Origin: Candidatus Solirubrobacter pratensis
GTDB taxonomy: Bacteria > Actinomycetota > Thermoleophilia > Solirubrobacterales > Solirubrobacteraceae
Direction: 5' to 3'
NCBI RefSeq assembly: GCF_000425945.1
Contig: NZ_AUEK01000003.1
Span: 1 to 64,000 of the forward strand
Length of the DNA: 64,000 nt
This document shows, piece by piece, positions 1-64,000 of the stretch. A model generated the notes under the pieces. It saw only the letters and a list, made by a program, of their open reading frames with translations. It did no database searches and had not been told where the DNA came from. The position numbers and the translations under genes are program-made. Position 1 is the first letter of the stretch; every line of letters begins with the position of its first letter.

Positions 1-1226
1 AGCCGCCGGTTGGTCTTGCGGGCGTGTGGGGCGTGGTGGCCGCTGATGAAGAGCCGGTCGGGTTCGGGCAGGTGCTGGCGGACGGGGCCGGCTGTGAAGC
101 CGCCGTCGAGTGCGATCTCACGTGGCCGCAGGTTGAGCTCGCCGAGTCGCTGGCCGGTGGCCGGCAGCAGCTGGGACTCGTTGAGCGATCCGAGCCCGGT
201 GCTGGCCGGCAGGATCAGGCCGCGGGCGCCGCGGCGCGTGTTCTCGCACAGCTCGGTGAGCTGCATGACGTAGCCGAACTCGGTCGGCTTGTTGAGCTTG
301 CCCTTGCGGATCGGTCGGGCGTCGGGGTCGCTGATCGAGACCAGCCGGTCGGTGATTGGCTTGCCCGCGAGCCGCAGCTTGATCTGCGTGCAGACCTTCT
401 CGGCCAGCACGCAGAACCGCTCGAGCCGGGCGGCCGCCGCCTGTTTGGCGGCAGCGCCGCGACCGCGGGCGCGTTCGCGCAAACGAGCGACGAGCCGGCG
501 CGCTTCGCGGATCGAGGCGGCCAGCAGTTCGCCCGCTTCGCCGGTCAGCCGCAATGCCAGCGGCCTGCTGTGTCCGGTGCGGGCCGCGACCGAGCGGTTG
601 ACCCGGCGCAGCCGGCTCGCGATCGCGCGCGAGCGATCCTTGACCCGCGGCGCCCCGGCGCCGGCCAGCCCTCGCGCTTTGACGGCCTCGCGCGCGAGCG
701 CCCGCGCGGCATCCTGCGCGAGCCCGAGGTCGGTCGGATAGCGGATGTCTGACTCCACGACGGTGGAATCGATCCGGCCGGCCCGCACGACGAAGCGCCG
801 AGCGCCCGCCCGAGGGCTCGTCGCCTCGGCGATCACCTGCGAGCAGATGTCCTCGATCACGTCCGCGCCGAGGCGGCGCACGAGCTTGCGGATCGTTGAC
901 TCGTCCGGCACTCGGTCCCACAGCCCGATGCGACAGAACCGCCGCAGATGCAGCGAGTCGGAGACCTCCTTGACCAGCGTCTCATAGCCCCAGCCCGACC
1001 GCGCCTTGACGATCATCAACCGCACGAACCTGTCCATCGCCACCGTCGGGCGCCCGAACCCCACGGCCTCCGCGGCCCACGACGCCTCGATCGGCGCCAG
1101 CAGCCCCGGCGCGGCCAGCAACTCATCCAGGACCGCGAGATCCGCGGGCAGCTCGGCCACGTGCACCGGCAGCCCGAGATCAAACAACGACTCCACCTGT
1201 CCGCCCGACAAGCGCAGCACACTCAA
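1..1226 (-). mobile_element. IS transposase (ISNCY/IS1182-like DDE type), 3' part beyond window
   Basis: DDE transposase that would move its own insertion sequence. One long frame runs from about 1226 off the left edge. About 150 residues in it reads RIDSTVVESDIRYPTD, the first catalytic Asp region of the ISNCY/IS1182-type family, preceded by the typical N-terminal LWDRVPDESTIRKLVRRLG segment; further on, IALDGGFTAG fits the second catalytic Asp. The start is unsure: TTG at 1226 or GTG at 1220 in the same frame, with no clear ribosome binding site. The terminal repeats cannot be defined because the left end is outside the window. The frame is open as far as it can be seen, so the enzyme may be intact. 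It borders the most rearranged part of the window, consistent with a role in the damage there (inference). Confidence 0.8.
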
Positions 1227-1444
1227 CCTCCGCAATCGCCCGATTTGCAGGTAAATAATCCCTGCAGCATCGGACGGAACCGCATCAGCGCCCGCGACTA
1301 TTTCCGGGGGAAGTAGCTAGTACGAGTACATGGCGCCGAGTTACCCGCGCCCCGGCACCCGGCGTGACGGTGATGCCGGTCCGGTGTAGCGCTACATCAG
1401 GCGACCGCAGCAGAGATCGGATGCATCTGTAGATTACTCGCGCG

Positions 1445-2715
1445 TTGATCCGCGTCAAACGAACAGCTTCACCCGCCAACGCCGTCCTGCGCTCGGACCG
1501 CGCACAAGCGGCCCTTGAGGCTGCACGCGAGCATTTCAGCCAGGAGGACTCTCGCAGTCGCCAGGCGCGCTTCGAGTTTCCGCCTGTGCATCGCGAGGCA
1601 GGACCGGAGCTCGAGCGGACCTTCAACAGCAAGTGCGCGTTCTGCGAGTCGCCAGCCGGCGGAGAAATCCATCTCGACGTGCATCGGTTCCGGCCGTCAC
1701 AGGAGGCTTCTGACCTCAAAGGTGAAGTCAGCCGAATGCACTACTGGTGGCTCGCGTACGAGTGGCAGAACCTCTACCTGGTGTGCGCGGAGTGCAACAG
1801 GTCGGCTGGCCCGGCGTTCCCGGTGGCGGGCCGGCGTGGGCGGATCGACGCGTCGGTGGCCGAGCTACGCCGCGTGGAGCGGTCGCGGTGCTCGACCCGT
1901 GCTTTGACAAGCCCGAGAAGCACCTTGCCTTCGATGACGACGGCTTCGTCATGCCGCGCTCCGAGCGAGGTTCGTTGACCATCGATGTCTTCCGGCTCAA
2001 CCGCGACGCCCTGATCGCTGCCCGCGCGGCCGCGATCGCGGAGGCGCTCGCGTCCGCCCGCACAGCACTGGCGTCTAGGGAGCCACTGACGCAGCTCGCG
2101 CCGCTCGTCGACGTGATCCGGCCTTACGCCGGCGCTGTGCGGCCGGCGGTCCGGCGACTCCTGGAGCGCGAAGGGATCGCGCGGCAGCTCGGGCCGGAGC
2201 TCGGGCTTGCGGCGTCGCGACCGACCCGGATCGTGACCCCGGCCGTCAGTCCCGAGGTTCAGCCGGTGAAACTCGTCGGACTCTCACTGCGTAACGTGCG
2301 TGCGGTCGAGGAACTTGCCCTCGAGTTCCCTGCGGGCGTGGGCGGGTGGAACATGCTGCTCGGTGAGAACGGATCTGGGAAGACCACCGTCCTGCGCTCC
2401 ATCGCACTCGGTCTCATGGGTGACGCTGCACGGGGCAGGCTTCACCTCAACGCAGACGAGTGGATTCGCGCAGGGGCCGATGTCGCCGAGATCACCCTCC
2501 ATGTGGAAGGCGTCCGTGAGCCGCGACGGCTGACGATCCGCCGAGGGTCGAACCGGTTCGTGGCCCATGGTCCGGACTTTCCGGCTGCCATGGCGGCGTA
2601 CGGCGCGGGACGCCTTCCACCGCACCGGGACAGTGGGACGCTCCCGCGGCGTTTGCGCGTCGGCCCCGAATCGAGAACCTGTTCTACCCCCACGCCTCTG
2701 GCTGCAGGCCGGCTG
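1445..2715 (+). pseudogene. Broken HNH nuclease - SMC/RecF-like ATPase fusion
   Basis: Originally one protein with an N-terminal HNH nuclease and a C-terminal AAA/SMC-type ATPase. The first frame (TTG start at 1445, MIRVKRT) contains KCAFCES, HRFRP and YWWLAYEWQNLYLVCAECNR, the zinc/HNH motifs of the TIGR02646-like HNH group. Near 1880 the frame shifts by one base into the continuation LDPCFDKPEKHLAFDDDGFV, which carries the Walker A motif GENGSGKTT (about 2365-2391) after a LRNVRAVEELALEF strand typical of RecF/SMC N-domains. A second shift near 2660 leaves the family segment IENLFYPH in the third frame, then homology stops; the signature, Walker B and C-terminal half are gone. HNH plus ATPase resembles the Septu (PtuB/PtuA) arrangement in one chain; a defence role is inference. 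Certainly non-functional if the sequence is right. Confidence 0.75.
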
Positions 2716-2722
2716 GACCGTT

Positions 2723-2858
2723 CGCACCGAGTCCGAGCGCGACGAGGTCCGGCGGCTTGTCGCCAAGTCCCGCGGGCGCCCCGGTCGGCTGACGCGCGAT
2801 GAAGCACGGCGGCTCGGGCGGATCGCGGCGAAGGCGGCGCAAGCCCCGCGAAGCGCCA
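2723..2858 (+). pseudogene. Unidentified coding remnant joined to the ATPase fragment
   Basis: A short stretch in the second + frame reads RTESERDEVRRLVAKSRGR and continues as an Arg/Glu-rich helical segment up to the next gene. Its composition looks like the C-terminal end of a small basic protein and it is unrelated to the ATPase fragment before it. It has no start of its own and runs on into the frame overlapped by the methyltransferase gene. I do not recognise it. It most likely marks a deletion junction near 2715. Confidence 0.3.
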
Positions 2859-3512
2859 ATGACCGGTTGCTGCAACTCCCGTGGCTGCGAATGGTTCTTC
2901 AGCGCCCGCTTCGCGCGCCGTGTCACGCAGCGCTATCGCAAGCGCGGTCTCGACAAGCCGTCGCGGCGGATCGTCGAGTTCCTCGAGGCGCGCGGGGTGC
3001 AGGGAGCCACGGTGCTCGAGATCGGCGGCGGCGTCGGCGAGATCCAGCTCGAGCTGCTCAAGCGCGGCGCGGCGCGCACCATCAACCTCGAGCTCTCGCC
3101 CGCCTACGACGAGCAGGCCGCCGAACTCGCGCGCGAAGCCGGCGTCGCGGACCGCGTCGACCGGCGCCTGCACGACATCGCCGTCGATCCGGACGGCGTG
3201 GAGGGCGCCGACGTCGTCGTCCTCAACCGGGTCGTCTGCTGCTACCCGGACTACGAGCGGCTGCTCGGCGCGGCGGCCGATCACGCGGACCGGCTGCTTG
3301 TCTTCAGCCACCCGCCGGGCAACCTACTGTGGCGCTCGATCGCCGCCGCGCAGAACCTCGCCTTCCGGGTGATGCGCCAGGAGTTCCGCTCCTTCGCGCA
3401 TCCCCCGGCAGCGATGCTCGCCGTCCTGGAACACCACGGCCTGCGCCGCACATTCACCCGTCGCGGGCTCCCGTTCCGCGTCGCCGGGCTCGAGCGCGAT
3501 CGCGTCAGCTGA
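2859..3512 (+). CDS. Class I SAM-dependent methyltransferase
   Basis: Soluble methyltransferase of 217 residues; substrate unknown. ATG at 2859 is chosen because the family begins with a short Cys-rich segment, here MTGCCNSRGCEWFF, followed by ARRVTQRYRKRGLDK. The SAM-binding motif I is VLEIGGGVGE at residues 52-61, motif II is the acidic end of INLELS, and VVVLNRVVCCYPDY corresponds to motif IV. The family resembles the Mg-protoporphyrin-IX O-methyltransferase-like group in general annotation, but the N-terminal cysteines suggest a separate small-molecule or metal-associated role. Its stop overlaps by 8 bases the stop of the convergent SDR gene. No operon partner is visible. Confidence 0.8.
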   Translation: MTGCCNSRGCEWFFSARFARRVTQRYRKRGLDKPSRRIVEFLEARGVQGATVLEIGGGVGEIQLELLKRGAARTINLELSPAYDEQAAELAREAGVADRVDRRLHDIAVDPDGVEGADVVVLNRVVCCYPDYERLLGAAADHADRLLVFSHPPGNLLWRSIAAAQNLAFRVMRQEFRSFAHPPAAMLAVLEHHGLRRTFTRRGLPFRVAGLERDRVS

Positions 3513-4440
3513 CGAGAGCGTGGAAGTAGTGGCCCTGCTCGAGGTCCTCGATCAGGCCGGGCTGCGTGGGCTGCCACTCCAGCTGCTCGCGGGTCAGGGC
3601 GCTGGAGGCCGGGGCGTCGATGCCGAGGAAGCCGGCGAGCCAGGTGAAGTGCTCGGCGGCGTCCTCGGGAGCGATCGAGGCCACGGGGAGATCGAGGTGG
3701 CTGCCGATCACTTCGGCGATGTCGCGCAGCGGCACGCCCTCATCGGCGACGGCGTGCAGCGTCGTTCCGGCGGGTGCGTTCTCGAGCGCGAGGCGGAACA
3801 GGCGGGCGGAGTCGAGCCGGTGCACGGCGGGCCAGCGGTTGGTTCCGTCGCCGATGTAGCCGGAGACGCCCTTGTCGCGAGCGATGCCGACGATCGTCGT
3901 CATGAAGCCGTTGTCGCCGTCGCCGTGATTGGTCGGCGGGAGCCGGACGACCGATGAGCGGACGCCCCGGCCGGCGAGCGAGAGCGTCAGCTCGGCGGTG
4001 CCCCACCGGGTCCGCGGGCCGGGGCTCATGGCGGCCACGGTCGACGCCGGCCCATGTCCGTCGCGCTCGGTCGCCAGGCGCCCCGGCGCGACCCCGAGCG
4101 TTCCGGAGGCGATCAAGAGCGGCCGGTCGGAGCCCGCGAGCGCGTCGCCGAAGGTCTCGACGGCGCGGCGATCCACGTCGGCGGCGCCCTGGAAGTCGCC
4201 CGAGAAGGCGCTCTCGTGCTTGAAGGCGAGGTGGATGACGCCGTCCGACGCGGCCGCTGCGCTGCGCAGGACGTCGAGGTCGTCGAGGGTGCCGCGTTGG
4301 ACCTCGGCGCCCGCGGCGGTGAGGGCGTCGGCCGAGGCGTCGGAGCGAGCCAGCCCGACGACCTCATGGCCTGCGCCGATGAGCTCGCGAGTGACGGCGG
4401 AGCCGATCCAGCCGGACGCGCCGGTGACGAATACGCGCAT
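3505..4440 (-). CDS. NAD(P)-dependent epimerase/dehydratase-type SDR
   Basis: Extended/atypical short-chain dehydrogenase of 311 residues. The N-terminal dinucleotide-binding motif is VTGASGWIGSAV (GxxGxxG, residues 5-16), followed by a basic ARSD segment suited to NADP(H). The usual YxxxK pair is replaced by a less canonical segment around RTRWGTAE, as in the SDR_a5-like group annotated as NAD-dependent epimerases. These act as reductases or redox-sensing proteins rather than sugar epimerases. It is divergent from the TetR-family gene at 4521, and the 80-bp gap carries two similar palindromes, so repression by that TetR protein is the likely control. Full length for the family. Confidence 0.85.
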   Translation of the reverse strand: MRVFVTGASGWIGSAVTRELIGAGHEVVGLARSDASADALTAAGAEVQRGTLDDLDVLRSAAAASDGVIHLAFKHESAFSGDFQGAADVDRRAVETFGDALAGSDRPLLIASGTLGVAPGRLATERDGHGPASTVAAMSPGPRTRWGTAELTLSLAGRGVRSSVVRLPPTNHGDGDNGFMTTIVGIARDKGVSGYIGDGTNRWPAVHRLDSARLFRLALENAPAGTTLHAVADEGVPLRDIAEVIGSHLDLPVASIAPEDAAEHFTWLAGFLGIDAPASSALTREQLEWQPTQPGLIEDLEQGHYFHALVS

Positions 4441-4460
4441 GTTGAGCCTCCAAATGGGTC

Positions 4461-4479
4461 GATGTCAGTTGCTGTCATC
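4461..4479. promoter_or_regulatory. Operator-like palindrome 1 between SDR and TetR genes
   Basis: The 19-bp element GATGTCAGTTGCTGTCATC has matching outer arms (GATG/CATC and CAG/CTG) and recurs at 4492-4510. The centres are 31 bp apart, close to three helical turns, on the same DNA face. Location in a TetR/SDR divergent gap fits a TetR operator. Confidence 0.6.
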
Positions 4480-4491
4480 ACCGTAGCACGC

Positions 4492-4510
4492 GATGTCGGT
4501 CGCTGTCATC
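4492..4510. promoter_or_regulatory. Operator-like palindrome 2 between SDR and TetR genes
   Basis: GATGTCGGTCGCTGTCATC matches the element at 4461-4479 at 16 of 19 positions and keeps both outer arms. It lies 10 bp upstream of the TetR start, so bound repressor would also block its own promoter (inference). Confidence 0.6.
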
Positions 4511-4520
4511 GCAATATGAT

Positions 4521-5093
4521 GTGACGGGTATGGGCCGCTGGGAGCCAGACGCGCGCGGTCGCCTTGCGGAGGCGGCCATGGCGCTCTACCGAGAGCGCGG
4601 GTTCGACCAGACCACGGTGGTGGAGATCGCCGCGCGAGCCGGGCTCACGGAGCGGACGTTCTTTCGCCACTACGCCGACAAGCGCGAGGTCCTGTTCGCC
4701 GGCTCGCGGCGCCTGCAGGAGCTGATGGCGAGCGCGGTCGCGGACGCGCCCCAGTCCGCGGCTCCGATCCACGCCGTCGCCGCCGCCCTCGAGGCTGCCG
4801 CCGCGGTCCTCGAGGACCGCGAGTTCGCGCGGCAGCGCCAGGCGATCATCGTCGCCAATCCGGAGCTCCAGGAACGCGAGCTGATCAAACTCGCTTCGCT
4901 TGCCGCCGCGATCGCCGACGTGCTGCGCCGGCGTGGAGTGACCGAGCCTGCCGCCAGCCTCGCCGCCGAGGCGGGGATCGCCGTCTTCAGGGTCGCGTTC
5001 GAACGCTGGATCGACGAGACCAACCAACACGACCTGTCGGCACTCATCCGGGAGTCGCTGGGCGAGCTGGACGCCGTGACCGCCGGTAGGTGA
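4521..5093 (+). CDS. TetR-family transcriptional repressor
   Basis: A 190-residue TetR/AcrR-type regulator. The N-terminal helix-turn-helix is clear: ALYRERGFDQTTVVEIAARA, then GLTERTFFRHYADKREVLF. The C-terminal ligand-binding domain is all-helical and unassigned, with the C-terminal WIDETNQHDLSALIRE segment common in TetR_C domains. Start is GTG at 4521 or ATG at 4530. The gene is divergent from the SDR gene, and two copies of a 19-bp palindrome lie in the gap, suggesting autorepression and control of the SDR by a small electrophile or drug ligand (inference). Confidence 0.88.
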   Translation: MTGMGRWEPDARGRLAEAAMALYRERGFDQTTVVEIAARAGLTERTFFRHYADKREVLFAGSRRLQELMASAVADAPQSAAPIHAVAAALEAAAAVLEDREFARQRQAIIVANPELQERELIKLASLAAAIADVLRRRGVTEPAASLAAEAGIAVFRVAFERWIDETNQHDLSALIRESLGELDAVTAGR

Positions 5094-5138
5094 GCGCCGA
5101 TCCGGCTCGCGGCACGCTGACGGCGGCCACGAGTTGTA

Positions 5139-5804
5139 TTAGAAGGAGTCGGCGATGCGGTACCCCACGCGCGGCGTGGTGGTGATGACCGGCGGCTCGC
5201 CGAGCTTGCGCCGCAGCCGGCCGATGGTCACGGCGACGGCGTTGCTGAACGGGTCGGCGTGCTCATCCCAGACGCGTTCGAGCAGGTCCTCGGCGCTGAG
5301 GTACGCCGGGCTGGCGCGCAGCAGCGCCTCGAGCAGCTCGAACTCCTTGACCGAGAGGTCGAGCGGCTTCCCGTCGCGCGTAACCGTGTGCCTCAGCGTG
5401 TCGAGCTCGATCCCTGCCGCGCGCAGCGTCGGAGCCTGCGCGGCGGGCCGGCGGCGGGCGAGGGCGCGGACGCGCAGCACGAGCTCTGGGAAGTGAAACG
5501 GCTTGGCGAGGTAGTCGTCGGCGCCGAGCATGAGCCCGCTGACGCGGTCGCCAGGCGCGTCGGCGGCGGTGGGCATCAGCACCATGACCCGCGTGTCGCG
5601 CTCGGCGATCATCCGGCACAGGTCGTCGCCGTGGATGCCCGGCAGGTCGCGGTCGAGGACGACGACGTCGTACCTGGTGAGGGCGAGCTTGGCCGCGGCC
5701 TCGAGCCCGTCGCGGGCGACGTCGGTGGCGATCGCCTGATCCCGCAGTCCTCCGGCGAGGACGTCGGCGAGCGGGTCCGCGTCCTCGACGATCAGGACCC
5801 TCAT
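5139..5804 (-). CDS. OmpR/PhoB-type response regulator (orphan)
   Basis: A two-domain response regulator of 221 residues. The receiver domain has the acidic pocket VEDAD (residues 6-10), phospho-acceptor Asp51 in VVLDRDLPG, the conserved Thr79 and Lys101 (YLAKPF). The C-terminal winged helix has SVKEFELLEALLR and VAVTIGRLRRKLG followed by TTPRVGYRI, typical of the OmpR class. ATG at 5804 is the start; its A overlaps the stop of the preceding kinase remnant (ATGA). The cognate histidine kinase gene has been lost except for its last 18 codons, so the protein may be unphosphorylated, cross-regulated or non-functional in vivo. Confidence 0.9.
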   Translation of the reverse strand: MRVLIVEDADPLADVLAGGLRDQAIATDVARDGLEAAAKLALTRYDVVVLDRDLPGIHGDDLCRMIAERDTRVMVLMPTAADAPGDRVSGLMLGADDYLAKPFHFPELVLRVRALARRRPAAQAPTLRAAGIELDTLRHTVTRDGKPLDLSVKEFELLEALLRASPAYLSAEDLLERVWDEHADPFSNAVAVTIGRLRRKLGEPPVITTTPRVGYRIADSF

Positions 5805-5857
5805 GCCGGAACCCTCGGCAGCGCGATCACGACCTCGAGGCCGCCGGTGCCGTCGGC
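5801..5857 (-). pseudogene. C-terminal remnant of a sensor histidine kinase
   Basis: Directly upstream of the response regulator, 18 codons read GTGGLEVVIALPRVPA and end in a TGA overlapping the regulator ATG. The GLEVVIALP pattern is the last strand of a HATPase_c kinase domain, and ATGA coupling is normal for kinase-regulator operons. An in-frame TAG at 5858-5860 and unrelated sequence upstream show that the rest of the gene has been deleted. Confidence 0.6.
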
Positions 5858-6296
5858 CTAGCCGTGCCCGGGACACCTGTGCTCCGCTGACGAGGGCGAC
5901 CCCATATGGGTCGCCCTTTTCGCTCCCGGACGAAGAGCGTCCACCACCATCGCGTCTGACATCACCCCAAGGGCCCCTCCCACGAGAGAAAGGCTCCGCC
6001 CGCGCGGGCGGACTCCGCGCTCCAGCACCCCTTCACGTAGGACGCAGATCGGGGGACGAAGGGCGGGAGAGGGGCGCCGACAACCGATCACGCACATACG
6101 CCTGTAGCTCAGGGCTCCGCACTCCACACCACGACCGCGACGTCAGCTCACCTCCGGCCGCGAGCCGGAGCGGGACGGTTTATCGGGAACAGCGAGTTCA
6201 AGTCCGGTGAGGAAGCGCCCACCGGCGATGTCGCTACTGGCGCGCACCGGCTACTGCTGAGAGACTCGCTCCGACATCGTCGACAAAGGAGGAGGC
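5858..6296. other. 439-bp region without a supported gene
   Basis: No frame here has a convincing coding pattern. It contains a rho-independent terminator-like hairpin (listed separately) and, around 6101-6210, fragments that resemble tRNA pieces (GCCTGTAGCTCAG, GTTCAAGTCC) but do not fold into a tRNA. The last 15 bases hold the strong ribosome binding site of the next gene. Confidence 0.5.
5894..5920 (+). terminator. Orphan rho-independent terminator
   Basis: GGGCGACCC, loop CATAT, GGGTCGCCC, then TTTT: a perfect 9-bp G+C stem with a T-run on the + strand. No + strand gene ends nearby (the TetR gene ends 800 bp upstream, with a minus-strand gene between), so it probably belonged to a deleted gene. 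Confidence 0.7.
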
Positions 6297-6617
6297 ATGC
6301 CCGTCGCCGTCGTGCAGGACTGGGTTGAGGAGGAGACCGACCGCTCGACTACCAACTACAACGCCATCCACGAGCGCGTCATGCAGAGTGGACCGATCGA
6401 GGGCTTCCTGCTTCACACTGCGGGCTTCACCGGACGCGGATTTCGAATCTTCGAGGTCTGGGAGACCCGGGAGCATTACGACCGCTTCGTCGAGGAGCGG
6501 CTGATGCCGATCATCGAGGAGACCGCCCCCTCGGATGCCCGGCAGCCGGAGCTCACGGTCTACGAGCTGCATGGGTTCGTCGTCACACGTCATGCGGCCG
6601 AGGTGCCGGCCTTCTAG
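6297..6617 (+). CDS. Small dimeric alpha/beta-barrel-like protein
   Basis: A 106-residue soluble protein with an excellent ribosome binding site (AAAGGAGGAGG, 6 bases before ATG). The pattern is two short beta-alpha-beta halves: PVAVVQDWVEEETDRS near the start, FEVWETREHYDRFVEERLMP in the middle and a final strand TVYELHGFVV. This is the layout of ABM/antibiotic-biosynthesis-monooxygenase-like or EthD-like ferredoxin folds. No catalytic residues can be assigned. It stands alone; the next sequence is a helicase fragment. Function unknown. Confidence 0.75.
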   Translation: MPVAVVQDWVEEETDRSTTNYNAIHERVMQSGPIEGFLLHTAGFTGRGFRIFEVWETREHYDRFVEERLMPIIEETAPSDARQPELTVYELHGFVVTRHAAEVPAF

Positions 6618-6660
6618 GCGGCCCTCCACGAACACCTGGTCGACGTCCCCGCGTGCAACA

Positions 6661-7344
6661 GTCGTGATCGATCCGACCGAGATGCGTGGACTCGGGTTCT
6701 GCGTATCGGTCGACCACGCCGAGTTCATGGCGCGCGCGTTCACCGACTCCGGCCTGCCGTCGCGCGCCCTGTCCGGGCGAACGCCTGAGGCCGATCGCGT
6801 CGCGACGCTTCGCGCGTTGGAGCGTGGGGAGTTGCGCGTGGTGTTTTCCGTCGATGTGCTCGGCGAAGGCGTCGATGTGCCGAGCGTGGACACCGTGCTC
6901 CTGCTGCGACCGACCGACGGCGCGACGGTGTTCACCCAGCAACTCGGGCGCGGCTTGCGCCGAGCCGAGAACAAGCCATATCTGACGGTGATCGACCTCA
7001 TCGGCCAGCAACACCGCGAGTTCCGGTTCGATCGACGCCTCGGCGCCATCGTCGACCGCCGCCGCGGACCCCTGCGCCAGCAGCTCGACGCAGGATTCCC
7101 ATTCCTTCCGTCAGGGTGTTCCGTCGATCTCGACCGCCAGAGCCCCTCGCCGGCGACGTTGCGGGCTATAGCGCCGATCGCGCCGCGCAGCAACGGACGG
7201 CGCCATCCGGCGGATCCGCCCCGTGGTCGAGGAGATCGTGGCGGTCATGCGGGCCAGCCGGCGTCGGACCTTCGTGGCGAGCGGCGTCGAGGCTTGGTCG
7301 TGGTGTCGTGGCGTCCCGGCTTGCGCATCACGAGGCGCCGTTGA
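6661..7344 (+). pseudogene. C-terminal fragment of a superfamily II helicase (DUF3427-type)
   Basis: The frame opens without a start and reads MRGLGFCVSVDHAEFMARAF, then RALSGRTPEADRVATLRALE, GEGVDVPSVDTVLLLRPTD and QQLGRGLRRAENKPYLTVID. These are motifs IV, V and VI of the second RecA domain of DEAD/DEAH helicases whose C-terminus carries DUF3427; PFLPSGCSVDLDRQS is a family landmark after motif VI. Homology ends near 7140 and the rest of the frame to 7344 is Arg-rich noise. The whole first RecA domain (Walker A, DEAD box) and the distal part are absent, so this is a dead internal fragment. Such helicases often sit in defence or mobile loci. Confidence 0.75.
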
Positions 7345-7504
7345 TGACCGATCACGATCTCGATCCGCGCGCATCGCCTCCGCGGCATGACGCAGAGCCC
7401 CATGCGAATTCGGCATCTCGGCTCATCGATCGGCGGCCTCCGCCGGTCTGCCGACTGCTGAACCGGGCACACCACGACTCTCAGGACCATTCCTCGACCG
7501 AGCC

Positions 7505-7978
7505 TTACGAGACCGTGTAGCGGATCTGCAGTTTGCCCTGGCAGAGGGTGATCACCCGGATATGGACCGTGTGCTTGCCGTTGTCCAGTTGGGCCTCAGC
7601 CTCTGCGGCCTCCTGGTCTTGGGCGAGCAGCGTATAGCTGTTCTGGACCAGGATGGCGGAGGCGTCGTCGCGCCGCTGGGACAGATCCTGCGGCCCGCCG
7701 TCGCTGACCGCGAAGTAGCTCATGGTGTTTTCGAATGGTCCGTCGGATTCGTAGACATGCGCGCCGTCGGGTAGCGAGAGATCGGCGGGTGGCTCGGTCT
7801 TGGGTTGCCCCTCGATGTCGCCGACCTGCGAGCACGGGAGGGCCTGGACTCCGCCGCTCGCGATGGCGGCCGCGGTCGACGTGCTGGTGTGCGATCGTGC
7901 CGGCTGCTGGTGGTCCCCGCAGCCCGCGACGACCAGCGCGAGCGCAGGCGCGATCAACACGATCGTACGTGAAACCAC
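7505..7978 (-). CDS. Predicted lipoprotein of unknown function
   Basis: A 157-residue protein with a lipoprotein signal: MVSRTIVLIAPALALVVAGC, lipobox VAGC with Cys20 as the lipidation site. A low-complexity Ser/Thr/Ala linker follows, then a small domain ending HVRVITLCQGKLQIRYTV-like strands (actual HTVHIRVITLCQGK). Two further cysteines (in ALPCSQV and ITLCQGK) may pair. It would be exported and anchored in the membrane. It is divergent from the large exoprotein gene at 8322, so the two may share a control region. Family not recognised. Confidence 0.7.
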   Translation of the reverse strand: MVSRTIVLIAPALALVVAGCGDHQQPARSHTSTSTAAAIASGGVQALPCSQVGDIEGQPKTEPPADLSLPDGAHVYESDGPFENTMSYFAVSDGGPQDLSQRRDDASAILVQNSYTLLAQDQEAAEAEAQLDNGKHTVHIRVITLCQGKLQIRYTVS

Positions 7979-8321
7979 CTCAACCTCCCTCGGTTCGGAC
8001 CCTGAGCGGATCGCAGCTTGCCGTACGGAGATGAGGGTCGCGTGCGGCTCGGCGAAACCCTAGCGCGGGAACGGCGACCTCTCCGCAGGCGAGGCGTGAC
8101 GGGGCTCGCGGCCTCGATGCGCCTTGAATCCGAGCCACGAGAGGAACTTGAGAATCTTGCGTGTCACGTTTTCGAGCTTGGTGGAACCCTGGGGTCTGTA
8201 GGCGCCACGCGAGAATCTCGTCGGCCGAAGGGGTCGGGCGCTGCCGTGGGAGAGGTTGAAGCGCGAGCGTGACCGCAATGCGTCGCGGCGTGCTCGCGGA
8301 ACGTCTGAGGGGGGAGTTCGC
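7979..8321. other. 343-bp divergent intergenic region
   Basis: The gap between the lipoprotein (minus) and the BNR exoprotein (plus) must hold both promoters. I see no strong -35/-10 pair, hairpin or repeated element. The + side ends in a G-rich ribosome binding site (GAGGGGGGAG at 8308-8317). Confidence 0.4.
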
Positions 8322-11300
8322 ATGGGCAGATCACCATCGTGGCGACGCGTTCTGCTGTTGGCCGGCTTGGTTCCGTTGCTCGGCGCCGGTGCCGCAGTCG
8401 CTGTTGCGCTGCCGGCACCGCATGCTGCGCTGCCGGCACCGCATGCTGCGGTGCCGGCACCGCAGGCTGCGGCGGCGAAGGCGGCCGCGGCGGTGGCCGG
8501 GGATGTCGATCCGTCGTTGTACGGGTCGTTGCAGTGGCGGAACATCGGGCCTTACACGGGCGGCCGGTCGCTGGCGGTAGCGGGCAGTGTGGCGCGGCCG
8601 AACGAGTACTACTTCGGCGCGACCGGCGGCGGGCTGTGGAAGTCCACGAACGGCGGGACCGATTGGGCGCCGGTGACCGACGGGCAGATCACGAGCTCGT
8701 CGGTCGGGGCGATCGCGGTGTGCCCATCCAATCCGGACGTGGTCTACATCGGGACGGGCGAGACGGCCTCGCGCGGCGACATCATCTCCGGCGACGGCGT
8801 CTACAAGACGACCGACGGCGGTGCGACGTGGTCCCACCTGGGCCTCGCGGACACGGAGATGATCGCCAAGATCCGGCTGGACCCGAACGACTGCAACCGC
8901 GTGTTCGTCGCGGCGCTCGGGCATGAGTTCGGCAATAACACCGAGCGCGGCGTGTTCCGCTCGACCGACGGCGGCGCGAACTGGCAGAAGGTGCTCTATG
9001 TGAGCGCCCAGACGGGCGCCGGCGATCTGTCGATGGACCCGACAAACCCGAACGTGCTGTACGCGTCGATGTGGCAGACCTACCGGCGCTTCTGGACGTT
9101 CTCCAGCGGCGGCGACGAGAGCGGGCTGTACAAGTCCACCGACGGCGGCACGACGTGGACGAACATCACCAAGAACGCCGGGCTGCCGGCCGGGCCGCTG
9201 GGCAAGATCGGCGTGAGCGTCTCGCCGGCGAACCCGAATCGCGTGTACGCGCTGGTCGAGGCGCATGACGGCGGCCTGTACCGCTCCGACGACGCGGGCG
9301 CGACGTGGAAGCTCGCGACCAACGCGGCGGCGATCCGCCAGCGCGGCTTCTACTTCAACGCCGTCATCGCGGACACCACCAACGCGGATCGCGTGTATAT
9401 CGGGAACGTGTCGTTCATGCGCTCCGACGACGCGGGGGCGACGTTCCGCACCGTCGGCACGCCGCACAGCGACAACCACGATCTGTGGATCGCGCCGGAC
9501 AACGACCAGCGGCTGATCGAGGGCAACGACGGCGGCGCGGCGGTGTCGACCAACGGCGGGACCAACTTCACGGCCGAGGACTACTCGACGGCGCAGATCT
9601 ACCAAGTGGTCACCACCAACGACAGCCCGTATCTGGTGTGCGGCGAGCAGCAGGACCGCAACTCGGTCTGCGTCTCGAGCACCGGCGGCACCGGCTCGTT
9701 CGGGATCGGCGGCGGCGAGAGCGGCCCGGTGGCCGTGGATCCGGCGGACTCGAACGTGTTCTATGCCGGCAACTACGACTGGCTTCTCACGCGCCTGGAT
9801 CGCTCGGGGAAGAGCCAGATCGGCACCCGCCGGATCGACCCGTGGCCGGACAACCCGATGGGCTATCCGGCCAGCGCACTCAAGCAGCGGGCACAGTGGA
9901 CGTTCCCGCTGGTGACCAATCCAGCCGAGCCGAAAGCGGTCTTCACCGGCTCGCAGTATCTGATGAAGTCGACCAACAACGGTCAGAGCTGGCAGCGGAT
10001 CAGCCCGGACCTGACGTTGAACGACCCGTCAACGACGGGCGACTCCGGCGGTCCGATCACCAAGGACCAGACCAGCATCGAGTACTACGCGACGATCTTC
10101 TCGATCGCGCCCTCGACGGTCGATCCGAAGGTGATCTGGACGGGCTCGGACGATGGGCTGGTGCACGTGACGACCGACGGTGGGACGACGTGGAAGGACG
10201 TCACGCCCCCGGATCTCGGCAAGTTCACGCGCGTGAGCATGATCGACGCCGGCCACCAGGACACGCAGACGGCCTACGTCGCCGGGCAGCGCTACGCGAC
10301 CGACGACGACACGAGCCCGTATGCGTACCGCACCCATGACGGCGGCAAGACGTGGACGAAGATCGTCACCGGCATACCGGCGGGCAACTTCCTGTGGACG
10401 ATCCGCGAGGACCCGGTGAAGCCCGGCCTGCTGTACGCGACCACCGAGCACGGCGTCTACGTGTCCTTCAACGACGGCGACAGCTGGCAGTCGCTGAAGA
10501 CCAACCTGCCGGACACGCGCGTATATGACCTGAAGGTCAAGAACGACGACCTCGTGATCGCCACGCACGGCCGCGGCTTCTACGTGCTCGACGACGCCGC
10601 CGCGCTGCTGCGCAGGCTCACTCCCACGACCACGCCGGCGGACATCGCCGACTTCCATCAGACGGTGCCGCCGGTCACGCCGATCCCCTCGGTCACGGCG
10701 CCGCCGGTGGTGATCCCGCCCACGACGCCCGCGGCCGACCAGGAGAACTCCCTGGCGGTCCTCAAGGATCCCAACAACGTCGTGCATGCTGTGAGCAGCA
10801 GCGTGTCGGTCAGCTACACGCTCAAGCAGGCTGTCACCTCGGCCCGCGCGGACTTCCTCGACGCGAGCGGCACGGTGATCAACAGCGTGACGCTGCCGAC
10901 CACGGCCGGTACGCGCACGACGACCTGGAACCTGCGCTACGCCAGCGCCGTGAGCTTCCCCGGCCTGATCTACTGGGCGGGCAGCAACACGGGCCCAAGA
11001 GCGCCTCTGGGCAGCTACACCGTCCGGCTGACGACCGACGGGCAGGCTCTGTCGCAGTCCTTCGACATCCTCAAGGACTCGCGGCTGACGAACGTCAGCG
11101 ACGCGGACATCCGGGCCGAGTTCGAGCTCGCCCTGAAGGTGCGCGACCGCACCAGCGACGCCAACCAGGGCGTGATCAACATCCGCGCCTGCACCGCCCA
11201 GGTCAACGCCGCCGTGGCCCAGGCCAACGACGGCTCGATCAGCTCGTCCGGCGCGGCGCTTGACACCTCGCTGTCAAGCGTCGAGAACGAGCTCTACCAG

Positions 11301-11999
11301 ACGAAGTTGCAGGCGAGTGAGGACCCGCTCAACTTCCCGATCAAGCTCGACGACAAGATCTCCGCCCTGCGCGGGATCATCGAGAGCGTCGATGCGCGGC
11401 CGACCGATCAGACCTACCAGGTCTACGACGGACTCGCCGCGCAGCTGCAGACGCAGATGAGCCGGCTCGCCGGGATCGTCGCCACCGACGTCTGGAACTT
11501 CAACCAGATGCTCCAGGCCAAGGGGATCCCGCCGATCGCGTGCTCCTCGTTCACCGAGACCACGACCACCACCGGCACGGCCGGCGGCACCGTCCCGGCG
11601 ACGCTCGCGCTCACGCTCGGCACGCCGCCGGCGTTCGGCTCGTTCACACCGGGCCTCGCGATGGACTACGGCGCGACGATGACCGCCAACGTGATCTCCA
11701 CGGCCGGCGACGCCACGCTCAGCGTGGTCGACCCGAGCGCCACCGCGCCCGGCCATCTGGTCAACGGCGCGTTCTCGCTGCCGCAGGCACTGCAGGCGCA
11801 CGCCTCCTCGCCCGGCGGCACCGCCGCGGCCGGCGGCGCGATCAGCGGCTCGCCGCTGACGCTGGAGACCTGGGCTGCGCCGATCAGCAACGACCCGGTC
11901 GCGGTCGCGTTCAAGCAGAGCATCGCCGCGAACGACGCCCTGCGGACAGGCAGCTACAGCAAGACGCTGACGTTCACGCTGTCCACCACCACGCCATAG
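8322..11999 (+). CDS. Secreted BNR/VPS10-type beta-propeller protein
   Basis: A 1225-residue exoprotein. ATG at 8322 follows a G-rich ribosome binding site and gives a signal peptide (basic MGRSPSWRR, then LLLAGLVPLLGAGAAVAVA). After a short Ala/Pro repeat come propeller blades with Asp-box/BNR motifs (GGGLWKSTNGGTDW, GVYKTTDGGATWSH, GVFRSTDGGANW, GLYKSTDGGTTW, GLYRSDDAGATW), covering about residues 65-760. Then follow a Pro/Thr linker (PPVTPIPSVTAPPVVIPPTT), an immunoglobulin/FlgD-like domain, a helical domain and a C-terminal beta domain starting near GGTVPATLALTLGTPP. The family is annotated as glycosyl hydrolase or sortilin-like, but no catalytic residues are proven; carbohydrate or protein binding at the cell surface is likely. 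A terminator-like hairpin follows the stop. Confidence 0.88.
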   Translation: MGRSPSWRRVLLLAGLVPLLGAGAAVAVALPAPHAALPAPHAAVPAPQAAAAKAAAAVAGDVDPSLYGSLQWRNIGPYTGGRSLAVAGSVARPNEYYFGATGGGLWKSTNGGTDWAPVTDGQITSSSVGAIAVCPSNPDVVYIGTGETASRGDIISGDGVYKTTDGGATWSHLGLADTEMIAKIRLDPNDCNRVFVAALGHEFGNNTERGVFRSTDGGANWQKVLYVSAQTGAGDLSMDPTNPNVLYASMWQTYRRFWTFSSGGDESGLYKSTDGGTTWTNITKNAGLPAGPLGKIGVSVSPANPNRVYALVEAHDGGLYRSDDAGATWKLATNAAAIRQRGFYFNAVIADTTNADRVYIGNVSFMRSDDAGATFRTVGTPHSDNHDLWIAPDNDQRLIEGNDGGAAVSTNGGTNFTAEDYSTAQIYQVVTTNDSPYLVCGEQQDRNSVCVSSTGGTGSFGIGGGESGPVAVDPADSNVFYAGNYDWLLTRLDRSGKSQIGTRRIDPWPDNPMGYPASALKQRAQWTFPLVTNPAEPKAVFTGSQYLMKSTNNGQSWQRISPDLTLNDPSTTGDSGGPITKDQTSIEYYATIFSIAPSTVDPKVIWTGSDDGLVHVTTDGGTTWKDVTPPDLGKFTRVSMIDAGHQDTQTAYVAGQRYATDDDTSPYAYRTHDGGKTWTKIVTGIPAGNFLWTIREDPVKPGLLYATTEHGVYVSFNDGDSWQSLKTNLPDTRVYDLKVKNDDLVIATHGRGFYVLDDAAALLRRLTPTTTPADIADFHQTVPPVTPIPSVTAPPVVIPPTTPAADQENSLAVLKDPNNVVHAVSSSVSVSYTLKQAVTSARADFLDASGTVINSVTLPTTAGTRTTTWNLRYASAVSFPGLIYWAGSNTGPRAPLGSYTVRLTTDGQALSQSFDILKDSRLTNVSDADIRAEFELALKVRDRTSDANQGVINIRACTAQVNAAVAQANDGSISSSGAALDTSLSSVENELYQTKLQASEDPLNFPIKLDDKISALRGIIESVDARPTDQTYQVYDGLAAQLQTQMSRLAGIVATDVWNFNQMLQAKGIPPIACSSFTETTTTTGTAGGTVPATLALTLGTPPAFGSFTPGLAMDYGATMTANVISTAGDATLSVVDPSATAPGHLVNGAFSLPQALQAHASSPGGTAAAGGAISGSPLTLETWAAPISNDPVAVAFKQSIAANDALRTGSYSKTLTFTLSTTTP
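8409..8471 (+). repeat. Three 21-bp tandem repeats inside the exoprotein gene
   Basis: Exact 21-bp period encoding LPAPHAA, LPAPHAA, VPAPQAA right after the signal peptide. The first two units are identical in DNA, indicating recent slippage. It probably forms a flexible linker, and repeat number may vary between strains. Confidence 0.85.
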
Positions 12000-12006
12000 G
12001 GCAACC

Positions 12007-12036
12007 GGCGGGGTGCGGCAGCGGCCGCACCCCGCC
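12007..12036 (+). terminator. Hairpin terminator after the BNR exoprotein gene
   Basis: A perfect 12-bp stem (GGCGGGGTGCGG / CCGCACCCCGCC) with a 6-base loop begins 7 bases after the stop codon. There is no T-run, as is common for high-GC actinobacterial terminators. Confidence 0.7.
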
Positions 12037-12188
12037 CCAGGTTTGGCCGGCGCCGTACTTGCCGGCCGGCCGGGACCCCATTTCCGAGATTTCGTCTTCG
12101 TACTGACTATGGATGACAAGACTTTGCGGCTCGCTTGCCGCGCCGAACGGACTGCCGGTGGGCGGCGCCGGGCGGACATCAGGTAGCC

Positions 12189-13038
12189 GTGGCTGCGGTT
12201 CGTGAACAGGCACTCCCGAAGCCGCTCGTCGGCGAGGGAGTGCTGGCGGCGCCGCGATCGCGCAATCGCCCGCGGCGCCGCGGTGCGTCCGGGAACTGGC
12301 GCTCGCTCGGCGCGAGCGGCCTGGCGATCCTGTTCGCGCTGCTGGGGTGGGAGACGATGGCGGCCAAGCACGTCGTGGCGTCCTACTCGCTGCCGACGCC
12401 GCACGCCGTCTGGACGGAGTGGTGGGCGCTGTCGCGCCGCGGCATCCTCTGGCACCACGTCTGGGCCACGGTCCACGTCGCGCTGTTCGGCTGGGCGTTC
12501 GCGTTCGTGGTCGCGCTGCTGTTCTCCTACCCGCTGTCGCGCTCGCCGCTGTTCGCGAGCATCCTGGCGCCCTACATCGCCGGCACGCAGGCGATGCCGA
12601 TCCTCGCATTGGCGCCACTGCTGACGGTGTGGTTCGGGCTCGGGCTGTTCTCGAAGACGCTGATCTGCGCGGTGATCTGCTTCTTCCCGATGATGGGTCA
12701 CGTTCTCGGTCGGGTTGCAGAACGTCGACCACACGCTGATCGACGCCGCCGCCACCGAGGGCGCCGGCCGCTGGAACAGCCTGCGCTACATCGAGCTGCC
12801 GCTCGCCACCCGCACGATGCTCGCCGGCGTCCGCATGGGGCTGTCGCTGTCCATGACCGGCGCGATCGTGGCGGAGTTCGTCTCGGCGAGCGCGGGCCTC
12901 GGCTACATGATGGAGCTGGGGCGCAACCAGTACGACGCACCCCTCGTGTTCGCCGCGGCCCTCACGCTGGTGCTGGTCGCCGTCGCCTTCTATGTCGTGG
13001 TCGGGCTGCTCGAGCGCGTGCTGATCGACTGGGAGTAG
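12189..13038 (+). pseudogene. ABC transporter permease (SsuC/TauC/ThiX type), frameshifted
   Basis: BPD_transp_1 permease of the sulfonate/taurine/thiamine-precursor class. The first part (GTG 12189) has membrane segments around LGASGLAILFALLGWETMA and a conserved TQAMPILALAPLLTVWFG loop followed by LFSKTLICAVICFFPMM. At the GGG run 12695-12697 the frame jumps; the continuation VTFSVGLQNVDHTLIDAA, then the EAA-loop-like IELPLATRTMLAGVRMG and two final membrane helices, runs to 13038. Removing one G restores a normal ~280-residue protein, so this is a one-base insertion or a consensus error. No ATPase or binding-protein gene is adjacent, so even an intact protein would be orphaned here. Confidence 0.8.
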
Positions 13039-13147
13039 GCGTGCAGGGCCTCCATCACGGGCGCCACGACTGCCGGCACGGCCTGGTCGTTGCCGGGATG
13101 CAGCGCCCGGCAGATCTTGGTGACCCATTGCATGCGTGGAGCGCGGC

Positions 13148-14791
13148 ATGAGCGTCGTCGAGGAAGCGAAGAAGTCGCGCCGGCACCGTATCGTCGAGGC
13201 GCGCCGGAAGCTGCCTGAGAACGTCCGGCTGCTGAGCTGGGTCTCGCTCGCCAACGACTCGGCAAGCGAGATGATGTACCCGATCGTGCCGCTGTTCCTG
13301 GCGCTCACGCTCGGTGCACCGGCGGTCCTGATCGGCCTGATCGAGGGCATCGCCGAGGCGATGGCACTCGGTTTCAAACTGCTGTCCGGTTGGTTGTCGG
13401 ACCGCTCCGCCGAGCAGCGGCGGCGGCCGTGGATCGTGGCCGGCTACGGCGTCTCGACGTTCTCGCGGCTGGCGATCGCCGCCGCGCCGGCGTGGGGCTG
13501 GGTGCTCGGCGCGAAGGTCGTCGATCGCATCGGCAAGGGCACGCGCGGCACGCCGCGCGACGCGCTGATCCGCGACAGCACGCCGAAGGAGCTGGTCGGG
13601 TCGGCGTTCGGCTACCACCGCTCGATGGACACGGTGGGCGCGATCGTCGGCCCGCTGATCGCCGTCGTCGCCCTGCTGCTCGGCGCGTCGCTGCGCACGG
13701 TGCTGTGGATCGCGGTGCTGCCGGGCGCGGCGACGCTGATCCTGTTCCGGCTCATCCGCGAGGCGCCGCGCTCGGCCGCCAAGGCGCGCCCGGGCAAGCC
13801 GTCGCTGCGCTCGCTGCCGAGCTCGTTCTGGTCCGTGCTGCAGGTGTGGGTGATCTTCTCGCTCGGCAACTCGACCGACGCCTTCCTGCTGTTGCGCGCG
13901 CACGACCTCGGGCTCTCGACCGTCGCCGTCGTGCTCGCCTTCGCGCTCTACAACGTCGTCTACGCGGGCCTCTCGTGGCCGCTCGGCGCGCTCAGCGACC
14001 GGATCCCGCGCGAGCGCGTGCTGACCGCCGGCGTGATCGTCTTCGCGCTCGTCTACGTCGGCTTCGCCGTCGCGCCCGCGCCGTGGGCGGTGTGGCCGCT
14101 GCTGGCCATCTACGGCATCTACGTGGCCGCGACCGAAGGCGTCGGCCGCGCGTGGGTCGCCGACCACGTCGAGACCGGCTCGGTCGGCACCGCGTACGGC
14201 GTGTTCTTTTCCTCGACGGCCGCCGCGGCGCTCGTCGCCAGCCTCGCCGGCGGCGCGTTGTGGACGTACGTGAGCCCGCAGGCGCCGTTCGTCCTGGGCG
14301 CCTGCACGGCCGGCGTGGCGGCCGCGCTGCTGCTCGCCCGCGCGCTCCAGCGCGAGGTCGGGCCGCGCGTCGCCCGCACGTCGCTCGCGGGCCTCGCGAT
14401 CGCCGTCGCGGTGGCCGCTGTGGCCTTCCACGCAAGCCTCGGCGACCTGTTCCGCCACAGCGGCGAGCAGGAGGTGCCGGTCGCCCTCGCGCGCGCCTGC
14501 GGCCCGGCGCCGACCACCCGGGTGGCGCCGCCCAGCGACGTCCCGACGCCGGCAGCCATCACGTTCACCAAAGTCGAGCGCGGCGCCCGCTACGAGGGCT
14601 TGAGCTCCGACACGCTACGCGAGGGCCACGACGCCTATCTGTCGGCGCTGCGCGCCGCCGGCTACCCGATCATCTTCGCGCAGGTCGACCCAGCCGACGC
14701 AGAGGTCGACTTCGTCGGCGGCTACGTGTCCTTCGTGCAGGAGTGCCGCGGCCGCGTCCACGTCACGTTGACCCTGGACCGAACTGGTTGA
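13148..14791 (+). CDS. Major facilitator superfamily transporter with C-terminal extension
   Basis: A 547-residue membrane protein. ATG 13148 gives a short basic N-terminus, then 12 predicted membrane helices to about residue 410. MFS landmarks include the loop 2-3 motif GWLSDRSAEQRRRPW and the matching loop 8-9 GALSDRIPRERVL. The segment DRIGKGTRGTPRDALI is typical of a bacterial MFS subgroup related to permeases of unknown substrate. A soluble C-terminal region of about 110 residues follows (ITFTKVERGARYEGL to VSFVQECRGRVHVTLTLD). The stop lies exactly where an unrelated amidohydrolase fragment begins, so the last residues may be altered by the junction. Confidence 0.82.
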   Translation: MSVVEEAKKSRRHRIVEARRKLPENVRLLSWVSLANDSASEMMYPIVPLFLALTLGAPAVLIGLIEGIAEAMALGFKLLSGWLSDRSAEQRRRPWIVAGYGVSTFSRLAIAAAPAWGWVLGAKVVDRIGKGTRGTPRDALIRDSTPKELVGSAFGYHRSMDTVGAIVGPLIAVVALLLGASLRTVLWIAVLPGAATLILFRLIREAPRSAAKARPGKPSLRSLPSSFWSVLQVWVIFSLGNSTDAFLLLRAHDLGLSTVAVVLAFALYNVVYAGLSWPLGALSDRIPRERVLTAGVIVFALVYVGFAVAPAPWAVWPLLAIYGIYVAATEGVGRAWVADHVETGSVGTAYGVFFSSTAAAALVASLAGGALWTYVSPQAPFVLGACTAGVAAALLLARALQREVGPRVARTSLAGLAIAVAVAAVAFHASLGDLFRHSGEQEVPVALARACGPAPTTRVAPPSDVPTPAAITFTKVERGARYEGLSSDTLREGHDAYLSALRAAGYPIIFAQVDPADAEVDFVGGYVSFVQECRGRVHVTLTLDRTG

Positions 14792-15330
14792 CCTTGCGCA
14801 GCTTGCAGCGGCGAGGCGCGGTGGTGTTCGTCCATCCGACCGCGTCGCCGGACCCGATGGCCCATTCCCTCGGCCTGCCCGATGCGCTGCTCGACTACCC
14901 GGTCGACTCCTCGCGCGCGATCGCCAAGCTGCACTACAGCAACACGATCTCGCGGACGCCGGACGTCAAGTACGTGTTCTCGCACGGCGGCGGGACGGTC
15001 CCGTTCCTCGCGTCGCGCTTCGCGATCGTCGACGCCATGAACGTGATCCCCGGCGCGGAGGAGCGTGGGTCGTTCGCCGACACGGCCCGTCGCCTGTACT
15101 GGGACACCGCCTCGGCGTTCAGCGACCCGGTGCTCCACCTCCTGCGCTCGGTGACCGGCCTCCACAACGTCGTGTTCGGGACCGACTACCCGTATCCGCA
15201 CGACGACATCTCCATCGGCGGCCTGCGGACGCTGAGACGCACGACCGAACTCGCCGAAGAGGAGCGCAACGCCATTCTCGGCGACACCGCGTCACGGCTG
15301 ATTCCGCGCCTGGCACGCCAACCTGTCTGA
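14791..15330 (+). pseudogene. 3' fragment of an amidohydrolase (ACMSD/6-MSA decarboxylase-like)
   Basis: The frame starts without an initiation codon at the MFS stop and encodes the C-terminal half of a metal-dependent amidohydrolase/decarboxylase. Landmarks are GAVVFVHPT (metal/active-site His), YVFSHGGGTVPFLASRF and the terminal HNVVFGTDYPYPH with the conserved Asp. The N-terminal ~140 residues with the HxH metal motif are missing. It is therefore a truncated gene fused by deletion to the MFS gene, and cannot encode an active enzyme. Confidence 0.75.
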
Positions 15331-15346
15331 CCGGCCGGCAGGTCTC

Positions 15347-16264
15347 TCAGCCGGCGCTTGACCTGACTCCGACGCGGTCGAGCTGCGCCGACAGCAACCG
15401 TCCGGCTCTGTCCAGCGCCGCCGTCGCTTCGTCGAGGATCGGGTGATAGGCCTGGAAGACGTGGGGGACCCCGGGGGTGATGTCGAGCGTGACCTCGACG
15501 TCGGCGGTGATGGCTTGCTGCGCGAGGCGGATGGCGTCGTCGAGGAGCACCTCGTGCGTTCCGGCCTGGATGATCATGGGCGGGAGGCCGGAGAGGTCGG
15601 CGAAGATGGGGCTGATGAGGGCGAGGGCGGCGTCTTGTCCCGAGGTGTAGTCGGGGATTCGGGCTTGGAGGGCTTCGCGGCTGAGGAGCGGGTCGAGCTT
15701 GCTCTTGGTGTCCATGGTCGTCCCGGCCAGGGTGAGGTCGGCGTACGGTGACATGACCAAGGCGGCGGCCGGCAGGGGCAGCCCGTGCTCGCGGGCGTTG
15801 ACCAGGGTGGCGATGGCGAGTCCGCCGCCGGCGGACTCTCCCGCCAGGACGATGTCCGAAGGGGCGATGCCGTTGTTCAGGAGCGCTTCATACGCTGCAA
15901 GGGCGTCGTCGACCGCTGCCGGGTAGGGGTGCTCGGGGGCGAGCCGGTAGTCGACGGAGATGGCCTTGGCCTGCGTCCGCCGGCCGACCTGCGAGGCCAG
16001 CTCGGCGGCGAGGAACGCGTCTCCCAGCACGTACACGCCGCCGTGGAAGTAGAGGACGACGTTGCGGGGTTCGATGCCGTCGACGGTGATCTCGGCGGTC
16101 GGGACGCCGCCCAGTGTGGCTGCGGTCACGGTCACGTCGGCGGGCAGCGGCTGCGCCGACAGCAGCTCTCGGAGCAGTCGGCGTTGCTCGTTGACGTCGC
16201 TGCCGGCGGGGAAGGCGGACTGGCGCAGGATCGCGTCGAGGGTCTCTCGCTGCTCGGTGCTCAC
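15347..16264 (-). CDS. Alpha/beta hydrolase, hormone-sensitive-lipase (GDXG) family
   Basis: Soluble esterase of 305 residues. The oxyanion-hole motif YFHGG (residues 92-96) and the nucleophile elbow GESAGG (Ser in GDXG position) are present, with the acid/His pair expected in the C-terminal part (His in TPGVPHVFQAY). YRLAPEHPYPAAVDDA is the classic HSL-family segment. It likely cleaves short-chain esters or lactones. It is the distal gene of a minus-strand cluster with the DHA2 exporter (40-bp gap) and the GMC oxidoreductase, suggesting shared transcription and a common substrate or product. Confidence 0.88.
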   Translation of the reverse strand: MSTEQRETLDAILRQSAFPAGSDVNEQRRLLRELLSAQPLPADVTVTAATLGGVPTAEITVDGIEPRNVVLYFHGGVYVLGDAFLAAELASQVGRRTQAKAISVDYRLAPEHPYPAAVDDALAAYEALLNNGIAPSDIVLAGESAGGGLAIATLVNAREHGLPLPAAALVMSPYADLTLAGTTMDTKSKLDPLLSREALQARIPDYTSGQDAALALISPIFADLSGLPPMIIQAGTHEVLLDDAIRLAQQAITADVEVTLDITPGVPHVFQAYHPILDEATAALDRAGRLLSAQLDRVGVRSSAG

Positions 16265-16304
16265 GGAGGATCTCCCTTTGGTTGGTCTGGGTGGGCGCGC
16301 GCAG

Positions 16305-17864
16305 CTACGGACGCGGACGGGCGACCGTGTCGCGTACGCGGTGGCCCCATGTGGCGAGGCGCGTCAGGTAGCCGCAGTAGGGCGCGCCCGGGCAGCGCGC
16401 GACCGACATCGCGATGGTCGCGATGTGGGCGTCCTGCGGCTCGCGGCGGCGGCCCGGGAGCAGGACCAAGGCCAGCACCGCGGCGGCGGCGCACAGGATC
16501 GCGGCAACGACGAACGCTCCGGTGAAGCCGTGCGTCAGCGCCGCGGCCGGCGTCGATCCGCCGTCGAGCGCGTTCGTGATCCGTGACGTCGAGATGGCCG
16601 ATAGGACGGCGAGGCCCAGCGACCCGCCGACCTGCTGGGTCGTATTGAGCAGACCCGAGGCGAGACCCGAGTCCTCGGCCGCGACGCCGGTCGTCGCGGC
16701 GATCGTGATCGGCACGAAGGCCATGCCGAGCCCGATGGCCATGACGATCATCGCGGGCAGGACGCGACCGGCGTAGTCGCCGTCGGGCTGCAGGCGGGTG
16801 AACAGCGCGAACCCGACGGTCGCGATCAGCAGCCCGAGGACGAGCACCGGCTTGGGCGTGAGGCGGTCGACCACCTGCGAGGCGAGCGCGGAGCTGGCGA
16901 TCAGCGTGAGGCTGAGCGGCAGGTAGGCGACGCCGGTCTTGAGCGCGTTGTAGCCGAGCACCTGCTGCAGGTACAGCGTGCAGAAGAAGAACACGCAGAA
17001 CAGCGCGGCGGCGACGAGCAGCATCGTCGCGTCGGCGGCCGCGAGGCTGCGGTTGGAGAAGATGCGCAGCGGGACCAGGGGGTTCTCGTGGCGGCGCTCG
17101 ATCCACACGAAGCCGACCAGCAGCACGGCGGACACCGCGAGGCCTACGAGCGTCCGCGCTGACCCCCAGCCCCAGTCGTTGGACTTGATCAGCGTGAAGA
17201 CGAGCGCCATCGTGCCCAGCGTGATGGCCGTCGCGCCCCCGAGGTCGTAGCCGTCGCGGACGCCCTCGGCACGGCTCTCGGCGAGCGACCGCCGCGCCAG
17301 CACGAGGACCGCGGCGCCCATCGGCAGGTTGACGAAGAAGACCCAGCGCCAGCTGAGCAGCTCGACGATCGCGCCCCCGAGCAGGAGGCCGACCGCGCCG
17401 CCGGCGCCGGCGATCGCGCCCCAGACGGCAAGCGCCCGGTTGCGCTCGGGCCCCTCCGCGAACGTCGTGAGGATGATCGACAGCGCCGCCGGCGAGACCA
17501 GCGCGCCGCCGAGTCCCTGCGCGCCGCGGGCGATCAGCAGCGTCGCCTCCGACTGCGACACCCCGCAGACGAGCGATGCGCCCGCGAACAACGAGATGCC
17601 GGCGATGAACAGGCGACGACGACCGAGTCGATCGGCCGCGCGCCCGCCGAGCAGCAGGAACCCGCCGAAGATCAGCGTGTACGCGTTGAGCACCCACGAC
17701 AGGCTCTGCTCGGAGAAGCCGACGTCGCGCTGGATGCTCGGCAGCGCGACGTTCACGACACTCGCGTCGAGCACCACCATGAACTGGGCCACCGCGACGA
17801 TGGCGAGCACCGCGTTGGGGCTCACCCGGACTGGGTTGGTAGGGGCGACTGTGACGTCGGACAT
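16305..17864 (-). CDS. DHA2-family (EmrB/QacA-type) MFS drug exporter
   Basis: A 14-helix proton-driven exporter of 519 residues. The DHA2 signature is clear: FMVVLDASVVNVALPSIQ in helix 1, motif A GGRAADRLGRRRLFIAG, and motif C-like GAIAGAGGAVGLLLGG in helix 5. The C-terminal tail after helix 14 is long (REPQDAHIATIAMSVARCPG). It is directly between the GMC oxidoreductase (10-bp gap) and the HSL hydrolase in the same direction. The pairing suggests export of a substrate or product of those enzymes (inference). Confidence 0.9.
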   Translation of the reverse strand: MSDVTVAPTNPVRVSPNAVLAIVAVAQFMVVLDASVVNVALPSIQRDVGFSEQSLSWVLNAYTLIFGGFLLLGGRAADRLGRRRLFIAGISLFAGASLVCGVSQSEATLLIARGAQGLGGALVSPAALSIILTTFAEGPERNRALAVWGAIAGAGGAVGLLLGGAIVELLSWRWVFFVNLPMGAAVLVLARRSLAESRAEGVRDGYDLGGATAITLGTMALVFTLIKSNDWGWGSARTLVGLAVSAVLLVGFVWIERRHENPLVPLRIFSNRSLAAADATMLLVAAALFCVFFFCTLYLQQVLGYNALKTGVAYLPLSLTLIASSALASQVVDRLTPKPVLVLGLLIATVGFALFTRLQPDGDYAGRVLPAMIVMAIGLGMAFVPITIAATTGVAAEDSGLASGLLNTTQQVGGSLGLAVLSAISTSRITNALDGGSTPAAALTHGFTGAFVVAAILCAAAAVLALVLLPGRRREPQDAHIATIAMSVARCPGAPYCGYLTRLATWGHRVRDTVARPRP

Positions 17865-17874
17865 GGCGAGCAGC

Positions 17875-19407
17875 TCAGACGATCGGAGTCGCGTGAACTC
17901 GACGCCGAGGCCCGCTCGTGTAGACGGCCCTCGCGATCCGCTCGGCGATCATGATCGTCGTGGGGTTGATCGCCACCGATGGAACGTCCGGGATGATCGA
18001 TGCGTCGACCACACGGAGCGCATCGGTCCCGTTCACCGCGCCAAGCGAGCCCACCACCGCCCACGGGTCCTGGGCACCGCCCATGGGCGCAGTCGCGGTG
18101 GGGTGCCCGTAGGACGCGAGGTTGGACGCGATGGCGTGGGCGAGCTGAACGTCGGAGACTGCGTCGCCGGGCAGGATCTCGAGCTCGAGGAACTGCGCGA
18201 GTGCCGGGTTGCGGGCGATCCTGCGGGCCAGCCTCACGCCTTCGAGCATCCGGCGCGCGTCACGGTCTTCGGCGAGGAAGTTGCAGTCGATCTCAGGCTG
18301 CTCCCGCGGGTCGCGGCTGCGCAGCGTGAGGGTTCCGCGCGAGTCGGGCTTGGCGACGGCGACGCTCAGCGCGATCGATCCTCCGGTCGGGCTGTACTGG
18401 GGCGGCATCAGGTGCGTGACCGCGATGTGGAGGTCCAGTTCGTCGCCTCGAGCCTCGTTGGACGCTGTCCAGAGCAGGGCGCCGACCGCCGGCCGCATGT
18501 CGAGCGCATCCGTCTTGAGGGCGTAGGCGTTGTAGTAGAAGGGCTGGTCGTGCAGACGCTGCCCGACGGGTAGATCGGCCACGACCTCGATGCCGAGCTG
18601 CGCCAGGTCGGCCGCCGGACCGACGCCGGATCGCAGCAGGATCGCCGGGGTGCCGTATGCGCCGCCGGAGAGGATCACCTGGCCTGCAGGGATCTCGGTG
18701 CCGTCTGCCGTCAGGACGCCGGTCGCGCGGCGCCCGGCGAACAGGACGCGATCGACGAGCACGTCGCCAGAGATCTTCAGGTTGAGGCGGTTGCGAACCT
18801 CTTCGGTGAGATACACGAGGCCGGTGTTCTGCCGCACACCGTCGATGACGTCGACGGGGGACGCGCCGACGCCACTCGGATCCGGCGCGTTGAAGTCCTC
18901 GACCCGGGCGAACCCCTCCGCGACCGTCGCGTCGATGAACCCGCGCAACGAGGTGGTCAGATCGCCGTACCGCTGCTGCCGGATCGGGAACGGTCCCGTG
19001 CGTCCGCGGTCCGCGTCGTCGCCGTCGGGCGTGTTCTCCATCTCCCGGTAGGTTGCGAAGACGTCCTCGATCGTCCAATCGTCAAGGCCATGACGTTGCC
19101 AATCGCGGATGTCGCTCGGTCGTGCGCGCATCGCCACCGTGGCGTTGTGAGCCGAGCAGCCGCCGAGCACCTTTGCCCGCGCCGCCAAGATCTCCGGTGA
19201 GGCAGGCCCGCCGCGGGCGGTGAAGCCCCACTCGTGCTCGGGGTTGGCCGGCACGTGTGCCGCATCGGTCAGGTCGTCTGGATAGCCGTCGACGCCGTAG
19301 GCCCTGCCTGCCTCGAGCAACAGGACCGAGCGGGTCGGATCCTCGCTCAGGCGGTTGGCGAGGACGGCACCGGCTGCGCCTCCTCCCACAATCACCACGT
19401 CGGACAT
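17875..19407 (-). CDS. GMC-family FAD-dependent oxidoreductase
   Basis: A 510-residue flavoprotein of the glucose-methanol-choline family. The N-terminal FAD-binding motif is VIVGGGAAGAVLANRLSE, followed by the acidic LLLEAG end of strand 2. GGCSAHNATVAMRARPSD fits the GMC signature near the flavin. The C-terminal active site has the expected His in YGHPTATAPMG and the Asn in AINPTTIMIAERIA. The substrate is an alcohol, not identifiable from sequence; BetA-type choline oxidation is not specifically supported. It heads a three-gene minus-strand cluster with the exporter and hydrolase. One copy of the island palindrome lies just upstream, between it and the LuxR gene. Confidence 0.9.
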   Translation of the reverse strand: MSDVVIVGGGAAGAVLANRLSEDPTRSVLLLEAGRAYGVDGYPDDLTDAAHVPANPEHEWGFTARGGPASPEILAARAKVLGGCSAHNATVAMRARPSDIRDWQRHGLDDWTIEDVFATYREMENTPDGDDADRGRTGPFPIRQQRYGDLTTSLRGFIDATVAEGFARVEDFNAPDPSGVGASPVDVIDGVRQNTGLVYLTEEVRNRLNLKISGDVLVDRVLFAGRRATGVLTADGTEIPAGQVILSGGAYGTPAILLRSGVGPAADLAQLGIEVVADLPVGQRLHDQPFYYNAYALKTDALDMRPAVGALLWTASNEARGDELDLHIAVTHLMPPQYSPTGGSIALSVAVAKPDSRGTLTLRSRDPREQPEIDCNFLAEDRDARRMLEGVRLARRIARNPALAQFLELEILPGDAVSDVQLAHAIASNLASYGHPTATAPMGGAQDPWAVVGSLGAVNGTDALRVVDASIIPDVPSVAINPTTIMIAERIARAVYTSGPRRRVHATPIV

Positions 19408-19462
19408 CGGCTTCGCTCTCCTCAGATCGACGGCCCGTATCGTGGCCGGCGAACGGGTGAGG

Positions 19463-19486
19463 CGTCATCGCCGGATTCCGGTGACT
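19463..19486 (-). promoter_or_regulatory. Island palindrome copy A
   Basis: Read on the minus strand this is TCACCGGAATCCGGCGATGA. It starts one base after the stop of the LuxR gene and 55 bp upstream of the GMC oxidoreductase start. The core ATCRCCGGAATCCGGYGAT type is a near-perfect 19-bp dyad, and the same element recurs at 25087, 28903 and 29360. Confidence 0.65.
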
Positions 19487-22238
19487 ACGACAGTCGTTCC
19501 GCGAGCTGCGTGCGCGACTTGACGCCGAGCTTGCGGAACGCCTTGCGCAGGTGATACTCGACCGTGCTGGCGCTGATGAACAGATGCGCCGCGATCGCTC
19601 GGTTCGTCTCCCCTTGTCCGGCAAGGCGAGCGATCTGCGTCTCCTGTGGGGTCAGCTGATCCAGGGTGTTCACGGTCCGCTTGCGGGCACGCTCACCTGT
19701 CGCCTCCAGCTCGAGCCGTGCGCGCTCGGCGAACGCCTCCATCCCGGCGTCTCGGAAGAACTCGTGGGCGGTTCGCAGTTGCTCGCGCGCATCGAGACGT
19801 CGGCGCTGACGCCGGAGCCACTCGCCATAGAGGAGGTGGGTACGCGCGAGCTGAACGCGGATGCGTGTGCGACCGAGCCTGCTGATCGCCTCCAGGTAGA
19901 GCGCTTCGGCATCATCGCCATCGCTGAGCAATGCGCCTAGGCGAGCCTCTATCCCCAGCGCCCAGTCGGTGCCGGCGGCGCGAGTCGTCTCTTGGATCCG
20001 CTCGAAGGCACGCCGGGCACGCTCCGGCTGGCCGAGCCGAACGGCCGCCTCGATCAGCTCGGTCAGCGCCCAGATCGCCGGCCCTTCGGAGTAGAAGCGC
20101 TCGGCTGGAAGGACCGCGGCCAGCGCAGCTTCGTAGCGGCCGAGCCCGTTGTTGAGGCCTCCGCTGAGAAACTCGGCGTTCGTCAGGGCGATCCCCTCCC
20201 CCCGAGCCTCAGCGTCGCCGATCGTGGTTCGGATCAACTCCGAGAATTCGGCCTCGCGACCGCGCAGCGCGGCCAGCGACAGCGCGCCACTCGGGTCGGC
20301 GGCAACGCCGATCGCCTCGGTTGCCGCGCTCTGTTCCTCCGCGAGGATTGCGGCGGTTCTCAGCTCACCGAAGAACGCGTACACCGCGATGGCGGAACCG
20401 AGAAGGAACGCCAGCGCGGAGAGCGCACCCGTTCGGCGCGCCAGTTCGAGCTGCCGGGTGGACAGCACCATCCAGGCGTCGTCGTCCCACATGAACAACG
20501 AGATCAAGCTGGCAAACCACAACCACCGGGCGTCATTCGGCGACAGGTCGGACTCACGCTGGAAGGCGTCCAGCGCCTCCTTGAGCAATGGCGCCGCAGC
20601 CGCATATCCCTCGGTGGCTTGCACCGCCAACCCCTGTAGGAGCAGATCAGACGGCTGCGGCTTCTCAGGCCGCGGGCCGGCAAGCGCCGCCTCGCTGATC
20701 TCGACCAAGTCGCCGCCTCCGATCAAGCGGCCGGCGAACGTCGCCGCAGACAGGGCGTCCAGGTAGGTCGCCCGTGCGAGGCTGGGATCCACCTCCTGGA
20801 GCTCGCGCGCGGCCGCGAGCAGCAGCGGGGCGGCGTCGCTGCCTCGGCGCGCTGCGAACGCGACCTGAGCGCGCAGCAGGTGCGCGTGGGCAGCCAGAAC
20901 GTCGTCGACCGCAGCGCCGGACTCGGCGGTTCTCAGAAGCTCGAGCGCGTCGTCGAGCGCGCCGGCTTGTAATTTCGTCTCCGCGGCGACCAGCGCGCGT
21001 CGCGCGCGGCGCCTGGGTTCGGGTGAAAGGGCGACCGCGCGCTCGAGGAAGGCTCCGGCGGCGGCGAGACCGCCACGTGCCTGCGCGCGTGCCGCGGAAC
21101 GTTCAAGCTCGGCTGCAACCTCCTCATCAGGCTTGCCCGCGGCCTGCGCGCGGTGCCAGGCGCGCCGATCCGGGTCGATCTCCCGGTCGGTCGCCTCGGC
21201 GAGGGCGCGGTGAACCTCGCGTCGCGCGTTCGGCTCGGCGGATCTGTAGACGGCCGAGCGAACCAGTGGGTGGCGGAACGCCACTCGGGGAGACAGCGAG
21301 AGCATCTCTGCCGACTCGACGGCGTCCGCCGCCGACTCGGGGATCCCGAGCCGTTCGGCCGCCCGCCAGACCAGTGCCGGATCGCCCACGGGGTCAGCCG
21401 CCGCGACGAGCAGCAAGCGCCGCGCAGCGGGCGGCAGCTTCGCCAGCCGGCGCGTGTAGCGGTCCTCGATCCCGGCGGACACGGGCGCAGTCGTCGGCAG
21501 GCCGAATCCCCCCGCGAGCTGGGTCGGGCTCAGCCCGCGCGGCAGCTCCAGCAGGGCGAGCGGGTTCCCGCGCGTCTCAACGACGATCCGCTCGAGCACG
21601 CGTTCATCCAGCCGGACGGGCATGACCGAATCCAACAGCGCTCGCGCGTGCGTGCGCTCCAAAGCGGCGACGTGGAGCTCCGGCAAGCCCGAGAGCGTCG
21701 CGCCGAGCTCGCGCGTCGCGAACACGAGCGCGATCTTCTCCGCGACGAGACGACGCGCCACGAAGGCCAGGGTCCGCGCGGACGCACTGTCGAGCCATTG
21801 CGCATCGTCAACGGCGCAGACGAGTGCCTGCTCCTCGGCGGCTTCGGCAAGCAGGCCGAGGACCGCCAGGCCAACCAGGAATCGATCCGGCGCGGGTCCC
21901 GTCCTGAGTCCGAAGGCGACCTCGAGCGCGTCGTGCTGGGGCCGCGGCAACCGCTCCCTGAGATACAGGAACGGCGAACACAGCTGCTGAACCGCCGCGA
22001 ACGGGAGCTCCATCTCGGCCTCGACCCCGACGGTCCGGGCGATCCGAAGCTCGCGCGCGGCCTCGACCGCGTACTCGAGCAGTGCGGTCTTGCCGACGCC
22101 CGCCTCGCCATGCATGACCAACACGCCGCCACGCCCCGCGCGCAGGCCGTCCAGCACCCGGTCGAGCATCTCGCGCTCGCGCTCGCGGCCGAACAACGTC
22201 CTCCCCGAGCTCAGAACCGGTGGCGGCGCTCCGCTCAT
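19485..22238 (-). CDS. Large LuxR-family (LAL) ATPase regulator
   Basis: A 917-residue transcription factor of the LAL/MalT-like class. The N-terminal AAA/NACHT-type ATPase has Walker A GEAGVGKT (residues 44-51) and Walker B-like ALVCAVDDAQWLD. A long helical TPR-like middle follows. The C-terminal LuxR helix-turn-helix reads LTPQETQIARLAGQGETNRA, then HLFISASTVEYHLRKAFRKL. Such proteins bind an inducer in the middle region and activate nearby operons in an ATP-dependent manner. It lies upstream of, and codirectional with, the GMC-exporter-hydrolase cluster; the palindrome between them is a plausible target. A second LAL gene lies 270 bp away in the opposite direction. Confidence 0.92.
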   Translation of the reverse strand: MSGAPPPVLSSGRTLFGREREREMLDRVLDGLRAGRGGVLVMHGEAGVGKTALLEYAVEAARELRIARTVGVEAEMELPFAAVQQLCSPFLYLRERLPRPQHDALEVAFGLRTGPAPDRFLVGLAVLGLLAEAAEEQALVCAVDDAQWLDSASARTLAFVARRLVAEKIALVFATRELGATLSGLPELHVAALERTHARALLDSVMPVRLDERVLERIVVETRGNPLALLELPRGLSPTQLAGGFGLPTTAPVSAGIEDRYTRRLAKLPPAARRLLLVAAADPVGDPALVWRAAERLGIPESAADAVESAEMLSLSPRVAFRHPLVRSAVYRSAEPNARREVHRALAEATDREIDPDRRAWHRAQAAGKPDEEVAAELERSAARAQARGGLAAAGAFLERAVALSPEPRRRARRALVAAETKLQAGALDDALELLRTAESGAAVDDVLAAHAHLLRAQVAFAARRGSDAAPLLLAAARELQEVDPSLARATYLDALSAATFAGRLIGGGDLVEISEAALAGPRPEKPQPSDLLLQGLAVQATEGYAAAAPLLKEALDAFQRESDLSPNDARWLWFASLISLFMWDDDAWMVLSTRQLELARRTGALSALAFLLGSAIAVYAFFGELRTAAILAEEQSAATEAIGVAADPSGALSLAALRGREAEFSELIRTTIGDAEARGEGIALTNAEFLSGGLNNGLGRYEAALAAVLPAERFYSEGPAIWALTELIEAAVRLGQPERARRAFERIQETTRAAGTDWALGIEARLGALLSDGDDAEALYLEAISRLGRTRIRVQLARTHLLYGEWLRRQRRRLDAREQLRTAHEFFRDAGMEAFAERARLELEATGERARKRTVNTLDQLTPQETQIARLAGQGETNRAIAAHLFISASTVEYHLRKAFRKLGVKSRTQLAERLS

Positions 22239-22323
22239 CCGGCGTAAGGATGACCGAGTGGCGACGCTCGGCCAAGGACTAAGGATTCAAGGATTCGAAC
22301 GCCCATCGGTAACGTCACGATCC

Positions 22324-22503
22324 ATGGCCGTGGAGGCTGACGACAGAGGCCGGCTCTCGGGGAAGGTGTGCGTGATCACCGGCACGGGCGGAAGCATGGG
22401 CCGTGCGACGGCTCTGGCGTTCGCTCGGGAAGGCGCGTCGGTCGTTGGCTTCGACCTGACCGTCGATCCCGCGGGGGCGACCGTGGAGTCGATGGCGGGA
22501 TGA
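22324..22503 (+). pseudogene. N-terminal fragment of a short-chain dehydrogenase
   Basis: ATG 22324 opens 59 codons: MAVEADDRGRLSGKVCVITG, then the NAD(P)-binding TGTGGSMGRATALAFAREG and GASVVGFDL. The frame stops after GATVESMAG, in the place where family members continue with the third strand, so about 190 residues including the catalytic Ser-Tyr-Lys are missing. It sits between the two LAL regulators, and its stop is 8 bases before the second one. A deletion probably removed the rest when the LAL gene came to lie here. Confidence 0.7.
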
Positions 22504-22510
22504 AAGTCTG

Positions 22511-25084
22511 GTGACCGCGGGTCTTGACCCGGTCGCCGTCTCGAGCCTGCTCGAACGGCAAGAGCTCCTTCGGCTGCTGGAACGCGCCGTGACCAAGTGC
22601 GTCACGGTCATCTCGGCGCCGCCGGGAAGTGGGAAGACCTCGCTGTTGCGCGTCTGGGCAGCGCGCTCGACCGGCCATCGTCGCGTCGCGTTCGTGTCCG
22701 TGGACCGCGACGAACGAGATGCGGAGCGGTTCTGGCGCGCCGTCGTGGACGCACTCGCTCCCGAGACCCGAATTGCGCCACTCGACGCCGATCAGCTCGT
22801 CGAGAAGGTCCTGTCCGAGCTCGCCGAGCAGGTCGATCCGGTCGTGGTGATCGACGATCTCCACGAGCTGGCGTCGGCCGATGCCCTGAGGCAGCTCGAG
22901 CATCTGCTGGCGGTTCTGCCGAGCGCTGCGCGCGTGGTCCTGTCGTCTCGCCGGGATCCGCCGATCAGGCTGCACCAGCTGAGGCTGGCCGGCGAGGTGA
23001 CGGAGATCCGCGACGGCGATCTCCGGTTCACGGAGCGCGAGACGCGCGAGCTGCTCGCCGCGTCCGAGATCCGTCTGTCCGACACGGGGGTGGCCGCCCT
23101 GCGTCAGCGCACGGAGGGCTGGGCGGCCGGCCTGCGGCTGGCCGTGCTCGCGCTCAGCGGCCACCCCGATCCCGAGCAGTTCGTGGCCGAGTTCTCGGGG
23201 ACCGACCGGGCGATCGGGGAGTACCTGATGGCCGAGATGCTCGAAGGCCAGCCGAGCGAGGTTCGGAGCATGCTGTTGCGAACCTCGCTGGTCGACCGGA
23301 TGAATGCCGAGCTCGCCGACCTGCTGGCCGGCCGGCAGGGCTCGGAGCAGATGCTGCTGGCGCTGGAGGAGGCCAACGCGTTCGTGGTGTCGCTGGACGC
23401 TCAGCGCACCTGGTTTCGCTACCACCATCTGCTGGCGGATTTCCTCCGCCTCGAGCTGCGCCGGACCTCAGCGGAGGAAGTGCCTGAGCTTCACCGCCGG
23501 GCCGCGCGGTGGTTCGCCGACAACGGGGACGTCGTCGAGGCGGTGCGGCACATGCTCGCGGCCGGGGATTGGCCCGAGGCGGCCCGGATGCTCGCCGACC
23601 ACCTGTTCAGTCTGACGCTCGACGGCAAAGAGGGCGCGATCGGCTCGCTGCTCCAGTTGTTCCCCAGCGGCGCCTCGGCTGACCATCCCGATCTGGCCGT
23701 GGCACGCGCGGCAACGCACCTCGCCCAGGGACGATTGGAGCAAGCGGCCGCTCAGCTGGCAGTGGCCGAGTCTCAGGTCGACAACACGCGCCTCGCCGTG
23801 GCCATCGCCTCTCTCCGGCTGGCGCTGGCACGGCGCAGCGGCCGATTCACTGAAGTGATCGAGCAGGTGAACCTGCTCGACGCTTCGATCGCGGACGAAC
23901 CGATCGCGATGAGTAGTGAGCTGCGGGGAGTCGCGTTGATGAATCTCGGGATCGTCGAGACCTGGTCTGGGCGACTCGCTGACGCTGAGCGGCACCTGGC
24001 CGAGGGAGCCGCGCTCGCCCAGGCGATCGGCCGGCCGTACCTGGAGGTCGTGTGCCGGGCGCATCAAGGGTTCCCGTCGAAGCGGGTCTCGGTCGCGTCC
24101 GCACGTGAGCGCGGCCGAGAAGCGGTGGCGCTCGCCGAGCACCATGGGTTTGACGAGCGGCCGATCCTCGCGCCGGCGTTCGGTGCGGTCGGCGGCATGG
24201 CGATCTGGATGGGCGAGTTCGACGAGGGCGAGCGCTGGCTACGCCGGGCGCGGGAGGTCGCCGCGGCCGACGTCGACCCGGCGCCCGCAGTGCTTCTGCA
24301 TGTGGCGACGGGCATGTTGCACGCGGGTCGCGGGCAGCATCGATCCGCACTCGACGAGTTCGCGGCGGCGGCGCGTGCGCAGTCGCGGCTCACCGGCGCG
24401 CACGCGCTCGCGCCGCGCATCACCGGATGGCTCGCGTCGATGCAGGCTCGCGTCGGGATGCTCGACGAGGCGCGCGCGACGCTCGCTGGATTCGCCGCCG
24501 ATACGGAGCGAATGGGTGCCCTCGCCAACGCGCGTGCCGTGATCAGCCTGGCGGAAGGGGACCCGGCCGCGGCGGTGGATGTACTGCGAGAGATCCGGTC
24601 GGGCGCGGTCGTTCCCCCGTTCACGCGCGTTGAAGCGCATCTGCTCGCGGGCACTGCGCACCTGAAGTTGGGCGAGCGCGACGCCGCGGTTGCCGCTGCC
24701 GAGGCAGCGCTCGCGGACGCCGAGCCGGACCGGCTGATCTTCCCGTTTGCACTGACCGAGGCGGCGGAGCTGCTCGGCGCGCTCCCGCGTCACGCCACGG
24801 CGCATGGCGCGCTGCTCGCCGACATCGTCGACGTGCTGCGAGGCACGCCGGCGACGAGCCCCGACCGAGAGCAGAGCGACGAGCTGAGCCCGAGCGAGCT
24901 CCGCGTACTGCGATATCTCCCGACCAACCTGACACGGCCCGACATAGCGCGCGAGCTGTACGTCTCCATCAACACGGTCAACACGCACGTCCGCAACATC
25001 TACTCCAAGCTCGGTGCGCACGATCGCTCATCCGCCGTCGCCCGCGCACGGGAGCTACGGCTCCTCTCAGCCGGACGCGCCTGA
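22511..25084 (+). CDS. MalT/LAL-type LuxR-family ATPase regulator
   Basis: An 857-residue regulator of the MalT subgroup. GTG at 22511 starts the conserved N-terminus. Walker A is APPGSGKTS (residues 36-44), Walker B VVVIDDLHEL, and the MalT-type arginine region PSAARVVLSSRRDPP follows. The middle is helical TPR-like repeats with FRYHHLLADFLR, a MalT landmark. The C-terminal HTH is LSPSELRVLRYLPTNLTRPD, then ELYVSINTVNTHVRNIYSKL. It is unlike the other LAL regulator in length and N-terminal domain, so the two are not a recent duplication. One copy of the island palindrome starts two bases after its stop, ahead of the small gene and molybdo-hydroxylase operon. Confidence 0.92.
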   Translation: MTAGLDPVAVSSLLERQELLRLLERAVTKCVTVISAPPGSGKTSLLRVWAARSTGHRRVAFVSVDRDERDAERFWRAVVDALAPETRIAPLDADQLVEKVLSELAEQVDPVVVIDDLHELASADALRQLEHLLAVLPSAARVVLSSRRDPPIRLHQLRLAGEVTEIRDGDLRFTERETRELLAASEIRLSDTGVAALRQRTEGWAAGLRLAVLALSGHPDPEQFVAEFSGTDRAIGEYLMAEMLEGQPSEVRSMLLRTSLVDRMNAELADLLAGRQGSEQMLLALEEANAFVVSLDAQRTWFRYHHLLADFLRLELRRTSAEEVPELHRRAARWFADNGDVVEAVRHMLAAGDWPEAARMLADHLFSLTLDGKEGAIGSLLQLFPSGASADHPDLAVARAATHLAQGRLEQAAAQLAVAESQVDNTRLAVAIASLRLALARRSGRFTEVIEQVNLLDASIADEPIAMSSELRGVALMNLGIVETWSGRLADAERHLAEGAALAQAIGRPYLEVVCRAHQGFPSKRVSVASARERGREAVALAEHHGFDERPILAPAFGAVGGMAIWMGEFDEGERWLRRAREVAAADVDPAPAVLLHVATGMLHAGRGQHRSALDEFAAAARAQSRLTGAHALAPRITGWLASMQARVGMLDEARATLAGFAADTERMGALANARAVISLAEGDPAAAVDVLREIRSGAVVPPFTRVEAHLLAGTAHLKLGERDAAVAAAEAALADAEPDRLIFPFALTEAAELLGALPRHATAHGALLADIVDVLRGTPATSPDREQSDELSPSELRVLRYLPTNLTRPDIARELYVSINTVNTHVRNIYSKLGAHDRSSAVARARELRLLSAGRA

Positions 25085-25086
25085 AC

Positions 25087-25109
25087 ATCACCGGAATCCG
25101 GCGGTGTCG
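25087..25109 (+). promoter_or_regulatory. Island palindrome copy B
   Basis: ATCACCGGAATCCGGCGGTG follows the LAL stop codon by two bases and lies 31 bp before the small gene at 25140. It matches copy A at 18 of the first 19 positions. As RNA it could also form a short hairpin (CACCGG/CCGGCG). Confidence 0.65.
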
Positions 25110-25139
25110 ACTCACTCGGTCGCGCTGCACGATGCTCGC

Positions 25140-25394
25140 ATGGACACATCGCCGGGCCTGTACACGTTCCGTATCAAGGGCCGGCTCGGGGCCACGGGTC
25201 TGTCGGCCTTTCCCTCGATGGTGTCTCAGCCGGACGGCGGCGCGACCGTGCTCACCGGGTTGCTCGAGGATCGGTCCGCGGTGTTCGGCGTCATTGCGCA
25301 GATCGAGGCGCTGGGTCTCGAGCTCCTCGAGCTGCGGCGGATCCAGCCAGGACCCAGGACGCCTGAAACACGAATTCCAGAAGCACCGCTATGA
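25140..25394 (+). CDS. Small conserved hypothetical protein
   Basis: An 84-residue soluble protein. ATG 25140 begins MDTSPGLYTFRIKGRLGATG; the rest forms a compact beta-alpha-beta pattern ending QIEALGLELLELRRIQP. Short proteins of this pattern are recalled in many actinobacteria as unnamed regulators or ligand-binding domains encoded beside oxidoreductases, but no function is known. The C-terminal 14 residues are Pro-rich and may be variable. It lies just after the LAL gene and before the molybdo-hydroxylase. Confidence 0.6.
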   Translation: MDTSPGLYTFRIKGRLGATGLSAFPSMVSQPDGGATVLTGLLEDRSAVFGVIAQIEALGLELLELRRIQPGPRTPETRIPEAPL

Positions 25395-25488
25395 GCAAGA
25401 CGACGTTCCTCGGCGAGAAGCCGATCAACCGGGAATCACCAGCTTCGGGTGACGACGGCTCACCTGGGTCGCGGCGAGCCTGCGGCGT

Positions 25489-28086
25489 ATGCAACTCGTT
25501 GTCAACGGCGCCGATGTCGAGATCGACGACCGGCACGCGAAGACCCCGCTGCTGTGGGTTCTGAGGGACGTCCTCGGCCTGCGTGGCACGAAGTTCGGGT
25601 GCGGCGCCGGCTTCTGCGCGGCCTGTACCGTCTTGGTCGACGGCCGCAACGTGAAGTCCTGCCAGACCACGACTGAACGCGCGGTCGGCAAGGCCGTGAC
25701 GACGGTCGAGGGAGCCTCCGGTCCGGTCGTCGACGCGGTCCGCGACGCGTGGCACCGCGGCAACGTCGTGCAGTGCGGCTACTGCCAGCCCGGGCAGACC
25801 CTGGCCGCGGTGTCGTTGCTCGGGTCCGATCCCTCTCCCGACGACCCGAAGATCGACGAGTGGATGAGCGGGAACCTGTGCCGCTGCGGCACCTATCCGC
25901 GAATCCGAGCCGCCATTCACGAGGCCGCGGACACGCTCGCCGCGGGCGATGATCCGGCTCCGCTGGTCGCCCCGCCAGAGCTCGACGTGGGCCGCCTGAC
26001 GCCCGAGGAGGCGAGCGACCCCGTCCATCCGTACATCCGGATCCATGCCGACGGGACGGTCGTGGCGTACTCGAGCCAGATCGAGATGGGGCAGGGGATC
26101 CACACGGGGCTGGCGACGATCGTCGCCGAGGAGCTCGACGCGGACTTCGATTCGGTCCGGGTCGTCAACGCCGCGAACGGAGCCGGGCCGAACGGCGACG
26201 TGTACGGGAATCCCGCCGCCGGCGGCGGCCTCCAGCTCACGGGCGCGTCCAATTCGATGCGGGGGTACTGGATCCGGTACCGGCTGGCGGCTGCGCAAGC
26301 ACGGGCGCGACTCGTCGCCGCCGCGGCCGAGGCGTGGGATGCGCCCGCGGTTGAGCTCGAGGTCGAGAACGGCGTGGTGCGCGATAAGCGCGGCCGGCAG
26401 GCAGCCTTCGCCGAGCTGGCGGCGCGCGCCGAGCAGCTCCCGGTTCCGGAAGGCGTGGAGCCCAAGGACGCGGCCGACTACAAGTTGATCGGGCGCGAAG
26501 GGCGGTTGCGAGTCGACGCGGTACCGAAGATCCTCGGCGCCACCCATTTCACGATCGACCTCAGCCTCCCGGGGATGCTGACGGCGGTCGTCCTGCACCC
26601 GCCGAGGTTCGGCGCCACGGTTGCCGCGGTCGATGACCGGGCGGCGCTCGCCGAGCCCGGGGTGACTGCGGTCGTCCCGATCGACGAGGGCGTCGCGGTC
26701 GTCGCCGAGGCCATCGCCGACGCGCAGCGCGGACTGCGTGCCCTGGTCGTGGAGTGGGATGAGACTGACGCCGAGCGGCGGAGCACCACCGAGCTGCTGG
26801 CCGAGCACATGCGGCTGCTCGAGTCGGGCGAGAAGGCCGTGACGAGCCGGGACGACGGCGACGTCGACCGTGCCCTGGCCGATGCGGGCTCGACGATCGA
26901 CGCGACGTACGCGCTGCCGTACCTCGCCCACGCCGCGATGGAGCCGAACAACGCGGCCTGCCGGATGCGCGAGGACGGCGTGCTCGACGTGTGGGCCGCG
27001 ACCGAGGGCCCCCAGTACGTGAAGATGAACGCCGCCTCGATCGCCGGCGTCGACATCGAGCAGGTCGAGGTGCACGTCACCTTCGCCGGCGGATCGTTCG
27101 GACTGCACTCGAGCGCCGAACGCGACCCGGTGGCCGAAGCCGTGCAGATCGCGCGCGCGCTCGACTTCAAGCACCCGATCAAGGTGCAGTCGCTGCGCGA
27201 GGAGGAGTTCAAGGTCGGTCGCTACCGGGCGATGGCCGTCCACCGGGTGAGGGCCGGAGTCGATGCGGACGGTCGCCTCAGCGCTTGGCATCAGCAGATC
27301 GTCGCCGCACCGACGTCCGTCAATCTCCCGTTCGTCCGTGACGTCATGTTCACGAACGGCGTGGACTTCTTCACCACGACCGGCGCGGTCGACCCGCCCT
27401 ACGCCGTCGAGAACTTCCGGGTCGAGTCGACCAACTTCGAGTCGCGGATCCCGACGATGGTCTGGCGCTCGGTCGGCAACTCGCACACCGAGTTCGCGCG
27501 CGAGTCGGCGATCGACGAGCTCGCGATCGCCGCCGGCCGCGATCCCGTCGACCTGCGACGAGAGCTGCTGGCCGGCAGCCCGCGCACGCTGCGCGCGCTC
27601 GAGCTCGCGGCGGAGGCCGCCGGCTGGGGAACCCCGCTGCCAGAGCGGCGGGCGCGCGGGATCACTTCCTCCGGCTTCATCGGCCACAGCGCCAACGTGA
27701 CGGAGATCTCGCTCGACGACCGCGGGCGCGTCCGTGTCGACCGGATCGTGTTCGCGCTCGACTGCGGCAGAAACGTCAACCCCGACCTCATCCGCGCGCA
27801 GGTCGAGGGTGGGCTGCTGTGGGGGCTGAGCGCCGCGGCGTGGGGCGAGGTCGTTCTCGGCGAAGGCGGCGAGATCGTCACCCAGAACTTCGACCGCTAC
27901 CCGATCCTGCGGATGCGCTCCGTTCCGCGGATCGAGATCCACCTGATCGAGTCGACCGAGGCGCCGACCGGCGTCGGCGAGGTCTCTGTCCCCTCGGTCG
28001 CGCCGGCCCTGGCGAACGCCATCGCCGCGCTCACCGGCACCCGAATCCGGAATCTCCCCTTCTCCAAGACCATCAAGATCGCCTAG
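25489..28086 (+). CDS. Fused molybdo-hydroxylase, isoquinoline 1-oxidoreductase-like (IorA-IorB)
   Basis: An 865-residue enzyme in which the small 2Fe-2S subunit and the large molybdopterin subunit are one chain. Residues 1-150 hold eight ligand cysteines: 38, 43, 46, 58 (plant-ferredoxin type) and 96, 99, 131, 133 (CGYCQPG...CRCGTYP). From about residue 180 follow the molybdenum domains: QIEMGQGIHTGLATIVAEEL, AGGGLQLTGASNSMRGY, an ALDEH_OXIDASE-type segment LPYLAHAAMEPNNAACRM, FAGGSFGLHSS, and the active-site Glu in TGVGEVSVPSVAPALANAI. No FAD subunit is encoded nearby, as in isoquinoline oxidoreductases, which pass electrons to other acceptors. It would hydroxylate an aldehyde or N-heterocycle. 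No Tat or Sec signal is seen, so a cytoplasmic location is likely. A CDGSH gene follows 12 bp later. Confidence 0.9.
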   Translation: MQLVVNGADVEIDDRHAKTPLLWVLRDVLGLRGTKFGCGAGFCAACTVLVDGRNVKSCQTTTERAVGKAVTTVEGASGPVVDAVRDAWHRGNVVQCGYCQPGQTLAAVSLLGSDPSPDDPKIDEWMSGNLCRCGTYPRIRAAIHEAADTLAAGDDPAPLVAPPELDVGRLTPEEASDPVHPYIRIHADGTVVAYSSQIEMGQGIHTGLATIVAEELDADFDSVRVVNAANGAGPNGDVYGNPAAGGGLQLTGASNSMRGYWIRYRLAAAQARARLVAAAAEAWDAPAVELEVENGVVRDKRGRQAAFAELAARAEQLPVPEGVEPKDAADYKLIGREGRLRVDAVPKILGATHFTIDLSLPGMLTAVVLHPPRFGATVAAVDDRAALAEPGVTAVVPIDEGVAVVAEAIADAQRGLRALVVEWDETDAERRSTTELLAEHMRLLESGEKAVTSRDDGDVDRALADAGSTIDATYALPYLAHAAMEPNNAACRMREDGVLDVWAATEGPQYVKMNAASIAGVDIEQVEVHVTFAGGSFGLHSSAERDPVAEAVQIARALDFKHPIKVQSLREEEFKVGRYRAMAVHRVRAGVDADGRLSAWHQQIVAAPTSVNLPFVRDVMFTNGVDFFTTTGAVDPPYAVENFRVESTNFESRIPTMVWRSVGNSHTEFARESAIDELAIAAGRDPVDLRRELLAGSPRTLRALELAAEAAGWGTPLPERRARGITSSGFIGHSANVTEISLDDRGRVRVDRIVFALDCGRNVNPDLIRAQVEGGLLWGLSAAAWGEVVLGEGGEIVTQNFDRYPILRMRSVPRIEIHLIESTEAPTGVGEVSVPSVAPALANAIAALTGTRIRNLPFSKTIKIA

Positions 28087-28098
28087 AGAGGCCCCGCC

Positions 28099-28296
28099 AT
28101 GCCCGACATCACCATCATCCCCAGCGAAAACGGTCCCTACATCGTCTCCGGCCCGGTAGCCATCGTCGCGCCCGACGGGCATGTGATCGACCACCCCGAT
28201 CCGGTGGCGATGTGCCGCTGCGGCCACTCCTCCAACAAGCCGTTCTGCGATGGCACGCACGCCACGATCGACTTCGACGGGACCCTCGCGAACTGA
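28099..28296 (+). CDS. CDGSH iron-sulfur domain protein
   Basis: A 65-residue mitoNEET-like protein. The 2Fe-2S motif is complete: Cys39, Cys41, Cys50 and His54 in [16 protein letters not shown]. The N-terminal half is a small beta-sandwich. It lies 12 bp after the molybdo-hydroxylase and 4 bp before the reductase gene, so it is surely cotranscribed. A role as electron carrier or cluster donor for the hydroxylase is plausible but inferred from position only. Confidence 0.93.
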
Positions 28297-28300
28297 TCCG

Positions 28301-28898
28301 ATGCAATCAGCGAACGTCAAGAGCGTCGGCATCATCGGCGCGGGCGGGATCGGCCAGGCGATGGCGCGGATCGCGCGCCGTGCCGGCCGGCCGGTCATGA
28401 TCGCCAACCGGAAAGGGCCGCAGTCCGCTGACCTCACTGGTGCAGGAGCTCGGCGACGGGGTGTCGGCCGGGACGGTCGATGAAGTCGCAGGCGCGGACA
28501 TCGTGGTGCTCGCGGTGATGTGGCCGGACGTCCCGCAGGCCGTCGATCGGCCGGCATGGGAGGGACGGATCTTGATCGACCCGACCAACGACTTCGACCC
28601 CAGCGACCTCAACGGGCGCACGTCCAGCGAAGTCGTCGCCGATCTCGTCGCCCCAGCTCGCGTGGTGAAGACCGCCAACATCTTCGCGGCCGACGTGCTC
28701 GCATCCGACCCACGCCAAGCCGGGGGTCAGCGTGTGATGTTCCTGTCAGGCGACGACGCCGACGCCAAACATGAGGTGGGCGGGCTGTTCGAGGCTGCCG
28801 GATTCTTCGTCATCGACCTCGGTGGGCTCCGCGAGGGGGGACAGATGCAGCAGTTCGGCGGTCCGCTCGCCGGCGAGAACCTGATCCGCTTCGCTTGA
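28301..28898 (+). pseudogene. NADPH-dependent F420 reductase-like gene with one-base insertion
   Basis: Encodes a ~198-residue Rossmann protein of the NADP/F420 oxidoreductase group. The first frame (ATG 28301) has VGIIGAGGIGQAMARIARR and the basic ANRKGPQS segment for NADPH. At 28421-28430 (CAGTCCGCTG) an extra C shifts the frame; without it the reading is GPQSLTSLVQELGDGV. The second frame continues with ADIVVLAVMWPDVPQAVD, ILIDPTNDF and VVKTANIFAADVLASDP to the end FGGPLAGENLIRF. Fixing one base gives a full-length protein, so a consensus error is as likely as a true mutation. It ends the molybdo-hydroxylase-CDGSH operon. Confidence 0.8.
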
Positions 28899-28902
28899 GT
28901 GG

Positions 28903-28925
28903 ATCACCAGGATCCGGCGATGTCG
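28903..28925 (+). promoter_or_regulatory. Island palindrome copy C
   Basis: ATCACCAGGATCCGGCGATG begins four bases after the reductase stop. It lies between the end of the + operon and the 3' end of the minus-strand alcohol-dehydrogenase remnant, so it is not upstream of a gene start on either strand; this weakens a pure operator reading for this copy. Confidence 0.6.
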
Positions 28926-28952
28926 GCTCACGACGCGTGATCGTCCCGCCGG

Positions 28953-29231
28953 TCACGGGATGAGGACGATCTTCCCCGCGATGTGACCGGCCTCCAGCTC
29001 GGTGTACGCCGCTCGAACCTCGTCGAGCGGTACACGCGCTGGATCGGCACGACGAGGTCACCCGCCGCTATCGCCTCTGCCAGTTCGGCCAGGGTCGCGG
29101 CGCTCGCCGCGGCCGCGCCGCCTTCGCCCTTGACGCCGTGCTTCTCGATCGAGGGGAAGTCGACGATCGTGTCGATCCGATCGGAGGCGATGCCGAGCTC
29201 GAGCGCCAGTTCGACGTAGCCGCCCCCGACG
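28953..29231 (-). pseudogene. C-terminal fragment of a medium-chain (zinc-type) oxidoreductase
   Basis: On the minus strand the reading GGGYVELALELGIASDRIDT, then GEGGAAAASAATLAELAEAI and GDLVVPIQRV matches the end of quinone-oxidoreductase-like MDR proteins. After ...IQRVY the frame is off by one base; restoring a C near 29030 gives RVYPLDEVRAAYTELEAGHI and the terminal AGKIVLIP with a stop at 28953-28955. The N-terminal ~230 residues are absent (unrelated sequence upstream of 29231). It is a dead fragment regardless of the one-base problem. Confidence 0.65.
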
Positions 29232-29359
29232 AGGCACCGGCGAGGTCCGACCCCTGGCCGCTGGGAAAGGTCGCGGGGAAGATCGCGCGAACCAGGCCCT
29301 CGCGGATCTTCCCCTCGCTCGGATTGATGCCGGCGGGTCGCTTGCTGGGAAGTCACGGA

Positions 29360-29382
29360 ACCACCGGGATCCGGCGATGACG
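29360..29382 (+). promoter_or_regulatory. Island palindrome copy D
   Basis: ACCACCGGGATCCGGCGATG matches the other copies at 17-18 of 19 core positions. It lies 52 bp before the chosen start of the SDR gene. The element itself contains an in-frame ATG (29377-29379). Confidence 0.6.
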
Positions 29383-29433
29383 GAGCACCCGCGCGGTGGC
29401 GAGAATTCACACCCCGGCCGAATCGAGGATTCG

Positions 29434-30171
29434 ATGCGCAAGATGCGAGCCAAGCAGCGAAGTGCGGTTGTGTTCGGAGCGCGCAATCTGGGTCGCGCGG
29501 TCATCGAGCTGCTGGTGAGCGACGGCTGGGCGGTGACCGGGGTCGCGCGGTCGCGACGCACGCTGGACGGCGTCAGCGAGTCCGGCGCGCTCGCGCTGGA
29601 GGCCGACGTGACAAACCCCGCGAGCGTGTACGGCGTGCTCGAGCAGGCGGCCGCTGCTCACGGTGGAGTCGATCTCGTGGTGAACGCTGCGGCCGCTTAC
29701 GGCGGCGACCGCTCCGGGCCCTTCGGCGGCGGCCCGATTGCCGAGGCCGACCTCGACGGCTTCGACTCGTGGGCTGCGGCTCCGGCCCGCGCCGCGTTCT
29801 CGTTCTTGTCCGCCGGCGGGCAATTCGCGATCGCGCAGGGCCGCGCAGCGACGCTGGTGCAGGTCACCGGCGGCTCGGCACGGCGCGCGCTGCCGGGCCG
29901 CGGCCTGTGGGCGGCCGGATCGTTCGGCGTGCGAGCGATCACCAACGCCGCCGCGCTCGAGTTGCGCCCCCGCGGCATCCAGGTCACGTTGCTCATCGTC
30001 GACGCGGGCATCCAGCCGCTCGACGGGTCCACACGCGGCGGTGTCTCGCCGGAAGCCCTGGCCGATCCGCGCAGGATCGCCGACGCCGTCCTCTTCCTGG
30101 CCAACCAGGACGCGCGCTCCGCGTCACACGAGCTCCAGCTCACCCCGCTCGCCGAGAGCTGGACGCCCTGA
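29434..30171 (+). CDS. Atypical short-chain dehydrogenase lacking the catalytic Tyr-Lys
   Basis: A 245-residue Rossmann protein (ATG 29434 with GAGG 8 bases upstream; an in-frame ATG at 29377 within the palindrome would add 19 unlikely residues). Dinucleotide binding: SAVVFGARNLGRAVIELLVS, then VARSRRTLD (basic, NADP-like). LEADVTNPASV and LVVNAAAAYGG are the expected later motifs. The active-site region is LVQVTGGSARRALPGRGLWA, AGSFGVRAITNAAALELRPR: the YxxxK Tyr and Lys are missing. It may be a non-catalytic or redox-sensing SDR, or use different chemistry. It is the last gene of the palindrome-marked island. Confidence 0.78.
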   Translation: MRKMRAKQRSAVVFGARNLGRAVIELLVSDGWAVTGVARSRRTLDGVSESGALALEADVTNPASVYGVLEQAAAAHGGVDLVVNAAAAYGGDRSGPFGGGPIAEADLDGFDSWAAAPARAAFSFLSAGGQFAIAQGRAATLVQVTGGSARRALPGRGLWAAGSFGVRAITNAAALELRPRGIQVTLLIVDAGIQPLDGSTRGGVSPEALADPRRIADAVLFLANQDARSASHELQLTPLAESWTP

Positions 30172-30388
30172 AAATCGAGCGACGCTTGCAGCCAGCGTCC
30201 CTTATCGAGCCCCGTCCGCGCTCGAGGCTCACGATCTCGTCGCTGGGGTGGGGACGAGACCGGCCCGCGCAACGAGCTGTAGGAGCCGGCTGTGCCGCCC
30301 GCCGCCCGCCGCGGCGCGCGCGCCCGCCGTCGCGCTGCACGACGCGACCGCCCGCCGCACGCTGGCGCCGCCACCGGCGGCGTCTGGG

Positions 30389-31003
30389 TCATCCGCCGGC
30401 GACGCCCGAGCCTGAGGCAGGTGGAGCCGCGGCGGCTGGAGCGCCGCGCGCGGCGTCCCACGCGGCGAGGCCGGCGCGCAGGACGGCCTCGAGGTCCGCG
30501 TCGCTGAACGGCGCCTCGCGCCGCAGGCGCGTGCCGAGGATGCCGCCGCGGACGGTGCCGAGCGCGCAGCGGACCGCCAGAAGCTCGCGCGGATCGCCGG
30601 CGGCCAACGCATGCTCGAGCCGCTCCACGCGCGCGCGGATGTCGAGCCGCTCGGCGGTGTCGTGCGTGGCCGACGGGTCGTCGGCGAGGATCGCGAACGT
30701 GGGGTTCGGATCGGCGAGGAACGCGATCATGCGCCGCAGCGCCTCCTCGCGGTTGAGCGGACGCTGGTGCTCGGCCCAGCCGGCGATCTCGTCGAGCTCA
30801 CGCAGCCGCGGCTCGACGAGCGCGGCAAGCACGTCGAGCTTGCCGGGGAAGTGGTAGTAGAGCGCCGCCTTCGTCATCGAGACACGCTCCGCGATGTCGC
30901 GAATCGACGTTCCTGCATAGCCGCGTTCGGCGAAGAGATCCTGGGCGGCGGCGAGGATCCGCTGCTGCGTAGCCTCCGCCGTCGAGCCGATCGTGCGGGC
31001 CAT
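30389..31003 (-). CDS. TetR-family transcriptional repressor
   Basis: A 204-residue TetR protein. HTH: RILAAAQDLFAERGYAGTSI, then IAERVSMTKAALYYHFPGKL, with the tyrosine-rich recognition helix of the family. The C-terminal domain ends in an Ala/Pro/Gly-rich tail (APAAAAPPASGSGVAGG). It is divergent from the remains of an MMPL transporter gene, and an inverted repeat lies between them, which is the usual arrangement for repression of an exporter. With the exporter gutted, the regulator may have no remaining local target. Confidence 0.9.
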   Translation of the reverse strand: MARTIGSTAEATQQRILAAAQDLFAERGYAGTSIRDIAERVSMTKAALYYHFPGKLDVLAALVEPRLRELDEIAGWAEHQRPLNREEALRRMIAFLADPNPTFAILADDPSATHDTAERLDIRARVERLEHALAAGDPRELLAVRCALGTVRGGILGTRLRREAPFSDADLEAVLRAGLAAWDAARGAPAAAAPPASGSGVAGG

Positions 31004-31010
31004 AGTGGCT

Positions 31011-31039
31011 GGAATTTTACCCGCCGCTCGTTTAATTCC
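31011..31039. promoter_or_regulatory. Inverted repeat, likely TetR operator
   Basis: GGAATTTTAC, nine bases, GTTTAATTCC: an A+T-rich dyad in a G+C-rich window, 8 bp upstream of the TetR start. Position and TTTAC/GTTTA arms fit TetR-family operators. The MMPL fragment begins right at its right edge. Confidence 0.55.
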
Positions 31040-31632
31040 TGGACACCAAGGACGCCGGCAAGCCGCTGACGGCGGCCGAGCAGGCCAAGGTCGGCCGGCT
31101 TGTGAAGGGCAGCGAGGGCAAGCACATCGGCACCGTCGAGCGCGTCGTCGCCGGCCAGCCGTCGCCGAACAAGCTCGTGCAGACGATCGCGCTCCAGATG
31201 CCGGACGTCACGCAGTCCAATCAGGACGAGCTGCTGGACTCGGTCAAGACGCTGCGCGACGACATCAAGCCGCTCGTCGCGGGCACCGGACTGCGCGCGG
31301 AGACGGCCGGCCAGGTCGCTCAGAGCTACGACCAGCGCGAGGCGTCCGGCAACGCCGACGCGGTCGTCGCGCTCGGCATCGTCAGGCGAACCGGACCCAT
31401 CAACGCCCGCCGAGCGTGTCGGTCAAGCGGCGGACCGCCTCGAAGGCGCTGAGTGTCGCAGATGGGCTTCGCGATCGCGTTCGGCATCCTCGTCGCGGCG
31501 TTCGCGATGGCGACGTTCTGCACGCCGCCGATCACGGCGCTGATCGGCCACGCCGCGTGGTGGCCGGGCCACGCCGACGAGGCGCGCGAGGACGACGACA
31601 TCGCGCTCGAGCCGGTGCGCGAACCGGTCTGA
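31040..31632 (+). pseudogene. MMPL/RND-type membrane transporter with 5' and internal deletions
   Basis: Two pieces of one MMPL transporter lie in the same frame. The first (to about 31385) is part of the first periplasmic loop: DAGKPLTAAEQAKVGRLVKG, then PNKLVQTIALQMPDVTQSNQ and AETAGQVAQSYDQREASGNA. The second (31462-31632) is the last membrane helix and tail: MGFAIAFGILVAAFAMATFC, TPPITALIGHAAWWPGHADE. About 400 residues between, and the N-terminal helix with the start codon, are gone; a TGA at 31450 separates the pieces. Transport is impossible. The neighbouring TetR gene and operator survive. Confidence 0.75.
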
Positions 31633-31747
31633 GCTGGAGGGCGCGAACATCCGCCCGGATCGCGAAGGCGGGAGGAGTGACCGCTTGCAATCCCGGCGCA
31701 GGCGAGGAACATGGAGAGACCCAGCTCCCCGAAGGAGGTCACGGAGC

Positions 31748-31915
31748 ATGTGTTACGACTACCTGCGCCGCCACCGCCGCGAGGCGGATGAGAGCGCGAG
31801 CATATGGCAGGACTTCGAGCGGACGCGTCCGATCGCCGACCCTGAGACGCCGCCCGACGTGACGTCGCCGGAGCCGACCGAGGCGCACGAGGAGACCGCG
31901 GTCTCCGAACGCTGA
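31748..31915 (+). CDS. Small charged protein, 55 residues
   Basis: ATG 31748 follows an ideal Shine-Dalgarno (AAGGAGGTCAC, 9 bases spacing), strong support for a real gene. The product begins MCYDYLRRHRREADESASIW, then QDFERTRPIADPE, with a Pro/Glu/Thr-rich acidic tail. No membrane segment or Cys motif. Proteins with the same MC.DYLRRH....W.DFERTRP pattern are recalled as unnamed small proteins in Solirubrobacterales; function unknown. Confidence 0.7.
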   Translation: MCYDYLRRHRREADESASIWQDFERTRPIADPETPPDVTSPEPTEAHEETAVSER

Positions 31916-32003
31916 CCGTGCGGCCGGGCCGCGTGAGCATCAGCGGCCCGGCCGGTCCGCGAGGGGTGCGCGGCTCGATTGCTGGGGCGATGCCCACGCC
32001 GCG

Positions 32004-33008
32004 ATGAGCATGCCGCCACTGTGCCCGACGTGCGGCCAGCCGGCGAGCGAGGCGCTCGGCGGCCCGGCGCACGACTGGGAATGCCGGAACGAGGCGTGCC
32101 CCGAGTTCGGCCAGCCGGTCGATCTGCGCGCCCGCGTACGCCCGTCATGGGTGCCGGGCGAGCTGTATCCCTTCGCGGATCACTACGCCGAGGCGGCGGG
32201 CTGTGTCGTGCATTACGTCGACGAGGGGACGGGGCCGCCGTTGTTGATGTTGCACGGCAATCCGACGTGGTCGTTCTTGTACCGCGAGATCATCGCCGGC
32301 GTGCGTGATCGCTTCCGCTGCGTCGCCGTCGACTATCCGGGGTTCGGGCTCTCGCAGCCGCGGCGCGGGTACCGGTTCACGCCGGCGGAGCATGCCGACG
32401 CGTTGGAGCAGTTGGTGCTGCGGCTGGACTTGCGCGGGGTCACGCTGATGGTGCAGGACTGGGGCGGTCCGATCGGGTTCGGGGTCGCGACGCGTCATCC
32501 GGAGCGCTTCGCGGCGTTCGTGATCGGCAATACGTGGGCGTGGCCGAAGGCCGATCCGGCGACGCAGGCGTTCTCGCGCTTCCTGGGCGGCGCGGTCGGG
32601 CGCCGGTTGATCCTCAACCGCAATCTGTTCGTGGAGGGCGCGCTCGGGCGCGGCGTGCGCCGGCCGCTGCCCGCGGCGGCGATGGATGCGTATCGGGGCC
32701 CGTTTCCGACGCCTGGTTCGCGCTGGCCGACGGCGGTGTTCCCGCGCGAGATCCTGGCGAGCCGGCCGTTTCTCGCGGATGTCGAGCAGCGTCTACCGGT
32801 GCTGCGTGATCGTGGCGCGCTGATCGTGTGGCCGACGCGCGACGTCGCGTTCCGAGGGCGCGAGCGGCGCCGCTGGGAGCAGCTGTTCCCGGATCACCGG
32901 ACGGTGATGCTCGAGGGCGCCGGCCATTACATCCAGGAGGACGCCCCGGACGAGATCGTCGCGGCGATCCGCGAACACGCCGCGCCGGTCATCACGACCG
33001 GCGGCTGA
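32004..33008 (+). CDS. Haloalkane dehalogenase-like hydrolase with N-terminal zinc ribbon
   Basis: A 334-residue alpha/beta hydrolase. Catalytic set: nucleophile Asp152 in VQDWGG, Asp280 in WPTRDVAF, His308 in GAGHYIQ; halide-binding Trp153 and Asn86 (HGNPTW), the pattern of haloalkane dehalogenase subfamily III. Asp rather than Ser in the elbow separates it from esterases. Unusually, residues 1-45 form a zinc-ribbon-like module (CPTC at 7-10, Cys27, Cys32) before the hydrolase domain begins near residue 50. ATG 32004 or the second Met 32010 may start it; the zinc module is in frame with no alternative start downstream that keeps the hydrolase fold complete. Proposed reaction: hydrolytic removal of halide from a haloalkane; the natural substrate is unknown. 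Confidence 0.82.
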   Translation: MSMPPLCPTCGQPASEALGGPAHDWECRNEACPEFGQPVDLRARVRPSWVPGELYPFADHYAEAAGCVVHYVDEGTGPPLLMLHGNPTWSFLYREIIAGVRDRFRCVAVDYPGFGLSQPRRGYRFTPAEHADALEQLVLRLDLRGVTLMVQDWGGPIGFGVATRHPERFAAFVIGNTWAWPKADPATQAFSRFLGGAVGRRLILNRNLFVEGALGRGVRRPLPAAAMDAYRGPFPTPGSRWPTAVFPREILASRPFLADVEQRLPVLRDRGALIVWPTRDVAFRGRERRRWEQLFPDHRTVMLEGAGHYIQEDAPDEIVAAIREHAAPVITTGG

Positions 33009-33050
33009 TCGAGCGGGAGTACCGCGACTCCGACGGAAGAAAGGTTGTGA

Positions 33051-33479
33051 ATGTCTTCCGAGTCTTTCACCCATAAGAAGAAGGACGTCAGCCTCGATGC
33101 GGCGCGCCACGTCATCGACAGCGCTCGCCGAGCCGCCGAGGCGATCGGCGTTGCCATGAACATTGCGGTCGTGGACGACGGGAACAATCTCGTCGCATTC
33201 GAGCGCATGGACGGAGCCTGGCTCGGAAGCATCGACATCGCTCAGGGAAAGGCGTACACGGCGCGGGCGTTCGACATGTCGACCAGGGACCTCGCCCCAC
33301 TGTGCCAGCCCGGGCAGTCGCTCTTCGGGATCCACGCCACCAACGACGGACGACTCGTCGTCTTCCCGGGCGGGATTCCGCTCGAGAAGAACGGCGAAGT
33401 CGTCGGCGCGATCGGGGTGAGTGGCGGCGCGGTCGAGCAGGACCAGGTGGTCGCGGAGGCCGGAGCAGAGGCGTTCTAA
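33051..33479 (+). CDS. HbpS/GlcG-like heme-binding (DUF336) protein
   Basis: A 142-residue protein of the GlcG/HbpS (DUF336) family. Landmarks: SLDAARHVIDSARRAAEAIG, NIAVVDDGNNLVAFERMDGA, KAYTARAFDMSTRDL, and the terminal GGIPLEKNGEVVGAIGVSGG. Family members form octamers and bind heme or cofactors; some are encoded with glycolate or degradation operons. A GAAAGAAAGG ribosome site precedes ATG 33051. It lies 42 bp after the dehalogenase in the same direction, so cotranscription is likely. Confidence 0.88.
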   Translation: MSSESFTHKKKDVSLDAARHVIDSARRAAEAIGVAMNIAVVDDGNNLVAFERMDGAWLGSIDIAQGKAYTARAFDMSTRDLAPLCQPGQSLFGIHATNDGRLVVFPGGIPLEKNGEVVGAIGVSGGAVEQDQVVAEAGAEAF

Positions 33480-33954
33480 GCAGGACGCGGCCACGAAAGG
33501 AAGCGGACGCCGAGCCCGACACGCAGAAGGCGGTCCAGATGACCCGCCGGAGCAGCTCCGAGAACCGTTGCCCGCCGCGCTCGGCGAGCTGGTCGGTCAG
33601 CCCGTTACGCCGGGCCGTCGCACTGACGAGCTCATCCACCACTACAAGCGCGCGAGCAGAAGCTGTGGAGCTTCTGCACCGGCCCCGCGTCGAAGCGGGC
33701 AAGGCCTTCGCGCACGCGGTCGATCAGCCGCGCCAGCTCCTGCTCGTGGTTGGCGCCGACGGCGGCGCGCGCGGCACGTCGCTCGGCCTTGGACGACGTC
33801 GGCCGCCCACCGGTGCCCGGAGCGTTGGGAGCGATTGCGGTCACGCTACTCCCCGACGCTGCCGGATGCACGCCACGGGCGCCGGACAGGAGCGATGATT
33901 GCCGGCGGCGCGTGGCGGCGAATCGATCCGAGCTCATGGCGATCATGCCTGCCG
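33480..33954. pseudogene. Rearranged remnant of a small conserved protein
   Basis: No complete gene. On the + strand 33625-33683 reads DELIHHYKRAS and, one base shifted, KLWSFCTG. On the minus strand 33800-33684 reads AERRAARAAVGANHEQELAR and LIDRVREGLARFDAG. From memory of small actinobacterial proteins these are the C- and N-terminal halves of one ~90-residue family, here lying tail to tail with the junction at about 33684, as left by an inversion. The flanks (33480-33624, 33801-33954) show nothing recognisable. Confidence 0.4.
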
Positions 33955-34356
33955 ATGGCCAACCGCGCCCGTAGTCGCCGCGCACGCGGCCGAACCAGCC
34001 CGGAGCGTCCCGGGACGGCCGCTCGTGCGGCGATGGAGGACGAGCGCTCGCTGCTCGACGCGATCGCCGGTGGCGAGCTCGATGCCCACCTCGGCGCGCT
34101 CGCGGCGGCGATCGACGCGCGCCGGCAGCTGCGCTACACCGTCGACTCGAGCCACGTCCTCGCGACGCTCTGCGTCGGTGACCGCGTGCGAATCAACGAC
34201 CGGATCCGCCCGCGCTACCTCGCCGGACTCGGCGCGACGATCATCGAGCTCGACGACCATGCCGCCGCTATCCGTCTCGACCACCCCGTCGGGCGCTTCG
34301 AGAGCGGGCGCGTCCGCTGCCCGCCGCTGGCGCTCGAGAAGCTCCCGCCGGGCTGA
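33955..34356 (+). CDS. Hypothetical protein with KOW-like C-terminal domain
   Basis: A protein of 133 residues from ATG 33955, or 107 from ATG 34033. The N-terminal extension is Arg-rich (MANRARSRRARGRTSPERPG). The conserved-looking core is LCVGDRVRINDRIRPRYLAG, LGATIIELDDHAAAIRLD, GRFESGRVRCPPLALEKL: a beta-rich SH3/KOW-like pattern seen in small phage and actinobacterial proteins. No signal or membrane segment. Function unknown; possibly nucleic-acid binding. Confidence 0.55.
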   Translation: MANRARSRRARGRTSPERPGTAARAAMEDERSLLDAIAGGELDAHLGALAAAIDARRQLRYTVDSSHVLATLCVGDRVRINDRIRPRYLAGLGATIIELDDHAAAIRLDHPVGRFESGRVRCPPLALEKLPPG

Positions 34357-34674
34357 GCGGACTGACCGCGCCCGCGGTGCGGCACGAGCCGAGAATCCGC
34401 GGGCGCGCGGAGAGGCCGCGGGCTCGCGGCCGCCCTGCGGGATCGGCGAACTGGCCGAGACGCAGGCCGGCAGCCGACCGCTCGCTGGCGCGTCGGCGGC
34501 ATCCCAGTCACGCGAGTCGCACCTCGCTGTGAGGTGTAGCGCCACGGGAATCGCGCCTTCGCATCGAGCCTCGGACGCGCCGCTCGGGCTACTTCGGCCT
34601 GCCGCAGGGGAAGATCGAGGTCGACGGTGGCCACCACGCTGTGCCTGAGCGCCGTGCTCGCCGTTGTGAGCCGC
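34357..34674. other. 318-bp region without a supported gene
   Basis: No start-to-stop frame with coding character. Around 34585-34640 one + frame reads GYFGLPQGKIEVDGG, which looks like a protein scrap but has no context. No hairpin or repeat stands out. Confidence 0.4.
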
Positions 34675-35025
34675 TCAGCCCCAGAAGATGCAGGTCGGGT
34701 CCTCGCCGATCTCGGCGAGAAGCGGTCCGACGTCCGGCGCGGGCTCGACGTCGTTGTAGAGGAACCAGCGCTCGTTGCGGTCGGCGGCGTAGAGCGACCA
34801 GGTCCGAGAGCGCTCGTCGTAGCGGAGCTGGGCGATCTTCATGCTCGTCCAGTCCGGGCCGACGAGCTCGCTCCACGGCGGCCGCCGCTCGACGATCGTG
34901 ATGCTGTTGCCGCGAACGGAGTGCTCCAGGCGGACCTCGTCGCGGGCGTGCTCGGGGACGCGGTTCTCGCAGAACAGCGAGACGTGACGCATCGCGTCGT
35001 CGCGGATCGCTGCCGGCATCGGCAT
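34675..35025 (-). CDS. DUF3024-family protein
   Basis: A 116-residue soluble protein of the DUF3024 type. ATG 35025 begins MPMPAAIRDDAMRHVSLFCE; the family core is HSVRGNSITIVERRPPW, IAQLRYDERSRTWSLYAADR and NERWFLYNDVEPAPDVGPLL, ending in IGEDPTCIFWG. Biochemical function is unknown. It stands alone on the minus strand next to decayed sequence. Confidence 0.88.
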   Translation of the reverse strand: MPMPAAIRDDAMRHVSLFCENRVPEHARDEVRLEHSVRGNSITIVERRPPWSELVGPDWTSMKIAQLRYDERSRTWSLYAADRNERWFLYNDVEPAPDVGPLLAEIGEDPTCIFWG

Positions 35026-35088
35026 GCGACAACCGTACCTCGCCGCGGTTTGTGACGACTCTGCGAGGAGGGGCCGATCCGCGCCCGG

Positions 35089-35286
35089 CTTGTCGGCATT
35101 CGCGACGACAACCCGGGACTGGACGGGCACCCGTCGCGCAACTCCGGTGAGCAGGGCTAATGGGAGTCGGTCCAGTATGTGAAGCGCAAGATGCGGGCCG
35201 CCGGATACGACGTCAAGATCCAGTCGTACACGTTCACGTACACGTCGTTCGCCGGGACGCCGACGTGGCACCAGAGTACGCCCGCC
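35089..35286 (+). pseudogene. N-terminal scrap of an M28-type peptidase
   Basis: Reads LVGIRDDNPGLDGHPSRNSG, an in-frame TAA at 35158-35160, then ESVQYVKRKMRAAGYDVKIQ and SYTFTYTSFAGTPTWHQS. The pattern (propeptide followed by a Y..DYV...L..AGY.V..Q.F segment) is the N-terminal part of secreted M28 aminopeptidases with PA domains. The in-frame stop and the absence of the rest show decay. Confidence 0.6.
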
Positions 35287-35350
35287 GCGCGGAACTGTCC
35301 GGCGCCCGCCGAGCGACACGGGAGCGGACGCGAATCCGCGTTCAACTGCG

Positions 35351-35890
35351 CTACAGCCCGGGAAGGGCGCCCTGTGCCGGAGGATAGGTGACGGTGCCGT
35401 CGGCCGTGACGACGGCGAACGGCGGCAGTTCGTGCTCGGCGAGGCCGCCGTCGGACGCGATGTGGCAGACGGTCCAGCCGAGCGCGGTGAGCCGGTCGGC
35501 GATCAGGCGGCGATGGCAGCGCCACCACGGCGCTTCGGCGCACATCGCCGCGGTGGGGCGCTCTTCGGCGAGCGCGCACAGCTCCGCGAGCCCGGCGGCG
35601 AACTCGTCCGTCAGCGCGTAGTCGGCGTAGCCGCGGAACGCCGGGTGCTCCCAGCCGCCGTTGGGTGAGCCGGGGCTTGCCCGGCGCCGTCCGCCCAGCG
35701 CGGGGAGGTGGCGGTAGTCGATGGCGCGCTGCGCGAGCTCGCCGGCGAGGGTCTCGAGGTTGAAGTGCGGATGGCGGCTGGATCGCGGCGTGCGCCGCAC
35801 GTCGGCGACGCGCTCGACGCGGTGCTCGGCCAGGAGCGCGGCGAACGTTTCGAGCGGGTGCGTCGAGTGGCCGATGGTGAACGCCCGCAT
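35351..35890 (-). CDS. DUF488-family protein
   Basis: A 179-residue DUF488 protein. It begins MRAFTIGHSTHPLETFAALL and contains VADVRRTPRSSRHPHFN, LPALGGRR, and AAMCAEAPWWRCHRRLIADR with the conserved Cys/His set (CxEx...CHR) of the family, suggested to bind metal or RNA. Its start lies three bases downstream of the P450 stop, so the two are cotranscribed; the functional link is unknown. Confidence 0.9.
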   Translation of the reverse strand: MRAFTIGHSTHPLETFAALLAEHRVERVADVRRTPRSSRHPHFNLETLAGELAQRAIDYRHLPALGGRRRASPGSPNGGWEHPAFRGYADYALTDEFAAGLAELCALAEERPTAAMCAEAPWWRCHRRLIADRLTALGWTVCHIASDGGLAEHELPPFAVVTADGTVTYPPAQGALPGL

Positions 35891-35893
35891 CCG

Positions 35894-37162
35894 CTAGCGC
35901 CGGCGCACGACGACTCGCGTGCCGTGGCGAGGCGAGAACGTGACGTTGCGCCGCGCCACCAGCTCGCGCCGCCGGCTCGCGGGGCGCAGCTCGAAGCGAT
36001 TCAGGATCTCGTCGAGCACGGTGCGCATCTCGAGCTCCGCGAACGCCGCGCCGATGCAGCGTCGCACGCCCCCGCCGAACGGGATCCAGGCGTACGTGGA
36101 GGGCGCGTTCTCGAGGAACCGCTCGGGCCGGAACGCGTAGGGCTCCGGGTACTCCTGCGGGCGCGTGTGGGTGAGCCAGATGGCCGGCGTCACGTCGGTG
36201 CCCGCGGGGAGCGAGAGCCCGTCGACGTCGAGATCAGCGACAAGGCGCCGGCCGGCGATCGGCACGACAGGACGCAGGCGCAAGGACTCCGAGACGACCG
36301 CGCGCAGGTACGGGTCACCGTCCGTTCGCGCGCGGGCGATCACGTGGGGGTTATGGGCGAGCAGGTCCAGCGCCCACGCGAGGCCGGTGGCGGTCGTCTC
36401 GTGGCCGGCGATCAGGAGCGTCATCAGCTGGTCGCGGATCTCCCGGTCGTCCATGCCGGTCCCGTCCTCGAAGCGGGAGTGGACGAGCAGCGAGCAGATG
36501 TCCTCGCCCGCGGCCGCCCGGCGGCGCTGCGCGATTTCGGCCAGCAGCAGCTGGTCGATCTCGTCCGCGTTCTCGCGCAGGCGCTCGAGCGGCCGGCGGC
36601 GCCCGAACAGCACCGACACCTGCAGCCCGGTGGAGGTGGTGCCGGCGAGCAGATCGCGCAGCAGCGGCCTGAGCTGCTCGCGGCGCTCGTGGTCGGCGAC
36701 GCCGAACACGGCGCGCATGATCACGTCGAGCGTGATCGCCTGCATGCCCGGATGCACGGGGAACGGCCGGCCTTCCGGCCACGCGGCGAGCTCGCGCGCC
36801 GCCGCCTTGCGCATCACGGTCTCGTAGGTGCGCATCCGCTCGCCGTGAAATGGCGGCAGCATCAGCCGCCGGCGCGACAGGTGCTCCTCGCCCTCCAGCA
36901 GCAGCAGCGACCGCGCGCCGACGAGCGGCTGAAGCGTGACCGTGCGCCCGGGCGGCAACCCGTGCCGGCGCTCGCTGTACAGCGCGCGGATGACGTCGGG
37001 CCGCGAGACCATGACGAGCGGGGCGCGGAAGCCCCGCAACGTCACGCTGAAGGCGTCGCCGTAGCGGCGCCGGCAGTCCTCGAGGAACCGGATCGGCCGC
37101 GCCACCCAGCGCGCCGTCTGCACGATCGGCGACTCCGTCGGTCCGGCGGGAAGTGCGCTCAC
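35894..37162 (-). CDS. Cytochrome P450
   Basis: A 422-residue bacterial P450 from GTG 37162 (an in-frame ATG at 37204 would add 14 residues). The oxygen-activation I-helix motif is LLIAGHETTATGLAWAL, the K-helix ESLRLRPVVPIAGRR has the ExxR pair, the PERF motif is RPERFLENA, and the heme-binding loop is PFGGGVRRCIGAAFAELEMR with the Cys thiolate ligand. Sequence style (HExxT..R, GLPPGRTVTLQPLVGARSLL near the N-terminus) resembles CYP110/CYP135-like fatty-acid or terpenoid hydroxylases, but the substrate cannot be assigned. No ferredoxin or reductase gene is adjacent; electrons must come from elsewhere. Confidence 0.92.
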   Translation of the reverse strand: MSALPAGPTESPIVQTARWVARPIRFLEDCRRRYGDAFSVTLRGFRAPLVMVSRPDVIRALYSERRHGLPPGRTVTLQPLVGARSLLLLEGEEHLSRRRLMLPPFHGERMRTYETVMRKAAARELAAWPEGRPFPVHPGMQAITLDVIMRAVFGVADHERREQLRPLLRDLLAGTTSTGLQVSVLFGRRRPLERLRENADEIDQLLLAEIAQRRRAAAGEDICSLLVHSRFEDGTGMDDREIRDQLMTLLIAGHETTATGLAWALDLLAHNPHVIARARTDGDPYLRAVVSESLRLRPVVPIAGRRLVADLDVDGLSLPAGTDVTPAIWLTHTRPQEYPEPYAFRPERFLENAPSTYAWIPFGGGVRRCIGAAFAELEMRTVLDEILNRFELRPASRRRELVARRNVTFSPRHGTRVVVRRR

Positions 37163-37239
37163 GTTTCGACCGTACTGGCCGGACGACCCACATGCCACGG
37201 GCAACTCACGATGCGGAGGGCGTGAAGTCGCCGTCGCGG

Positions 37240-37398
37240 AGGTCTGTTTCGGGGTCGCTTGGCACCTTCAGCACGCGACCAGATCGATCAGGAATCGAGA
37301 AGCGCGGTCACCTGGCCGCCCTTAGCATGACCCGCATGGACATTACGATTCACGCGTCCTTGTCCCCGCACGACGACCCGGACGCATCGCTCGCCTGA
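37240..37398 (+). pseudogene. Shrunken second copy of the AraC-VOC junction
   Basis: This stretch parallels 40700-40945. It keeps a scrap of the AraC gene end (GAGGTCTGTTTCG, LQHA in place of TFSTRF), an exact 28-base match to 40844-40871, and the first codons of the VOC gene (ATGGACATTACGATTCACGC, encoding MDITIHASLSPHDDPDASLA) before a premature TGA. It is the remnant of a duplicated AraC-VOC pair with large internal deletions, or of a common ancestor locus. Confidence 0.65.
37285..37312 (+). promoter_or_regulatory. 28-base element shared with 40844-40871 (copy 1)
   Basis: Starts CGATCAGGAATCGAGAAGCG and ends CGGTCACC; identical in both copies although the surrounding AraC coding remnant has diverged. 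Its distance to the following VOC start codon is nearly the same in both copies. A regulator binding site for the VOC promoter is the simplest explanation. Confidence 0.5.
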
Positions 37399-37516
37399 GA
37401 CCGACCGGAAGCCTCCCGCGATCAAGCGGAACTCCCCGTTGGCCGCGCCACCGCTTCAGGGGCCGACGGTCGAGTCCGCGCCTTGCCGTTCGTGACCCAC
37501 GACTTCAGGAGTGACC

Positions 37517-37873
37517 ATGACCGATTCTTCCACGCAGGGAATCAAGACCGTGCTGCATCCCGTGTCCGACCTGGCGACGGCCAAGGCGGTGTACGCCGCC
37601 CTGCTCGGCGTAGCGCCGCAGACCGACGGGTCCTACTACGTCGGCTTCGACGCCGGGGGCCAGCACATCGGGCTGGTGCCGGGCGGTGGACCGCAGGGCA
37701 TGACCTCACCGGTGGCCTACTGGCACGTGCCGGACATCGAGGCCAAGCTGGCCGAGGTCACCGCCGCGGGTGCCACCGTGAAGGAACCCGCGCACGACGT
37801 CGGTGGAGGCCGCCTGGTGGCGACCGTCACCGACCCCGATGGCAACGTCCTCGGGTTGCTTCAGGACCGGTGA
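37517..37873 (+). CDS. VOC/glyoxalase-family protein
   Basis: A 118-residue VOC-fold protein. ATG 37517 follows AGGAGTGACC; GTG at 37511 is an alternative. Two beta-alpha-beta-beta-beta modules are visible: IKTVLHPVSDLATAKAVYAA ... GQHIGLVPGGG and VAYWHVPDIEAKLAEVTAAG ... LVATVTDPDGNVLGLLQD. Metal-ligand positions are partly non-canonical, so this may be a binding or PhnB-like protein rather than a lyase. It is followed by the UvrA-like gene 106 bp later in the same direction. Confidence 0.85.
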   Translation: MTDSSTQGIKTVLHPVSDLATAKAVYAALLGVAPQTDGSYYVGFDAGGQHIGLVPGGGPQGMTSPVAYWHVPDIEAKLAEVTAAGATVKEPAHDVGGGRLVATVTDPDGNVLGLLQDR

Positions 37874-37979
37874 GCGCCGACCCCCGCTCCCGCCAGGCGT
37901 CCTGCTCGAAGCCGAGCCAGGCGACGCCGACGGAGACCGCGAAGGCGGCCCCGCCTAACAGATGGAGAGACGATTGAGC

Positions 37980-40364
<2,385 letters not shown>

Positions 40365-40440
40365 CCGGGGCCTTCGCGGACACCGTAAGACGATTCGCCG
40401 GCTTGGGAGTGGGGCGGGCGCGACGTGGCATGATTTCGCA

Positions 40441-40884
<444 letters not shown>

Positions 40885-40894
40885 CCTGACCGCC

Positions 40895-41305
40895 ATGGAC
40901 ATCACCATTCACGCGAGCTTCCTCCCGCACCACGACCCGGCCGCCTCCCTGGCCTTCTATCGCGACACCCTCGGCTTCGAGGTCCGTAACGACGTCGGGT
41001 ACAACGGGATGCGCTGGATCACGGTCGGCCCCGCCGACAAGCCCGGCACCTCCATCGTCCTGTACCCGCCGGCCGCCACCCCCGGCATCACCGACGACGA
41101 GCGCCGCACCATCGCCGAGATGATGGCCAAGGGCACCTACGCCAGCATCAACCTCGCCACCGCCGACCTCGACGGCACCTTCGCGCGGCTGCAGGCCGGC
41201 GACGCCGAAGTCGTCCAGGAGCCGACCGATCAACCGTACGGGGTCCGCGACTGCGCCTTCCGCGATCCCGCGGGCAACCTGCTCCGGATCCAGGAACTGC
41301 GCTGA
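40895..41305 (+). CDS. VOC-family protein
   Basis: A 136-residue VOC/bleomycin-resistance-fold protein: MDITIHASFLPHHDPAASLA, FYRDTLGFEVRNDVGYNG, RWITVGPADKPGTSIVLYPP, and the second module TYASINLATADLDGTFARLQ ... VRDCAFRDPAGNLLRIQELR. The Glu/His metal positions of glyoxalases are only partly kept; a binding function is possible. It is 10 bp after the AraC gene and surely cotranscribed or controlled by it. Confidence 0.9.
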   Translation: MDITIHASFLPHHDPAASLAFYRDTLGFEVRNDVGYNGMRWITVGPADKPGTSIVLYPPAATPGITDDERRTIAEMMAKGTYASINLATADLDGTFARLQAGDAEVVQEPTDQPYGVRDCAFRDPAGNLLRIQELR

Positions 41306-41448
41306 GCCGTCGGGCGATCGCAGGCATGGCGCGTTGGCGCTCCCTCGCGCGCATACCGAAGGTAAGCGGCTGACCTGGGAGGCGGCGCGGACGCCGGATC
41401 GCTTGCTTGCGTCCCCCCGGGGGTAGGACGCGCCACGAGGCGAGTGAA

Positions 41449-43062
41449 GTGAGGGCACGCACCGCGAGGCTGCCCGGGACCAGTAAGGACACCGCCGCTC
41501 CCGCGCTTGAAGTCGACGACCTGCACGTCGCCTACGGGGGAGTGAACGCGCTGCGGGGTGTGACCCTCGCCGTGGCGCCCGGCGCGATCGTCGCGGTGCT
41601 CGGCAACAACGGCGCCGGCAAGAGCACGCTGCTGCGGGCGATCTCCGGGACGCTGCAGCTCCAGGGCGGCTCGATCCAGCGAGGCTCCGTGCGGCACGAG
41701 GGGCGAGCGCTGTCGCACATGGATCCGGCCGACATCGTCCGCGCCGGCGTCGTGCAGGTGCCGGAGGGGCGTCGCGTGTTCGCCGAGCTCACGGTGGAGG
41801 AGAACCTGCGTGCCGGCGGCCTCTCCTCGCGCGGGCGCGCCCGCAGGTCCGCGGCGAGGGCGCGCGTGTACGAGCTGTTCCCGCGACTCGACGAGCGCCG
41901 CAGGCAGCGGGCCGGCCTGCTGTCCGGCGGCGAGCAGCAGATGCTGGCGATCGGCCGGGCGCTGATGTCCGAGCCGCGCGTCCTGCTGCTCGACGAGCCG
42001 TCGCTCGGACTCGCGCCGCAGGTCGTCGAGCGGATCGGCGAGATCGTGGTGAAGATCAACGAGCAGGGCACTGCGGTCGTGCTGGTCGAGCAGAACGCGG
42101 CGATGGCGCTCGAGATCGCCGACCACGGCTACGTGCTCGAGGTGGGTCGCGTCGGCCTCGAGGGCCCGGCCGCCGAGCTCGCCGCCAGCGACGAGGTCCG
42201 CGCCCGCTATCTCGGGACCGGCGGCGAAGCTGCCGCGCCTGCGGTCGAGCACGGGTCTGCGCCGCCCGCGCGCCGCGCCGCCCGCGACCTGGTCGCCGAA
42301 GGCGTGACCGTCCGCTTCGGCGGGCTCACCGCCCTCGACGACGTGTCGCTGACCGTGGCGGCGGGATCGGCGCACGCGCTGATCGGGCCCAACGGCGCCG
42401 GCAAGTCGACGCTGCTGAACGTGCTCACCGGCGTCTACCGGGTCAGCGCGGGCACCGTGCGCTACGGCGACGCGTGCCTGACCGGCCTCCGGCCGCCGCG
42501 CATCGCGGCGCTCGGTGTCAGCCGCACGTTCCAGAACATCGCGCTCTCGCCGACCTCGACGGTGCGCGACAACCTCCTGCTGGGGCGCCACCGGTTGACG
42601 CGGACCGGCTTCGTCGCCGCCGGCCTGCGGCTGCCGCGTGCGCGTCGCGAGGAGGCCGAGCAGGAGCGCTTCGTGGCCGGGATCGCCGAGCTGCTGCAGC
42701 TCGAGGACGGCCTCGACCGCCTGGTGAGCGGGCTTGCCTACGGCGACCGCAAGCGCGTCGAGCTGGCGCGCGCCCTGTGCACGGAGCCGTCGCTGCTGCT
42801 GCTCGACGAGCCCGTCGCGGGCATGAACGCCGACGAGTCCCTGCGCATGGCGCAGTCGATCGCCCGCCTGCGCGAGGCGCTCGGCATCTCGATCCTGCTC
42901 GTCGAGCACGACATGCAGTTCGTCATGGGCCTGGCGGATCGAGTGACCGTGCTCGACTTCGGACGCGCGATCGCCGACGGCCCACCTGACAAGGTCCAGC
43001 GCGATCCCGAGGTCCTGCGCGCGTACCTCGGCGCGCATGAGCGGACGGAGGAGACGCTGTGA
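41449..43062 (+). CDS. livFG: Fused LivF-LivG ATPase of a branched-chain amino acid-type ABC importer
   Basis: One 537-residue chain with two ABC domains. The first (residues ~22-255) is LivF-like: VLGNNGAGKSTLLRAISG, GRRVFAELTVEENL, LSGGEQQMLAIGRALMSEPR, LLLDEPSLGLAP. The second (~285-530) is LivG-like: LIGPNGAGKSTLLNVLTGVY, TFQNIALSPTSTVRDNLLLG, the altered signature VSGLAYGDRKRVELARALCT, LLLDEPVAGMN. GTG 41449 is used as start. The gene overlaps livH by four bases, then livM and livK follow. The normal two genes are here one protein, so heterodimer stoichiometry is fixed. Substrate may be amino acids, amides, urea or aromatic acids. Confidence 0.92.
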   Translation: MRARTARLPGTSKDTAAPALEVDDLHVAYGGVNALRGVTLAVAPGAIVAVLGNNGAGKSTLLRAISGTLQLQGGSIQRGSVRHEGRALSHMDPADIVRAGVVQVPEGRRVFAELTVEENLRAGGLSSRGRARRSAARARVYELFPRLDERRRQRAGLLSGGEQQMLAIGRALMSEPRVLLLDEPSLGLAPQVVERIGEIVVKINEQGTAVVLVEQNAAMALEIADHGYVLEVGRVGLEGPAAELAASDEVRARYLGTGGEAAAPAVEHGSAPPARRAARDLVAEGVTVRFGGLTALDDVSLTVAAGSAHALIGPNGAGKSTLLNVLTGVYRVSAGTVRYGDACLTGLRPPRIAALGVSRTFQNIALSPTSTVRDNLLLGRHRLTRTGFVAAGLRLPRARREEAEQERFVAGIAELLQLEDGLDRLVSGLAYGDRKRVELARALCTEPSLLLLDEPVAGMNADESLRMAQSIARLREALGISILLVEHDMQFVMGLADRVTVLDFGRAIADGPPDKVQRDPEVLRAYLGAHERTEETL

Positions 43063-43955
43063 GCCAGTTCCTCGAGCTTCTGATCGGCGGCCTGTCGCTC
43101 GGCTGCATCTACGCGCTGATCGCCATGGGCTTCGTCGTCGTGTTCAAGGCGACGAAGGTCGTGAACTTCGCGCACGCGTCGGTGCTCATGCTCGGGGCGT
43201 ATCTCGTCGCGCGGTGGCACGGGAGCCTCGGGTTCTTCGGCGCCGTCGCGCTGGCCGCGGTGATCTGCGCGCTGGTCGCGGCATTGTGCGATGTGCTCCT
43301 GGTCCGGCCGCTGCGGCACAACCGCGGCGGCGTGGACGCGCTCGCGATCCTGACGATCGGCATCAACATCGTGCTCGGCACCGAGTTGACGCGGCGTGTC
43401 GGGACCGACCTGCTGCCGACGGGCGCGCCGTGGGGATCCGACGTGACGCACGTGCTCGGCGTCGCGGTACCGCAGACGCGCATCGTGGCCGCGAGCGTGG
43501 CGATCGTGCTGATGGCGGGCCTCTGGGCGGCCTTCACCTACAGCGACTGGGGCGTGGCGATGCGCTCGACCGCGGCCGACCCGGAGACCGCCGCGCTGAT
43601 GGGGATCCGCCTCTCCCGCGTCGCTGCCGGGGCGTGGGCGCTCGGCGGCGTGCTCGCGGCGATCGGGGGCGCGTTCTTCACGAGCTTTCCGGCGGCGGGC
43701 GTCAACAACGCCACGGGGCTGCTTGCGCTGACCGCGATCCCCGCCGCCGTGCTCGGCGGGCTCGACTCGGCGGCCGGCGCGGTGGTGGGAGGGCTGACGA
43801 TCGGCGTCGCGACGACCTTCGCGGCCGGTTACCAGGACGAGATCGCGTTCCTCGGCCGCGGGCTGTCCGAGGTGATTCCGTACATCGTCCTGTTCGCGGT
43901 GCTCCTGTGGCGGCCCTCGGGGCTCTTCGGCACGCGGGAGATCACCCGTGTCTGA
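43059..43955 (+). CDS. livH: LivH-type ABC permease
   Basis: A 298-residue inner-membrane permease. It begins MSQFLELLIGGLSLGCIYAL, followed by IAMGFVVVFKATKVVNFAHA, the LivH family start. The cytoplasmic coupling segment is GVAMRSTAADPETAALMGIR, and the end is EVIPYIVLFAVLLWRPSGLF. GTG start overlaps the livFG stop, and its stop overlaps the livM start, so the operon is translationally coupled. Confidence 0.93.
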   Translation: MSQFLELLIGGLSLGCIYALIAMGFVVVFKATKVVNFAHASVLMLGAYLVARWHGSLGFFGAVALAAVICALVAALCDVLLVRPLRHNRGGVDALAILTIGINIVLGTELTRRVGTDLLPTGAPWGSDVTHVLGVAVPQTRIVAASVAIVLMAGLWAAFTYSDWGVAMRSTAADPETAALMGIRLSRVAAGAWALGGVLAAIGGAFFTSFPAAGVNNATGLLALTAIPAAVLGGLDSAAGAVVGGLTIGVATTFAAGYQDEIAFLGRGLSEVIPYIVLFAVLLWRPSGLFGTREITRV

Positions 43956-45024
43956 GCGCCTCCGGACGATGCTGGTCCCTGCGGCGCTCGTGCTGTTCCT
44001 GCTGTGGCTGCCGCAGTACGCCGAGAGCTTCTGGCTCCAGACCGGCCTGTTCGCGATGTCGGCGGCGATCGGCGCGATCGGGCTGACTCTCCTGGTCGGC
44101 GTGACGGGCCAGCTGTCGCTGGCGCACGCCTTCTTCGTCGCCATCGGGGCGTACGGCTACTGCTTCCTTGCCGGTGGCGGCGCCGCCGCCGGGGCGAGCG
44201 GCGGGCCCGGCGGCGCCGGCCTTCCGCCGTGGCTGGCGATGATCGGCGCGGTGCTGCTCGCCGGGCTGGCGGGCGCGCTGTTCAGCCCGATCGCCGGGCG
44301 CCTGCGCGGCATCTACCTGGGCTTGGCCTCGCTCGGGCTCGTGTTCATCGGCCAGCACATCCTGTTCAACGCCAAGGACATCACGGGCGGGTTCAACGGG
44401 AGAGACGCGAAGCCGTTCAGCGTCTTCGGCTTCACGTTCGCCGACACGAACCCGGACCGCTTCGTCGTCTTCGGCGTGCCGTACGGCCAGCTCGAGCGCC
44501 TCTGGTACCTCGGGCTCGTGCTCGTGGCGCTTGCCTGGTGGTTCGCGCACAACCTCGTGTGCAGCCGGCCGGGGCGCGCCATGCACACGGTGCGCGACAG
44601 CGAGGTCGCCGCGGCCGTGATGGGCGTCAGCGTCCCCGGCTACAAGGCCGCCGCCTTCACCGTGAGCTCGATGTACGCGGGCCTCGCGGGCGTCTTCCTC
44701 GCACTTGCGTTCGGGCGGATCGTGCCCGACTCGTTCGGCTTCCTGGTCTCGATCGACTTCCTCGTGATGATCGTCATCGGAGGCCTCGGGTCGATCGGCG
44801 GCGCCGTGGCCGGCGGCCTCATCGTCTCCGCGCTGCCGCTGCTGCTCGACCACTACAGCGGCTCGCTGCCGCTCGTGGCGGAGGCCGGCGGCGACGGGCT
44901 GCAGCCGTCCGAAGCCGCGCGCTTCCTCTATGGCGCCGCCGTCGTCGCGGTCGTCATCTATGCGCCGCACGGGCTCGCGGGACTGAGCCACCGGCGCCTC
45001 CAAGCCAAGGAGAAGGTCCCATGA
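43948..45024 (+). CDS. livM: LivM-type ABC permease
   Basis: A 358-residue permease, GTG start. Landmarks: AIGLTLLVGVTGQLSLAHAF, RLRGIYLGLASLGLVFIGQH, GRAMHTVRDSEVAAAVMGVS, and the terminal VIVIYAPHGLAGL-like end (actual VAVVIYAPHGLAGLSHRR). A Gly/Ala-rich insert (GGGAAAGASGGPGGAG) sits in a loop after helix 3. Overlaps livK by four bases. Confidence 0.92.
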   Translation: MSERLRTMLVPAALVLFLLWLPQYAESFWLQTGLFAMSAAIGAIGLTLLVGVTGQLSLAHAFFVAIGAYGYCFLAGGGAAAGASGGPGGAGLPPWLAMIGAVLLAGLAGALFSPIAGRLRGIYLGLASLGLVFIGQHILFNAKDITGGFNGRDAKPFSVFGFTFADTNPDRFVVFGVPYGQLERLWYLGLVLVALAWWFAHNLVCSRPGRAMHTVRDSEVAAAVMGVSVPGYKAAAFTVSSMYAGLAGVFLALAFGRIVPDSFGFLVSIDFLVMIVIGGLGSIGGAVAGGLIVSALPLLLDHYSGSLPLVAEAGGDGLQPSEAARFLYGAAVVAVVIYAPHGLAGLSHRRLQAKEKVP

Positions 45025-46277
45025 GTCGTTCCATCCAGTGCATCATCGGCGTCCTGCTCGCGCTCTCACTGGCGGCCTGCGGCAGCAAGGGCGAGGAGTC
45101 GGGCGGCGGCGGGAACGCGACCGGATCGGTCAAGACCGGTCCGGGGGTGACCGACAAGACGATCACGCTGGGGCTCCTCACCGACCTGTCCGGCGTGTTC
45201 GCGCCGCTCGGGAAGCCGATCGTCCAGTCGACCCAGCTCTACTGGAAGGAGCGCAACGCCCAGGGCGGCGTGTGCAACCGCACGGTCAAGCTCGTGGTCA
45301 AGGACCATGGCTACGACCCGCAGAAGGCGGTCGTGCAGTACCGCGAGATGGCGAGCGGCGTCGCCGGGTTGCAACAGCTGCTGGGGTCGCCGATCACCGC
45401 CGCGCTGCTGCCCACGCTCAAGTCGGACAAGATGCTGGCGCTGCTCGCCGCGTGGCCGTCGTCGCTGCTCCCCAACGACAACATCGTCATCACCGGCACG
45501 ACGTACGACGTCGAGATGATCAACGGGCTCGAGTACCTGCTCCAGAAGGGCAAGCTCAAGCAAGGGGACAAGATCGGGCACGTCTACTTCGAGGGCGAGT
45601 ACGGCGAGAACGGCCTGAAGGGCTCCAAGTACTTCGCTTCCAAGCACGGCATGACGGTCGTCGAGCAGAAGATCAAGGCGACCGACGAGGACATGTCCGG
45701 CCAGGTCGCCGCGCTCAAGCGCGCGGGCGTCAAGGCGATCGCCGTGACCACCGCGCCGACGCAGCTGGCGTCGCTCGCGGGCATCGGCGCGGCGCAGGGA
45801 CTCAAGGTCCCGATCCTCGGCAACAACCCGACCTACGACCCCGCGCTGCTGAACACGCCCGCGGCCAAGGCGCTGAAGTCCAACGCCTACATCGTCACCT
45901 CGATCGCGACGTTCAACCTCGACAAGCCCGCCGTCAAGAAGACCTCCGCCGACTTCGAGAAGGCGTATCCGAAGGCGCTCCCGAAGGCCTCGGTGCCGTT
46001 CGGCAATGCGCAGTCGAGGCTGATGGACGAGATCCTCGGCAAGGCGTGCGAGAACAAGGACCTGAGCCGGCAGGGCCTCGTCACGGCCGCCCACCAACTG
46101 TCCGGTGTGGACATGGGTGGGCTGACCGCCGCGCCGCTGGACTACACGAAGCCGGGGCAACCGTCGGAGCGGGCGGTCTACATCACGCGACCGGCAAATG
46201 TCCCGGGCGGTCTGCAGGCCGATCCGGAGACCTACGAGTCAGACACGGCCAAGAACTACGACGTCGGCGCCCAGTAG
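45021..46277 (+). CDS. livK: LivK-type periplasmic substrate-binding lipoprotein
   Basis: A 418-residue Leu/Ile/Val-binding-protein-like receptor. Lipoprotein signal MSRSIQCIIGVLLALSLAAC with Cys20 in LAAC, then a Gly-rich tether. The Periplasmic_BP_6 fold is evident: DKTITLGLLTDLSGVFAPLG, LLGSPITAALLPTL, IGHVYFEGEYGENGLKGSKY, KAIAVTTAPTQLASLAGIGA, LGNNPTYDPALLNTPAAKAL. A strong ribosome site (AAGGAGAAGG) precedes ATG 45021. As the last gene of livFG-livH-livM-livK it defines a complete importer. Ligand class cannot be fixed; the missing motif pattern for Leu/Ile/Val leaves aromatic or amide ligands possible. Confidence 0.92.
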   Translation: MSRSIQCIIGVLLALSLAACGSKGEESGGGGNATGSVKTGPGVTDKTITLGLLTDLSGVFAPLGKPIVQSTQLYWKERNAQGGVCNRTVKLVVKDHGYDPQKAVVQYREMASGVAGLQQLLGSPITAALLPTLKSDKMLALLAAWPSSLLPNDNIVITGTTYDVEMINGLEYLLQKGKLKQGDKIGHVYFEGEYGENGLKGSKYFASKHGMTVVEQKIKATDEDMSGQVAALKRAGVKAIAVTTAPTQLASLAGIGAAQGLKVPILGNNPTYDPALLNTPAAKALKSNAYIVTSIATFNLDKPAVKKTSADFEKAYPKALPKASVPFGNAQSRLMDEILGKACENKDLSRQGLVTAAHQLSGVDMGGLTAAPLDYTKPGQPSERAVYITRPANVPGGLQADPETYESDTAKNYDVGAQ

Positions 46278-46411
46278 CGCGCCTCGGCCGGCAATGCGGC
46301 GCGAGCGACCAGCGTCGCGACGCGCCGCACGCCGGCCTGCGGTCCTGTCACGTGAGATGAGCAGCGGCCCGGCCACTGATACCGACATGGGCGAGGCGTA
46401 GCGTTCGAGCC

Positions 46412-46693
46412 ATGGACGAACGCGCACGGCGGGTGAGCGAGCTGCTGCACGAGGTCGGAGAGGTCCACCACGCCGTGTACCGCATCACCGACGGCGCCGA
46501 CGAGGACTGGGCGTCGTTCTACGCCGACTGGCTGACGCGCCATTCGGAGCTGGGCGACGTGCTCGGTGCGCTGCCGGTCCGCAGCCAGCTGGTGCACGCG
46601 CTGGTCGAATGCGACCGCGACTACACGGCCGGCGCGCCCGCGGAGCGCTGGGAGGACTGGTACGCGGGCCGGCTCATCGAGCGCTTCGGGTGA
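46412..46693 (+). CDS. Small conserved hypothetical protein
   Basis: A 93-residue acidic, Trp-rich soluble protein: MDERARRVSELLHEVGEVHH, AVYRITDGADEDWASFYADW, LTRHSELGDVLGALPVRSQL, VHALVECDRDYTAGAPAERW. Helical, without membrane or metal motifs. Similar small proteins of unknown function are recalled from actinobacteria. Its 3' end overlaps the long tail of the phosphoesterase frame on the other strand; that tail, not this gene, is the likely artefact. Confidence 0.75.
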   Translation: MDERARRVSELLHEVGEVHHAVYRITDGADEDWASFYADWLTRHSELGDVLGALPVRSQLVHALVECDRDYTAGAPAERWEDWYAGRLIERFG

Positions 46694-48543
46694 GCCGGTC
46701 CGCCAGTTCCGTTGCACGGCAATCCGACGCGCCATGACGCCCGGTGGCTGATCGAGCGGATGCCCCGAGGGCGTCCGCGCGATCCGGCGAGGGCTTGGCC
46801 GCTGCGCCCCGGATCCCGGCGCCCCGCCGCGGGTGGTTCCGCGCGGCGGCGCGGTCCGGCGCGGGCCTGGCCGCTCGGCCGCGGGTCCCGGCGCGCCGCC
46901 GCGGGTCGTTCCGCGCGGCTGCGCGGTCCGGCGAGGGCCTGGCCGCTCGGCCGCGGGTCCCGGCGCGCCGCCGCGGGTCGTTCCGCGCGGCTGCGCGGGA
47001 TCTCTAAGATCGACGTCGTGTCGTGCGAGGCGTGATCGACGACGAGCTTGCGCCGCAGCCCGGGAGCCAGGATCAGTGCCGGGATGCGCGTCCCCGGGCC
47101 CATCGCGTCGCTCGGGCCGGGCGTCGCGCCGCCCTGCCCTGGCGGGGGCACGTGGTCCCACTGGCCGCCGAACTCGTCGTAGGTCACCACGACCATCGTG
47201 TCCTTCGCGCAGCGGGAGCCCTCGATGCGCTTCAGCAGCGAGACGAGGTGGTCGGAGCCGGTGTGCTCGCTCGCGTAGCCGGGATGCTCGTTCTCGGCGC
47301 CGATCGGCTTCACGAAGCTGACCGGCTTCAGGCGGCAGCTGTGCTTCGAGCCGGCCGCGAGCGCGGTGAACTCCGCCTCGTCGCGGAGGTGGTGAGCGCG
47401 CATGGCCGTGCCGGGCGCGAAGCTCGCGAAGTAGTTCAGCGGCTGATGGTGGAACTGGAAGAGCTTGTCCGGGCAGTTCGGGTAGACGGCCGTGGCGAGC
47501 GCGCCCGGGTCCGAGCAGGCCGGGCCGTGGCCGTTCGTCCAGCCGGGCGCGCCGACGTCGCCGGCGGCGTTGGACCAGCCGCCCGAGTACCACGCCCAGC
47601 CGATGCCCTTGGCGCTGAGCCGGTCGCCGATCGTCGCGCCCTTCTGCGGCGGGAGCCGGCGCGCGTCGGCGGTGCCCGGCGCGTAGGGCTGGTACGCCGG
47701 CTGGCTCGTGTTGACCGCGTAGTCGCCGCACGTCACGCCCGCCGGAGCGGGGCAGGCCTGCGTCAGCGCGCCGTCCTTGACCGGGCCCGTGGCGGTGTAG
47801 AGCGGGTAGCTCGTCGGCATCCCGTTCGCGTCGACCAGCGAATGCTGATCGTTCGCGCCGCCGTCCTTGGCCGCACCGTAGAACACGGGCGACGCGGCGG
47901 CGACGAGCCACTGGTGGTTGAGGAACGAGCCGCCGAACGCGGCCTGGAAGAAGCGATCGGCGATCGCGTAGCGCGGATGGCGGCGCGCGTGCAGGTACTC
48001 GTAGATCGGCAGCCGGCGCGTGTCGTAGTGGCCCATCGTCAGCCCGACGGCGTCCGAGCCGGTCACGTAGCGATCCTGCTTGCCGCCGTGCAGCTGGTAG
48101 CGCTCCTGGTAGTAGCGGTGGACGAGGTCGCGCGTGCAGCCGCCGGGGAGGCCGCTGCCCTTCGCCACGCCGTTGGCGGCGGACGCGCCCGGCGCCGGGC
48201 AGCTCTTGTCCTCCGGCCCGATGTAGTCCTCGATCCGGAACGGGGCGTTCGGGAAGTGGCTTGCGAACGCCTCGCCCGTGCACGCCGCGGTGAGCGGCGG
48301 GGACGTCAGATTGACGTCGGCCTGCGGCAGGCACCTGTACGGCGCGCCGGCCTGGTTCACCTGACGCGTGGCGCGCAGCCCGTCGACCTTCTCCCAGCCG
48401 CCGTAGAGATTGTCGAAGGAGTGGTTCTCCTCATAGATGACGACGACGTGGCCGATCCGGCCCAGGCCTTGGCCGGCCAGGGCCGCCGGCGCGGCGAGCA
48501 GAGCCGCCGCGAGGGTGCCGCATAACAGGACGAACGCGCGCAT
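46621..48543 (-). CDS. Secreted phosphoesterase (PLC/AcpA-like), C-terminus replaced by repeats
   Basis: A phosphoesterase-family protein (phospholipase C/acid phosphatase-like). Signal peptide: MRAFVLLCGTLAAALLAAPA, cleavage after ALA. Catalytic landmarks: VVVIYEENHSFDNLYGGWEK near the N-terminus, FFQAAFGGSFLNHQWLVAAA, and VVTYDEFGGQWDHVPPPGQG near residue 460. The native domain runs to about residue 513 (HASHDTTSILEI, position 47003); family members continue there with a short RFGL-type end. Instead the frame enters the 72-bp repeat array and gives a tail of 24-residue repeats (RSRAERPAAARRDPRPSGQA-like) and then reads antisense of the neighbouring gene to 46621. The enzyme core may still fold, as the catalytic part is complete. 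Confidence 0.8.
   Translation of the reverse strand: MRAFVLLCGTLAAALLAAPAALAGQGLGRIGHVVVIYEENHSFDNLYGGWEKVDGLRATRQVNQAGAPYRCLPQADVNLTSPPLTAACTGEAFASHFPNAPFRIEDYIGPEDKSCPAPGASAANGVAKGSGLPGGCTRDLVHRYYQERYQLHGGKQDRYVTGSDAVGLTMGHYDTRRLPIYEYLHARRHPRYAIADRFFQAAFGGSFLNHQWLVAAASPVFYGAAKDGGANDQHSLVDANGMPTSYPLYTATGPVKDGALTQACPAPAGVTCGDYAVNTSQPAYQPYAPGTADARRLPPQKGATIGDRLSAKGIGWAWYSGGWSNAAGDVGAPGWTNGHGPACSDPGALATAVYPNCPDKLFQFHHQPLNYFASFAPGTAMRAHHLRDEAEFTALAAGSKHSCRLKPVSFVKPIGAENEHPGYASEHTGSDHLVSLLKRIEGSRCAKDTMVVVTYDEFGGQWDHVPPPGQGGATPGPSDAMGPGTRIPALILAPGLRRKLVVDHASHDTTSILEIPRSRAERPAAARRDPRPSGQALAGPRSRAERPAAARRDPRPSGQARAGPRRRAEPPAAGRRDPGRSGQALAGSRGRPRGIRSISHRASWRVGLPCNGTGGPAHPKRSMSRPAYQSSQRSAGAPAV
46781..46996. 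repeat. 72-bp GC-rich tandem repeat array, three units
   Basis: Units start at 46781, 46853 and 46925 with an exact 72-bp period (216 bp). Each contains TCCGGCG.GGGC.TGGCCGCT, CCCGGCGC and CCGCCGCGGGT.GTTCCGCG. The same unit family occurs seven times at 56537-57030. The 72-bp length is divisible by 3 and no stops occur, so all frames stay open. It abuts the 3' end of the phosphoesterase gene. Confidence 0.9.
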
Positions 48544-48589
48544 GATCGACCTCCGTCGTGGACCTGGCGGGCGATCGTACCCTCAGGGG

Positions 48590-49357
48590 GTGCCCGAGGG
48601 CGACACCATCCACTACGCGGCCAATCGGATCCGGCCCGTGCTCGAGGGTCGCGTCCCGGACGAGCTGGCCACGCCGCATCCGCGCTTCGGGCGCGACCGC
48701 TGGCCGGAGCGGCTGGGCGGGCGCGCGGTGACGAGCGTCGACGCGCTCGGCAAGCACCTGTTCCTGCGCTTCGAAGGCGCGCTGGTGATCCACTCGCACC
48801 TGCGCTTGACCGGCAAGTGGCGCGTGCGCGACGCGGGCGAGCCGCGACCGCCGCGCACGTGGCTGGCCCTGCGCCGCGGCGACCGCCAGGTGCTGCAGCT
48901 CGGCGGCCCGGTGCTCGAGCTGATGACCGAGTCGCGCACGCGGCTGGATCAGCGCATCGCGGGCCTCGGACCCGACATCCTGGCCGGAGTATTCGACGAG
49001 GAACGGTTCCTGCGGCGCCTGCGCGGCGACGACCCGACGCGCCCGATCGGGGACGCCCTGATCGACCAGCGCACGATCGCCGGCATCGGCAACCTGTGGA
49101 AGGCCGAGGGCTGCTTCGCGGCCGCGATCGACCCGTGGCGGCGCACCGGCGACGTCTCCGACGAGGAGGCGCTGGCGATCGTGCACGCCTGCCGCCCGGG
49201 CATGCAGGAGTCGGCGGCGAGCGGGATGCAGGAGCGGTTCAGGACGATCTACGGCCGCGCGGGCCAACCGTGCCCGCGCTGCGGCGCGACGATCCAGGCG
49301 CGCGGGCAATGGGACGACAACCGGAGGACGTATTGGTGCCCGAGCTGCCAGCACTGA
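48590..49357 (+). CDS. nei: Endonuclease VIII-type DNA glycosylase (Fpg/Nei family)
   Basis: A 255-residue base-excision repair enzyme. GTG 48590 gives the N-terminus [20 protein letters not shown]; after Met removal Pro1 and Glu2 are the catalytic nucleophile and acid, and PEGDT identifies the Nei rather than the Fpg branch. The H2TH region is [20 protein letters not shown] with the conserved Asn. The C-terminal zinc finger is [20 protein letters not shown], then CPSCQ. It removes oxidised pyrimidines and cuts the abasic strand. The next gene starts inside its last codons. Confidence 0.93.
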
Positions 49358-50061
49358 GGCGCGTCGGCCACAAGGGCGCGGACCTGATCGTGCCGGGCAA
49401 CACGCCCGCGTCGTTCGACGCCGCGCTCCGGGCCGGCGTGGACATGATCGAGTTCGACGTCCTGCCCGAGCGCCACGAAGGCCCGGACCACGGCCGGCTG
49501 CTGCTCGCGCACGACTACTCGATCGACCTCGGCGGCGCGCCGACGCTCGAGGACGGGCTCGCCCACCTCGCGTCCGCCCCGTTCGACGGCGTCGAGCTCG
49601 ACGTGGACCTCAAGCTGCCCGGCTACGAGCAGCGCGTCGTGGCCGCGCTGCAGGAGCACGGCCTCGTCGAGCGCACGCTGATCTCCTCCAACTGGATGCG
49701 CTCACTGGTGGCGATCCGGGCGCTGGAGCCGCGGCTGCGGCTCGGATGGTCGGTCCCGCGCGTCAAGCGCGACTGGACCGCCTCCACGCTGACCAGGCTG
49801 CCCGCCTACGTCGGGATCCAGGTCGTGCGCCGGCGGCTGCCGGGCCTCGTGCGCCGCCACATGGCGGCGGGCCGCTGCGACGCGCTGATGGCCCACTGGC
49901 TGATGGTCACGCCCCCGCTCGTGGACGCCGTCCGCGACGCGGGCGGGGAGCTCTACGTGTGGACGGTCGACGAGCTGCCGCGCATCGGCAGCCTGCGGAC
50001 GCTCGGCGTCACCGGGGTCATCACGAACGACCCGCGGCTGTTCGCATATCTCAATCCGTAA
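49336..50061 (+). CDS. Glycerophosphodiester phosphodiesterase
   Basis: A 241-residue GDPD TIM-barrel. GTG 49336 overlaps the nei end by 22 bases. Active-site residues are seen in [20 protein letters not shown] (usually RGH, here VGHKG), [13 protein letters not shown] (E and D metal ligands), LLLAHDYS (His), [14 protein letters not shown], and the terminal [14 protein letters not shown] ... GVITNDPRL. It hydrolyses glycerophosphodiesters to glycerol-3-phosphate and alcohol. No signal peptide, so cytoplasmic. Confidence 0.88.
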
Positions 50062-50107
50062 CCCCCGTGATCGAACCGGGGTCGCCCGCAGGGCGAGAGC
50101 CGGGCGA

Positions 50108-50593
50108 TCAGCTCCCGAGCGTGCAGGTGGCCACCGAGTAGCTCGCCGGGTCGGCCCCGGCGCTCGAGCGGTGGCCCGGTTCCGTCGGCAGCTCGGCCTG
50201 GCGCACGACGGTCGCGCCCTTGCGCCAGCGCAGCTGCACCATCCCGCGCAGGACCACGGGCGAGCTCGGGTGCGCGAACGAGAAGCTCCAGCCCGATTCC
50301 GCCGGCAGCCCGCTTGCGATCCCGGCCCGCTGCCAGCCCGAACTCGCGCCCTTCACGTCCTGCCACCCGTCGTCGCCCTTGTACTGCACGCGGAAGCGCA
50401 TCGCCATGTGCGCTCCCTTCGGCGTGCCGGGCATCGACGCGCGGATGCCGATCGTGTCGGGACGCTTGAGGGTGTCGCACAGGTTGACCGTGGCCCACTG
50501 CGCGGGCGGGGGCTGCTTGGCCGAGGCGACGGACGGCGCCAGGACGGCGATGATCGCGGCTGTGAGGACGGCAACTCGCATGGACGACCGCAT
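50108..50593 (-). CDS. Small secreted protein of unknown function
   Basis: About 161 residues. Start ATG 50593 or 50581; both give a signal peptide (MRVAVLTAAIIAVLAPSVAS-A). The mature part is a beta-rich domain: ATVNLCDTLKRPDTIGIRAS, MRFRVQYKGDDGWQDVKGAS, GMVQLRWRKGATVVRQAELP, ending TEPGHRSSAGADPASYSVAT and a last Cys (CTLGS) that could pair with the first. Such proteins are common and unnamed in Solirubrobacterales. It is divergent from the sigma-factor gene. Confidence 0.75.
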   Translation of the reverse strand: MRSSMRVAVLTAAIIAVLAPSVASAKQPPPAQWATVNLCDTLKRPDTIGIRASMPGTPKGAHMAMRFRVQYKGDDGWQDVKGASSGWQRAGIASGLPAESGWSFSFAHPSSPVVLRGMVQLRWRKGATVVRQAELPTEPGHRSSAGADPASYSVATCTLGS

Positions 50594-50620
50594 TAACACG
50601 CATACGGCGCGCGAGTTGTT

Positions 50621-51169
50621 GTGATGGATCCACAAGATGGCCGTAGTAGGGGTGTGACGGCAGCCATCGTCGACGAAGCCTCGCCCCGTACGCTCGACTT
50701 CGACGCGCTCTACCGCGCCGCGCGCGACGACGTGTACGCCTACGCGGCCACGCTGCTCTCCGACCGCGCGGCGGCCGAGGACGTCGCCGCCGCGGCGTTC
50801 GAGCGCGCCTACCGGCGCCGCGACCGCTACGACGCCCGCCGCGGCTCGCCGCGCGCGTGGCTGTTCGGCATCGCGCGCAACGCCGCGCTGGATGAGCTGC
50901 GCCGCCGCACGCGCGCGGCGAGCGCCGAGCTCCCGCCGCCCGCGGTCGAGCCGGACCCCGGCGAGGCGGCGGAGCTCGCCGTCCGCCGCGCGGCCGTCCG
51001 CACCGCGCTCGGCCGCCTTCCCGGGCGCGAGCGCGAGCTGATCGCGCTCAAGTACCACGCCGAGCTCTCCAACGCCGAGCTCGCCGCCGTGCTCGGAGTC
51101 AGCGTCTCGAACGCCGGCACGCTCGTGCACCGCGCCATGACCAAGCTCCGGGAGACCCTCGATGCCTGA
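50621..51169 (+). CDS. ECF-type RNA polymerase sigma factor
   Basis: A sigma-70 family ECF factor, up to 182 residues. GTG 50621, ATG 50624 or GTG 50654 may start it; the last gives the shortest conserved form. Region 2: FDALYRAARDDVYAYAATLL, AEDVAAAAFERAYRRRDRYD, PRAWLFGIARNAALDELRRR. Region 4: ALGRLPGRERELIALKYHAE, LSNAELAAVLGVSVSNAGTL, VHRAMTKLRETLD. The stop overlaps the next gene by eight bases, so the downstream membrane protein is probably its partner or anti-sigma. Confidence 0.92.
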   Translation: MMDPQDGRSRGVTAAIVDEASPRTLDFDALYRAARDDVYAYAATLLSDRAAAEDVAAAAFERAYRRRDRYDARRGSPRAWLFGIARNAALDELRRRTRAASAELPPPAVEPDPGEAAELAVRRAAVRTALGRLPGRERELIALKYHAELSNAELAAVLGVSVSNAGTLVHRAMTKLRETLDA

Positions 51170-52178
51170 CCAGTTCGACCTCGAGGCCTTGGTCCGCGAG
51201 ACCCGCCCCGCGCCCGACCCGCGCTGGACCGGCCGGATGGACCGGCGCGTCGCCGAGGGCTTCCTGAAGCCGCCGCGCCGGCACCGATGGGAATCGTTGC
51301 GCGGCGGGATCCTCGCGGCCGGCGCGGCCGCCTCGGTGATCGCGGTGCTCGTGCTGATCATCGGCGTCGCCTTGCGGTCCGGCGGGGGCGACGACGTGTC
51401 CTCGAGCTCGGGCGGCAGCTCGACCGCGGCCCGCAAGGCCGTGCCACCCGGGCGCCCCACGAGCGACTCGGCGGGCTCCGCGGGCGCCGTCGCCCCGCAG
51501 GAGCGCGACGTGATCCGCAGCGTGTCGCTGACGCTCTCGACCACCCGCGCGGACGTCGAGGGGGTCAGCGACCAAGTCATCCGCGTCGCCGACACGCTCG
51601 GCGGCTACGTGCAGAACAGCTCGATCACCGCCCGCCAGAGCGCCGACATCACGCTGCGGATCCCGTCCGCGAAGCTCCAGCAGGCGCTGGCCCAGCTCTC
51701 GCGGCTCGCCCATGTCCGCTCGCGGACGCAGGAGGCGCAGGACGTGACCGACCAGCGCTCCGCGCTCGAGGCCCGCGTCCGCGACGCGCGCGCCTACCGC
51801 GACTCGCTGCGCAACCGGCTCGCCCGCGCCACGAGCGACCGCGAGGCGTCGAGCCTGCGCGGCCGGCTCGCGCGGGCCGAGCGGACGCTGCGCGCGCGCG
51901 AGCGCGACGTCGCCCAGCTCGCGCGCGAGACGTCGTACGCCACGCTCGACGTGCGCGTGCGCGGGGACCGCTCGAGCGGCGCGGCGCCGGCGCCGGCCGG
52001 CCGCTGGACCACGGGCGACGCGCTGCACGACGCGGGGCGGGTGCTCGAAGTCATCGCCGGCGTCGCGCTGATCGCGCTCGCGATCGCCGCGCCATTGGCG
52101 CTGCTCGCGGCCGCGGCGGCGCTCGTCGGGCGGATCCTCACCCGTCGCCGCAGGGAGCGAGCGCTGGAGCTCGCTTGA
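51162..52178 (+). CDS. DUF4349 membrane protein, probable partner of the sigma factor
   Basis: A 338-residue protein. Residues 1-45 are cytoplasmic (MPDQFDLEALVRETRPAPDP), followed by a membrane helix (GGILAAGAAASVIAVLVLII), a Ser/Gly-rich linker, a DUF4349 domain (ERDVIRSVSLTLSTTRADVE, YVQNSSITARQSADITLRIP, HVRSRTQEAQDVTDQRSALE with long coiled-coil heptads), and a final membrane helix before an Arg-rich end. The short cytoplasmic N-terminus after an ECF gene is the position of an anti-sigma region, but no ZAS motif is visible. Translationally coupled to the sigma gene. Confidence 0.85.
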   Translation: MPDQFDLEALVRETRPAPDPRWTGRMDRRVAEGFLKPPRRHRWESLRGGILAAGAAASVIAVLVLIIGVALRSGGGDDVSSSSGGSSTAARKAVPPGRPTSDSAGSAGAVAPQERDVIRSVSLTLSTTRADVEGVSDQVIRVADTLGGYVQNSSITARQSADITLRIPSAKLQQALAQLSRLAHVRSRTQEAQDVTDQRSALEARVRDARAYRDSLRNRLARATSDREASSLRGRLARAERTLRARERDVAQLARETSYATLDVRVRGDRSSGAAPAPAGRWTTGDALHDAGRVLEVIAGVALIALAIAAPLALLAAAAALVGRILTRRRRERALELA

Positions 52179-52214
52179 GGTTGCGAGTCGCCCGGGAGTG
52201 GTAATCCTCCGGGG

Positions 52215-52910
52215 ATGACGGCGAGCGCGCAGGACAGGGTGGGGCTGCTGGGCCGCGTGCCGATGTTCGCGGACCTCTCGGCCGACGACCTGGAACAGGT
52301 CGCCGACGTCGCGCATCCCCGGCGGTTCGCGGCGGGCGAGGTCGTCTTCCGCGAAGGCGACGCGTCGAACACGTGCTACATCGTCCGCTCCGGCCACGCG
52401 CGCGCGGTCCGCGAGCACGGCGACGGACGCCAGCTCGCGCTCGCCACGTTCGGGCCGGGCGACATCTTCGGCGAGCTCGCGATGTTCGACGACGAGCGGC
52501 GCTCCGCCACGGTCGAGGCGATCGAGCCGCTCGAGGTGCTGGGGATCATGGGCGCCGACATGCGGCGCGCGATGGAGCTCCGGCCGCAGCTCGCGATCGC
52601 GCTCGCCGCCGCGCTCTCGCGCCGCCTGCGCGCGACCAACGAGCGCCTCGCGAGCCAGTCGTTCCAGACCGTGCAGAGCCGCGTGGCGAACGTGCTCGGC
52701 CAGCTCGTGGAGCAGGCGCGCGCCGAGGGCGCCGCGAGCGCCGACGTCCCGATCACGGTCACCCAGGCCGAGGTCGCGCAGCTGGCCGGCTCCTCGCGCG
52801 AGTCCGCCTCGCGCTTCCTCGCCGTCCTGGAGCGCGCAGGCGTGATCTCGCAGGGGCGCGGGCGGCTGACCGTCCACGACCCGGACGCGCTCCGCAACTA
52901 TGTCTATTGA
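52215..52910 (+). CDS. Crp/Fnr-family transcriptional regulator
   Basis: A 231-residue cyclic-nucleotide-binding-type regulator. The effector domain has FADLSADDLEQVADVAHPRR, VVFREGDASNTCYIVRSGHA and the phosphate-cassette-like PGDIFGELAMFDDERRSATV, which is close to the Crp consensus, so cAMP or a similar ligand is possible. The C-terminal winged HTH reads VTQAEVAQLAGSSRESASRF. No Cys cluster of the Fnr type. Its stop overlaps the NUDIX start. Confidence 0.93.
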   Translation: MTASAQDRVGLLGRVPMFADLSADDLEQVADVAHPRRFAAGEVVFREGDASNTCYIVRSGHARAVREHGDGRQLALATFGPGDIFGELAMFDDERRSATVEAIEPLEVLGIMGADMRRAMELRPQLAIALAAALSRRLRATNERLASQSFQTVQSRVANVLGQLVEQARAEGAASADVPITVTQAEVAQLAGSSRESASRFLAVLERAGVISQGRGRLTVHDPDALRNYVY

Positions 52911-53313
52911 GCTCGAGACCTCCTACGGCGGCGTCGTCGTGCGCGGCGACGACGTGCTGGTGATCACGCCCGCCGGGCGGCACGTGACCGGGCTGCCGAA
53001 GGGCGGCCTGGAGGCGGGCGAGACGCCCGAGCAGGCGGCGGCGCGCGAGGTGCGCGAGGAGACGGGCGTGGAGGCGGCGGTGCGCGAGCCGCTCGGCGAC
53101 GTGCGCTACACGTACCGGCGCGACGGCCGGCGCGTGCGCAAGACCGTCCACTTCTTCCTCTGCGAGTACGTCGCGGGCTCGACCTCCGACCACGACCACG
53201 AGGTCGACGATGCGCGCTGGATCGCCATTTCCGGCGCCCGCCAGGAGCTGACGTACCCCGGGGAGCGGGCGCTGATCGACACGCTGTTGTCCAAGATGGC
53301 CTGCGGCCGCTAG
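52900..53313 (+). CDS. NUDIX hydrolase
   Basis: A 137-residue NUDIX protein. The NUDIX box is complete: GGLEAGETPEQAAAREVREE, TG. Flanking strands are ETSYGGVVVRGDDVLVITPA and TVHFFLCEYVAGSTSDHDHE. It would hydrolyse a nucleoside-diphosphate derivative (NTP, NDP-sugar or mutagenic nucleotide). ATG 52900 lies inside the end of the Crp gene, suggesting coexpression. Confidence 0.92.
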   Translation: MSIELETSYGGVVVRGDDVLVITPAGRHVTGLPKGGLEAGETPEQAAAREVREETGVEAAVREPLGDVRYTYRRDGRRVRKTVHFFLCEYVAGSTSDHDHEVDDARWIAISGARQELTYPGERALIDTLLSKMACGR

Positions 53314-53324
53314 TCTGCCGCCCC

Positions 53325-53723
53325 GTGCAGGTCCTCAACTTCTACTCGACGGTTTTCGCCGACCAGATGAAGCGCGGCCGCAAGACGGCCACGATCCGCC
53401 TCGGCGACAAGCGGCATAAGTACCGCAAGAACCAGGTGGTCCTCGTCACCGTCGGCTACCAGTACTCGCCGCGCGAGAAGCTCTTTCACGCGGTGATCGA
53501 CAACGTCGAGGTCAAGCGGGTGAAGGACCTCTCTCCGCGCGACATCGAGCACGACAACCCGGAGTTCCGCCGCACCGAGGAGCTGGTCCACTTCCTGGAG
53601 CAGATCTACGGGCGCGAGGTGGCGCTCGAGGACACGGTGACGGTCGTCCGGTTCTCCCAGATCGTCGAGAACCCGCCGGACTTCCAGGACCGCCTGCGCG
53701 GCGTCGGCGGCGCCCAGAACTAG
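53325..53723 (+). CDS. ASCH/PUA-like domain protein
   Basis: A 132-residue RNA-binding-like protein (GTG 53325). Landmarks of the ASCH fold: VFADQMKRGRKTATIRLGDK near the N-terminus, YRKNQVVLVTVGYQYSPREK, AVIDNVEVKRVKDLSPRDIE and DTVTVVRFSQIVENP. ASCH proteins bind nucleic acid or cleave modified nucleosides; the specific role is unknown. It follows the NUDIX gene by 11 bp. Confidence 0.85.
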   Translation: MQVLNFYSTVFADQMKRGRKTATIRLGDKRHKYRKNQVVLVTVGYQYSPREKLFHAVIDNVEVKRVKDLSPRDIEHDNPEFRRTEELVHFLEQIYGREVALEDTVTVVRFSQIVENPPDFQDRLRGVGGAQN

Positions 53724-54283
53724 CCTGGCGGCGGCGTCGAGCCCGTGCTGTCGTAGCTCGGCGGCGGGGGCGGCGGCACGTAGACGCCAGGATGACCGAA
53801 GCGCGGTGCCGCGCGGCGCTTGACCGGCGCCGCCGCGACCGTGAACGCCGCCACCACCAGCACCAGCGCGGCGGCGCCCGCCATCAGCGCGCCGTGACGC
53901 AGCTCCTCCTGCGGGTGCGAGACGAGCTTCCACGCCACCAGCCCGAGCGCGGCGAGCGCGCCGAGCCGCAGCCCTTCGCGCGCCACGCCCTGCACCGGGG
54001 CGATCAGGCACAGCAGCGTCATCAGCGCCGTGAAGGCGGCGACGGCGCTCAGCGCCGGCGCCCAGCTCCCCAGCGCGTCGCGGCCGGCGACGCCGTCCGC
54101 GGCGACGACCGCACGCCCGATCGCGGCGAAGAGGTCGTCCATCGGCCCGTCCAGCCCCGAGTCGCGTTTCCCGGAGCTGCCGTACCACGGCATGTTGAGC
54201 GCGGCGGCGAGGGCGCCGCACGCGGCGAGAGTCAGCAGGACGTGGGTGCGGAATCCCAGGGTGCGCATCGTTGAATCGTTCAT
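53720..54283 (-). CDS. Small integral membrane protein with Pro-rich tail
   Basis: A 187-residue protein with four predicted membrane helices: THVLLTLAACGALAAALNMP, APALSAVAAFTALMTLLCLI, LRLGALAALGLVAWKLVS and ALMAGAAALVLVVAAFTVAA, then a cytoplasmic tail RFGHPGVYVPPPPPPSYDST. Start ATG 54283 or 54268. Convergent with the ASCH gene (4-base overlap of ends) and divergent from groES. Function unknown. Confidence 0.78.
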   Translation of the reverse strand: MNDSTMRTLGFRTHVLLTLAACGALAAALNMPWYGSSGKRDSGLDGPMDDLFAAIGRAVVAADGVAGRDALGSWAPALSAVAAFTALMTLLCLIAPVQGVAREGLRLGALAALGLVAWKLVSHPQEELRHGALMAGAAALVLVVAAFTVAAAPVKRRAAPRFGHPGVYVPPPPPPSYDSTGSTPPPG

Positions 54284-54335
54284 CGGTGCGGCCCAGCCGC
54301 GGCTCGATCCGGGCCAGACCCCAAGAGCACGCGGA

Positions 54336-54362
54336 TTGGCACTCTCGTGAAAAGAGTGCCAA
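54336..54362 (+). promoter_or_regulatory. CIRCE element 1 (HrcA operator)
   Basis: TTGGCACTC, nine bases, GAGTGCCAA: a perfect 9-9-9 inverted repeat matching the CIRCE consensus TTAGCACTC-N9-GAGTGCTAA with one changed base per arm. It lies just upstream of the -35 box of groES. Confidence 0.93.
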
Positions 54363-54368
54363 CGCCCC

Positions 54369-54396
54369 TTGACGACCTGGTCATTCGTCGTATCAT
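54369..54396 (+). promoter_or_regulatory. groESL promoter
   Basis: TTGACG (54369-54374), 16-base spacer, TATCAT (54391-54396): a good sigma-A type promoter placed exactly between the two CIRCE elements. Transcription would start near 54403, about 70 bases before groES. Confidence 0.75.
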
Positions 54397-54406
54397 CCTC
54401 CCGCGG

Positions 54407-54433
54407 CTGGCACTCTCAGCCCGAGAGTGCCAA
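54407..54433 (+). promoter_or_regulatory. CIRCE element 2 (HrcA operator)
   Basis: CTGGCACTC, nine bases, GAGTGCCAA. It covers the expected transcription start and first transcribed bases, so HrcA bound here would block initiation; together with element 1 it flanks the promoter. Confidence 0.93.
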
Positions 54434-54471
54434 AGAATTCGCTCCGTACGAACTGAGTGGGAGGTCACTCG

Positions 54472-54759
54472 ATGAATCTCAAGCCCCTGGGCGATCGCCT
54501 GATCGTCAAGGCTGTCGAGGAGGACACGACGACCGCTTCTGGGATCGTCCTTCCCGACACCGCCAAGGAGAAGCCGCAGAAGGGCAAGGTCCTGGCGGTC
54601 GGCGACGGGAAGCTCGACGACAACGGCAAGCGCGTCCCGCTCGACGTCGCCGAGGGCGACGAGGTCCTGTACTCGAAGTACGGCGGCACCGAGATCGTGG
54701 TCGACGGCGAGGACCTGCTGGTCCTGCGCGAGTCCGACGTCCTCGCCAAGGTCAGCTAA
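54472..54759 (+). CDS. groES: GroES co-chaperonin (Hsp10)
   Basis: The 95-residue heptameric lid of the chaperonin. [20 protein letters not shown] is the classic start (ATG 54472 with GGGAGG 10 bases before), the mobile loop is [20 protein letters not shown] and the dome segment [15 protein letters not shown]. Followed after 15 bp by groEL. Controlled by the double CIRCE operator. Confidence 0.98.
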
Positions 54760-54774
54760 GGAGACTTTGAACCA

Positions 54775-56403
54775 ATGGCTCACAAGGAACTGAAGTACGA
54801 CGTCGAGGCCCGCAAGGCGCTGGAGCTCGGCGTCGACGCGGTCGCCAACGCCGTCAAGGTCACGCTCGGCCCGCGCGGCCGCTACGTGGTCCTGGACAAG
54901 AAGTTCGGTGCTCCGACCATCACGAACGACGGCGTGACCATCGCTCGTGAGATCGAGGTCGAGGACGTCTTCCAGAACCAGGGCGCGCAGCTGGTCCGCG
55001 AGGTCGCGACCGCGACCAACGACGTCGCCGGCGACGGCACGACGACCGCGACCGTGCTCGCCCAGGCGATCGTCCGTCAGGGCCTGAAGAACGTGGCCGC
55101 CGGCGCGAACCCGCTCGGCCTCAAGAAGGGCATCGAGCTCGCCGTCGAGCAGGTCGTGGAGCACATCCGCTCGCAGTCGAAGGAGATCTCCGGCAAGGAG
55201 CAGATCGCCCGCGTCGCCACCATCTCGGCCGGCGACGAGGAGATCGGCGACGTGATCGCCGACGCGATCGAGAAGGTCGGCAAGGACGGCGTCGTGAACG
55301 TCGAGGAGGGCCAGACGTTCGGCATGGACCTCGAGTTCACCGAGGGCATGCAGTTCGACAAGGGCTACATCTCGCCCTACATGGTCACCGACCAGGAGCG
55401 CATGGAGGCCGTCCTCGAGGATCCCTACATCCTCATCGCCAACCAGAAGATCGGCTCCGTCCGCGACCTCCTGCCCGTGCTCGAGCAGGTCATCCAGTCC
55501 GGCCGCCCGCTGCTGATCATCGCCGAGGACGTCGAGGGCGAGGCCCTGGCGACCCTCATCGTCAACAAGCTCCGCGGCACGTTCACCGGCGTCGCCGTCA
55601 AGGCTCCGGGCTTCGGTGACCGCCGCAAGCGCATGCTCGAGGACATCGCGATCCTCACCGGCGGCGAGGTCATCACCGAGGAGATGGGCCTCAAGCTCGA
55701 GAACACCCAGATCTCGCAGCTCGGCCGTGCGCGGCGCGTCGTGGTCGCCAAGGACACGACCACGATCGTGGACGGCGCGGGTGACGCGGACGCCATCAAG
55801 GGCCGCATCAACCAGATCAAGGTCGAGGTCGAGAACACCGACTCCGACTTCGATCGCGAGAAGCTGCAGGAGCGCCTCGCCAAGCTCTCCGGCGGTGTCG
55901 CCGTCGTCAAGGTCGGCGCGGCCACCGAGACGGAGATGAAGGAGAAGAAGCACCGCGTCGAGGACGCGCTGCAGGCGACCCGCGCGGCGCTCGAGGAGGG
56001 CATCGTCCCCGGCGGCGGCATCGCGCTCGTCGAGGCGACCGACGCCATCAACCTCGACGCCACCGGCATCGACGACGAGAAGACCGGCCTGCGCATCGTC
56101 CTGCGCGCGCTCGAGGAGCCGCTCCGCCAGATCGCGGAGAACGCCGGCTTCGAGGGCTCGGTCGTGGTCAACGAGGTCCGTCGCGCCGACGCCGGCATCG
56201 GCCTCAACGCGGCCACCGGCGAGTACGTCGACCTCGTGTCGGCGGGCGTGATCGACCCGGCCATGGTGACGCGCTCGGCGCTCCAGAACGCCGCCTCGAT
56301 CGCCAAGAACATCCTCACCACCGAGGCGATCGTCGCCGAGGTGCCCGACAAGGAGTCGGCCGGCGCCGGCGGCGGGATGCCCGACATGGGCGGGATGATG
56401 TAA
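54775..56403 (+). CDS. groEL: GroEL chaperonin (Hsp60)
   Basis: The 542-residue chaperonin subunit. ATP site [15 protein letters not shown] with the catalytic Asp, the apical GroES/substrate-binding region, and [20 protein letters not shown] are conserved. The C-terminus is [13 protein letters not shown], the Gly-Met-rich flexible tail typical of canonical folding-active GroEL. It lies 15 bp after groES, in the usual operon; a strong hairpin follows the stop. Confidence 0.98.
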
Positions 56404-56435
56404 GCAGCGCTCTCGCGCTGAACGCCTTCGGCTCG

Positions 56436-56460
56436 CGGGCCCGGCTTTGTGCCGGGCCCG
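56436..56460 (+). terminator. Terminator hairpin after groEL
   Basis: CGGGCCCGGC, loop TTTGT, GCCGGGCCCG: a perfect 10-bp stem 33 bases after the stop codon, no T-run. Confidence 0.8.
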
Positions 56461-56536
56461 TGGCCGTTAACGGGGCGTGTTGTGTCATCGGCGGGCGGGT
56501 TGCGGCGTTACGCGGTGCCTCGTCCCGCGCGCTGCG

Positions 56537-57030
56537 GGTCCGGCGAGGGCGTGGCGGCTGGGGCGTGCGTCGGGGCGTTCCGCCGCGGGGGGTTGCCGTG
56601 CCGCGGCTGCGCGATCCGGCGAGGGCTTGGCCGCTCGGCCGCGCGGGTCCCGGCGCCCCGCCGCGGGTGGTTCCGCGCGGCTGCGCGGTCCGGCGAGGGC
56701 TTGGCCGCTCGGCCCCGGGTCCCGGCGCCCCGCCGCGGGTGGTTCCGCGTGGCGGCGCGATCCGGCGAGGGCCTGGCCGCTGCGCCCCGGGTCCCGGCGC
56801 CCCGCCGCCGCCTTCGTTTCGCGCGGCTGCGCGGTCCGGCGAGCGCCTGGCCGCTCGGCCGCGGGTCCCGGCGCCCCGCCGCGGGTGGTTCCGCGTGGCG
56901 GCGCGATCCGGCGAGGGCCTGGCCGCTCGGCCCCGGGTCCCGGCGCCCGCCGCGCCTTCGTTCCGCCCGGCTGCGCGATCCGGCGAGGGCCTGGCCGCTC
57001 GGCCGCGGGTCCTGTCCTCGCGGGTCCCGG
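56537..57030. repeat. 72-bp GC-rich tandem repeat array, about seven units
   Basis: Units begin at 56537, 56613, 56687, 56759, 56833, 56905 and 56977 (spacing 76, 74, 72, 74, 72, 72; last partial). They match the three units at 46781-46996. Alternating variants occur: GCGCGGTCCGGCG versus GCGCGATCCGGCG starts, and CCGCGGGTGGTTCCGCG versus CCGC.CCTTCGTT interiors. All frames are open through it on both strands; I regard these as non-coding. Most of the gap from groEL to the next gene is this array. Confidence 0.9.
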
Positions 57031-57454
57031 GTCGGCGCTGAACTGACACCCGCGCTTGAGCGCCCTGCCACGGGAGCTCGACATCGCGCGTCGGCGCTGC
57101 TGCCACGTCAGCCCGGCTTCGCGCGCCAGGCGCCCTGCCACGCCATTCAGCCGCCGACCCCCAAACGCCCACGAGGCCACCCGCGGGTGGAGCGGTTACG
57201 GCGCAGCGACGAGGCCGTCGCTCGCTCCGCCGGCGCTCGCGCGGCCCCGCAGGCACCCGGATCGAGCGTCTAGGTGCCATAACGATCATCGCGAAAGGGG
57301 GTGCGTCACCTTTGTAGGGCTATAGGTCGGCAAACCTGACACACCCCCGCGCGCCGAGCGCGTTCTTGATCGCATACGATCGTTTTCCCGCCTGACGCGC
57401 TCGAATACGGTCGCCAGCGCCGATCGCGCATGATCCGCGGGACCCTCCGCGCGC
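57031..57454. other. Intergenic stretch between two repeat arrays
   Basis: No gene is supported. 57031-57296 is Arg/Pro-codon-rich random frame. An inverted repeat at 57297-57348 is listed separately. The short A+T-richer parts (around 57281-57292 and 57368-57390) could hold a promoter but no clear -35/-10 pair is seen. Confidence 0.45.
57297..57348. repeat. Imperfect inverted repeat with 28-base loop
   Basis: GGGGGTGCGTCA (57297-57308) pairs with TGACACACCCCC (57337-57348) with one mismatch. The loop holds GGGCTATAGGTCGG. Could be a terminator, processing site or structured RNA. Confidence 0.4.
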
Positions 57455-57770
57455 GACCCTGCGCCAGAGTCGACACGCACGCCCGTACCACGCGGTTCCG
57501 ATCCCCGATCACCGCCGGCACGAGATCCGCGCACGACCCTGCACCAAAGACGACACGCACCCCTTACCAGCGCAGTTCCGATCCCCGATCACGGCCGGCA
57601 CCAGATCCGCGCGCGTCCCTGCGCACGAGTCGACACGCATCCCTCGTCAAGTCCGCGATCACGGGCCGAGCGCGAGCGCGCGCGACCCTGCGCGGCAGCC
57701 GATACGCATCTCTCACCAGATCCGCGCTCGCGGGTAGCGAATCCCGCGCGACCCTGCACGCGCGCCACGC
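57455..57770. repeat. Degenerate 66-80-bp tandem repeat array, about five units
   Basis: Anchor GACCCTGC (one unit GTCCCTGC) recurs at 57455, 57535, 57615, 57684 and 57750, each except the last followed by a GTCGACACGCA-like motif. The first two units (80 bp) also share TTCCGATCCCCGATCAC.GC plus CGGCAC.AGATCCGCGC. The sequence family is distinct from the 72-bp array upstream. Non-coding on both strands as far as seen. Confidence 0.75.
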
Positions 57771-57838
57771 CCGAAGCACCGCCGGCACCTCTCCCGGCGC
57801 ACACGTCGCGGCCGCGCGAACGACCGCACAAGCGCATC

Positions 57839-58273
57839 TCACGCCCGAGGCGTGACCAGGTGCGACAGCACGACCTGCGACCGCGTCCGCACCACGCTGC
57901 CGTCCTTCTGCAGCTCCATGATCAACCGCTCGAGGTCCTTGTTGTCGGTCGTGTGGACGCGCACGATCGCGTCGGCGTCGCCCGTGACGCTCCACGCCTC
58001 CACGATCTCGGGGTGGTGCGCGATGCGCTCGGCGACCTCGTCGAGCAGCGTGCCCGGCGCGTAGAAGAGCTCGATCAGCGCCTCCGTCGCCTGCCCCAGC
58101 GCGCCGTGGTCGAGCACCGCGGTGAAGCCCTCGATCGCGCCGCGCGCGCGCAATGCGTCGACCCGGCGCTTGACGGAGGGGGCGGAGAGCGAGACGTGCC
58201 GGCCGATGTCGCCATATGAACGCCGCGCATCCTCGACCAAGAGCGCAACGATCTGCTGGTCAACCGCGTCCAT
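57839..58273 (-). CDS. Lrp/AsnC-family transcriptional regulator
   Basis: A 144-residue Lrp-type regulator (ATG 58273; an upstream in-frame ATG at 58303 would add 10 residues). HTH: MDAVDQQIVALLVEDARRSY, GDIGRHVSLSAPSVKRRVDA. The RAM ligand domain: EALIELFYAPGTLLDEVAER, EIVEAWSVTGDADAIVRVHT. It is divergent from the DUF6421 gene with start codons 72 bp apart, and probably controls it, in response to an amino acid (inference). Confidence 0.93.
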   Translation of the reverse strand: MDAVDQQIVALLVEDARRSYGDIGRHVSLSAPSVKRRVDALRARGAIEGFTAVLDHGALGQATEALIELFYAPGTLLDEVAERIAHHPEIVEAWSVTGDADAIVRVHTTDNKDLERLIMELQKDGSVVRTRSQVVLSHLVTPRA

Positions 58274-58345
58274 ATGTTCGATCTTTGCACAGATTCGACA
58301 CATTCCGGGGTGGAAACGTCACAACTCCCCGGGCAACCTGTATGC

Positions 58346-60436
58346 ATGCCCGCTCGCCCGTCCTCCGCTCGCATCCTGTTCGACGAAGCGCACAGCCAGG
58401 CCTGGACCATCCGGCCCGACGTCGCGCGCGCCATCCAGCCTTCGCATCCTGAGGACTCCTCGTACGCGCTGGCGGCCGATGCCCTCCGGCGGCATGACCT
58501 CGAGGTCGCGGTGCACGAGGCCGGGGCCCTCGACGAGGGTGCACTGCAAGGCGCCGACGTCCTGGTGCTCGCGCATCCATCCGATCCCGCGTGGGAGCGC
58601 ACCGTGCCCGGCGGGATACCGCGCCTCTCGGCTGATGAGCTGGACACGATCGAGGCCTTCGTCGCCGCGGGCGGGGGGCTGATCGTCCTCGGCGAGAGCG
58701 AGCAGGCGAAGTACGGCGACAACCTCAACGAGCTCGTCGGCCGGTTCGGCATCCGGATCGCCAACGACACGATCTCCGACTACGCGCGACACCGCTCCGC
58801 GCCGCATTGGATCCTCGCCGACCTGGAGCGTCCGGAGCGCGGCGTGGACCTGCTCGCACGCGTGCACGAGGCGTGCTTCTACCGCGCGGGCGCGCTGGAG
58901 CTCGGCGGAGACGATGACGTGCGCGTTCTCGCGCGTGCCTCGGCCACCGCGTCGACGCCGCACGCCGCGCTGCTGGCGGTGACCGAGCATGGCGCGGGCC
59001 GGGTCGTCGTCGCGGCCGACTCGGACGTGTTCGGCGACGACTGCGTGGGCGACCTGGATCACCAGGATCTGTGGCTGAGCCTCGTCCATTGGGCCGCCGG
59101 CGGCGCCTTCCGCCGGGCCGCGCCGCCCGTCGTCTCGCCCGCCAAGGACGATCCCCACTGGGCGACGCTCAAGGCCGAGGTCGACAGCCTTCGACTCAAG
59201 CAGCGCCCCGACGGCAGCGTGGACCTCGCCGAGCACGATGCGCTGGAGCTGCGCGTGCAGGTCGACACGATCATCGGCGCGGTCAACGGGCTCGCGCCGC
59301 ACTTCCCGCACCAGGCCGACTACCTCGAGGCGGTCGCGGGCGACCTGCGCACGTGGGCCGATGGCGGCTACGAGAAGCCCGATTTCACCGCCGCGCTGGA
59401 GCGCTTCCGCCCCGACCGCCGGCGCGAGGACGGGATCCAGCACCTCGTCGTGTTCCCGATGTACAAGCAGAACGGCTCGCGCGACAAGGTCTTCGAGGCG
59501 CTGATCGTCAGCGTGCCGTGGCCGGAGTGGCTCGCGGAGCTCGAGCGCACGCGCTACGACAACCCCAAGTTCGTGCCGGTGACGCTGGTCGACTACACGG
59601 CCGGCTACGACAGCGAGTGCGCCGTGCTCTTCCCCGAGACGGTGAGCGTGGCCGGCAAGCCGGTGAACCACTTCGGCGGCATCTTCTGCGACCGCGAGGC
59701 CGCGCGCTTCCGCGCGACGTCCGCGCGCGCCGTGGAGACGCTGCGCCTCAATCTCCCGCCCGATGCCGCCGCGCTGCTCGAGAGCGAGCAGCTCTCGCGC
59801 GACGCGTACGAGCTGTGGGACCTCATCCACGACCGCGCGCACAGCCACGGCGACCTGCCGTTCGACCCGTTCATGATCCGCCAGCGGATGCCGTATTGGA
59901 TGTACTCGCTGGAGGAGCTGCGCTGCGACCTGACCGCGTTCTCGGAGGCCGTGAAGCTCGAGGCGGAGGGCTTCGCGTTCGCCCGCCACGTCCAGTACGC
60001 GATCCTGTTCGACCGCCTGTTCCGGTTCCCGATCACCGGCCCGCGCGTGCGCAACTACGACGGCCTGGGCGGCCAGCTGCTGTTCGCCTACCTGCACGAG
60101 ACGCGCCGGCTGCACTGGACCGACAACCGGCTCAGCATCGAATGGGAGGACGTCGCGGCGGGCGTGCTGGACCTGCGCGAGCGCGTCGAGGCGCTCTACC
60201 GCTCGGGCATCCAGCGCACCAAGCTGCAGCACTGGGCGGCAGCGCACGACCTGGTGGCGGAGTTCGTGCCGCCGGCGACGGGGTCGCGCTGGGTCAAGGG
60301 CGTCCGCGCCTTCGCGGACGTCGCCGAGCCGAAGCCGTACATTGACGAGGTGCTCGACGACGAGTTCCCGCTCTCGCTGTTCTACGTCTCGCTGCAGCAG
60401 AAGCTGTCCGCGGACGCCGCGCTGGTGAGCGCGTGA
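58346..60436 (+). CDS. DUF6421-family protein
   Basis: A 696-residue protein of unknown function (ATG 58346; an upstream ATG at 58274 is at the edge of the Lrp gene and less likely). The N-terminal ~250 residues have an amidotransferase/IFT52-like alpha-beta fold with ARILFDEAHSQAWTIRPDVA, ADVLVLAHPSDPAWERTVPG, FVAAGGGLIVLGESEQAKYG, RVVVAADSDVFGDDCVGDLD. The rest is the DUF6421 domain: QHLVVFPMYKQNGSRDKVFE, LVDYTAGYDSECAVLFPETV, WDLIHDRAHSHGDLPFDPFM, YAILFDRLFRFPITGPRVRN. HDRAHSHGD and HFGGIFCDRE look like metal or active-site segments. It overlaps the following SDR gene by four bases; this pair is recalled from Streptomyces next to an Lrp gene. Confidence 0.85.
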   Translation: MPARPSSARILFDEAHSQAWTIRPDVARAIQPSHPEDSSYALAADALRRHDLEVAVHEAGALDEGALQGADVLVLAHPSDPAWERTVPGGIPRLSADELDTIEAFVAAGGGLIVLGESEQAKYGDNLNELVGRFGIRIANDTISDYARHRSAPHWILADLERPERGVDLLARVHEACFYRAGALELGGDDDVRVLARASATASTPHAALLAVTEHGAGRVVVAADSDVFGDDCVGDLDHQDLWLSLVHWAAGGAFRRAAPPVVSPAKDDPHWATLKAEVDSLRLKQRPDGSVDLAEHDALELRVQVDTIIGAVNGLAPHFPHQADYLEAVAGDLRTWADGGYEKPDFTAALERFRPDRRREDGIQHLVVFPMYKQNGSRDKVFEALIVSVPWPEWLAELERTRYDNPKFVPVTLVDYTAGYDSECAVLFPETVSVAGKPVNHFGGIFCDREAARFRATSARAVETLRLNLPPDAAALLESEQLSRDAYELWDLIHDRAHSHGDLPFDPFMIRQRMPYWMYSLEELRCDLTAFSEAVKLEAEGFAFARHVQYAILFDRLFRFPITGPRVRNYDGLGGQLLFAYLHETRRLHWTDNRLSIEWEDVAAGVLDLRERVEALYRSGIQRTKLQHWAAAHDLVAEFVPPATGSRWVKGVRAFADVAEPKPYIDEVLDDEFPLSLFYVSLQQKLSADAALVSA

Positions 60437-61146
60437 GTGGGGGCGCCGCGCAGGAGAGATCGCTGGACGGGCGCGTCGTGGTGATCGCGGGCGCGGGCGG
60501 CTCGCTCGGTCCGCACGTGGCCCGTGCGCTCGCCGCGGCCGGCGCGACGCTGGCGCTGGCGGACCGCGAGCCCGAGCGCCTGGAGGGGCTCGAGGCCGCG
60601 GACAGCCGTGCGGTCGACCTGCTCGACCCGGGCGCCGCCGAGGCATGGGCACGTGAGCTCGAGGAGAAGCTCGGGCGCGTCGACGCGGTCGTGCACCTCG
60701 TCGGCGGCTGGCGGGGCGGCACGCCGCTCGCCGAGGCGCCGCTCGAGGACTGGGACTTCCTCAACGACCTGCTCGTGCGCACGGTCCAGCACACGTCCTG
60801 CGCCTTCTTCGGCGCGCTGACGCGCTCCGGCCGCGGCCGCTTCGTGCTGATGTCGGCCAAGCAGGCCGTCGCGCCGTCGAACGACAACGCGGCGTACGCC
60901 GCCGCGAAGGCGGCCGCCGAGGCGTGGGTCTACGCGCTCGCCGACGGGTTCGCCAAGGACGGCGGAGGCGCGACCGCGAACGTGATCGCGATCAACGCGC
61001 TCGTCACACCCGAGATGCGCCAGGCCGAGCCGGACAAGGCGTTCAAGACGTTCACCGACGCGGCCGACATCGGGGAGGCGATCCGCTTCCTGATCTCCGA
61101 CTCGGGCGCGAAGATGAATGGCCAGCGGCTCGCGCTCCACGGCTAG
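60433..61146 (+). CDS. Short-chain dehydrogenase partner of DUF6421
   Basis: A 237-residue SDR (GTG 60433, overlapping the DUF6421 stop). Cofactor motif VVVIAGAGGSLGPHVARALA, acidic/neutral ADREPERLE after strand 2, and AVVHLVGGWRGGTPL in place of NNAG. The active site has RFVLMSAKQAVAPSNDNAAY, AAAKAAAEAW: Ser, Tyr (AAYAAAKA) and Lys are in place, so it is probably catalytic. Terminal NGQRLALHG is the usual SDR end. Tight coupling implies a joint pathway with DUF6421. Confidence 0.9.
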   Translation: MSGGAAQERSLDGRVVVIAGAGGSLGPHVARALAAAGATLALADREPERLEGLEAADSRAVDLLDPGAAEAWARELEEKLGRVDAVVHLVGGWRGGTPLAEAPLEDWDFLNDLLVRTVQHTSCAFFGALTRSGRGRFVLMSAKQAVAPSNDNAAYAAAKAAAEAWVYALADGFAKDGGGATANVIAINALVTPEMRQAEPDKAFKTFTDAADIGEAIRFLISDSGAKMNGQRLALHG

Positions 61147-61212
61147 GACGCCGCGGCGCGCTGACGCGCCGTACGATGATCGCGTTCCCACCGACCATGT
61201 CGTGCCGCTGAC

Positions 61213-61980
61213 GTGCTGACCGGCGCCGAGCCGCTCGAGCCGGTCCCGCCGGCGCGCCGCCGCACGCCCGCGGAGGAGGCGCGCACGCTCGTCGCGCAGG
61301 GCAGGGTCGCGACGCTCGCGACGCTGAGCGAGGACGGCTCGCCGTGGGGCTCGCTCGTGCTCTACGCCGCGCTGGATGACGGCACGCCCGTCGTCTGCGT
61401 CTCGACGCTGGCCGAGCACGGCCGCAACCTGCGCCGGGACAAGCGGGCGAGCCTGGTGATCGGCGAAGCCGAGCTGGACGGCGACCCGCTGGACTCCGGC
61501 CGCGTGACGCTCGCCGGCCGCGTCGAAGAGCCGGCGGGAGGGGAGCTCGAGGCCGCCGGCTCGGCGTACGGCGCTGCGTCGCCCGCCTCCAACCTCTACG
61601 GCGGCTTCGGGGACTTCACGTACTACGTGCTGCGCGTCGAGCGCGTCCGCTGGGTCGGCGGCTACGGCCGCATGGACTCCCCGGACGCGGCGGCCTACCA
61701 CGCCGCCGAGCCGGACCCCGTCGCGCCGCAGGCCGCCTCCGCGGTCCGCCACCTCAACGAGGACCACGCCGACGCGCTGCTCGCGATGGCGCGGACGCTC
61801 GGTGGCTTCCCGGACGCGACCGAGGCGCGCTGCGACGGCGCGGACCGCTACGGGCTGGACCTCACCGTCGGGACGCCGCGCGGCACAGGCTCCACGCGGG
61901 TCGGTTTTGCGGAGACGGTCATCGCGCCGGGCGGGCTGCGAGCGGCGACCGTCGAGCTCGCCAGGCGCGCCCGCGGCTGA
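61213..61980 (+). CDS. HugZ-like FMN-binding split-barrel protein with DUF2470
   Basis: A 255-residue two-domain protein (GTG 61213). The N-terminal pyridoxamine-oxidase-like split barrel: EEARTLVAQGRVATLATLSE, DGSPWGSLVLYAALDDGTPV, NLRRDKRASLVIGEAELDGD, YYVLRVERVRWVGGYGRMDS. The C-terminal DUF2470 domain: ASAVRHLNEDHADALLAMAR, DGADRYGLDLTVGTPRGTGS. This arrangement is that of HugZ-type heme oxygenases and related FMN/heme proteins. His in LNEDHAD is the usual conserved residue. Probable oxidoreductase or heme-handling protein. Confidence 0.87.
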   Translation: MLTGAEPLEPVPPARRRTPAEEARTLVAQGRVATLATLSEDGSPWGSLVLYAALDDGTPVVCVSTLAEHGRNLRRDKRASLVIGEAELDGDPLDSGRVTLAGRVEEPAGGELEAAGSAYGAASPASNLYGGFGDFTYYVLRVERVRWVGGYGRMDSPDAAAYHAAEPDPVAPQAASAVRHLNEDHADALLAMARTLGGFPDATEARCDGADRYGLDLTVGTPRGTGSTRVGFAETVIAPGGLRAATVELARRARG

Positions 61981-62103
61981 CGACGAGCACCTGCGCGGGG
62001 GCGACGAGCGCTCGGGCCCGGCGCGCGCTCGGGAACGGCGAGCCCGTGACGGTCGCGCTCGCGCAGATGGTCCTCGGGTCGACGCGGCGGCTAGATTCGG
62101 CTC

Positions 62104-62355
62104 ATGGACGTCCTCTCCGCTCGAGGGCTGAAGGTCGGCCGCGGACGGCGGATCGTGCTGACCGGCGGGGAGCGGCCGCCTCAGGCCGAGATGGCGACGA
62201 CGGCGGCCGGCGGACCGGGCGGCCGGGCCGTCATCGAGCTCCTGCTCGTCCTGCTCGTGGCGCCCGCGCCGGCGGCGCCGTTCATCGCCTACCCGCCGGC
62301 GCTGCACGCGGCGGTCGCGTTCGCCGTCGCCGCGCCGTGGAGCCGCCGCGCCTGA
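62104..62355 (+). CDS. Small membrane protein, translationally coupled to the next gene
   Basis: An 83-residue frame starting ATG 62104. The N-terminal half is polar and basic (MDVLSARGLKVGRGRRIVLT). The C-terminal half has one or two hydrophobic segments (AVIELLLVLLVAPAPAAPFI, LHAAVAFAVAAPWSRRA). Its stop overlaps the phosphodiesterase start (TGATG), which argues for real translation. Family unknown; it could also be only a leader region. Confidence 0.45.
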   Translation: MDVLSARGLKVGRGRRIVLTGGERPPQAEMATTAAGGPGGRAVIELLLVLLVAPAPAAPFIAYPPALHAAVAFAVAAPWSRRA

Positions 62356-63371
62356 TGGACGGCTTCGCCGGCCTGCCCGCGCGGATCGAGGCGCTGACGC
62401 GCGCGCACGAGCGCATCGCCGTGATCCTGATCGACGCGTTCGGCTGGGCGTTCGTGCAGCGGCACGCGTCCCACCCGCTGCTCGAGCGGATGCAGATCGA
62501 GCCGCTCGCCTCGCAGTTCCCCTCGACCACGACGGCGCACCTGACGACGCTCTACAGCGGCCTGCCCGTGGAGGAGCACGGCCTCTACGAGTGGCGCGTG
62601 TACGAGCCGCGGGCGGACGACGTGATCCTCCCACTGCCGTTCGTGCGCGCCGACGGCACGCCGCTGGAGCTCGACCCGCGCGACGTCGTGCCGCGCCCGA
62701 GCTTCTTCGAGAAGCTGGATGTCCCCAGCACCGTCCTGCAGCCCGCCCACATCTGGCCGTCCACGTTCAGCTCGGCCGCGCTCGCCGGCGCGACCGTGGT
62801 GCCGTTCAAGGACCTCGCCGCCGGCGTCGGCCGGCTCGGCACGCCGGGATTGAGCTACCTGTACTGGGACGCGGTCGACGCCATCGGGCACCAGCACGGC
62901 CCGTCGAGCGCCCAGTTCGACGCCGCCGCGCTCGCCGCGCTGGACGCGATCGAGGCCGCGCTGCCGGCCCGCACGCTCGTGCTGATCACCGCCGACCACG
63001 GCCAGGTCGACGTCCATCCCGCCCGCCTCGACCACCTCGACGCCCTCTGGCCGGAGCTCTCGCAGCACCTCCTCCATCCCCCCGCCGGCTCCGCGCGCGA
63101 CTGCTTCCTGCACGTCGACGAGCCCGAGCACGTGATCGCCCAGTTGCAGGACCGGCTCGGGGAACGCGCCAACGTGCACCACGCGAGCGAGTTGTTCGGA
63201 CCCGCCGGCCCGCGCCTGCAGGCCCGGCTCGCCGACGTGTGCGTCCTCCCCGCGCCCGGCCGGATGGCGTGGCTGGACGCCTTCCCCAGCGTCGAGCGCC
63301 GCTTCCGCGGCCACCACGGCGGCCGCACGCCGGCCGAGGCCGAGACCTGGCTCGGCCTGCTCGAGACCTAG
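62355..63371 (+). CDS. Alkaline phosphatase-like nucleotide pyrophosphatase/phosphodiesterase
   Basis: A 338-residue enzyme of the type-I phosphodiesterase/nucleotide pyrophosphatase superfamily. Metal/nucleophile region: IAVILIDAFGWAFVQRHASH (Asp), SQFPSTTTAHLTTLYSGLPV with the Thr nucleophile, GLYEWRVYEPRADDVI. Second metal set: YLYWDAVDAIGHQHGPSSAQ (Asp, His) and TLVLITADHGQVDVHPARL (Asp, His). GHHGGRTPAEAETWLGLLE ends it. No signal peptide, so cytoplasmic. Substrate unknown. The ATG overlaps the previous stop. Confidence 0.9.
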   Translation: MDGFAGLPARIEALTRAHERIAVILIDAFGWAFVQRHASHPLLERMQIEPLASQFPSTTTAHLTTLYSGLPVEEHGLYEWRVYEPRADDVILPLPFVRADGTPLELDPRDVVPRPSFFEKLDVPSTVLQPAHIWPSTFSSAALAGATVVPFKDLAAGVGRLGTPGLSYLYWDAVDAIGHQHGPSSAQFDAAALAALDAIEAALPARTLVLITADHGQVDVHPARLDHLDALWPELSQHLLHPPAGSARDCFLHVDEPEHVIAQLQDRLGERANVHHASELFGPAGPRLQARLADVCVLPAPGRMAWLDAFPSVERRFRGHHGGRTPAEAETWLGLLET

Positions 63372-63630
63372 CTGCGTCAGGCCCTGCAGCAGCGCGCCCG
63401 AGCACGTCATGGCGCGCCACCGCAGGGCCGGCGAGTCCCGCCTACGCCTGGACGCCGGAGCGCAACGGCCCGTCACCGTTCGCCCCGCACATCGAGAGTG
63501 GCATCGGCATCCCCGCGGGGGCGCCCGGGCGGGTGGACGCATGTACGTCGATACGCCGGCGACGGTTCAGGGATCGCGCATGCCCGGCCGGCGGTCGCTG
63601 AGCCGAACGCCACGCCGTAGGATCGGGCCG

Positions 63631-64000
63631 ATGGAGACCGGATTCGCCCTCGCCTCGCTCGACCCTGACGCCGAGGATCGCTTCGTGTCGCTGCGCCGCC
63701 GGCTCGGCGTGACGAGCTTCGGGATCAACCAGGTGCTGCTGCGCCCGGGCCAGCGCGGCCGCATCCACCGCCACGAGCACCAGGAGGAGGTCTACCTCGT
63801 CATCTCCGGGACGCTGACGCTCTGGATCGAGGGCGAGCCGCACGAGCTCAACGAGGGCGACCTCGCCCGCGTGGCGCCGGACCTGCGCCGCCAGCTCGCC
63901 AACCCGCACCGCGAGGACGTGATCCTGCTCGCGCTCGGCGGCGCCCACGTGCACGTCGGCCGCGACGGCGAGGCGTTCACGAGCTGGAGCGACTCGGACG
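63631..64000 (+). CDS. Cupin-domain protein, 3' end beyond window
   Basis: 123 codons are visible from ATG 63631, which follows GATCGGGCCG. The small beta-barrel has the cupin motif 1 GRIHRHEHQEEVYLVISGTL (His, His, Glu metal ligands) and a motif 2-like GDLARVAPDLRRQLANPHRE with His at the usual position missing or shifted. It probably binds a metal and a small ligand. The last codons are cut off by the window end. Confidence 0.88.
   Translation, partial: METGFALASLDPDAEDRFVSLRRRLGVTSFGINQVLLRPGQRGRIHRHEHQEEVYLVISGTLTLWIEGEPHELNEGDLARVAPDLRRQLANPHREDVILLALGGAHVHVGRDGEAFTSWSDSD

Follow-up and report, generated by a model that had tools for sequence, protein, structure and literature searches.

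Genes and regulators of the island

The DNA analysed, hereafter the window, is a stretch of 64,000 nucleotides of Candidatus Solirubrobacter pratensis (contig NZ_AUEK01000003.1, positions 1 to 64,000). It contains an island of enzyme and exporter genes in which two large regulators, LAL1 and LAL2, are encoded, together with five copies (A to E) of a short element (Table 1). The small protein encoded immediately after LAL2 gave no Pfam or NCBIfam match.

Table 1. Genes and element copies of the island (positions are those of the window)
Feature	Position	Strand	Remarks
Alpha/beta-hydrolase esterase	15347..16264	-	Pfam
MFS exporter	16305..17864	-	Pfam
GMC oxidoreductase	17875..19407	-	Pfam; first gene past site A
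Site A	boxes 19456-19484; with -10, 19439..19484	-	0 mismatches in 15 box letters; -10-like CACGAT in phase; upstream of GMC-MFS-esterase
LAL1, LuxR-type regulator, 917 aa	19485..22238	-	Pfam AAA_16 and GerE
LAL2, MalT-type STAND/LuxR regulator, 857 aa	22511..25084	+	Pfam AAA_22, AAA_16, GerE
Site B	boxes 25088-25116; with -10, 25088..25133	+	three boxes, 2 mismatches; -10-like CACGAT
Small protein, 84 aa	25140..25394	+	recurrent partner of LAL2-type genes
Site E	boxes 25436-25464; with -10, 25436..25481	+	three exact boxes; -10-like GAGCCT
Fused [2Fe-2S]/molybdopterin hydroxylase, 865 aa	25489..28086	+	Pfam; putative target of E
CDGSH iron-binding protein	28099..28296	+	Pfam; downstream of molybdo-hydroxylase
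NADP/F420-type oxidoreductase gene	28301..28898	+	open in two pieces, with a change of frame near 28420-28440
Site C	28904-28932	+	dyad retained; third box reads TCACG; lacks an in-phase -10
Site D	boxes 29361-29389; with -10, 29361..29406	+	three boxes, 2 mismatches; -10-like GAGAAT; upstream of SDR
SDR	29434..30171	+	Pfam; putative target of D

With AAA_22/AAA_16 and GerE above cut-off in a chain of 857 aa, LAL2 has the architecture of LAL/MalT-type regulators, taken here as proteins of roughly 850-950 aa with a nucleotide-binding (Walker) domain at the N terminus and a LuxR-type HTH at the C terminus. Its relation to E. coli MalT extends beyond the HTH (27% identity over 442 columns, E 3e-36; E 3e-33 against the MalT chain 8bob), and LAL1 resembles MalT in the HTH only. 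LAL2 is not a MalT equivalog, as it scores 250.4 bits against the cut-off of 537 of NCBIfam NF003420.

Architecture of the element

A previous reading of the sequence alone had reported a near-palindromic dyad at 19463, 25087, 28903 and 29360, with no further copy in the window. All four copies are present at these places, but the fifth, E, which lies directly upstream of the molybdo-hydroxylase gene, had been overlooked. The dyad itself is also present; the unit to which it belongs, however, is longer and asymmetric, and looks like a promoter-operator rather than a simple palindrome. Comparison of the sites gave TCACC-N7-GGYGA-N7-TCACC, i.e. a dyad with a third TCACC box, followed 11 bp downstream by a -10-like hexamer NANNNT. 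The half-site in the window is GGTGA or GGCGA, and the exact sequence CCGGAATCCGG is found only in A and B. Boxes 1 and 3 match only partly in B and D, a point against the operator reading given below. A three-box scan of the window with up to two mismatches returned exactly the copies A to E, versus a mean of 0.99 matches for 80 other spacings. The core CACCGGAATCCGGCGATG, searched with up to three mismatches, matched five times in the window, one match being site B on its opposite strand; at the same threshold, shuffled windows gave a mean of 0.18 core matches, and none of 100 shuffles reached five.

The predicted transcription start of site B, 25140, coincides with the ATG of the small gene, and the same distance of 73 nt ahead of the small domain is kept in three other genomes (G035, G061 and G202). 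For site E, the predicted start is 25488 and the ATG of the molybdo-hydroxylase is at 25489.

Three copies had been described as starting just after a stop codon, in agreement with the distances that we counted from the stop to the first box (0 bases for A, 3 for B, 5 for C); D does not follow a stop. Although these positions, and the location of C between converging gene ends, might suggest a dispersed repeat or a gene-end transcript hairpin acting with no regulator, such an origin is highly improbable, considering that the copies are clustered in one island with a fixed -10 phase, that the element accompanies orthologous genes arranged in a different order (see below), that the third box lies outside any hairpin, and that the T-run which in an intrinsic terminator follows a G+C-rich stem is absent from the sequence after every copy. 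A hairpin or a module-boundary repeat had been preferred for copy C in particular; given that C has the boxes, shows no in-phase -10 and lacks a T-run behind it, a decayed (relic) or orphan operator is a better reading than a hairpin.

Distribution in the genome and conservation

The whole genome (6.64 Mb) was scanned by pattern searches with mismatches. For the 18-bp core, the four highest-ranking matches all fall inside the island, within 10 kb, and therefore the element is not a dispersed repeat with hundreds of copies, an outcome that had been considered beforehand. Two other places in the genome reach two mismatches, and 18 core matches were found genome-wide with up to three mismatches, versus 5 for the reversed pattern. 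When the -10 was included in the pattern, the genome gave 14 matches (1 for the reversed pattern), several of which adjoin LAL2 paralogues; several LAL2 paralogues (L280-L282), however, show no such site. The paralogous modules carry variants of the operator: TCACCGGRATCCGG in the island, TCACGCG at C6:480 kb and TCATCCCG at C10. A paralogous module has TCATCC-type variants.

Exact boxes gave 54 matches in 29 of the 399 genomes of the class, compared with a single match for the reversed pattern. The 7/7 spacing accounted for 27 of the 150 listed rows and, with GGTGA required, for 23, with no other spacing exceeding 5. At the phase described above, the -10 letters A42 and T46 occur in 33 of 53 exact sites, and at each of 27 other offsets in 0-5. 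A TCATC three-box pattern run over 396 genomes of the phylum produced 2 matches, and 0 for the controls. The conservation upstream of orthologous genes that would be expected of a regulatory element was found for the GMC, MFS, esterase, molybdo-hydroxylase, SDR and small genes (G035, G061, G062 and G202); the element stays with these genes though gene order differs, and it also precedes the SDR of G062, which is 88% identical.

Several counts speak against the LAL2 reading developed below. No LAL2 homologue is near in 14 of the 18 matched regions; as control regions, 20 of 26 wrong-spacing rows from six matched genomes were used, two rows being dropped for their closeness to a real site, two for their closeness to the start of a contig, and two so that the number stayed at 20. 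A scan of the genome collection reported 119 stretches, and among the 80 loci listed, 69 have no LAL2 homologue near. Within the listed loci, the -10 is in phase in 2 of 11 LAL-near sites, and one base off in 4 of 11, while sites without a LAL have it in phase in 57 of 68. The retained phase shows that the Micromonospora matches without a LAL, rather than being noise, are promoters, probably of another related regulator. BON and SCP2 proteins are among the examined targets of these Micromonospora-type sites.

The probable cognate regulator

Loci picked solely by homology to LAL2 bear sites in 15 of 29 cases (23 sites, 19 of them with a -10), wrong-spacing controls giving 0-6 sites, and 13 of the 15 site-bearing loci are outside this island. 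Loci picked by homology to LAL1 bear sites in 3 of 29 cases, two of which are orthologous islands, and their four sites at up to two mismatches, although three are exact, do not exceed the highest wrong-spacing control (4). The two queries produced 87-216 first-look candidates per genome in the genus, only six of which were scored per genome.

Because sites occur in 15 of 29 LAL2-chosen as opposed to 3 of 29 LAL1-chosen loci, the MalT-like LAL2 is most likely the cognate regulator. LAL1 is probably not the binder. It is true that LAL1 orthologues adjoin sites in G035 and in G062, and that G062 contains LAL1 (80%) and three sites, with LAL2 not detected; its contig ends 369 bases upstream of LAL1. 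However, G202 has LAL2 and a site with no LAL1 homologue found at 1e-50 and, in view also of the poor yield of the LAL1-chosen loci, it appears unlikely that LAL1 binds the sites and LAL2 is a mere neighbour. A further point against LAL2 is that in G089 a weak match (3 mismatches) was seen and no LAL2 homologue was found.

BldM is a response regulator that is not known to have a STAND ATPase part. Its Group I palindrome in Streptomyces, TCACcCgnncGgGTGA, has the same TCACC half-site (PMC4125116), which, along with the -10 phase held by the Micromonospora-type sites lacking a nearby LAL, could point to a different regulator of the LuxR/NarL class, for instance a response regulator resembling BldM, acting on the sites in trans. 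This is unlikely, because that palindrome spans 16 bp and the dyad described here 17 bp with fixed spacing, and the sites track LAL2-type genes, with the five sites of the island clustered around one such gene. The consulted parts of the BldM paper describe no third box (PMC4125116).

Comparison with MalT systems

The closest known counterparts are the MalT operators of Actinoplanes sp. SE50/110. According to the consulted sections of PMC7567727, they are 17-bp dyads that start with TCA, end with TGA and overlap the -35, roughly 34 nt ahead of the start, and activation was shown by deletion and overexpression. The present island likewise has a 17-bp TCA...TGA dyad over the predicted -35, many copies per region and two MalT-like LuxR genes inside, and the -10 phase is fixed relative to a predicted start; in contrast, the half-site is TCATCC in Actinoplanes and TCACC(S) here, the target genes are others, and the same sections mention no third box (PMC7567727). 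The E. coli MalT box, quoted there as GGGGA(T/G)GAGG, shares with our element a half-site of the GGNGA type near -38, oriented alike, and the regulators are similar in overall architecture. In malPp, unlike in the element, the boxes do not follow a 12-bp register, and the GGATGA core half-site of MalT-type operators is not found in the window sites. The literature consulted, which included parts of PMC7567727, PMC4125116 and PMC3282765, does not describe the three-box element.

Proposed regulon and its significance

The observations made directly concern the sequence, spacing and -10 phase of the element, its conservation upstream of orthologous genes and its association with LAL2-type rather than LAL1-type regulators; from these we infer binding, activation, an inducer and a role for the small protein. 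Taken together, we consider it quite probable that the element is the promoter-operator, composed of three half-sites and a -10, of a local regulon under the MalT-type activator LAL2. The earlier suggestion that an operator family of one LAL protein unites the island in a regulon, which may serve catabolism or detoxification, is thereby supported, with LAL2 favoured.

By analogy with MalT, LAL2 charged with ATP and an inducer would bind three half-sites set at equal intervals (TCACC, GGYGA in inverted orientation, TCACC) in a 12-bp register, with centres near -50, -38 and -26, and would bring RNA polymerase to a promoter having the -10 NANNNT and a weak, ATGACG-like -35. Site A would then serve the GMC-MFS-esterase genes, B the small protein, E the molybdo-hydroxylase unit and D the SDR, with B and E probably yielding leaderless mRNAs and C being a decayed or orphan copy within the regulon.

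New features are the third box between -35 and -10, the paralogous modules with differing operator variants, and the unnamed 84-aa partner protein, which appears to be driven by the element. There is an even chance that they define a recurring, portable actinobacterial module, consisting of a MalT-type STAND activator, a small partner protein (about 84 aa) and a promoter with three boxes where the activator also sits in the -35/-10 spacer, in which paralogous modules with operator variants of their own would form insulated local regulons whose operator can be read from the neighbourhood.

The LAL family, which has been termed poorly studied (PMC3282765), seems to have many members in these bacteria, and elements of this kind are also met next to related activators of other soil bacteria. 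With so sharp an operator-promoter signature and its fixed -10, targets could be predicted from sequence, and regulator-operator pairs would be obtained that can be tested directly. The third box within the promoter spacer raises the question of how it would work with STAND activators, and a concrete candidate for a modulator of these regulators is the small partner protein.

Copies and architecture of the element

The sequence-only reading had claimed four near-palindromic elements in the window; all four (A–D) are present where it had placed them, but a fifth copy, E, had been overlooked (see table). A three-box scan of the window at up to 2 mismatches returned these five elements and nothing else, against an average of 0.99 for 80 other spacings. 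Elements A–D are the top four core matches in the whole 6.64-Mb genome. A whole-genome pattern search found the core at 2 mismatches in two further places besides A–D; at ≤3 mismatches there were 18 matches, compared with 5 for the reversed pattern.

In a 17-row alignment of the window sites and sites from related genomes (the G089 row being doubtful), the conserved unit was TCACC-N7-GGYGA-N7-TCACC followed by 11 bp and NANNNT. The third box belonged to the search pattern that recovered part of the aligned sites; in eight sites recovered via the dyad alone, namely A–D from the earlier reading and four from a dyad scan of related loci (eight matches across four loci, of which four were not counted as sites), it is TCACC at 37 of 40 letters. 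When the family was searched with the gap lengths left open, the 7/7 spacing occurred in 27 of the 150 rows listed and, when GGTGA was required, 23 times among these rows, against at most 5 for every other spacing. Exact boxes occurred 54 times across 29 of 399 genomes of the class, and the reversed pattern once.

Promoter features

The -10-like letters A42 and T46 are absent from the search pattern. Both are found at a fixed phase in 33 of the 53 exact sites, compared with 0–5 sites for each of 27 other offsets. Judged by its sequence, the element is a promoter, and the predicted start would put the boxes near -50, -38 and -26, with the third box between -35 and -10. The start predicted 7 nt past T46 coincides at site B with the start codon (25140) and falls at site E on 25488, one base ahead of ATG 25489, and the mRNAs from B and E are for this reason probably leaderless. 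The genome-collection set shows an excess of start codons of open frames at two site positions, 53 (7) and 54 (8), vs 1.64 per position; for the Thermoleophilia set the excess is weak (3 and 2, vs 0.90). Site C, with its third box damaged and the -10 absent in phase, is read from these features as a relic or orphan copy; inspection of the sequence after it revealed no T-run.

Coordinates of the features discussed (window positions unless a contig or locus is named; G, other genomes; G000, the window's own genome; C, its contigs; L, fetched loci)
Feature	Position (strand)	Remarks
Element A	19456-19484 (-)	
Element B	25088-25116 (+)	
Element C	28904-28932 (+)	
Element D	29361-29389 (+)	
Element E	25436-25464 (+)	
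LAL1	19485-22238 (-)	AAA_16 + GerE, LuxR-type
LAL2	22511-25084 (+)	MalT-type, 857 aa
Small protein	25140-25394 (+)	84 aa
SDR start	22324-22503	between LAL1 and LAL2
Split NADP/F420-type oxidoreductase gene	28301-28898	two open pieces, different frames
Quinone oxidoreductase-like end	28928-29410 (-)	by eye; no Pfam match
Own-genome match	~0.1 kb from LAL2 paralogue C6:397770	a second match 5 kb from same paralogue
Two own-genome matches	either side of LAL2 paralogue C10:9202	TCATCCCG variants
Three own-genome matches	C6:480 kb	TCACGCG half-sites
Second module	L356 (G000:C6:471500-491400), about 9284-11053	
Tandem matches	L137, 2043-2298	Myxococcales bacterium FL481
Element upstream of GMC	G061, G062	
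Element upstream of MFS	G035, G202	
Element upstream of esterase	G035, G062	
Element upstream of molybdo-hydroxylase	G035, G061	
Element upstream of SDR	G062	
Element upstream of small gene	G035, G061, G202	73 nt ahead of domain in each, same as B
Element upstream of SnoaL-like gene	G061	translation read by eye
Element upstream of metallo-hydrolase-like gene	G065	translation read by eye

Proposed regulator and small partner protein

Among 29 loci selected solely by homology to LAL2, the proposed binder, and taken with 1.5-kb flanks, 15 had sites at ≤2 mismatches, 23 in total, of which 19 have the -10; ten wrong spacings gave 0–6 sites; 13 of these 15 loci are outside this island. Sites were present in three of the 29 LAL1-chosen loci (4 sites, vs 0–4 for wrong spacings). 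Three of these four sites are exact and belong to the orthologous islands in G062 and G035; the fourth is in G071. LAL2 (74%) and a site are both present in G202, where no LAL1 homologue was found at 1e-50. Counter-evidence to LAL2 comes from G062, which has LAL1 and three sites with LAL2 not detected; its contig stops 369 bases upstream of LAL1. In six matched genomes, a LAL2-type gene accompanied 4 of 18 right-spacing regions and none of 20 wrong-spacing regions, three of which had a LAL1-type gene. LuxR-HTH profile matches were found in 22 of 50 right-spacing regions (four of the 50 without an exact site) vs 3 of 20 wrong-spacing ones. Many right-spacing sites thus lack a LAL in their vicinity, and a regulator of these would have to act in trans.

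The small protein has no Pfam or NCBIfam match. Its family (YEIRV...LELVEVRRL; relatives in L053, L054, L264, L271, L263 and L356) recurs beside LAL2-type genes, usually with the element upstream: it was found in 12/29 LAL2-chosen loci, 0/29 LAL1-chosen loci and 0/20 control regions. The element lies ≤330 bp upstream of 18 of the 25 distinct members (wrong-spacing tests, 25/200); the test covered 23 of the members, the other two being at a locus end.

Related islands and paralogous modules

Related islands were found in G035, G061, G062 and G202, where the element travels with its genes (orthologues 60–88% identical to the window proteins) although gene order varies. The 31–45 bp around D align at 87–92% to G035, G061 and G062, while the surrounding intergenic DNA does not align. 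The molybdo-hydroxylase was found at 1e-100 in 3 of 146 family genomes, own genome included, and in none of the remaining six genomes of this genus, a distribution that suggests horizontal spread. The split oxidoreductase gene is either decayed or a sequencing error. The SDR start lacks its remainder, and G035 has a longer SDR-like stretch at that place; this fragment and the quinone oxidoreductase-like end suggest ongoing gene loss from the island.

In the own genome, the pattern with the -10 at ≤2 mismatches gave 14 matches (1 for the reversed pattern), four being A, B, D and E. At C6:480 kb, a LAL2-like HTH stretch (62% over 63 aa, inside a 94-aa open frame), the element and a small-protein gene follow in succession, an order like that of the window. 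No LAL2 match was found within the stretch fetched around the remaining three (C23, C2:227 kb and C11), and no element at the LAL2 paralogues in L280-L282. G078 has TCACG-type copies ≤3 kb from a LAL2-like gene.

Loci beyond the family

A public genome scan gave 119 stretches; of the 80 loci listed, 11 have LAL2-like matches (one through the HTH alone), including Dactylosporangium, Planosporangium and Conexibacter, and the others are, going by titles, mostly Micromonospora. Among the listed loci (L110-L189), 57 of 68 LAL-less sites are in the -10 phase, a count that leaves out the tandem-copy locus L137, whose five exact-pattern matches, four of them spaced 24 bp, are probably a chance tandem repeat. 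The LAL-near sites listed from the genome-collection set keep the phase less strictly: 2 of 11 are in phase and 4 of 11 off by one base. In the LAL-less, mostly Micromonospora loci, this architecture probably serves a further regulator of the LuxR type.

The targets examined among these LAL-less promoters include BON-domain and SCP2 proteins. Three-box elements also lie upstream of sulfatase-modifying (FGE), sulfatase and alkyl sulfatase genes (L131, L144, L168, L179 from Dactylosporangium, L241 and L247); those of the FGE genes are leaderless by position (site position 54) and beside LAL2-like genes, the sulfatase and alkyl sulfatase cases being elsewhere.

Comparison with known systems

The BldM Group I palindrome has a half-site in common with the element, but its length is 16 bp (PMC4125116). 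MalT of Actinoplanes is the activator of a region of 51 genes that contains two MalT-like LuxR genes; it acts via TCATCC-5nt-GGATGA, a dyad of 17 bp located 34.4 nt from the start (PMC7567727). These operators resemble the element in geometry, position and logic, but their half-site is different, and the text consulted describes no third box (PMC7567727). LAL2 resembles MalT (27% over 442 columns), yet scores far under the cut-off of the MalT equivalog and, on that score, is not MalT itself; given the agreement in geometry, position and logic, the island would nevertheless work like a MalT regulon.
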